A stretch of DNA of 24,274 bases from a virus: IMG/VR virus record IMGVR_UViG_3300032032_000901, positions 1 through 24,274 of that record. One strand, written 5' to 3'. Positions 1-24,274 of the stretch are shown piece by piece. How positions within the stretch are numbered: position 1 is the stretch's first letter; every line of letters begins with the position of its first letter. The notes beneath the pieces were generated by a model that saw only the letters and a list, made by a program, of their open reading frames with translations, had not been told where the DNA came from and did no database searches. A program made the position numbers and the translations under genes.

Positions 1-2
1 TT

Positions 3-167
3 GTAGGTAAAGACAGTCTTGCATATGACGTAGGAAATACTGATTTCTCCCACATAGAAGACCCAAAAATGCCCGACAGGCAACAATGGCTCCAAGATTA
101 TGCATATACGGAGTGGACTACAGAAGAAATAGCAGAAGGATTACCATTTTCTAGATTGACTTTTTGA
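3..167 (+). CDS. C-terminal end of an unidentified gene (5' end outside window)
   Basis: An open frame enters from the left edge and stops at TGA 165-167, giving 54 residues and ending in GLPFSRLTF. I do not recognise the family from this tail. The last codons overlap the promoter of the next gene: the -35 element TTGACT is 156-161 and the stop lies just inside the spacer. The composition (acidic, aromatic, soluble) suggests a globular enzyme or structural protein, but nothing more can be said. Confidence 0.6.
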   Translation, partial: VGKDSLAYDVGNTDFSHIEDPKMPDRQQWLQDYAYTEWTTEEIAEGLPFSRLTF

Positions 168-184
168 TAATACCAAAGTATAAT
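156..184 (+). promoter_or_regulatory. Early sigma70-like promoter, leaderless type
   Basis: TTGACT (156-161), a 17-base spacer, then TATAAT (179-184). Six bases follow, and the ATG begins at 191, where the canonical +1 (seven bases past the -10) would fall. It would drive the block from 191 towards 6602. The geometry matches the promoters at 7813, 20012 and 23694, which supports a shared host-polymerase early class. Confidence 0.8.
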
Positions 185-190
185 AAAGGT

Positions 191-1474
191 ATGCAACAAA
201 TCTCAATCGAATCTTGTTTGGAAATGATGATAGGTTTGAGTGACAAACCAGTTAATCCGCCATTTATTGTATTAGATAAAGACAAAAAAATATTAACTGA
301 CATTGCCAAAAAAGTTTATAGAGGTACTGCTTTAACTGATAGACAGTATGCAACTGTAAAAAGAATCTTAAAAACTAGTTATTCTACTCAATTTAAAAAT
401 AGAGACATTGATATTCATGCATCATCAACTATATTACGTAAAACATTAAGACAAATAGACAGAAGTTCTTATATTAAAATTGGAAATTATAAAGAATTTG
501 TTTACGATCCTTTTAGTTATTATGCATATGAACCAAATCATAGAGTCCTTGTAATAAGGTTTCCTTTTAATGTTACATATAGTAAACTTATGGGAGAAGT
601 TAAAAAATGTTTTCCTTTTTATAGAACTCATAAACAAAAAGACAAAAACAAATATGTTCTTCCGTATAATGAACGTTTAGTTCATAAAGTAGTAGAGAAA
701 TTTAAAGGCAAAATAAAAGATATTGATCCAACATTATTGGAAGTTCATGAAAGATGTGAATACTTTTATGATAATAAACAAGAATTTCTACCAGGAATTT
801 ATGATTTCAAAATCAAAAATTGTTTACCAAAAATAGCTGAACACTATGTAAATAAGTTTGGGCAACCTAGTCCTAGTAACTTATTTTTATTTAAAGATAG
901 AAGAGAATATTTAGGATTAAAATATTTTAGTGGACTACATTTAGAACAATCGTTAGCCGATCAAGATGAGTTTACTAAAAAACTTGTTCAACGTAAAGCA
1001 TCTGTAGTTATTGTTGAAAAGAAAAAATGGGAATTAAAACAAGTAATAAAAACAATGTTTGATTTAAAAAGAATTCCTTTATTGGTAGTTTTACCAGTAT
1101 TTCCAAAAAAAGATCCTGCTGAATCTTTAGAAGCATCACATAAAATTTTAAAAGACTATGTGGACAATAAAGACATTTCGGTATTGTTTAGATTAGAAAA
1201 CATGGAATCTGGTATCAAGTTTAACGAATATGTTCGAGAAAATGGACTTAATAATAGTCTTGCAAATAATACAAAAATAGTGTACATTAATAATAAGAAG
1301 ATTCCAAAACCCTTATTAAGATTTAATTGGAAGCCTGAAGGCGTATTATGTCTTGATACTACAAGGAATTACAGTAAAGTAAATTCTTTTGAAGAGGAGT
1401 TCGACTTGGTTGTTCAATATGCTACTGAAGAACATAGTCCTTGGAATCCATATTTTGTTATGGAAAATATATGA
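191..1474 (+). CDS. Conserved T4-like phage protein upstream of uvsW, function unknown
   Basis: This is a 427-residue soluble protein. I chose ATG 191 over the in-frame TTG at 164 because the consensus promoter at 156-184 would place +1 exactly at 191, so the TTG would not be transcribed from it. The N-terminal part contains a lysine-rich stretch followed by LTDRQYATVKRIL, a pattern I associate with proteins found next to uvsW in marine T4-like phages. The C-terminal third alternates beta and alpha segments and could be a degenerate helicase-like or Rossmann-like domain, but there is no Walker A motif. The stop overlaps the uvsW start as ATGA (1471-1474), so the two are probably translationally coupled. 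A partner role with UvsW is inference only. Confidence 0.75.
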   Translation: MQQISIESCLEMMIGLSDKPVNPPFIVLDKDKKILTDIAKKVYRGTALTDRQYATVKRILKTSYSTQFKNRDIDIHASSTILRKTLRQIDRSSYIKIGNYKEFVYDPFSYYAYEPNHRVLVIRFPFNVTYSKLMGEVKKCFPFYRTHKQKDKNKYVLPYNERLVHKVVEKFKGKIKDIDPTLLEVHERCEYFYDNKQEFLPGIYDFKIKNCLPKIAEHYVNKFGQPSPSNLFLFKDRREYLGLKYFSGLHLEQSLADQDEFTKKLVQRKASVVIVEKKKWELKQVIKTMFDLKRIPLLVVLPVFPKKDPAESLEASHKILKDYVDNKDISVLFRLENMESGIKFNEYVRENGLNNSLANNTKIVYINNKKIPKPLLRFNWKPEGVLCLDTTRNYSKVNSFEEEFDLVVQYATEEHSPWNPYFVMENI

Positions 1475-2925
1475 GTTGTAAGATAGTAATTAATGATGAA
1501 GTCAATGTAAAAATTGAAGGGCTACCTGTTGATGTACGAAGAAAAATAGCAAATAGTTTAAAATGGGAAGTTCCATACGCAAGATACTTGCCTCAATATA
1601 AATTAGGAAGATGGGATGGTAAGATTGGTTTCTTTGGTTTAGGTGGTAGCGGTTTTGTTAATCATTTAGATAAAATTTTAGAATTACTTAATAAACAAGG
1701 TGTTGAAGTTGGCTCAATAGAAGATAAAAGAAAGAAATATGATTTAAAATTTCAGCCTATTGACAAAAATTATTTTGGAAATAAAACATGGCCCAAAGGT
1801 CACATTTGTGAAGGACAAGAAATTGTACTTCGTGATTATCAAGTAGATGTTGTTAATAATTTTATAAAGCAACCACAATCATTACAAGAAGTTGCCACTG
1901 GTGCAGGGAAAACAATTGTTACTGCTTGTTTATCTAGTTTATGTGAAAGACTAGGACGAACTGTTGTAATAGTACCCAATAAAAGTTTAGTTACACAAAC
2001 AGAAGAAGATTATATTAATGTAGGTCTAGACGTAGGAGTATACTTTGGTGATAGAAAAGAACTTGGAAAAACACACACAATTTGTACGTGGCAATCTTTA
2101 AATGTTTTAGATAAAAAATCAAAAGCTGGACAATCAACATTATCCTTAACTGAATTTTTAAGTGGTGTACAAACATTAATAATAGATGAAGTGCACCAAG
2201 CAAAAGCAGATGTTTTAAAAAAATTACTAACACATCATTTAAAAAATTCTCCAATAAGATGGGGATTAACAGGAACAATCCCAAAAGAACAATTTGAATT
2301 TCAAAGTTTATTAGTTGCTATAGGTCCTGTTATTAATCAAATATCTGCAAAAGAATTACAAGATAAAGGTATATTATCTAAATGTCACGTTAATGTAGTA
2401 CAATTAGTTGACACATTAGTACATAGAACATACCAAGAAGAATTAAGTTATTTGGTTACAACTCAAGATAGATTAGAATACATAGCAAAATTAATAGGCA
2501 AAATAAAGGAAACAGGCAACACACTTATATTAGTAGATAGATTAAAGGCAGGAGAAAAATTAGAACAAATAATTCCTAATAGTGTTTTTATTAAAGGCGA
2601 AACAAAATTGCAAGATAGAAAAGAACAATATGATCAAATTTCTAGTGCAAATAATAAAATAATAATTGCAACATATGGTGTTGCATCTATTGGAATTAAT
2701 ATACCTAGAATATTTAATTTAGTATTAATAGAGGCAGGTAAATCATTTATAAGGGTAATACAGTCAATAGGTCGTGGCATAAGAAAGGCAAAAGATAAAG
2801 ACTTTGTTCAAATATGGGACATAACATCTACTTGTAAGTTTGCTAAAAGGCATCTTACACGAAGAAAGAAATTTTATAAAGAGGCTAACTATCCATTTAC
2901 TGTAGAAAAAGTACAATGGAATTAG
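1471..2925 (+). CDS. uvsW: UvsW-like DNA/RNA helicase (superfamily 2)
   Basis: This is a 484-residue superfamily 2 helicase. Residues 1-110 match the UvsW N-terminal domain, including the stretch around LGRWDG. The Q/motif I area follows with ATGAGKT (about 142-148), then DEVH as motif II (239-242), LTGT as motif III (266-269) and QSIGRGIRKA as motif VI near the C-terminus. In T4, UvsW unwinds R-loops and branched DNA and helps switch from origin-dependent to recombination-dependent replication. The length is close to the family. ATG 1471 overlaps the preceding stop as ATGA. An in-frame TTG at 1441 lies inside the upstream gene and is less likely. Confidence 0.95.
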   Translation: MSCKIVINDEVNVKIEGLPVDVRRKIANSLKWEVPYARYLPQYKLGRWDGKIGFFGLGGSGFVNHLDKILELLNKQGVEVGSIEDKRKKYDLKFQPIDKNYFGNKTWPKGHICEGQEIVLRDYQVDVVNNFIKQPQSLQEVATGAGKTIVTACLSSLCERLGRTVVIVPNKSLVTQTEEDYINVGLDVGVYFGDRKELGKTHTICTWQSLNVLDKKSKAGQSTLSLTEFLSGVQTLIIDEVHQAKADVLKKLLTHHLKNSPIRWGLTGTIPKEQFEFQSLLVAIGPVINQISAKELQDKGILSKCHVNVVQLVDTLVHRTYQEELSYLVTTQDRLEYIAKLIGKIKETGNTLILVDRLKAGEKLEQIIPNSVFIKGETKLQDRKEQYDQISSANNKIIIATYGVASIGINIPRIFNLVLIEAGKSFIRVIQSIGRGIRKAKDKDFVQIWDITSTCKFAKRHLTRRKKFYKEANYPFTVEKVQWN

Positions 2926-2940
2926 CACAGAAAGAAAGAA

Positions 2941-3447
2941 ATGAGAATATTAACATTAGAAAACGAAACTTTTTTACTGAATAAATTACCAGAACACGTA
3001 TCAGATGATATGTGTTTTTCGGTTTTAGATAATAGCAATCCTAAGGAACCCGATTTCTTTTTTATTCCTTTAATTTATATAGAAAGTTTTAGTAGTCCGG
3101 CTATTGTTTTAGATATAGGTGGGAATGAATTAATAATGCCTTTAGATTGGAGTATAGGTGTAGGCGATAAAGAAGATAGTACTTCTGTAGAAGTTGTTCC
3201 TTTAACTAGTATTACAGATAGAGGTTTTCAAGCATTCTTGTTTAATCCTTTAAATGGATTTAAAGCAGAATTTATGGAAGTTAAAGTGTTAAATTTTTAT
3301 AATGATATTAAATGGTATTTTCCTAAAGTAAAAAATAATCAATTAATATCTACACCAATCACAACAGGTAAAGAACCTCTGTGTGCATTTTTTGTTAAAG
3401 ATATATCAAGACAATGTGAAACTATTGAATATGGATTGTTATTATAA
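2941..3447 (+). CDS. Conserved phage protein, function unknown
   Basis: This 168-residue protein is beta-rich with no membrane segment. The middle of the protein (around IPLIYIESFSSPAIVLDIGG) is hydrophobic and looks like a compact beta core. I associate it with proteins found downstream of uvsW in marine T4-like phages but know no function. It starts 15 bases after the uvsW stop, preceded by a purine-rich GAAAGAAAGAA. The stop overlaps the next start as TAATG. Confidence 0.75.
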   Translation: MRILTLENETFLLNKLPEHVSDDMCFSVLDNSNPKEPDFFFIPLIYIESFSSPAIVLDIGGNELIMPLDWSIGVGDKEDSTSVEVVPLTSITDRGFQAFLFNPLNGFKAEFMEVKVLNFYNDIKWYFPKVKNNQLISTPITTGKEPLCAFFVKDISRQCETIEYGLLL

Positions 3448-3647
3448 TGGGTAGACATAGTAAACAAGAACCTCAAGGTAAAGGTATGAACATGGATGTT
3501 CAATACGAAAAAGGTAAAGCGTGGGACGGTCAAAGTCGTCCATCTGATGATGCATATAGGAAAGGATACGATGCTATTAACTGGAACAACAAAAAAAATG
3601 TCAAAAAGAAAAAGAGAAAACCTAAAAAGAATAAAAAGAACTCTTAA
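3447..3647 (+). CDS. Small basic protein, function unknown
   Basis: It has 66 residues. The first 45 are mixed polar, with GKGMNMDVQYEKGKAWDGQS and RKGYDAINW. The last 20 are almost all lysine, arginine and asparagine. The basic tail suggests nucleic-acid contact, which is inference. It is coupled to the gene before through TAATG, and its 3' end overlaps the next start at 3598 by 50 bases in another frame. Confidence 0.7.
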   Translation: MGRHSKQEPQGKGMNMDVQYEKGKAWDGQSRPSDDAYRKGYDAINWNNKKNVKKKKRKPKKNKKNS

Positions 3648-3876
3648 AAATGGATTTATAATTAAAGCACCTGTGTTAAAAATACCAACAGGAAAAAGTG
3701 GGAAACCAATAGACGTTTGGTTAACGCAAGAATACTTACCACAACTTTTAGATTTAATTAAAGAAAAAAAATTATCTTTAAAAGAAATACAAACAATGGA
3801 CGGAGGTCATATTAAAATTACGTTTCATGATCCCAGACACGCAACATTATTTGGATTACATTATGAAAAAAGCTAG
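3598..3876 (+). CDS. Small conserved phage protein, function unknown
   Basis: This 92-residue reading frame opens with the basic stretch MSKRKRENLKRIKRTL and continues with a mixed alpha/beta body ending DPRHATLFGLHYEKS. I preferred ATG 3598 over ATG 3496 in the same frame, because the upstream 34 codons lie antiparallel in frame to the well-formed gene 3447-3647 and look unlike protein. It overlaps the next start (3863) by 14 bases. I do not recognise the family. Confidence 0.65.
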   Translation: MSKRKRENLKRIKRTLKNGFIIKAPVLKIPTGKSGKPIDVWLTQEYLPQLLDLIKEKKLSLKEIQTMDGGHIKITFHDPRHATLFGLHYEKS

Positions 3877-4162
3877 AGAAATTACAAAAAAAGAAGTAGT
3901 AGCTAAAAAACTAGGAATAAAATATATTTACGAATCGCCAGATGGTGGAGAAACTGTATATCAACGAGAAGTAGGAAATTATACTGCCGAAAGACAAATG
4001 GTATCTAAAAGTGAGAAAGCACACGTAGAAGATGAGTTCAAAAGACGTCATCGTTACATTACACCAGATGCAGTTAAGCTATGTTGGAAACATAAAGGAT
4101 TGCAAAAGGCGTGGGAAAAGTATATAATGTTATTGGAGTTATATGGTCATTCAGAAGAATAG
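3863..4162 (+). CDS. Conserved phage protein, function unknown
   Basis: It has 99 residues from ATG 3863. The sequence includes KKLGIKYIYESPDGGETVY near the N-terminus and an alpha-helical C-terminal half (LCWKHKGLQKAWEKYIMLLEL). This two-part layout looks like a small globular protein. I considered T4 gp33, the late transcription co-activator of similar size, but saw no specific match. It overlaps the next gene by 20 bases. Confidence 0.65.
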   Translation: MKKAREITKKEVVAKKLGIKYIYESPDGGETVYQREVGNYTAERQMVSKSEKAHVEDEFKRRHRYITPDAVKLCWKHKGLQKAWEKYIMLLELYGHSEE

Positions 4163-4622
4163 ATTACCGTTAAAGGATATTCTTGCGGCTATAGATATGA
4201 AAGCTAAAAACATTTGGGATGAGTTTTCAGCTGACGAACAAAAGCAAATAGGCTTTTATATATTGAATAGATATGCAAGTTCAGTAGTAGGTAAAAAAGA
4301 AGATAAAGAATTAACTATTTTAAAAACAAATGAATATTATAATAAAAACTTTTTTACTTTATCTAAACATAAAAAATTATTATGGTATTTGCTTTGTATG
4401 ACTGCAAGTGATAGAAAAAAAATTACGTTTCATCCATGGATAGGATATAAACATAAAGAATATGGAAGTAAAACAAAAGCAGTTAAGTTTTTAAAAAATT
4501 TATATCCTACTAAAAAAGAAGATGAAATACAATTATTGGCAACAATAAATTCTGTTAGTGTGTTAAAGACATTAGCACAAGATTTTGGTATGTCAAAAGA
4601 AGAAATTAAAAAAGTATTATGA
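4143..4622 (+). CDS. Conserved T4-like protein, possible clamp-loader small subunit (gp62-like)
   Basis: This 159-residue alpha-helical protein starts LPLKDILAAID and carries FYILNRYASS, TNEYYNKNFFTLSKHKKLLWYLLC and FHPWIGYK. Similar proteins in marine and alphaproteobacterial T4-like phages are, as I recall, annotated as clamp-loader small subunit, which with gp44 loads the sliding clamp gp45. I cannot confirm this from motifs alone, and neither gp44 nor gp45 lies in this window. The 3' end overlaps the next start (ATGA-type, 4619). The assignment is tentative, but that this is a real gene is well supported. Confidence 0.45.
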   Translation: MVIQKNRLPLKDILAAIDMKAKNIWDEFSADEQKQIGFYILNRYASSVVGKKEDKELTILKTNEYYNKNFFTLSKHKKLLWYLLCMTASDRKKITFHPWIGYKHKEYGSKTKAVKFLKNLYPTKKEDEIQLLATINSVSVLKTLAQDFGMSKEEIKKVL

Positions 4623-5302
4623 TAGAAAAGTTATATTCTTGTAAGCATTGTACCGCAAAATTTACTAGAGAAAAAACTCTTGCTGTTCATATGTGTGAAC
4701 AAAAAAGAAGATTTTTACAAAAAGATGAAAGAAGAGTTCAATTAGGATATCAAACTTTTATTAGATTTTACCAATTGTGTCAAAAAATGGAAAAAGAAAA
4801 AACATATGAAGAATTTTGTAAGAGTCCTTATTATACAGCATTTGTTAAGTTTGGAAGTTTTTTGAGTAATGTTAAACCTTTATATCCACAAAAATATATT
4901 GATTATGTTGTTACTAGTGGAGTAAAATTAGATCATTGGTGTAGAGAAGAATTATATGAAAAATATTCTATAAATTTAATTTTAAAAGAAACAATGGAGA
5001 CAGCAGTAGAACGTTCTATTAAATCTATGATGGATTGGGGAGAAGAAAAAGAAGCACCATGGCATGATTATTTTAAGTATGCAAGTTTGAATAGAGCTAC
5101 ACAAGATATTAGAGATGGTAAAATTTCTCCATGGCTAGTATTAAATTCTAAAACAGGTAAGGAAATGTTGAATAAATTTAATGATGAACAATTACAAATT
5201 ATAAGTCGTATGATAGATCCTAAACATTGGGCAGTAAGATTTCAAAGAGTACCTGCAGATGTTGAAATAGTAAAAGGCATAACCAAGGAGGCAAACTTAT
5301 AA
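4619..5302 (+). CDS. Zinc-finger protein conserved in T4-like marine phages
   Basis: It has 227 residues. The first 27 form a C2H2/CCHC-like finger with C8, C11, H24 and C26 (CKHC, then LAVHMCE). The rest is alpha-helical and basic/aromatic, with CKSPYYTAFVKFGSFLSNV and a C-terminal stretch IDPKHWAVRFQRVPADVE. The finger suggests nucleic-acid or protein binding. It sits in the early replication block between the putative clamp-loader gene and a small basic protein. The function is unknown. Confidence 0.75.
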   Translation: MIEKLYSCKHCTAKFTREKTLAVHMCEQKRRFLQKDERRVQLGYQTFIRFYQLCQKMEKEKTYEEFCKSPYYTAFVKFGSFLSNVKPLYPQKYIDYVVTSGVKLDHWCREELYEKYSINLILKETMETAVERSIKSMMDWGEEKEAPWHDYFKYASLNRATQDIRDGKISPWLVLNSKTGKEMLNKFNDEQLQIISRMIDPKHWAVRFQRVPADVEIVKGITKEANL

Positions 5303-5466
5303 TGACAAATACTACTAAATCATACATTAAAGGAAAGTATCGTATAAGGGAATATTATACTGATGAAAATTTATGGAAAGAAACAAAGACACTTATTAAA
5401 AAGAAGAAAAAACCTAAGAAGAAAGAAAAACGTAACTGGTTTAAAGGATTAGGAAATAAAGAATGA
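5302..5466 (+). CDS. Small lysine-rich protein, function unknown
   Basis: It has 54 residues from ATG 5302, with a strong ribosome binding site AAGGAGG at 5285-5291. The N-terminal half is polar with aromatic residues (YRIREYYTDENLW). The C-terminal half is a run of lysines ending RNWFKGLGNKE. The stop overlaps the next ATG as ATGA (5463-5466). Clear translation signals make it a credible gene. Confidence 0.7.
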   Translation: MTNTTKSYIKGKYRIREYYTDENLWKETKTLIKKKKKPKKKEKRNWFKGLGNKE

Positions 5467-5759
5467 AAGAAATAGAAGTAAAAATAGAAACGTTTAAAAA
5501 TAAAGATGTGGATTTTCTTGACGTACAAAAACACATTATTAATTTATTTGAGACAGAACAAATAACTGTAGAAGGTAAAACTGTTGAAGATATATCAGAT
5601 TTACTATATATGAATCTTTCAAGAAGATGGGATGGACGGGATATATCTATTCAAATAACTGACGAAAGTAAATGTGGTTGTTCAATGTTATATCCAAAGG
5701 ATCCTAAAATTGTATTAAACCCTAATCAAAGAAATATTGTTGTTAAATGCCAGATATAG
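5463..5759 (+). CDS. Small conserved protein, function unknown
   Basis: This 98-residue mixed alpha/beta protein contains a conserved-looking LYMNLSRRWDGRDISIQI and a CGCSM cysteine pair. It overlaps the preceding stop (ATGA) and, by 13 bases, the start of the miniature DnaE-like gene at 5747. That makes the two a likely translationally coupled pair, so a partner role is possible but unproven. Confidence 0.7.
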   Translation: MKEIEVKIETFKNKDVDFLDVQKHIINLFETEQITVEGKTVEDISDLLYMNLSRRWDGRDISIQITDESKCGCSMLYPKDPKIVLNPNQRNIVVKCQI

Positions 5760-6325
5760 ATATAGACTTTGCAGATAGATCTATTTTATTAGATAAAGTT
5801 AAACACAGAATTGCTAAATTAGATTCTGGTAAGAAACATAATACTGGCGTATACTTTACAGAAGTACCACACGATCCAGTAAACAATTTATGTACACTTG
5901 ATTATGATAAAGCAGAACAAAGAGGATATTTTAAAATAGATTGTTTGAACGTTAGCATTTATAAAGATATTAAAGATGAAAAACATCTTAATAAATTAAT
6001 AAACACTGAACCATTATGGGAATTATTAGAAGCAAAAGAATTTGTAGATCAAATTTTTCATATTAATGGACACGTGGAAATATTACAAAAACTTAAACCT
6101 ACAAACATAGAACAATTAGCGGCAGTTTTAGCAATTATACGACCAGCAAAAAGACATTTGATTAAACAAAATTGGGATGAAATAGATGAACAAGTATGGA
6201 AAAAACCTACAGACGGAAGTTACTTTTTTAAAAAATCTCACGCAACTTCATATGCAATGGCAGTAGTAGTGCATATGAATCTTATATGCGAACAATTAAA
6301 AGGAAATAATGACCAAAAGCCATAG
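5747..6325 (+). CDS. Miniature DnaE-like protein (C-family polymerase palm motifs)
   Basis: It is only 192 residues but shows, in order, the core motifs of bacterial DNA polymerase III alpha. PDIDIDF at 2-8 matches the PDFDVDF that holds two catalytic aspartates. KHNTGVYF at 30-37 matches the KHAGGVV element. GYFKIDCLNV at 60-69 matches the KFDFLGL segment with the third catalytic aspartate (D65 here). LAAVLAIIRPAK at 124-135 matches ALVALFRPGP, and FFKKSHATSYAM at 160-171 matches FNKSHSAAYAL. E. coli DnaE is about 1160 residues, so this is a drastic condensation lacking PHP, tau-binding and OB domains. T4-like phages replicate with a B-family polymerase, so its role is unclear: a non-processive accessory polymerase, a regulator, or a catalytically silent scaffold are all possible. 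Confidence 0.75.
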   Translation: MPDIDIDFADRSILLDKVKHRIAKLDSGKKHNTGVYFTEVPHDPVNNLCTLDYDKAEQRGYFKIDCLNVSIYKDIKDEKHLNKLINTEPLWELLEAKEFVDQIFHINGHVEILQKLKPTNIEQLAAVLAIIRPAKRHLIKQNWDEIDEQVWKKPTDGSYFFKKSHATSYAMAVVVHMNLICEQLKGNNDQKP

Positions 6326-6602
6326 AAAAAGAAGTCTAGTTAAAACTCTTACATGGAGAATTTTGGCAACTACAGATACATTTTTAATAAGTTGGCTTAT
6401 TACAGGTGCGATAACTTTAGCAGGTGCTATTGCAGGTATAGAAGTTATAACTAAAATGTTTTTATATTACCTACACGAACGAGGTTGGAATAAAATTAAA
6501 TGGGCAAAGGAGACTGGACCTGAAGAACACACAACTATATTTCCTTATTTTGATTTTCCATATGAACTTCCTAGTTCAAAACATGATAAGAAAGATCACT
6601 GA
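6309..6602 (+). CDS. DUF2061 family membrane protein
   Basis: It has 97 residues. The N-terminus KSHRKRSLVKTLTWRILATTDTF, two hydrophobic segments (about 19-34 and 36-52) and the stretch IEVITKMFLYYLHERGW are typical of DUF2061, a family of small bacterial inner-membrane proteins also found in phages. The C-terminal 35 residues are acidic and probably cytoplasmic. It overlaps the preceding gene by 17 bases and is the last gene of the block. It converges on the minus-strand gene, whose stop codon overlaps its end. Function unknown. Confidence 0.85.
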   Translation: MTKSHRKRSLVKTLTWRILATTDTFLISWLITGAITLAGAIAGIEVITKMFLYYLHERGWNKIKWAKETGPEEHTTIFPYFDFPYELPSSKHDKKDH

Positions 6603-6613
6603 TTGATTTTTTT
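6592..6613 (+). terminator. Possible intrinsic terminator between convergent genes
   Basis: AAGATCA (6592-6598) can pair with TGATTTT (6604-6610) around a five-base loop, with one G-T wobble. The T tract (6607-6613) follows directly. The stem is weak and AT-rich, but it lies exactly where the plus and minus genes meet. Confidence 0.35.
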
Positions 6614-6988
6614 GATTACTTCTTTAGGTTTTCTGACTAGTTGAACTGATCTTCTTTTTGTTCTTTTTACAGCAAGATTGTTTAAATTTGTGACGTGGCC
6701 CATTTTTACTGTAACATCTTTAGTATTCATTATCATTAAAATTTCCCTATAATTTTGCATTTCTTTTCTTAAAAATATACCAATAGGAATCATTCTATTA
6801 GACTCCCACCACCAAGTTTTACACAAGGCTACAAAATCAGCTTTCTGACTATCGCCCTTTAAGTCCTGATAGATGTACATACTAGTGATTGCGTGGTCTT
6901 GATTGTTAATTACACCAACATATTCCTTACCGCCATACTCTACTACACTTATGAAGGGGAAATCTTTCTCTATGTCTTCTTTTAGCAT
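6596..6988 (-). CDS. Conserved T4-like phage protein, function unknown
   Basis: It has 130 residues. The N-terminal half has ISVVEYGGKEYVGVINNQD and TSMYIYQDL, then WWWESNRMIPIGIFL in the middle, and ends with basic residues (VKRTKRRSVQLVRKPK). I associate this pattern (a gene of this size with WWWESNR and a basic tail) with T4-like cyanophages and relatives. It is alone on the minus strand here, convergent with the DUF2061 gene and divergent from the 7027 gene. No promoter for it is clear in the 38-base divergent gap. Confidence 0.75.
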   Translation of the reverse strand: MLKEDIEKDFPFISVVEYGGKEYVGVINNQDHAITSMYIYQDLKGDSQKADFVALCKTWWWESNRMIPIGIFLRKEMQNYREILMIMNTKDVTVKMGHVTNLNNLAVKRTKRRSVQLVRKPKEVIKKINQ

Positions 6989-6998
6989 TGTTATATCT

Positions 6999-7007
6999 AA
7001 TAAATAC
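6999..7007 (+). promoter_or_regulatory. T4-like late promoter, AATAAATAC
   Basis: AATAAATAC (6999-7007) differs by one base from the T4 late -10 element TATAAATA and precedes the probable virion gene at 7027. The same nonamer occurs at 24206. T4 late promoters need no -35 element. Confidence 0.5.
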
Positions 7008-7026
7008 GTTATATTGATGGTGTGTT

Positions 7027-7812
7027 ATGCAACTTATACGAAGATATTTATTAAATAATAGAATAGTGCTTACTGCGAATTTGGCAGGGCACATTACGAG
7101 GTATAGATCCGTGTATCAAAGAAATATAAACGTTTACAGAAATATAGACAATGTTCTTCAATTTGAAGTTAAAAATGCTGATGAAAAAGCTGTTAGTATC
7201 CTTAATACATACACACCTAAGTTTAAAATGTGGAATGAAGACGATACTTTAGTTGTAGAAAAGGATGGAACTATTATAGAAACATCTACACCAAGCAAAG
7301 TAGGGCAATTTACTGTAACATTATCTGAAAACGATTTACTAAATCTTAAGCAACAATATATGAGTTATAGTGTTTATTTGTATAATACAAGTACTACTAA
7401 AAACGTTTTAACTTATCCTAATTCACACTTCGGAAGCCAAGGAACAGTATTTCTAAGTACTAGTGAATTTCCAGGACCTAAAGTATCACACGAAGTTAAA
7501 ACATTTATTCAGGACGGAGATAACAATTTAATATATAATTCATCTGCCCTTACAGCCGATCCGGCAATAAACGGAAATTCAGCTCTTCATACAGTAGCAT
7601 ACTATTCTACAGATGCTGAAGGTACATTAACAGTTCAAGGTACTTTAGACAATCAAGTAACTACTGGTACAAATTGGACAGATATAGAAGTAACCAATTT
7701 ACTTGCTACAGACACTCTCAAATATGTAAATTTTAATGGCGTTTTTAGTCATTTAAGATTTAGACATCAAATAACTGCGGGCACAATAGACAAAATATTA
7801 GTTCGAAATTAA
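7027..7812 (+). CDS. Probable virion structural protein
   Basis: This 261-residue, beta-rich protein has many Thr, Ser, Asn and Val residues and no catalytic motif. The C-terminal third (TLTVQGTLDNQVTTGTNW, then YVNFNGVFSHLRFRHQ and GTIDKILVRN) resembles small structural proteins of marine T4-like phages. The late-type element at 6999-7007 fits a late structural gene. The position on the virion is unknown. Confidence 0.55.
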   Translation: MQLIRRYLLNNRIVLTANLAGHITRYRSVYQRNINVYRNIDNVLQFEVKNADEKAVSILNTYTPKFKMWNEDDTLVVEKDGTIIETSTPSKVGQFTVTLSENDLLNLKQQYMSYSVYLYNTSTTKNVLTYPNSHFGSQGTVFLSTSEFPGPKVSHEVKTFIQDGDNNLIYNSSALTADPAINGNSALHTVAYYSTDAEGTLTVQGTLDNQVTTGTNWTDIEVTNLLATDTLKYVNFNGVFSHLRFRHQITAGTIDKILVRN

Positions 7813-7841
7813 TTGACATTTCCATAAAATAGTTTTATAAT
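7813..7841 (+). promoter_or_regulatory. Consensus sigma70 promoter, leaderless type
   Basis: A perfect TTGACA (7813-7818), a 17-base spacer, and a perfect TATAAT (7836-7841). The predicted +1 is 7848, the A of the primase ATG. It sits entirely between the stop at 7812 and the ATG at 7848, so it is not a by-product of coding sequence. This is the clearest member of the early class. Confidence 0.9.
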
Positions 7842-7847
7842 GTATGC

Positions 7848-8831
7848 ATGAATATCGTATATGATGCATTATTAATTCACTTACCCCAAAAAAGAAAACA
7901 AACACCTAGCGGATGGCTATCTTTTAATGCACCTTGTTGTCAGCATATGGGAACATCTGCTGATACTAGACAACGAGGAGGCTTAATTGGCAGTGTTGAT
8001 GAGGGTGTGAGTTTCCATTGTTTCAATTGTGGTTTTAAAGCAAGTTGGAGGGTTGGTAGAAATTTATCATTTAAAATGAAAAGGTTCATGAGATGGCTTA
8101 ATATGCCAGATGAACAAATCACTAAATTAGCATTAGCAGTTCTGCAAATCAAAACAGATACAGTAGGGTATCAAGCAATAACACAATTACCAAAATTTAA
8201 AAATAAAGAGCTTCCTGAAGGTGCAAAACCTTTACATGAATGGGAAGAACAAGACAAATACTTTTATCAAGTTTTAGAATATGTAGACAAAAGAAGTCTA
8301 AAGTTAGATGATTATGAGTTTCATTGGGCTAAAGGTAGTGGTTATAGAGATAGATTAATTATTCCTTTCTATTATCAATCTCGTATAGTAGGCTATACTG
8401 CTAGAAGAGTTACTGATTCAAATAAAGTAAAATATCTATCTGAACAACAACCAGGGTATGTTTTTAACATAGATGCCCAAGATGATGATAGAAAATTTGT
8501 AATTGCAGTAGAAGGACCTATAGATGCTATTACTATAGATAGTGTAGCATTGTTAGGAAGTGAAGTTAAAGATCAACAAGGAATTTTATTAAACAGTTTA
8601 GGTAAGCACGTCATAGTAGTACCTGACAGAGATGATGCTGGACAAAAGTTAGTTCATGATGCTATAAATTTGGGATGGAGTGTAAGTATGCCTGATTGGG
8701 ATCATGATATTAAAGACATTTCTGACGCAGTTGGTAAATACGGTCGACTACATACTTTGTATGCAATTATAAAAAACGCACAGGAATCACAATTGAAAAT
8801 TAAATTAAGGATGAAAAAATGGTTTATATAA
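7848..8831 (+). CDS. 61: DNA primase, gp61/DnaG type
   Basis: This 327-residue primase has an N-terminal zinc ribbon: C30/C31 and H33, then CFNC with C58 and C61. The Toprim core follows with VIAVEGPIDAITI (E222, D226) and VVPDRDDAG (around 258-265). These residues bind the metal ions for RNA primer synthesis. The length is close to T4 gp61 (342). It would work with the gp41-type helicase at 9943 as the primosome. Transcription from the promoter at 7813-7841 is predicted to start at the ATG, so initiation would be leaderless. The 3' end overlaps the small gene at 8819. Confidence 0.92.
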   Translation: MNIVYDALLIHLPQKRKQTPSGWLSFNAPCCQHMGTSADTRQRGGLIGSVDEGVSFHCFNCGFKASWRVGRNLSFKMKRFMRWLNMPDEQITKLALAVLQIKTDTVGYQAITQLPKFKNKELPEGAKPLHEWEEQDKYFYQVLEYVDKRSLKLDDYEFHWAKGSGYRDRLIIPFYYQSRIVGYTARRVTDSNKVKYLSEQQPGYVFNIDAQDDDRKFVIAVEGPIDAITIDSVALLGSEVKDQQGILLNSLGKHVIVVPDRDDAGQKLVHDAINLGWSVSMPDWDHDIKDISDAVGKYGRLHTLYAIIKNAQESQLKIKLRMKKWFI

Positions 8832-8941
8832 AAAAATTCTTTTCGTTCTTATTTTCTCCTATAACTAAATTTCTAGAACACAGAAAGTACAAGAAGAAAG
8901 TTAAAGAACTACAGAAAAGAGATCCATTTATATACAAATAA
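8819..8941 (+). CDS. Small conserved phage protein ending RDPFIYK
   Basis: It has 40 residues, with a hydrophobic N-terminus (FFSFLFSPITKFL), then a basic amphipathic helix and the end KRDPFIYK. I recall short proteins with this ending in other marine T4-like phages. AAGG lies upstream, and the start overlaps the primase end by 13 bases. It is likely membrane-associated through the N-terminal segment, which is inference. Confidence 0.65.
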   Translation: MVYIKKFFSFLFSPITKFLEHRKYKKKVKELQKRDPFIYK

Positions 8942-8942
8942 A

Positions 8943-9965
8943 ATGATAATATGGGGAATAACAGGTAATAGTCACGATGCAAGTTTAGCCGTGATGAAGT
9001 GGGGACCTAACGGTTTAACAGATCATTATAAGCTAAAACTTCTTTGGGCCGGACTATCTAGAGATTTTAGCAATATCCCAGGTGATCCAAGTTTAAATGA
9101 GAAAATGTTAGCCTATGTTAGATCAAATCCTAGATGGGCATTCCCGGCAAAAATTATTTGGTATGAAAAACCTTTTCTAAAAAGTTTACGACAATTATAC
9201 GCAGGACAAGGATCTCTGTTTCAAGAAAATAATATTAAAAAATATCTAGCTAAAGCAGGTATACATAAAGTTCCAATCGAATATGCAAAACATCATCATA
9301 GCCATGCGGCATATGGATATTTTACAGCACCTTTCTTTGAAAGAAATGCCGCAATAGTTGTATTAGATAGCATAGGAGAATTTCAAACATTTACTATATG
9401 GCACGGTAAAAGAAATCATTTAAAACAAGTATACTCACAAAGATATCCGCATAGTGTTGGATTATTTTATAGTGCAATGACACAACGATTAGGATTTAAA
9501 CCAAACGCAGAAGAATATAAAACAGAAGAACTTGCTAAAAAAGGCAACTGGAGAGTTCATTACAGAAAGTTTATGGAAGAATTAGTTCGTTCTAGAATGC
9601 CTTTTAGATTAAGAGAAAACTTACATCGAGGAGCTAATTGGTGGAGACCTGAATTAAATTCAGAAGAAGATTTAGCCAACATAGCCGCAACTACTCAACA
9701 TATTTTTGAATTGACTTTAGTTAGTATTAGTGGTTGGTGCCAAACAAATATTAAAGCTGATAATGTAGTTTTTGTAGGTGGTTGTGCATTAAACAAAACT
9801 GCTATTAGTAAATTACAACATATATGGGATGACATATGGATTCCACCAAATCCAGGCGATCCAGGTTCTTGTATTGGTTCTGTTTTAACAAAGTATCCAA
9901 AACACCTTGACTTTGATCCCGATGTATGGTACAATAAGGAAAATGGAAAAATCAAGACAAAATAA
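8943..9965 (+). CDS. Carbamoyltransferase-like protein (NodU/TobZ family), single-domain
   Basis: It has 340 residues. It shows the Kae1/YrdC-linked N-terminal domain of NodU/CmcH carbamoyltransferases: GITGNSHDASLA at the N-terminus, HHHSHAA at 117-123 (metal and nucleotide binding), VVFVGGCALN around 275-284, and PNPGDPGSCIG at 303-312. Full NodU proteins are nearly 600 residues with a C-terminal carbamoyl-phosphate domain, which is absent here. The family moves a carbamoyl group onto hydroxyls of sugars or other small molecules. Some marine-phage relatives have been reported to carbamoylate 5-hydroxymethylcytosine in DNA. No dCMP hydroxymethylase is visible here, so substrate remains open. 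The promoter of the next gene lies inside its 3' end. Confidence 0.8.
   Translation: MIIWGITGNSHDASLAVMKWGPNGLTDHYKLKLLWAGLSRDFSNIPGDPSLNEKMLAYVRSNPRWAFPAKIIWYEKPFLKSLRQLYAGQGSLFQENNIKKYLAKAGIHKVPIEYAKHHHSHAAYGYFTAPFFERNAAIVVLDSIGEFQTFTIWHGKRNHLKQVYSQRYPHSVGLFYSAMTQRLGFKPNAEEYKTEELAKKGNWRVHYRKFMEELVRSRMPFRLRENLHRGANWWRPELNSEEDLANIAATTQHIFELTLVSISGWCQTNIKADNVVFVGGCALNKTAISKLQHIWDDIWIPPNPGDPGSCIGSVLTKYPKHLDFDPDVWYNKENGKIKTK
9907..9935 (+). promoter_or_regulatory. Early sigma70-like promoter for the replicative helicase
   Basis: TTGACT (9907-9912), 17 bases, TACAAT (9930-9935), then seven bases (AAGGAAA) to the ATG at 9943. The predicted +1 is 9942, a one-base leader. It lies within the 3' coding part of the carbamoyltransferase gene. 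The AAGGA just before the ATG would also serve as a ribosome site on the longer read-through transcript. Confidence 0.7.
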
Positions 9966-11370
9966 AGAATACGGATACGATATTCAAAAAGTTTATCTAG
10001 AAATGATGCTAGGAAATGCAGAAGCATTTATTAGATGTCAATCTATATTTAATTACAATTTATTTGATAGAAAATTACAAGGTGCGGCAGATTATCTTGA
10101 CAAATATGTTGCTGAACATAATGCATTACCAACAACAGATATGATTAATGCAAATTGTAAAACAGATTTAAAAGTACCTGAAGGTCTTCACGAATCCCAT
10201 TATGATTGGTTACTAGGTGACTTTGAAACATTTGTTAGACATAAAAGTCTTGAAAGAGCTATATTAAAATCTGCAGATATGTTAGAAAAAGGTGACTATG
10301 GTCCAGTTGAAGACTTGGTTAAAAATGCAGTACAAATAGGACTACACAAAGATTTAGGTACAGACTATTTTAAAGATCCAAAAGAAAGATTAATGAAATT
10401 AAAAGATCAAGCAGGTCAAGTTAGCACAGGCTGGTCAACATTAGATAGAAAACTATTTGGTGGATTTAATAAAGGTGAACTTAATATATTTGCAGGAGGA
10501 TCTGGTGCAGGTAAATCTTTATTCCTTACAAATTTAGGTTGTAACTGGACGTTAGCAGGATTGAATATTTTATATGTTAGCTTTGAATTAAGTGAAGAAT
10601 TAATATCAATGAGAATAGATAGTATGCTTACTGACATTCCTACAAAGAAAATTTTTAAAGAATTAGATGGTGTTGAAATGAAAGTAAGAATACTTGGTAA
10701 GAAATCTGGTAAATTCCAAATTAAGTATATGCCAAGTGGCAAAAATGCAAATGATTTAAGATCATTTATTAAAGAATATGAAATTAAAACACAAAGTAAA
10801 GTTGATGTATTGTTAGTTGATTATCTTGATTTGATGATGCCAATATCTAAAAAAGTATCTCCAAGTGATTTATTTGTTAAAGATAAGTTTGTATCAGAAG
10901 AATTAAGAAATTTATCAATGGAATTAGGAATTATATTTGTAACTGCATCACAATTGAACAGAGGTTCAGTTGAAGAAATAGAATTTGATCACTCACATAT
11001 AGCAGGCGGTATTAGTAAAATACAAACTGCTGATAATGTATTTGGTATATTCACTAGTAGAGCAATGAGAGAACGTGGAAGATATCAAATACAATTAATG
11101 AAAACTAGATCATCAAGTGGTATAGGTAGTAAAATTGATTTAGAATTTGACATAGATTCATTAAGAATTAGAGATTTACTTGAAGATGAAGACGCACAAA
11201 AATATGATAAACGAGTAAGTCAAGTATACAATACATTAAAGAAAACATCACCTGAACAACCACAAACAACAGCCGTTGACCCTAGCAAAGGTACTAGAAT
11301 ACCACAAGCTAAAACAGAAGGCGATTCTACTAAATTGCGAGAGTTTTTATCTAATCTAGACAAAGAGTAA
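9943..11370 (+). CDS. 41: Replicative DNA helicase, gp41/DnaB type
   Basis: This 475-residue RecA-fold helicase carries GGSGAGKS (Walker A) at 185-192, VDVLLVDYLDLM as Walker B near residue 290, and TASQLNRGS (motif with the sensing glutamine) after it. The N-terminal 150 residues are the helical DnaB-like domain. The C-terminal 50 residues are Pro/Thr-rich and look flexible. Length matches T4 gp41 (475). I chose ATG 9943 over the in-frame TTG at 9907, because the TTG is part of the -35 element. It overlaps the upstream gene by 23 bases. It unwinds the lagging-strand template and couples to the primase at 7848. Confidence 0.93.
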   Translation: MEKSRQNKEYGYDIQKVYLEMMLGNAEAFIRCQSIFNYNLFDRKLQGAADYLDKYVAEHNALPTTDMINANCKTDLKVPEGLHESHYDWLLGDFETFVRHKSLERAILKSADMLEKGDYGPVEDLVKNAVQIGLHKDLGTDYFKDPKERLMKLKDQAGQVSTGWSTLDRKLFGGFNKGELNIFAGGSGAGKSLFLTNLGCNWTLAGLNILYVSFELSEELISMRIDSMLTDIPTKKIFKELDGVEMKVRILGKKSGKFQIKYMPSGKNANDLRSFIKEYEIKTQSKVDVLLVDYLDLMMPISKKVSPSDLFVKDKFVSEELRNLSMELGIIFVTASQLNRGSVEEIEFDHSHIAGGISKIQTADNVFGIFTSRAMRERGRYQIQLMKTRSSSGIGSKIDLEFDIDSLRIRDLLEDEDAQKYDKRVSQVYNTLKKTSPEQPQTTAVDPSKGTRIPQAKTEGDSTKLREFLSNLDKE

Positions 11371-11372
11371 TA

Positions 11373-11861
11373 ATGAAATTATATAAAAACAAAAGATCCA
11401 ACATACATAGACATGGCTTGTCTGCCTCTACTAATATTAAAAAAGGTCAAAGAATTATCCAGTATAAAGGAAAGAAAATTAGTCACACTAAAGCAGAAAC
11501 AGATCCAAAGTATGATAACGATAAAGAGATTTACTTGTTTAATTTAAACGAACAGTACGATCTTGATGGTGATTTTAAATTTAATACTGCTCGATTAATA
11601 AATCATTCCTGCAATCCTAACTGTGAAGTTTTTGATTATAACAGACAATTATGGATTTTTGCTATAAAGAATATTAAAAAAGATGAAGAGTTAACTTATG
11701 ATTATGGGTTTAGTTTTGATAAAACAGACTACAAACAATACCCTTGTAAGTGTGGATCATCTAATTGCGTAGGTTATATTGTTCGAGAGGGATCAAGGTG
11801 GCGAATAAGCCGCGAAGCGGTCATCCGCCAGAAAGTAAGCAGTCGCGAAGCGACGCGGTAG
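11373..11861 (+). CDS. SET-domain protein with post-SET cysteines (lysine methyltransferase-like)
   Basis: It has 162 residues. Residues 8-20 form the start of a SET fold, NHSCNPNC is at 77-84 and ELTYDYG at 106-112, both at the SAM and substrate site, and the post-SET cysteines are C125, C127 and C132. The protein domain should end near residue 138. The last 24 residues, including ISREAVIRQKVSSREATR, are encoded by the GC-rich palindrome cluster 11799-11854 and look like an accidental extension. SET proteins add methyl groups to lysines. In a phage the target could be a host protein or a virion protein. It starts two bases after the helicase stop and converges on the amidinotransferase gene. 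Confidence 0.85.
   Translation: MKLYKNKRSNIHRHGLSASTNIKKGQRIIQYKGKKISHTKAETDPKYDNDKEIYLFNLNEQYDLDGDFKFNTARLINHSCNPNCEVFDYNRQLWIFAIKNIKKDEELTYDYGFSFDKTDYKQYPCKCGSSNCVGYIVREGSRWRISREAVIRQKVSSREATR
11799..11854. repeat. GC-rich palindrome cluster with two GAA-loop hairpins
   Basis: In AT-rich surroundings this 56-base stretch is strikingly GC-rich. CCGC-GAA-GCGG (11810-11820) sits inside an outer stem TGGCG (11799-11803)/CGCCA (11826-11830). A second hairpin, GTCGC-GAA-GCGAC (11842-11854), follows. CGCGAAGCG occurs twice, at 11811-11819 and 11844-11852. It lies between converging genes and could act as a two-way transcription barrier, although no T tract follows closely. It could instead be an inserted palindromic element. 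It forms the end of the SET gene. Confidence 0.7.
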
Positions 11862-11878
11862 CATTCGGTAAACAGATT

Positions 11879-12943
11879 TTATATGATTTTTCTTTTGACG
11901 CCTCTACGTTTAACGTCTAATGTACTACAATGTATTCCACCATCCCAATACAAATAATGGCGTTGCTCCACTACGTGGCAATCAATGTGTAAGGATTTTA
12001 GTTTTTCAAATAGTTTAGGTATGTGTCTTGCAAACACAATATTGTTTCTATCTAATATTAATACGTTGAGATCAAAGCAAACTTCTTGATTATACCCTCT
12101 CCAATTCTCTAAATACTTGTCTAACCAAGCAACATCCATTTTATCTCGTGCTTTAGCATAGTCTTGAATATATCTATTCATATTTAATGGGGGCAAACAA
12201 TCACTTACATCTAATAACTTTTTGTTATGCAAACACTTAGGCAACCAATCCATACCAGCATGAATAACTGTTTCATCATCTACCATAATAAAGCCATGGT
12301 CAATATGTCCAAATTCTTTAACCCGTGTGCCTTCGTTAGTAATAAATCTATATTCAGGCAGTTCACGTTTACACCACTCTAATCCAGTTTGACTTCCAGG
12401 ACCTCGTGTATTAATAATAAATGCATCGCCCGCCTTAAACATTGTAGCCATATGCCACAACACTCTATCAGATAATTTTTCTACATACGTTTTATCATTC
12501 ATAAACCATTCGTCTGTAGTGTTTAAATCTATAAGCATAGGGGCAGGTTGACTTACCCAACGGTGTCCTTCACGGAATAATTTTTCAAATATTTTATAAT
12601 AGCTAATAGCATCAAAGTATCTGTCTGTATAACTTGTATAGGCTTGGACAATAGTATTACCCATAACCATATACTGATCTCTTGGTACGATTGGTGCAAT
12701 TGGTACATCGACTTTAAACTGTGGCATTTTTATGGCATCATAGTTGTATACTGTAGGACGAGTTACTTCAATACCTCCTTTTGTTAGGAAGTCTGCTAAC
12801 GCATCTAAATCCTGTTTAGTTTCTTCTAGGATATGATTAAATTGATTAATGTTGCCTTTAGTCAACAAATGATCCACGTCGCCAGGAGCATACGTGTCTC
12901 CTACGATTACAGATTCTAATGGATCATATTCTGTGTAGATCAT
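11879..12943 (-). CDS. Amidinotransferase (GATM/StrB family)
   Basis: It has 354 residues. The family signature residues are present: FGHIDHGFIM with H213 and D215, and WDGGIHCSTLDVKRRG with the nucleophile cysteine C339. RGPGSQTGLEW (180-190) is the other conserved region. The family (glycine amidinotransferase, inosamine-phosphate amidinotransferase) moves an amidino group from arginine to an amine acceptor, giving ornithine. The acceptor here is unknown; glycine is possible. It is the last gene of the minus operon and overlaps the preceding gene by four bases (ATGA). The stop faces the SET gene 17 bases away. Confidence 0.88.
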   Translation of the reverse strand: MIYTEYDPLESVIVGDTYAPGDVDHLLTKGNINQFNHILEETKQDLDALADFLTKGGIEVTRPTVYNYDAIKMPQFKVDVPIAPIVPRDQYMVMGNTIVQAYTSYTDRYFDAISYYKIFEKLFREGHRWVSQPAPMLIDLNTTDEWFMNDKTYVEKLSDRVLWHMATMFKAGDAFIINTRGPGSQTGLEWCKRELPEYRFITNEGTRVKEFGHIDHGFIMVDDETVIHAGMDWLPKCLHNKKLLDVSDCLPPLNMNRYIQDYAKARDKMDVAWLDKYLENWRGYNQEVCFDLNVLILDRNNIVFARHIPKLFEKLKSLHIDCHVVEQRHYLYWDGGIHCSTLDVKRRGVKRKII

Positions 12944-13476
12944 ATAACATATCCTTTGTTTATAAAAATTTGTATGCTGTGTCGCACTACATCTTTACTT
13001 GTAATTTGTGTTATTGCGTGAGGAAAGTCTTGTGGATTTAATACTAATCTATTTGCTATAGGTTCTACAAACTCTCCTGTAGTACTAGTCCAACGATTTT
13101 TCCACATAAAGAATCCGCCATCATTTGGATCCCATTCTGCGTTCATAAAAAACGTTATGCCACAATAGTCTACGGCATCTGTTTTCCAATCTGATAAACG
13201 ATCACAATGAAAATTTGAATAATAAGGCGCTCTTGTTACATGATATCTTACGTCAAAGTCTGCTTTGTCCCAATCTATTTTACAGTACTCTTGTTCTTCT
13301 AGTTCATTCATAAACATAGTTTTTGCTATGCCTTCTACACGATATAACTTAACATTGTCTAATCCTTTATGATCGCTTTCGTCATGAGGAATTTCCATAG
13401 GAGACTTTTCATTTTGTAATGCATCTACAAAGTTTTTATAAACTTCTTCGCTAAGAAAGTTATCTACTATTTTCAT
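12940..13476 (-). CDS. 2-oxoglutarate/Fe(II) oxygenase (prolyl 4-hydroxylase-like)
   Basis: It has 178 residues. The iron triad is visible: H90 and D92 in FHCDRLSDW, and H153 in DFPHAITQ. R165 in VVRHSIQIF would hold 2-oxoglutarate. The double-stranded beta-helix between them contains ITFFMNAEWDPNDGGFF, typical of the P4H/PKHD class. The small size fits phage members that hydroxylate proteins, nucleotides or small molecules; the substrate is unknown. ATGA overlaps at both ends tie it to the aminotransferase upstream and the amidinotransferase downstream. Confidence 0.82.
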   Translation of the reverse strand: MKIVDNFLSEEVYKNFVDALQNEKSPMEIPHDESDHKGLDNVKLYRVEGIAKTMFMNELEEQEYCKIDWDKADFDVRYHVTRAPYYSNFHCDRLSDWKTDAVDYCGITFFMNAEWDPNDGGFFMWKNRWTSTTGEFVEPIANRLVLNPQDFPHAITQITSKDVVRHSIQIFINKGYVI

Positions 13477-14567
13477 TTTATTTGTTCCTTTAAAACATCA
13501 AAGTATTCATCTGTAGCACTAATAGGGATAATAAAAAACTGTCTATTATCTCCTCGTTTAACATCAAAGATTAATCCAAAGTGTCCTACAATGTCATATC
13601 CAGCTTCTTTAAAAATAAATGTTGCCCGTTCTTTCAATGTGTAATGTAATTCAAATGGCATTTCTTCGTGCAACAAGTCTATATATTTTAGGGTACTGAG
13701 GATGCCTGCTTGGCTAAAATTGTATGTAAATCCATGTTCCCAATCAAAATTATCAGGCAACACTTCATCTATTCGTGGGCCATACAAAGTAGCACTCAAC
13801 GGAAAAAAGCCTGCTGATATGGCTTTGCCCATCGTGAATATATCGGGCTTGACAGGCAATTTATACCATCCGACAAAACTGCCTGTCTTGCCTCCCCCTA
13901 TAAAGATGTCATCAAGTATTAACACAACTCCTTGTTTTTGAAGTTGAGTTAACTTGCTCCAAAATTGTTCAGAGTTGGGTTGCAACGTCTGACTATAAGA
14001 ACAAGTTTCTACAATGATACACATCACTTCGCTCCAATCGATGCTGGAGATATCGAAGTCCTTTTTTAATCTGATGACTTGGTCATACGGTTTAAGCGTA
14101 TAAAAAGGATCACCAAACAAACCGTCTCCCAGGTTGTAATTTAAAAATGTACTACCGTGGTAACTGTTTTCAAAGCACACAATCTTTGTGCGTTTGTTTT
14201 GTCCTACAATTTTTTGATATGCTGAAGCTAATTTAATTGCTCCTTCGTTAGCGTCACTGCCACTTAATGCAAATATACTTTTATATCCACACATTTGAAA
14301 CAGTTGATCCGCTAACATATAACTGGAATCATTCAAATATAAATTTTCGTTTCTTACAATACTTTCTGCTATTTCAGGTTTAGCTTTCATATTATTGTGT
14401 ACGTAATCTAATATGTCTGGTCTATTAAACCCTAATAAAAAACAACCATAGTGTAGTAAAGGATCAATAATCTTTTTATTATCTTTAATATAGCCATACT
14501 GCCAATGCGGTTTGGCTACATTAGTCAGTTGTTGGGTACCCGGTATTAATCCTTTTAAATGTTTCAC
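13473..14567 (-). CDS. Class III aminotransferase (PLP-dependent)
   Basis: It has 364 residues and starts at GTG 14567. It carries SGSDANEGAIKLA (102-114), YHG (136-138) for the cofactor ring, LDDIFIGGGKTGSF with D220, and FTMGKAISAG with the PLP lysine K248. It resembles class III transaminases (omega-amino acid, glutamate-1-semialdehyde, alanine-glyoxylate type 2). It is shorter than most members (about 420-450), with both the N-terminal and C-terminal ends trimmed. The substrate cannot be read from the sequence. One base separates it from the gene upstream, and it overlaps the oxygenase downstream by four. Confidence 0.88.
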   Translation of the reverse strand: MKHLKGLIPGTQQLTNVAKPHWQYGYIKDNKKIIDPLLHYGCFLLGFNRPDILDYVHNNMKAKPEIAESIVRNENLYLNDSSYMLADQLFQMCGYKSIFALSGSDANEGAIKLASAYQKIVGQNKRTKIVCFENSYHGSTFLNYNLGDGLFGDPFYTLKPYDQVIRLKKDFDISSIDWSEVMCIIVETCSYSQTLQPNSEQFWSKLTQLQKQGVVLILDDIFIGGGKTGSFVGWYKLPVKPDIFTMGKAISAGFFPLSATLYGPRIDEVLPDNFDWEHGFTYNFSQAGILSTLKYIDLLHEEMPFELHYTLKERATFIFKEAGYDIVGHFGLIFDVKRGDNRQFFIIPISATDEYFDVLKEQIK

Positions 14568-14568
14568 T

Positions 14569-15105
14569 CTATTCTATTCTTAACTCTATTTGATCATATG
14601 TTATATTATTATCGTTTTTAAATGCGTGTTTAGATTCCAATTTTATTATAATTGGTTGTTGAACAATTGCAGGGTGAGATAATAATACTTTTTTAAAATC
14701 TCCTTTGTGAAATTCTTTATCTAACATAGATTCTTGATCATTAATTTGCAATTTAACATAATAATCTTCTACTAGATCTTCACTACCTCCTACAAAGTTT
14801 TTTCTATCAAATGTTGTACTAATAACATTAGTAGCTGGATCTATTACAAATCCAATAATAACTTTTTCAGAACTACTAGTCCATTTTATATCATAATCTA
14901 ATACCAATTTACTTGGCATTTCGTTTGACATTTCCACTTGTTTGCTGTCTGTTATTGGCAACATTTCTTCTGCATCATTTATATTTTTGAATACAACATT
15001 GTTATTAAATGAAATATTCAAATTGTTTTCATACCCGTGTTGAGCTTTGGAAAAATATCTTTTTCCATCTTCTTTAGGGCACGTAAGTATTAAAGTTTTA
15101 TTCAT
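14569..15105 (-). CDS. Beta-rich protein of unknown function
   Basis: This 178-residue, beta-rich, acidic protein has no signal peptide or membrane segment. A good ribosome site (AAGGAGG) lies within the 3' end of the upstream gene, just before ATG 15105, and the two genes overlap by eight bases. I do not recognise the family. It resembles in size and style the gene at 15709, and both alternate with oxygenase-like genes, so they may be substrates or partners of those enzymes; this is inference. Confidence 0.7.
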   Translation of the reverse strand: MNKTLILTCPKEDGKRYFSKAQHGYENNLNISFNNNVVFKNINDAEEMLPITDSKQVEMSNEMPSKLVLDYDIKWTSSSEKVIIGFVIDPATNVISTTFDRKNFVGGSEDLVEDYYVKLQINDQESMLDKEFHKGDFKKVLLSHPAIVQQPIIIKLESKHAFKNDNNITYDQIELRIE

Positions 15106-15712
15106 AAACTACCTCCTTAAAAAGTTCTAGTGCTTTATTAAAACTTAAATGTTCTCCTGTATCCTTATTTAATATTGTAAATGATAAGGTCCATCTACTT
15201 TGACCAGCATTAGGATTATATGTATCGTGCAACTGACCTACGTTCATTAAGCTAGGTTTATCTATAACTGCTTCATGTACTAGCTCTAAATCTTCGTTAT
15301 TAGCACTATAACATTTATAACAGTCTATATCAGGCACGACACCAGCTTCTTCTAATCCTTTATTAACTTCTGTCGTATCATGTACAATTTCTTTCAACTT
15401 ACTTTCGTCTTTGACTTTCCACCAACGGGTAACACTATTACTAGGTCCCCAAGTAAAATTAATTTTACAAGCATCATTTACGTCTGGTTTAATTGTCATA
15501 TCATTATGAACTGGAATACTGCCGTTTGTTTTTGTAAAAAATCCTTCTACTACATTACTAACTTTTAAATTATATTTGCTTAACCAATCTACAAAATCTT
15601 GTTGTGCAACATCATTACCCATATACGTTATAAAATCATTTTCTAAATCTTTTTCAAACATTTTAGGTTTGTTTACTTGTTTAATATTTAAATATCTATG
15701 ATACTTGTTCAT
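15098..15712 (-). CDS. Putative 2-oxoglutarate/Fe(II) oxygenase-like protein
   Basis: It has 204 residues from ATG 15712, which overlaps the preceding stop as ATGA; a longer start at 15724 is possible but less natural. IPVHNDMTIKP supplies H69 and D71 (H-x-D), and VGQLHDTYN with H162 followed by SRWTLSFTI with R173 matches the distal His and the 2-oxoglutarate-binding Arg. The beta-strand pattern between them fits a cupin-type core. The identification rests on this spacing only, so it is less certain than for 12940-13476. Confidence 0.6.
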   Translation of the reverse strand: MNKYHRYLNIKQVNKPKMFEKDLENDFITYMGNDVAQQDFVDWLSKYNLKVSNVVEGFFTKTNGSIPVHNDMTIKPDVNDACKINFTWGPSNSVTRWWKVKDESKLKEIVHDTTEVNKGLEEAGVVPDIDCYKCYSANNEDLELVHEAVIDKPSLMNVGQLHDTYNPNAGQSRWTLSFTILNKDTGEHLSFNKALELFKEVVYE

Positions 15713-16278
15713 TTTATTGTCCATCTAACACATTGTATAAATCTAGCAAATACATTTTCTTCAGCATAGCCATATTCTTCCATTTCAAATAGTAAAGGAG
15801 TATTACCTTTCCATTTAAAAGTATTTGTAACTTTATAAAGTTCTTCTGCTTTTATTTCTTGATTAACAATAAGTGCTTCACCATTTAATTTAAAATGAAA
15901 CTTTTCACAACCTATTCCAAACTTATTGTTAAAATAATTAAATTCATTTGTAGGTGCATCTATTAAATTAGTAAAAATTATTTTCCATTCATCATCTGAT
16001 ACTTTAGAAAGTTCAATGGTTGCAGTTTGTTTTATAAACTTATCTTTCCAAATTTGTTTTCCTGCTATTTTTAATATGTTATGTTCTTTTATATTAATAT
16101 TTGCTGTTCTAGTTATGGATCCTTTTTCCATTTGTTCTTTAGATAATTCTAATGTTGACCAACACTCTTCATCGTTCCAATATGTGTCCATAACATCTCG
16201 TAAGTCATTACTAGCAATTGAAGAATTAACTTCATCATCCGATCTTAATACAGGATAATAATCAAATTGTAATATCAT
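15709..16278 (-). CDS. Beta-rich protein of unknown function
   Basis: This 189-residue, strand-rich protein (ATIELSKVSDDEWKIIFTN, FHFKLNGEALIVNQE) has no clear catalytic motif. Its start is coupled to the stop of the gene upstream (TAATG at 16278) and its stop overlaps the next start as ATGA. Like 14569-15105, it sits between oxygenase-like genes. No family recognised. Confidence 0.7.
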   Translation of the reverse strand: MILQFDYYPVLRSDDEVNSSIASNDLRDVMDTYWNDEECWSTLELSKEQMEKGSITRTANINIKEHNILKIAGKQIWKDKFIKQTATIELSKVSDDEWKIIFTNLIDAPTNEFNYFNNKFGIGCEKFHFKLNGEALIVNQEIKAEELYKVTNTFKWKGNTPLLFEMEEYGYAEENVFARFIQCVRWTIK

Positions 16279-16793
16279 TATTCTGCTTGTCCTATAAAAT
16301 GATATATGTATTTTATTTGTTTTCCAATATTAAATCCACAATGTTCTGCATCTATTTTATCCCATTGATATACAGCACCTTGTTCTTCCATATGATAACA
16401 ATCTTGTTCAACAATTAATGTACTACCCATACAAGGATTTGAAATATGACAATGATATCTAACAAAATTATCTTTTGGTACTTCACCTATTACTTCATTT
16501 ATTTCTTTATCATCAATATGAGGTGGAACACAATATCCTGTTTTCATTTCGCTAATCCAACACATAACAGGTAATACATTTAACCAATTACCAAATTCTT
16601 TATTAACATTACCAAAACCATCATGAAAGGTTTCAAAATTTATTATATTGGCAACATTCTTAAATGCCGCTTCAATTTCTTTTTTATCTTGATAATTTGA
16701 AGGAGTTGTCTCGTATTGACGTTTTACACCGTCAAGGTTTTTGATTATCTGATTCCAATCGACTTGGAAAAACTTTCCAATATATTTCTTCAT
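16278..16793 (-). CDS. Putative cupin-fold oxygenase-like protein (Asp/Asn hydroxylase-like)
   Basis: It has 171 residues. VPPHIDDKE gives H92 and D94. FVRYHCHISNP (H114, H116) and IDAEHCGFNIG (H151) follow, with WDKI between them, the order expected for an aspartyl/asparaginyl beta-hydroxylase-like jelly roll. The second metal ligand could be H116 or D94; I cannot decide. It is the first gene of the minus operon. A late-type element CATAAATA (minus strand, 16812-16805) lies just upstream, leaving only 11 bases to the ATG. Confidence 0.55.
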   Translation of the reverse strand: MKKYIGKFFQVDWNQIIKNLDGVKRQYETTPSNYQDKKEIEAAFKNVANIINFETFHDGFGNVNKEFGNWLNVLPVMCWISEMKTGYCVPPHIDDKEINEVIGEVPKDNFVRYHCHISNPCMGSTLIVEQDCYHMEEQGAVYQWDKIDAEHCGFNIGKQIKYIYHFIGQAE

Positions 16794-16804
16794 AGGGGTA
16801 AAAA

Positions 16805-16812
16805 TATTTATG
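16805..16812 (-). promoter_or_regulatory. T4-like late promoter CATAAATA for the seven-gene minus operon
   Basis: The plus strand reads TATTTATG, i.e. CATAAATA on the minus strand, seven of eight bases of the T4 late element. The following bases are T-rich, as in T4 late promoters. The ATG of the first gene is 11 bases downstream, so the predicted leader is very short. Confidence 0.7.
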
Positions 16813-16925
16813 AAATGGTGTTTTTGAAATTGTAAGAAAAGGCTACGTTTTGGTGGGGGTTGGTACGCATATTAAAACATAGACGAGACCCTTGTAGTGA
16901 CGTGTATGAGCTTATAAAGTGCTAA

Positions 16926-16964
16926 TATAATGGGCTTTAGAGTTTAATCTAATAACCCATTATA
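16926..16964. terminator. Long intergenic hairpin, possible terminator or structured RNA element
   Basis: TATAATGGG (16926-16934) pairs perfectly with CCCATTATA (16956-16964). Inside it TTAGA (16937-16941) pairs with TCTAA (16948-16952). It lies between the small gene ending at 17006 and the promoter at 16812, so it could end the upstream minus-strand transcript. There is no strong T run on either strand. Confidence 0.5.
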
Positions 16965-17005
16965 ATTCTATATGTCGTGAATATTTTTAGTTTTGGATAT
17001 TTTGG

Positions 17006-17113
17006 TTAGAATATAACCCACAGTACTACTACTGCTACAACGACAATTCCTATCTTCTGTACGTTACTTCCTTTAGTCCAAAGTCCTGTAACTTTACTAA
17101 TCATATTATTCAT
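17006..17113 (-). CDS. Tiny single-pass membrane protein, function unknown
   Basis: It has 35 residues. The N-terminal half is polar/basic (MISKVTGLWTKGSNVQK), and the C-terminal part is one hydrophobic segment (IGIVVVAVVVLWVIF). A ribosome site AAGGAG lies before the ATG, and a late-type element GATAAATA is at 17148-17141 (minus strand). The good translation signals make it credible despite the size. Confidence 0.65.
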   Translation of the reverse strand: MNNMISKVTGLWTKGSNVQKIGIVVVAVVVLWVIF

Positions 17114-17140
17114 AATTGTCTCCTTGTCTTAATTAAACAA

Positions 17141-17148
17141 TATTTATC
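17141..17148 (-). promoter_or_regulatory. T4-like late promoter GATAAATA
   Basis: The minus-strand GATAAATA matches seven of eight bases of the T4 late element, with 27 bases to the ATG at 17113 and a ribosome site in between. Confidence 0.65.
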
Positions 17149-17166
17149 TAATATTAGTAGTATACA

Positions 17167-17361
17167 TTAGGAACCGACTGATTGCCAAGGCAAAGGTTTA
17201 CCATTTTCATCGCGTGCCATTTCGCCCGTAGCTTCAATTACGGCACACATTCGTTTCTTTCCACCAAAATTTACGAAGAGGCAAGGCTTAACTTTTTGCC
17301 CTTTATGAGTTCTAAAGTGTTGTTCTTGTTTTTCCGGTTGAATACCTCTAGGACGGCCCAT
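17167..17361 (-). CDS. Small basic protein, function unknown
   Basis: This 64-residue protein contains RTHKGQKVKPCLFVNFGGKKRMCAV near the middle; the rest is polar. It follows the 17368 gene by six bases, so both probably share the late promoter at 17612. No family recognised. Confidence 0.65.
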   Translation of the reverse strand: MGRPRGIQPEKQEQHFRTHKGQKVKPCLFVNFGGKKRMCAVIEATGEMARDENGKPLPWQSVGS

Positions 17362-17367
17362 GGGACT

Positions 17368-17574
17368 CTAGTCTCTTTTTCCCATTGGAAGTGTTTGGGT
17401 TTTAGAAGAGTCAGTTCCTTTTTTACTTGTCCAGTATACATTAACTTCTGGCGCTTTGGAATGCATTTGATAAGACTTCACAGCTCTTTTATAGCCTAAA
17501 GATTCTATTACTTTTGTATCTTCACCTTCTGGTAGGATTGGATCTACAAAAGTATATTTTCTCATTTTTTTCAT
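17368..17574 (-). CDS. Small protein, function unknown
   Basis: It has 68 residues starting MKKMRKYTFVDPILPEG, with a body containing GYKRAVKSYQMHSK and a polar C-terminus. An AAAGGA site precedes the ATG. It lies 30 bases after the start of the perfect late element TATAAATA. No family recognised. Confidence 0.65.
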   Translation of the reverse strand: MKKMRKYTFVDPILPEGEDTKVIESLGYKRAVKSYQMHSKAPEVNVYWTSKKGTDSSKTQTLPMGKRD

Positions 17575-17604
17575 ATTCTTTATTCCTTTCTTGTGTCACT
17601 TTCA

Positions 17605-17612
17605 TATTTATA
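17605..17612 (-). promoter_or_regulatory. Perfect T4 late promoter TATAAATA
   Basis: The plus strand reads TATTTATA, so the minus strand is TATAAATA, the exact T4 late -10 element. It is the best copy in the window and anchors the identification of the degenerate copies. It serves the 17574 to 17167 pair. Confidence 0.8.
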
Positions 17613-17660
17613 TGTAAAAACAAAAACAAGTCTAAACATCTCTAAGAAACATTTTTAAGG

Positions 17661-17668
17661 TTAAATAC
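17661..17668 (+). promoter_or_regulatory. Weak late-like element TTAAATAC upstream of the protease operon
   Basis: TTAAATAC lies eight bases before ATG 17676 and keeps the TAAATAC core seen at 7001 and 24208. It differs from the T4 consensus at two positions or more, so it is a weak candidate. I saw no better promoter for this operon. Confidence 0.25.
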
Positions 17669-17675
17669 ACTTATA

Positions 17676-17756
17676 ATGAGTGTATTAGCAATATTTTTCA
17701 CGCTAGTAGTACTAGCAGTAGTTGGCGCACTTATTGTTGTGGCAATGGAGAAGTAA
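17676..17756 (+). CDS. Tiny membrane protein ahead of the protease gene
   Basis: It has 26 residues, nearly all hydrophobic (one transmembrane segment), ending MEK. AAGG at 17657-17660 lies well upstream. The stop overlaps the protease start as TAATG (17754-17758), a coupling repeated in the later small genes of this operon. It could be a membrane anchor or regulator of the protease, which is inference. Confidence 0.55.
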   Translation: MSVLAIFFTLVVLAVVGALIVVAMEK

Positions 17757-18955
17757 TGTTAGCAAGAATAGTATTCATAATCAGTTTTATATTTGTAACT
17801 ACTGCAACTGCAGGTACGTTTGATTATAAAAAACAAGACTGGAAATGGGAATCTACTTTTGATAGTATAGTAGTTGTTACTGGTCAAAAAAGTGGCGAAT
17901 CAATGACATTTCTGGGTCCGGACGACTCACCTAAAGGACCATTCGATAAAGACCCTTATAAAGATTTTTTTGACGAACGTGGAGAAAAACCAGAAATTAT
18001 TGTTCCACCTAAAAGTTCTTTAGGAACAGGTTTCTTTATTAACGATATTCATATAGTAACAAACTATCACGTTGTTAAAAACATGGACACTTTTACAATA
18101 TACACATGGAGTTTTCCATTTGCAGTAAAAGAAGTTGTGCTTATAGGATACGACGAAACAGTTGATATTGCTGTATTAGAAGTTAAAGAAAAAGTAAAAC
18201 ATAGTCATCTTGATTGGGCAACAAAAAATCCTATGATAGGAGATGATGTTTATGCATTAGGGCACGGTTTAAATTTAATTTGGTCATTTACAAAAGGCAT
18301 ATTAAGTTATGACTATAGACCAAATCCATTGGACAGTTTTGTTCATTACTATCAAACTGATGCTGTAATAAATCCAGGAAACTCTGGGGGAGTCTTACTT
18401 AATGAACAAGGAGAAGTTATAGGTGTTAATACTCTTTTAATTTCCCCAACAGCTTATTATGTAGGTTATGGTTATTCTATTCCTTGGAAATTAGCAAAAA
18501 GAGTTGCAGAACAAATTATTCAAGTAGGTCATCATACTAAACCTAGCATAGGAATACAAATGGGAATAATAGATGACAAAGAATTATTTGTACAATTAAC
18601 TGGTAGAGGCATAGAACATTTTTTAGAAATTAAAGAAGTTATGCCAGATTCGGCGGCAATGAGATTTGGATTAATGGCTGGTGATATAATAGTTTCTATG
18701 GACAATGCTCCTATTAAAGTAGTACCTGATGTAATAGAAGTGTTATGGTCAAAAATGCCTGGAGACTCTGTAGACTTTGTAGTTTATAGAAATTATGAAT
18801 ACATAAGCCTTTCTGTAATATTAGGACGAGTAGAAGTAGAAGTTACAGAAATGATAGATGTTGAAGAACTATATGATGAAGAAGAAGAATTAGAAGAAGA
18901 ATTAGAAGAGCAAGAAGAAATACTAGTACCACAAGAGGAAAAAACTACATGGTAA
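17756..18955 (+). CDS. HtrA/DegP-like serine protease with PDZ domain
   Basis: It has 399 residues. A signal peptide (residues 1 to about 20, ending ATAG) sends it to the periplasm. The trypsin-like domain has H105 in VTNYHVV, D137 in ETVDIAV, and S210 in INPGNSGG, the HtrA catalytic triad and oxyanion loop. One PDZ domain spans about 265-355. The last 40 residues are almost all acidic, with repeated Glu, unlike the usual C-terminus of DegP. Bacterial HtrA proteases clear misfolded periplasmic proteins. A phage copy could process envelope or virion proteins, or counter stress during late infection; the roles are inference. Confidence 0.9.
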   Translation: MLARIVFIISFIFVTTATAGTFDYKKQDWKWESTFDSIVVVTGQKSGESMTFLGPDDSPKGPFDKDPYKDFFDERGEKPEIIVPPKSSLGTGFFINDIHIVTNYHVVKNMDTFTIYTWSFPFAVKEVVLIGYDETVDIAVLEVKEKVKHSHLDWATKNPMIGDDVYALGHGLNLIWSFTKGILSYDYRPNPLDSFVHYYQTDAVINPGNSGGVLLNEQGEVIGVNTLLISPTAYYVGYGYSIPWKLAKRVAEQIIQVGHHTKPSIGIQMGIIDDKELFVQLTGRGIEHFLEIKEVMPDSAAMRFGLMAGDIIVSMDNAPIKVVPDVIEVLWSKMPGDSVDFVVYRNYEYISLSVILGRVEVEVTEMIDVEELYDEEEELEEELEEQEEILVPQEEKTTW

Positions 18956-19089
18956 CATTTTTTAAAGTTTTATTTGGATTTATTGCATTTATTTTAGCTG
19001 GCGGAATCTTTTTTTATATTATACTCGATCTTAAACCTTGGCGAAAAGAAAGTCGTAAAAAAATATTGACTTGGTTGAAAAAGAAATAA
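18949..19089 (+). CDS. Small single-pass membrane protein
   Basis: This 46-residue protein has a hydrophobic N-terminal segment (VLFGFIAFILAGGIFFYIIL) followed by a strongly basic tail (KPWRKESRKKILTWLKKK), so N-out or C-in topology is likely. It overlaps the protease stop by seven bases. Position and charge pattern resemble small holin-like or regulator proteins, but I cannot assign a function. Confidence 0.6.
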   Translation: MVTFFKVLFGFIAFILAGGIFFYIILDLKPWRKESRKKILTWLKKK

Positions 19090-19167
19090 ATGGAATGGCT
19101 ATTTGTAATTTATTATGTTATTGCAATAGTTTTCTTAATATGGATGACGTGGTTTAGAAGAGACTAA
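19090..19167 (+). CDS. Tiny membrane protein
   Basis: It has 25 residues with a single hydrophobic segment (VIYYVIAIVFLIWM) and a basic end (WFRRD). It directly follows the previous stop and overlaps the next ATG as TAATG. Confidence 0.5.
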   Translation: MEWLFVIYYVIAIVFLIWMTWFRRD

Positions 19168-19259
19168 TGGATATATTGTTTGGCATTTTAATATCAATTT
19201 ATTGTGGTTGGATCCTAGCACAAATTATTATAGGATATTTAGAAGAGGGTATGAAGTAA
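19167..19259 (+). CDS. Tiny membrane protein
   Basis: It has 30 residues: a hydrophobic segment with a cysteine and tryptophan (LISIYCGWILAQIIIGYL), then EEGMK. It is coupled to both neighbours by TAATG. Its identity is unknown. Confidence 0.5.
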   Translation: MDILFGILISIYCGWILAQIIIGYLEEGMK

Positions 19260-19414
19260 TGTGGAAAAAATATAGGAACTGGAAAATAAAACTAATTCGT
19301 AAGTACCCGGTTTGGTGTGCATGGGCGGCTTGGCTGGAAGGAATTATAGTTGGCTTAATAATTTACCATTATTTCTTTATGGAAAAATTAAGTTGTTGTG
19401 GAGTATATGGGTAA
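19259..19414 (+). CDS. Small membrane protein
   Basis: It has 51 residues from ATG 19259. The start is basic (MWKKYRNWKIKLIRK), followed by one transmembrane segment and a cysteine-containing end (LSCCGVYG). It overlaps the lipoprotein gene by eight bases. An upstream in-frame start at 19202 would add residues overlapping the preceding gene and is not favoured. Confidence 0.55.
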   Translation: MWKKYRNWKIKLIRKYPVWCAWAAWLEGIIVGLIIYHYFFMEKLSCCGVYG

Positions 19415-19577
19415 ACAATTAATATTGTTATTAACATTAATATTTTTAACTTCATGCTCTGGATACAAATTCAATTTTACTTGCAATGATTTTTCTAGTG
19501 AATTAAGTCTCGAAGAAAATTATAAAAAAGCAAAAGAATGCGAAAAGAATCAATTTATGTGGAAGAGGACGTTTTAA
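19407..19577 (+). CDS. Small lipoprotein
   Basis: This 56-residue protein has a basic start (MGKQ), a hydrophobic stretch and a lipobox LTSC at about 14-17, so cleavage and lipidation at the cysteine are expected. The mature part (about 40 residues) has two further cysteines (C27 and C46) and no proline-rich stretch. It could be an outer-membrane spanin component or superinfection factor. Neither is shown. Confidence 0.6.
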   Translation: MGKQLILLLTLIFLTSCSGYKFNFTCNDFSSELSLEENYKKAKECEKNQFMWKRTF

Positions 19578-19580
19578 TTT

Positions 19581-19679
19581 ATGTGGTGGTGGACATTTTT
19601 TAAAGAATTATTAATAGACTTTACACCTTGGATCTTGACTATATTAGCAATTTTGTTTATAATAGCAATAACGATATGA
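19581..19679 (+). CDS. Tiny membrane protein
   Basis: It has 32 residues with an aromatic N-terminus (WWWTFFKE) and a hydrophobic stretch of about 16 residues. The DUF1289 promoter (19635-19663) is embedded in its coding part, and the stop overlaps the next start as ATGA. Confidence 0.5.
   Translation: MWWWTFFKELLIDFTPWILTILAILFIIAITI
19635..19663 (+). promoter_or_regulatory. Early sigma70-like promoter for the DUF1289 gene
   Basis: TTGACT (19635-19640), 17 bases, and a perfect TATAAT (19658-19663). The predicted +1 near 19670 leaves a leader of about six bases before ATG 19676. Although inside a coding frame, it has the same -35, spacing and -10 as the other members. Confidence 0.65.
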
Positions 19680-19885
19680 TCAAAGAAGGTGTAACAGAAC
19701 AAAATTTTAGTATGAGTAGCCACGAGATCTACAGATTTCCGTGCATAGGAGTTTGTAGTATTGATCTCAATAGTGGATATTGTTTAGGTTGTAGTCGTAC
19801 TTTGGAAGAAATATATAAATGGGAAGACCCTAATACTTCAATGGAATGGAAATCATTAAATGAAAAAGAATTAAAAACTAGATGA
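19676..19885 (+). CDS. DUF1289 family protein (cysteine-rich)
   Basis: It has 69 residues. The cysteines C23, C27, C36 and C39 (PCIGVCSID, then YCLGCSRTLEEIYKW) match DUF1289, small proteobacterial proteins with four conserved cysteines that probably bind metal or an iron-sulfur cluster. Function is unknown in bacteria. It overlaps neighbours as ATGA at both ends. Confidence 0.85.
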   Translation: MIKEGVTEQNFSMSSHEIYRFPCIGVCSIDLNSGYCLGCSRTLEEIYKWEDPNTSMEWKSLNEKELKTR

Positions 19886-19992
19886 TTAATCCAAAAATTC
19901 AAAAAGAAATCAACAGACAAAAATATTTTACTTTAGGAGCGTTAATAATTATGGTAATAGTAATTGGTATTACGCTTTACATAGTCGGTTGA
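19882..19992 (+). CDS. Tiny membrane protein
   Basis: It has 36 residues with a polar N-terminal half (MINPKIQKEINRQKYF) and one C-terminal hydrophobic segment (LIIMVIVIGITLYIV). The stop TGA overlaps the -35 element of the next promoter (19989-19994). Confidence 0.5.
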   Translation: MINPKIQKEINRQKYFTLGALIIMVIVIGITLYIVG

Positions 19993-20017
19993 CTTTACAC
20001 TAAAAATATAATACAAT
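19989..20017 (+). promoter_or_regulatory. Early sigma70-like promoter of the metabolic operon, leaderless type
   Basis: TTGACT (19989-19994), 17 bases, TACAAT (20012-20017), then six bases to ATG 20024, where the canonical +1 falls. A second TATAAT at 20007-20012 overlaps, but at only 12 bases from the -35. It would drive glutamine synthetase and isocitrate lyase. Confidence 0.7.
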
Positions 20018-20023
20018 TCAATT

Positions 20024-20191
20024 ATGGTATTAAAGATTCTTACTAAAAACATACAAACAGTAGGACGCCAAAAGAGAGAGCAGAAAGAAATAGAAGAATT
20101 CGCGGCAAAAATAGCACAACAACAAGACACAGGAGTAATAAATTATGGCAAAGAAAAAAGTAAAAGAACATTACGTGAAAAAACTTCTTAA
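20024..20191 (+). CDS. Small basic, helical protein, function unknown
   Basis: It has 55 residues, highly charged and probably helical (KREQKEIEEFAAKIAQQQD). It starts at the predicted +1 of the promoter above and overlaps the next gene by 47 bases in another frame. The leaderless arrangement supports this start; the true 3' end may be a by-product of the overlap. Confidence 0.5.
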   Translation: MVLKILTKNIQTVGRQKREQKEIEEFAAKIAQQQDTGVINYGKEKSKRTLREKTS

Positions 20192-20402
20192 ATCTTTAGA
20201 TCTTAAACGTAATAAAAAAGCAACACACAAAGTTATTAATATTAATAACTACGAAAGATTTTGGGAAGATTCTACACCTAGAGGTCATCAAATTAGAATC
20301 GTATGTCAAGATAATTCAACATTACATATAAATTTAAATTGGCCTAAAGGTTACAATCCTAGACTACACAAAGTAGATCCTAAAAGATGGAATATATCTT
20401 AA
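20145..20402 (+). CDS. Small basic protein, function unknown
   Basis: It has 85 residues, with a lysine-rich N-terminus (MAKKKVKEHYVKKLLKSL) and a beta-containing C-terminal half with RIVCQDNSTLHINLNWPKGYN. GGAG precedes the ATG. It ends eight bases before the glutamine synthetase start, so it is part of the metabolic operon. Not recognised. Confidence 0.7.
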   Translation: MAKKKVKEHYVKKLLKSLDLKRNKKATHKVININNYERFWEDSTPRGHQIRIVCQDNSTLHINLNWPKGYNPRLHKVDPKRWNIS

Positions 20403-20409
20403 TGAGTGT

Positions 20410-21414
20410 ATGCAAAAAACAAAACTAGAATACGTTTGGCTAGACGGTTACAAGCCTGAACCTACCTTACGATCAAAAGTAAAAGTAATAGATAGAATGG
20501 TAACATCCATTGAGGAAGTTCCTCTATGGGGCTTCGATGGATCTAGCACACAACAAGCAAAAGGTTCCGAATCAGATTGCATATTGCAACCTGTAAAATT
20601 ATTTAAAGGTCCTTTTGAATCGGACTGGTTAGTATTATGTGAAGTACTAAACAAAGATAACACAACACACGAATCTAATTCTAGAAGTCAAATTGTTTCA
20701 TCTACTGAAAAAGATTATTGGTTTGGCTTTGAACAAGAATATACATTTATGATGGGTGAATTTCCTTTAGAGTGGCCTATTGAAGGTGAACCTAAAGAAC
20801 AAGGAGATTATTATTGTGGAGTAGGTGCATCTAACATAGGTAAAACAGGAAGAAGAATAATGTTTGAGCACGTTGATAATTGTATAACAGCAGGTGTATC
20901 TATACACGGAACAAACGCAGAAGTAATGTTAGGACAATGGGAATATCAAGTGTTTGGTAAAGGTGGAAAAAATGCGGCTGATAATGCCTGGATGGCACGT
21001 TATATACTTTATAGAACAGCAGAAAAATATGGAATAGATATTAACATCGAACCTAAACCTATTAAAGGAGATTGGAACGGTAATGGTATGCATACTAATT
21101 TTTCAAATTCTGCATTAAGAGATCAAGGTGGTAAAGGAGTTATTACTAACATTTGTGAAAAAATGAAACCTTTACACAAATCACATATTGCAGTATATGG
21201 TAGCAAAAATGATGAACGCTTAACAGGATTACACGAAACTCAACATATTGACAAATTTAGTTATGGAGAGTATGATAGAGGTGCAAGTATTAGAGTTCCT
21301 ATGATAACAATTAATAATAATTACAAAGGTTATTTAGAAGATCGAAGACCAGCCGGCAATGCTGATCCTTACAAAGTCGTTAACCGTATTATAACAACAA
21401 TAGAACATCAATAA
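20410..21414 (+). CDS. glnII: Glutamine synthetase, type II (GSII)
   Basis: This 334-residue enzyme shows the type II (eukaryote-like) layout: LWGFDGSST (39-47), FGFEQEYT (105-112), GQWEYQ (175-180), GDWNGNGMHTN (220-230), RGASIRVP (290-297) and LEDRRPAGNADPY (309-321). These build the metal, ATP and glutamate sites. Length is slightly below the usual 340-370. It makes glutamine from glutamate, ammonium and ATP. Glutamine is the nitrogen donor for purines, CTP and carbamoyl phosphate, all wanted for phage DNA synthesis. The stop overlaps the isocitrate lyase start (TAATG). It has no tail that would suggest regulatory adenylylation, which is a type I trait. Confidence 0.95.
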   Translation: MQKTKLEYVWLDGYKPEPTLRSKVKVIDRMVTSIEEVPLWGFDGSSTQQAKGSESDCILQPVKLFKGPFESDWLVLCEVLNKDNTTHESNSRSQIVSSTEKDYWFGFEQEYTFMMGEFPLEWPIEGEPKEQGDYYCGVGASNIGKTGRRIMFEHVDNCITAGVSIHGTNAEVMLGQWEYQVFGKGGKNAADNAWMARYILYRTAEKYGIDINIEPKPIKGDWNGNGMHTNFSNSALRDQGGKGVITNICEKMKPLHKSHIAVYGSKNDERLTGLHETQHIDKFSYGEYDRGASIRVPMITINNNYKGYLEDRRPAGNADPYKVVNRIITTIEHQ

Positions 21415-22682
21415 TGGATTCAATAATGAAAAATGTTCTCCCTTTAATGGATTGGAATTCTAATAGATGGGACGGCATTATCAGACCTTACTCTCAGAAA
21501 AGCGTAGAAAAATTACGTGGTACTGCTAACATTCAATATACTCTTGCTGAAAGAGGATCAAGAAACCTTTGGTATAAACTAAAAGAATTACCTTACGTAA
21601 GTTCCTTGGGTGCTCTTACAGGTAACCAAGCACTACAACAAGCCAAAGCAGGATTAGATGCTGTATATTTGTCAGGGTGGCAAGTGGCGGCAGATGCAAA
21701 TACAACAGACGAAATGTATCCAGACCAGTCATTATATAATACTGAAAGTGTTCCTCGCATACTTAAAAAAATTAATAATACATTTATTCGTGCAGATCAA
21801 ATTCAACATATGGAAGGTAAAGAGAACATAGATTATTTTTTACCTATCGTAGCAGATGCTGAATCAGGATTTGGTGGTGTATTGAATACACACGAAGTAT
21901 TCAAACATATGATTAGAGAAGGTGCATCAGGAGTACACTTAGAAGATCAATTGTCTTCAGCAAAAAAATGTGGACACATGGGTGGAAAAGTTTTAGTACC
22001 TACTAGCGAAATGATTGAAAAACTTGTAGCGGCTAGACTTGCCGCGGACATTATGAAAGTTCCATTAGTAATAATTGCAAGAACAGATTCACTTGCTGGT
22101 GCTTTAATTAGAAGTGATCACGACGAAGTAGATCAAAAATTTATAACAGGTGAACGAACTGCTGAAGGATTCTTTAGAGTAAAAGCTGGAATGGATCAAG
22201 CAGTTGCTCGTGGACTTGCATATGCTCCATATAGTGATTTAGTATGGATGGAAACTAGTAACCCAGACATCGGAGAAGCTAAAGAATTTTGTATAGAAGT
22301 ACGTAAAAAATTTCCAAATAAGATGTTTGCATACAATTGTTCCCCGTCATTTAATTGGAAAGCTAAACTAAATGACAAACAAATAAGAAACTTTAAAGAC
22401 GAATTAGGAGAGATTGGTTGTAAATTTCAATTTATTACACTTGCAGGATTTCACGCATTGAATCATAGTATGTTTGATTTAGCTAGTAAATATAAAGAAA
22501 CAGGCATGACTGCTTTCGTTGAACTACAACAAAAAGAGTTTGCGGCGCAGGCACAAGGATTTACAGCAGTTAAACATCAAAGAGAAGTTGGTGCAGGATA
22601 CTTTGATGAAGTATCAAAACTAGTTACAGGCAGTAGTACGTTAAGTGCTTTAGAAGGATCAACTGAAGAAGAGCAATTTTAA
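21414..22682 (+). CDS. aceA: Isocitrate lyase
   Basis: It has 422 residues, full length against E. coli AceA (434). Catalytic KKCGH sits at 184-188 (C186) with the following MGGKVLVPT. DAESGFGG (148-155), YNCSPSFNWK and QFITLAGFHALNHSMFDL are conserved, and the C-terminus GSTEEEQF is nearly identical to that of the bacterial enzyme. It splits isocitrate to succinate and glyoxylate, the first step of the glyoxylate shunt. No malate synthase is in the window. ATG 21414 (TAATG with glnII) is more natural than ATG 21426. I know of no common phage copy, so it deserves attention as an auxiliary metabolic gene. Confidence 0.96.
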   Translation: MDSIMKNVLPLMDWNSNRWDGIIRPYSQKSVEKLRGTANIQYTLAERGSRNLWYKLKELPYVSSLGALTGNQALQQAKAGLDAVYLSGWQVAADANTTDEMYPDQSLYNTESVPRILKKINNTFIRADQIQHMEGKENIDYFLPIVADAESGFGGVLNTHEVFKHMIREGASGVHLEDQLSSAKKCGHMGGKVLVPTSEMIEKLVAARLAADIMKVPLVIIARTDSLAGALIRSDHDEVDQKFITGERTAEGFFRVKAGMDQAVARGLAYAPYSDLVWMETSNPDIGEAKEFCIEVRKKFPNKMFAYNCSPSFNWKAKLNDKQIRNFKDELGEIGCKFQFITLAGFHALNHSMFDLASKYKETGMTAFVELQQKEFAAQAQGFTAVKHQREVGAGYFDEVSKLVTGSSTLSALEGSTEEEQF

Positions 22683-22687
22683 AGTTT

Positions 22688-23023
22688 ATGAGCAAAGAAC
22701 AATTAAAAAGAATTGACGAAATAGAAGAACAAATTGAAACTTTAGAAGACAGTTTAAGAACTGTTAAAAAAGTTACACCGTTGCACGACCGTACTTGGTT
22801 TGTAAAATGGATTTCAGTAGGATTAATTTGTGCCGCGGTACTATGTAGATCTGTAGAAGAAGTACCAAAGATGTATGATGTAATATTTTCTGCATTAGGT
22901 ACTGCAGGTTGGTTGTACGTTGGGTTTTCTTGGCACGACAGAGCATTAATAGTTTTAAACACAATACTATTATCAATGTTAGCAACAGGATTATTTAGGT
23001 ATATTATACAATGGACAATGTAA
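22688..23023 (+). CDS. Membrane protein with coiled-coil N-terminus (DUF6552-like)
   Basis: It has 111 residues. Residues 1-30 form a charged coiled coil (RIDEIEEQIETLEDSL). Three hydrophobic stretches follow, with LHDRTWFVKWISV in the first and SWHDRALIVLNTILL in the third. WHDRALIVLN is typical of a small family of membrane proteins in marine phages and alphaproteobacteria that I remember as DUF6552. Function is unknown. It follows aceA by five bases. Confidence 0.7.
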   Translation: MSKEQLKRIDEIEEQIETLEDSLRTVKKVTPLHDRTWFVKWISVGLICAAVLCRSVEEVPKMYDVIFSALGTAGWLYVGFSWHDRALIVLNTILLSMLATGLFRYIIQWTM

Positions 23024-23038
23024 AGAAAAATTATTTTA

Positions 23039-23254
23039 ATGCCAGCAGATAAACCAAAAACAAAACGACCTTATACTAAAGTAAGAATGGTTCCTGAAGA
23101 TTCTAAAATGAAGGATCACGCATTTTATTATTATGCATTTAAACCTGGTAAGGGTGAAAAGAAAAATATGAAATTAAGAATGCGAAAGTATGATCCAGTT
23201 ACCAAAAAACATATTTGGTGGGTCGAGAAAAAATTACCACCTCACGCTCCTTAA
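23039..23254 (+). CDS. rpmG: Ribosomal protein L33-like (bL33)
   Basis: It has 71 residues. From residue 28, AFYYYAFKPGKGEKKNMKL and MRKYDPVTKKHIWWVEKKLP align with bacterial L33 (FYTTTKN...[23 protein letters not shown] in E. coli). The core KYDPVxxKH is present. It is the cysteine-free form. The first 25 residues are an extra, basic, proline-rich extension. L33 is a small 50S subunit protein near the E site. A phage copy could replace the host's and bias translation, which is inference from other phage ribosomal proteins. It is the last gene of the metabolic operon. Confidence 0.75.
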   Translation: MPADKPKTKRPYTKVRMVPEDSKMKDHAFYYYAFKPGKGEKKNMKLRMRKYDPVTKKHIWWVEKKLPPHAP

Positions 23255-23272
23255 TTCTATTTTGGTAGAATT
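23253..23272 (+). terminator. Weak hairpin after the L33-like gene
   Basis: AATTCTA (23253-23259) and TAGAATT (23266-23272) pair around a six-base loop (TTTTGG), starting within the stop codon. The downstream T content is low, so termination is possible but not strong. Confidence 0.35.
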
Positions 23273-23315
23273 TCTAATTGCGAATAGTACGCATTTGCAG
23301 TATACTAAATACATT

Positions 23316-23322
23316 AAAGGAG
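23316..23322 (+). promoter_or_regulatory. Strong ribosome binding site AAAGGAG
   Basis: AAAGGAG with six bases to ATG 23329 fixes that start rather than the earlier in-frame codon at 23278. CTAAATAC lies a few bases upstream (23305-23312) and might be a weak late-like element. Confidence 0.7.
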
Positions 23323-23328
23323 AAACAT

Positions 23329-23475
23329 ATGTCATTTTTATTACATGAACTAATGGAACTTGCCTTGTTAATTTCTGCAATAGCAGTAACATGGGCAGTA
23401 CCTAGACCGGCTTGGCTATCACGACTTTATAATCGTATTGGCAGAGCATTTGGTTACAATCCACAATACAAATAA
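23329..23475 (+). CDS. Small membrane protein
   Basis: It has 48 residues from ATG 23329. One hydrophobic segment (LALLISAIAVTWAV) is followed by a basic, arginine-rich C-terminus (WLSRLYNRIGRAFGYN). It starts after an excellent ribosome site. Function unknown. Confidence 0.7.
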   Translation: MSFLLHELMELALLISAIAVTWAVPRPAWLSRLYNRIGRAFGYNPQYK

Positions 23476-23493
23476 TTTTTACAGCTTTTATCT

Positions 23494-23529
23494 AAAGTAT
23501 AATATATCTTAAAACATATTATAACTTTT
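23494..23529 (+). terminator. AT-rich hairpin between genes, possible terminator
   Basis: AAAGTATAATAT (23494-23505) pairs with ATATTATA (23516-23523) and then CTTT (23525-23528) with one bulged A, around a ten-base loop. TATAATAT makes a promoter -10 reading possible too. It lies in the 149-base gap before the next small gene. Confidence 0.4.
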
Positions 23530-23563
23530 ATCAATACTAGTGTAAATACAGTTGTAATTTAAT

Positions 23564-23623
23564 AGGCTAATAGGCACTTTACTAGACAACTAGGCAAAAC
23601 CAGGCATAAATGGAGGCATAAAT
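23564..23623 (+). repeat. AGGC-iterated intergenic stretch with a 10-base direct repeat
   Basis: AGGC starts at 23564, 23572, 23592, 23602 and 23614. The last two are part of an exact direct repeat AGGCATAAAT (23602-23611 and 23614-23623). The second copy overlaps the ribosome site (GGAGG 23612-23616) of the next gene. The function is unknown. Confidence 0.55.
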
Positions 23624-23624
23624 T

Positions 23625-23708
23625 ATGGCTACAATACCGCTCTTGATAATCATCTTAGGAGTGTCTTGTTTATTCTTTCTCATTACGATATGGTTGACTT
23701 TATTCTGA
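23625..23708 (+). CDS. Tiny membrane protein
   Basis: It has 27 residues, almost entirely hydrophobic, in one transmembrane segment. GGAGG at 23612-23616, eight bases before the ATG, supports translation. Its 3' end contains the -35 element TTGACT of the next promoter. Confidence 0.55.
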   Translation: MATIPLLIIILGVSCLFFLITIWLTLF

Positions 23709-23722
23709 TAATGTATTAACAT
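23694..23722 (+). promoter_or_regulatory. Candidate early promoter, leaderless type, weak -10
   Basis: TTGACT (23694-23699), 17 bases, TAACAT (23717-23722), then six bases to ATG 23729, which is the predicted +1. The -10 matches only four of six bases. The position is what supports it. Confidence 0.45.
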
Positions 23723-23728
23723 AGGGTA

Positions 23729-23908
23729 ATGATATTTAGAATAATAATATACGCATTTCTATCATACATTTTTACAATTATGTTTGCCGCTATTGTGGGC
23801 AGAGAATATTTTGTTAAGACAGGATTTGATCTTAAATTTGAATATGTAATGATTTTAATTATGGTGGTAGGAATGGATATTATTAGAAAATTTATTCAAG
23901 GAAAATAA
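23729..23908 (+). CDS. Small two-segment membrane protein
   Basis: It has 59 residues with two hydrophobic segments: IIIYAFLSYIFTIMFAAIV near the N-terminus and MILIMVVGMDII near the C-terminus, separated by a charged loop (GREYFVKTGFDLKFEY). The stop abuts the end of the converging gene at 23909. Function unknown. Confidence 0.65.
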   Translation: MIFRIIIYAFLSYIFTIMFAAIVGREYFVKTGFDLKFEYVMILIMVVGMDIIRKFIQGK

Positions 23909-24175
23909 TTAAATTTTATAAAATGTAAATGTTTTCCAACCTTTATGATAGCTATAATGTAAAGGTTTCCACCTATCTACTTCATGCATTCGTCTAACCC
24001 AAGCCTGACAATAGTCATCATCCCAATGAGGATGGTCTACTTTTATCTTATAAATTTTACCGTTTTTAAGGGCTTGTTGGTTTAATTCTACTAGGTGAAC
24101 GTCGGGAAAATCGGAGTTTGTGGAATCTTTTATGATTTTACGCCGCCTGGCGTATTTTTTAGTTGCCTTCTGCAT
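23909..24175 (-). CDS. Small basic protein, function unknown
   Basis: This 88-residue protein has a strongly basic N-terminus (KATKKYARRRKIIK). The rest has several His and Trp residues (HPHWDDDYCQAWVRRMHEVDRW) and ends in a possible beta hairpin. The late-type element GATAAATA on the minus strand lies 10 bases upstream of the ATG. It converges on the gene at 23729 with no gap. Not recognised. Confidence 0.65.
   Translation of the reverse strand: MQKATKKYARRRKIIKDSTNSDFPDVHLVELNQQALKNGKIYKIKVDHPHWDDDYCQAWVRRMHEVDRWKPLHYSYHKGWKTFTFYKI
24139..24160 (+). terminator. Intrinsic terminator (plus strand) embedded in an opposing coding sequence
   Basis: TACGCC (24139-24144) and GGCGTA (24149-24154) pair around GCCT, followed by six T (24155-24160): a textbook GC stem plus U tract for plus-strand transcription. 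It lies in codons 6-12 of the minus-strand gene, which there encodes basic residues (YARRR). It would protect the gene at 24219 from upstream read-through. Confidence 0.6.
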
Positions 24176-24185
24176 ACTAAAAGTA

Positions 24186-24193
24186 TATTTATC
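24186..24193 (-). promoter_or_regulatory. T4-like late promoter GATAAATA
   Basis: The minus-strand GATAAATA matches seven of eight bases of the T4 late element, 10 bases before ATG 24175. It faces away from the late element at 24206 on the plus strand. Confidence 0.65.
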
Positions 24194-24205
24194 ATCTGGG
24201 TCTAA

Positions 24206-24214
24206 AATAAATAC
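24206..24214 (+). promoter_or_regulatory. T4-like late promoter AATAAATAC
   Basis: AATAAATAC, identical to the element at 6999-7007, ends five bases before ATG 24219, so a very short or absent leader is predicted. It forms a divergent pair with the minus-strand element at 24186. Confidence 0.55.
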
Positions 24215-24218
24215 AATT

Positions 24219-24274
24219 ATGCGATATATTGAGTTCAGAAAACTATTTGAACAGGAGCCCGGAACTGCCCCTAT
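24219..24274 (+). CDS. Start of a gene cut by the window edge
   Basis: An open frame from ATG 24219 runs off the right edge (18 complete codons, MRYIEFRKLFEQEPGTAP). It follows a late-type promoter, so it is probably a late, perhaps structural, gene. The family cannot be named from this fragment. Confidence 0.5.
   Translation, partial: MRYIEFRKLFEQEPGTAP

What the first reader, a model, noticed from the sequence alone, without database searches (positions are those of the whole stretch)
21414..22682. Full-length isocitrate lyase in a T4-like phage
The gene carries KKCGH and the C-terminal GSTEEEQF and is near the full length of bacterial AceA, so it looks active. It lies in a phage operon behind an early promoter. 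Isocitrate lyase is not part of the usual phage metabolic set I know. Diverting isocitrate to glyoxylate and succinate would save carbon or feed glycine synthesis.
Basis: partly seen in the sequence, partly recalled or inferred. Interest (0 to 1): 0.85.

Follow-up and report, generated by a model that had tools for sequence, protein, structure and literature searches.

The report
Phage isocitrate lyase beside glutamine synthetase
An uncultured phage carries an intact gene for isocitrate lyase next to one for glutamine synthetase, and related viral contigs keep the same enzyme among purine genes, which suggests, but does not prove, that the phage uses it to make nucleotide building blocks rather than to run the textbook glyoxylate cycle.

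Summary
In detail: ORF 21414-22682 is a full-length isocitrate lyase (ICL; NCBIfam 690 bits, cut-off 562) with intact catalytic positions and dN/dS 0.03-0.09. It is genuine phage DNA: three other viral contigs carry it at 85-92% (one only in part) near phage replication genes, and relatives show an empty site (GS-bL33 without ICL). The early promoter is unsupported (26 sites, 26.1 expected). Viral ICL is already in print (2013, 2017, 2023). New, as far as my searches reached: the window's ICL falls in a 26-row clade of viral contigs plus two virus-like MAG contigs; 16 of the 26 have purine synthesis, salvage or uptake genes within 5 kb, and in one 110-kb phage contig ICL lies between purC and purF of a large purine gene set. 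Malate synthase was found in 0 of 32 viral ICL records. In the window ICL overlaps a type-II-like glutamine synthetase. Best reading: ICL yields glyoxylate (towards glycine) and succinate (towards aspartate), GS yields glutamine, inputs of purine synthesis. Against it: the window's own subclade shows no purine gene in its fragments, GS is in only 2 of 47 ICL records, and nothing was assayed.

The parts
20145..20402 (+). ORF of 85 aa just upstream of GS, same strand
   Evidence: no Pfam family over cut-off
20410..21414 (+). glutamine synthetase, type-II-like, 334 aa; its stop overlaps the ICL start (TAATG)
   Evidence: Pfam Gln-synt_C 52 bits and Gln-synt_N 40.7 bits, both over cut-off; NCBIfam GlnII 381.8 bits, below the cut-off of 500; PDB 4bax 328 bits; junction
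21414..22682 (+). isocitrate lyase (AceA type), 422 aa
22688..23023 (+). DUF6552 protein, 111 aa, between ICL and bL33
   Evidence: Pfam PF20189, 48.3 bits, cut-off 27
23039..23254 (+). ribosomal protein bL33 homologue, 71 aa; directly after ICL in G002, within about 250 bases of ICL on the other strand in G003, directly after GS in L098/L099
   Evidence: Pfam PF00471, 27.6 bits, cut-off 25
1441..2925 (+). UvsW-type helicase
   Evidence: phrog_16 252.7 bits; 53.7% to phage Phosso
7848..8831 (+). phage DNA primase
   Evidence: phrog_47 133.5 bits
9907..11370 (+). DnaB-type replicative helicase (phage)
   Evidence: phrog_19 225.8 bits; 52.0% to PA5oct

Best explanation
The gene is a working phage-borne isocitrate lyase, an auxiliary metabolic gene that comes and goes among phages as a cassette. 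It splits the host's isocitrate into glyoxylate and succinate without loss of CO2. A host aminotransferase turns glyoxylate into glycine, which PurD needs; succinate runs through fumarate and oxaloacetate to aspartate, which PurC and the AMP branch need. The coupled phage glutamine synthetase makes glutamine, which PurF, PurL/PurQ and GuaA need. Together they supply amino-acid inputs of purine synthesis for phage DNA. Shown: an intact ICL under purifying selection, phage context, overlap with GS, no malate synthase found in the viral records searched, purine genes around ICL in related viral contigs. Inferred: enzyme activity, flux, the transamination step, the host and habitat, and that the window's phage uses ICL as its relatives with purine genes are thought to.
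For: ICL identity and residues; dN/dS 0.092, 0.042, 0.029 among window, G002 and G003. The window falls in a 26-row clade, SH-aLRT 100: window, viral L016-L038, MAG contigs L175 and L176, with L175 identical to viral L024. Within 5 kb, 14 of 80 viral ICL loci and 2 of 2 of these MAG contigs match a set of phage purine synthesis, salvage and uptake proteins, against 0 of 78 cellular ICL loci and 1 of 80 viral GS loci; within 3 kb the figures are the same. Independent family models on 25 ICL and 25 GS records: IMPDH/GMP reductase 8 and 0, SAICAR synthetase 5 (4 over cut-off) and 0. In G006: purC, ICL, purF, purD, guaA, purM, then purE, guaC, purS-like, purL, purQ, purB, purN; AICAR formyltransferase in G005, which also has phage DNA polymerase and clamp loader. 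Malate synthase in 0 of 32 ICL records. GS-ICL overlap TAATG.
Against: G001, G002 and G003, the window's own subclade, show no PF01259 or PF00478 gene. GS was found in only 2 of 47 ICL records, one of them the window's own phage. None of the 56 loci L039-L094 has a purine match within 5 kb. Four of the 14 matching viral loci (L027, L029, L032, L034) have only phosphoribosyltransferase or PnrA-type matches, that is salvage or uptake, and GMP reductase works towards IMP by recycling, not de novo. The purine loci are related contigs, so Fisher values overstate independence; the queries came from these loci. Most records are fragments, so missing malate synthase is weak evidence, and a host may supply it. 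IMP cyclohydrolase, purK, purA and guaB were not seen among the proteins scanned. No phage enzyme from glyoxylate to glycine was identified.
Confidence: 0.55

Rival explanations
1. Glyoxylate shunt: the phage ICL adds or boosts the first step and host malate synthase completes the bypass, saving carbon and refilling C4 acids during infection.
For: This is the reading given for viral aceA/aceB in PMC4053976 (passages) and PMC5332604 (section 17). In SAR11 malate synthase is common in all subclades, while ICL is mosaic within subclade IIIa (PMC10030771, passages); whether SAR11 is the host is unknown.
Against: Malate synthase in 0 of 32 viral ICL records, including the complete 156-kb C48C1 record and contigs of 251, 320 and 337 kb. 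ICL lies among purine genes in many relatives.
Confidence: 0.3
2. The ICL fold has shifted to another substrate, such as 2-methylisocitrate, or to a regulatory role.
For: The viral clade has a long stem branch (0.67), and apart from the two virus-like MAG contigs no cellular ICL above 65% was seen.
Against: All 23 active-site positions checked are identical in 26 of 26 clade rows and 78 of 78 cellular rows. The isocitrate lyase equivalog cut-off is passed, while methylisocitrate lyase models score 93.4 and 81.3 bits against cut-offs of 354.4 and 353.
Confidence: 0.08
3. Chimaeric contig or host DNA: a bacterial ICL misassembled into a phage contig.
For: Some other hits of the viral scan may be bacterial, for example L045, which groups among Bacillaceae. 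GC of ICL (0.359) and GS (0.342) is above that of the first 20 kb of the window (0.308).
Against: Four viral contigs besides the window (L002-L005) carry this ICL at 85-100% identity, L005 only its last 136 residues; L005 has UvsX and a DnaB-type helicase about 1.8-4.5 kb from it; L098/L099 show the empty site.
Confidence: 0.02

Closest known systems
Viral aceA/aceB of the Pacific Ocean Virome (PMC4053976; passages read)
   Same: Isocitrate lyase assigned to marine viruses, with roles proposed in central carbon metabolism.
   Different: There it was listed with malate synthase as a glyoxylate shunt; here it sits in a phage contig, overlaps GS, and no malate synthase was found.
aceBA operon of TARA_ERS478052_N000008, 179 kb, with homologues of three T4-like structural genes (PMC5332604; section 17 read)
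   Same: ICL in a large viral genome with T4-like genes.
   Different: Malate synthase lies in the same operon and the authors proposed a proviral phase. The window has GS-ICL-DUF6552-bL33, and the 40-kb contig G001 of the same phage has no malate synthase.
ICL in viruses linked to Pelagibacter and Woesiales under the Ross Ice Shelf (PMC10721903; section 9 read)
   Same: Marine viral ICL; the same section reports a glutamine synthetase in viruses linked to SAR86.
   Different: In that section GS and ICL are reported in different viruses and no purine context is described.
Phage C48C1 (OQ984149), 156 kb
   Same: Phage genome with a T4-type portal and an ICL gene annotated as hypothetical protein.
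   Different: 51-53% identical, outside the 26-row clade (where it is a long branch), no GS, malate synthase, PF01259 or PF00478 match.
Phage purine genes (huge phages, PMC7162821; one passage seen)
   Same: Phages with de novo purine genes are known.
   Different: The word isocitrate does not occur in the main text held. A search for ICL with purine biosynthesis, phage and auxiliary metabolic found no paper.

Membership tests
Isocitrate lyase (AceA, NCBIfam PRK15063 equivalog) | Score over the curated equivalog cut-off across nearly the whole model | tested here: met
   690.1 bits, cut-off 562; positions 16-428 of 430
Isocitrate lyase (AceA, NCBIfam PRK15063 equivalog) | KKCGH loop and substrate/Mg positions (which residues these are is recalled; conservation was tested) | tested here: met
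   23 positions identical in 26 of 26 clade rows and 78 of 78 cellular rows
[quoted passage not shown]
   No assay possible
Glyoxylate shunt module (aceA + aceB) | Malate synthase encoded with ICL | tested here: not met
   PF01274 in 0 of 32 viral ICL records, G001 included; control rings in 6 of 14 known genomes. Most records are fragments and the host may supply the enzyme.
Glutamine synthetase GlnII (NCBIfam NF041605 equivalog) | Score over the curated cut-off | tested here: not met
   381.8 bits, cut-off 500; the G002 copy 401.7, also below. So called type-II-like, not filed as GlnII.
Glutamine synthetase GlnII (NCBIfam NF041605 equivalog) | Both GS domains and closest solved relatives of the short (type-II) form | tested here: met
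   Both domains over Pfam cut-offs. The 16 best PDB chains are 344-423 aa with E up to 2.5e-82; the other 22 are 442-489 aa with E of 7e-7 or weaker (the type-II label is recalled)
T4-type tailed phage | UvsW-type helicase, primase and DnaB-type helicase of phage families | tested here: met
   UvsW-family hits alone are not phage-specific (control 14 of 14)
T4-type tailed phage | T4-type portal protein (PF07230) | tested here: inconclusive
   No match in G001-G003, contigs of 33-40 kb; match in 4 of 47 ICL records
Auxiliary metabolic gene cassette | Presence and absence at one site in related phage genomes | tested here: met
   GS-TAATG-ICL-TAATG-bL33 in G002, GS-TAATG-bL33 in L098/L099

The most novel reading that the evidence does not exclude
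A lineage of phages, probably marine, has turned isocitrate lyase from a carbon-saving enzyme into the front end of a viral purine factory: phage ICL yields the carbon of glycine and aspartate from one TCA intermediate, phage GS yields glutamine, and in the fullest case the phage also encodes most steps from PRPP towards IMP plus GMP synthase. In hosts that depend on outside glycine, such as SAR11 subclade I isolates, this would lift a hard limit on phage DNA synthesis.
Probability: 0.4. Interest if true: 0.75.

Novelty: new variant of a known kind. Interest (0 to 1): 0.58.

Why it matters
Viral isocitrate lyase has been read as a glyoxylate shunt that saves or reroutes host carbon. If phages use it to make glycine and aspartate for purines, models that count it as a shunt mislabel its role, and infection of glycine-limited bacteria would have a concrete metabolic bottleneck that isotope tracing can test. 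The clean presence and absence of the gene between GS and bL33 also gives a natural pair of phage types to compare.

Tried and rejected
Chimaera or host contamination: rejected through other viral contigs, UvsX and helicase near ICL in L005, and the empty site.

Early promoter: not supported, 26 sites, 26.1 expected.

Glycine riboswitch or other RNA element near ICL: at gathering thresholds window, L009, L012, L013 and L006 gave 9 matches, all tRNA. The purine-rich loci were not scanned for RNAs.

Glycine use through the window's own amidinotransferase-like and class-III aminotransferase genes (11879-14567): considered, but they lie on the other strand and have no blastp match in G002 or G003; the aminotransferase's best PDB hit is acetylornithine aminotransferase. 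Left as a lead.

UvsW family (phrog_16) as a phage marker: it rings in 9 of 32 ICL records but also in 14 of 14 control cellular genomes, so it was not used alone.

SAR11 as donor: not shown. Of 398 genomes from the phylum of L177 (Pseudomonadota), 96 matched at E up to 1e-100, none above 65%; no SAR11 genome was identified by name.

Habitat: no call showed the sampling site of the window or of the IMG/VR contigs. 'Marine' is inference.

Tree rows: of 162 trimmed ICL sequences 91 were used: window, C48C1, viral L016-L060, L175-L200 and the cellular rows L201-L254 whose number divides by three. Left out: L015 (same phage as the window), viral L061-L094 and the other cellular rows. Quick tree, no bootstrap. 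The output flags long branches (C48C1, L249, L252, L039) and says the join of L249 with the viral clade may be false.

Structure prediction was not run: solved ICLs are close enough.

Papers: PMC9723757 and PMC12993515 match aceA only as the company name ACEA. PMC7029224 (pelagimyophages) has none of isocitrate, glutamine synthetase, purine, glyoxylate or glycine in its main text. Not every paper listed was opened.

Full report
What is there. The ORF at 21414-22682 (+) encodes 422 aa. It passes the NCBIfam isocitrate lyase equivalog cut-off (690.1 bits, cut-off 562) over almost the whole model; methylisocitrate lyase models score 93.4 and 81.3 bits against cut-offs of 354.4 and 353. The best solved relative is 7cmx; 1igw (the E. 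coli enzyme, recalled) aligns over residues 12-422 with small gaps. In an alignment of 26 clade rows and 78 cellular rows, the 23 active-site positions checked, K184-K185-C186-G187-H188 among them, are identical in every row; of three C-terminal positions, 417 and 418 are constant in the clade and in 77 of 78 cellular rows (one gap), and 419 varies (which residues matter is recalled). Pairwise dN/dS among window, G002 and G003 is 0.092, 0.042 and 0.029; for GS, window against G002, it is 0.236. The gene is intact and selected.

The operon. Upstream is a type-II-like glutamine synthetase (20410-21414) that clears Pfam cut-offs but not the GlnII equivalog cut-off (381.8, cut-off 500); its closest solved relative is 4bax. 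The GS stop and the ICL start overlap as TAATG. Downstream are a DUF6552 protein and a ribosomal protein bL33 homologue. The promoter scan gives no support: 26 sigma-70-like sites, 26.1 expected.

It is a phage. The window is a 24,274-base virus record. UvsW-type helicase, primase and DnaB-type helicase match phage families; the best phage hits for UvsW and DnaB include PA5oct, Phosso and Atu_ph07, genomes of 287-490 kb, at 47-54% identity. There is no megablast match among 50,697 phage records. A first viral scan found four loci: L002, the same phage in a 40,178-base contig (proteins 99-100% identical), L003 (G002, 92%), L004 (G003, 85%) and L005 (91% over the last 136 residues). G002 and G003 share the replication block with the window at 46-62% for the two helicases and the primase, while ICL is 92% and 85% identical. 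L005 has UvsX and a DnaB-type helicase about 1.8-4.5 kb from ICL.

Empty site. In L098 and L099 (contigs of 30,952 and 72,662 bases with the same stretch), GS is 88% and bL33 89% identical to those of G002, and GS runs straight into bL33 through TAATG; in G002 the order is GS-TAATG-ICL-TAATG-bL33. ICL is a cassette that is present or absent at one point of the same phage operon.

How widespread. PHROGs has no family that matches this ICL. Of 50,697 phage records 9 match; four are bacterial-length or short unannotated Salmonella and Escherichia records at 59-62%, four are Acinetobacter 'phage' contigs at 30-33%, and one is C48C1, a 156-kb phage record. In IMG/VR a scan with four phage ICLs gave 523 contigs that encode a relative, of which the best 80 were kept. 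That set is mixed: a T4-type portal is in 4 of 47 ICL records tested (C48C1 and contigs of 337, 320 and 251 kb), and tail-sheath-stabiliser and head-closure genes lie near ICL in G020 and G013, but some rows, such as L045 among Bacillaceae, may be bacterial. In a tree of 91 of 162 sequences the window falls in a clade of 26 rows, SH-aLRT 100: the window, L016-L038 and two MAG contigs, L175 being identical to viral L024. Other phage ICLs (C48C1; the jumbo contigs L040 and L041; L043, L044 and L054) fall elsewhere, so phages seem to have gained ICL more than once.

Purine context. In G006 (and G005, nearly identical) transcription order is purC, ICL, purF, purD, guaA, purM, three ORFs of 202, 127 and 72 aa, purE, guaC, a ClpP-like head protease, purS-like, a 2OG oxygenase, purL, purQ, purB, then purN. 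guaC is a GMP reductase over cut-off. purC is below its NCBIfam cut-off (74.3 bits, cut-off 189.9) but over Pfam's; purS is weak and below cut-off. G005 also encodes an AICAR formyltransferase over cut-off, matching only the formyltransferase part of purH, and an OMP decarboxylase. I saw no purK, purA, guaB or IMP cyclohydrolase among the proteins scanned. G005 has a phage DNA polymerase (638 bits), clamp loader (265 bits), Hsp20 and tryptophan halogenase. G015 has purL, purQ, purM, purE, guaC, purC and parts of purD around ICL by clustering. Other clade members have an IMPDH/GMP-reductase-family gene, phosphoribosyltransferases and a PnrA-type substrate-binding protein; the xanthine phosphoribosyltransferase name is below its cut-off (42.8, cut-off 138).

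Controls. Within 5 kb, 14 of 80 viral ICL loci (all between L018 and L035) and 2 of 2 MAG contigs matched the purine set; 0 of 78 cellular ICL loci (which had only 3 kb on each side) and 1 of 80 viral GS loci (one weak guaC match, 28.7%) did; within 3 kb the counts are the same. Four of the 14 (L027, L029, L032, L034) have only phosphoribosyltransferase or PnrA-type matches. The queries came from these loci, which favours them. With independent family models on 25 ICL records and 25 GS records: PF00478 in 8 and 0, PF01259 in 5 (4 over cut-off) and 0, either one in 10 and 0, Fisher 0.0006. The records are related, so this is not a true probability. Against the reading: none of L039-L094 matched, the window's own subclade (G001-G003) has neither family, and GS is in only 2 of 47 ICL records.

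No shunt partner found. Malate synthase (PF01274) was found in 0 of 32 ICL records, G001 and the complete C48C1 among them; the control rang in 6 of 14 known genomes. In SAR11, malate synthase is common in all subclades, ICL is mosaic within subclade IIIa, and subclade I isolates rely on outside glycine and serine (PMC10030771, passages); glcB, for malate synthase, is under a glycine riboswitch (PMC5069720, passages). These facts would matter only if SAR11 were the host, which is unknown. The window's GC of 27-35% per kilobase fits many hosts.

Mechanism. Purine synthesis takes glycine (PurD), glutamine (PurF, PurL/PurQ, GuaA) and aspartate (PurC and the AMP branch), with fumarate released by PurB (established pathway knowledge). 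ICL makes glyoxylate, one transamination from glycine, and succinate, which returns to oxaloacetate and aspartate. With GS this covers the amino-acid inputs. The inference from relatives to the window rests on clade membership and on the GS link, not on purine genes in the window.

Prior art. Viral ICL is in print: PMC4053976 (passages), PMC5332604 (section 17), PMC10721903 (section 9), PMC12783922 (passage). Searches for ICL with auxiliary metabolic gene (12 papers), with phage genome and glyoxylate, with viral, aceA and auxiliary metabolic, with purine biosynthesis, phage and auxiliary metabolic and with phage, glutamine synthetase and AMG (PMC9270025 seen in the listing only) gave no report of ICL in a phage purine operon or of a GS-ICL operon in what I read; several listed papers were not opened. 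The library holds open-licence papers only.

Noticed in passing
L266 (G006) 3257-18610; L263-L265 and L283-L285 (G005): A 109,853-base phage contig with most de novo purine genes plus guaA, guaC and pyrF.
   Followed up: partly
window 23039-23254: bL33 ribosomal protein homologue, near GS or ICL in G002, G003, L098 and L099; viral bL33 is known (PMC6375957, passages).
   Followed up: partly
window 11879-14567 (-): Amidinotransferase-like protein (PDB HsvA, inosamine-phosphate amidinotransferase, SxtG, AGAT), a possible 2OG oxygenase (below Pfam cut-off) and a class-III aminotransferase in a tight row; no match in G002 or G003.
   Followed up: partly
window 11373-11861 (+): SET-domain protein (PF00856, 83.4 bits) in a phage.
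   Followed up: no
window 8943-9965 (+): NodU/Nol-type carbamoyltransferase matching only the N-terminal domain (340 aa); L025 and L037 carry a 481-482 aa version as the third gene after ICL.
   Followed up: no
window 17756-18955 (+): HtrA-like protease with trypsin-like and PDZ domains (phrog_11383, 176.5 bits).
   Followed up: no
L175 (Chloroflexi MAG NAT137) and L176 (Saprospiraceae MAG UBA7328): Contigs binned as bacterial whose ICL and neighbours group with viral contigs; likely mis-binned phage contigs.
   Followed up: partly
L270 12546-16018: Upstream of ICL in G011: an NMT1-type binding protein and an arylsulfotransferase-like protein, with two ORFs between them that look like an ABC ATPase and a permease by eye (not searched); an unusual uptake set for a phage.
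   Followed up: no
phage records LR756501, LR756502, LR745206: Huge uncultured phage genomes (635-735 kb) with a GS at 46-53% identity to the window's GS.
   Followed up: no
window 21414-22682 and G002: Between window and G002, dS is 0.50 for ICL but 0.88 for the adjoining GS, a hint that ICL may have moved between these phages on its own.
   Followed up: no
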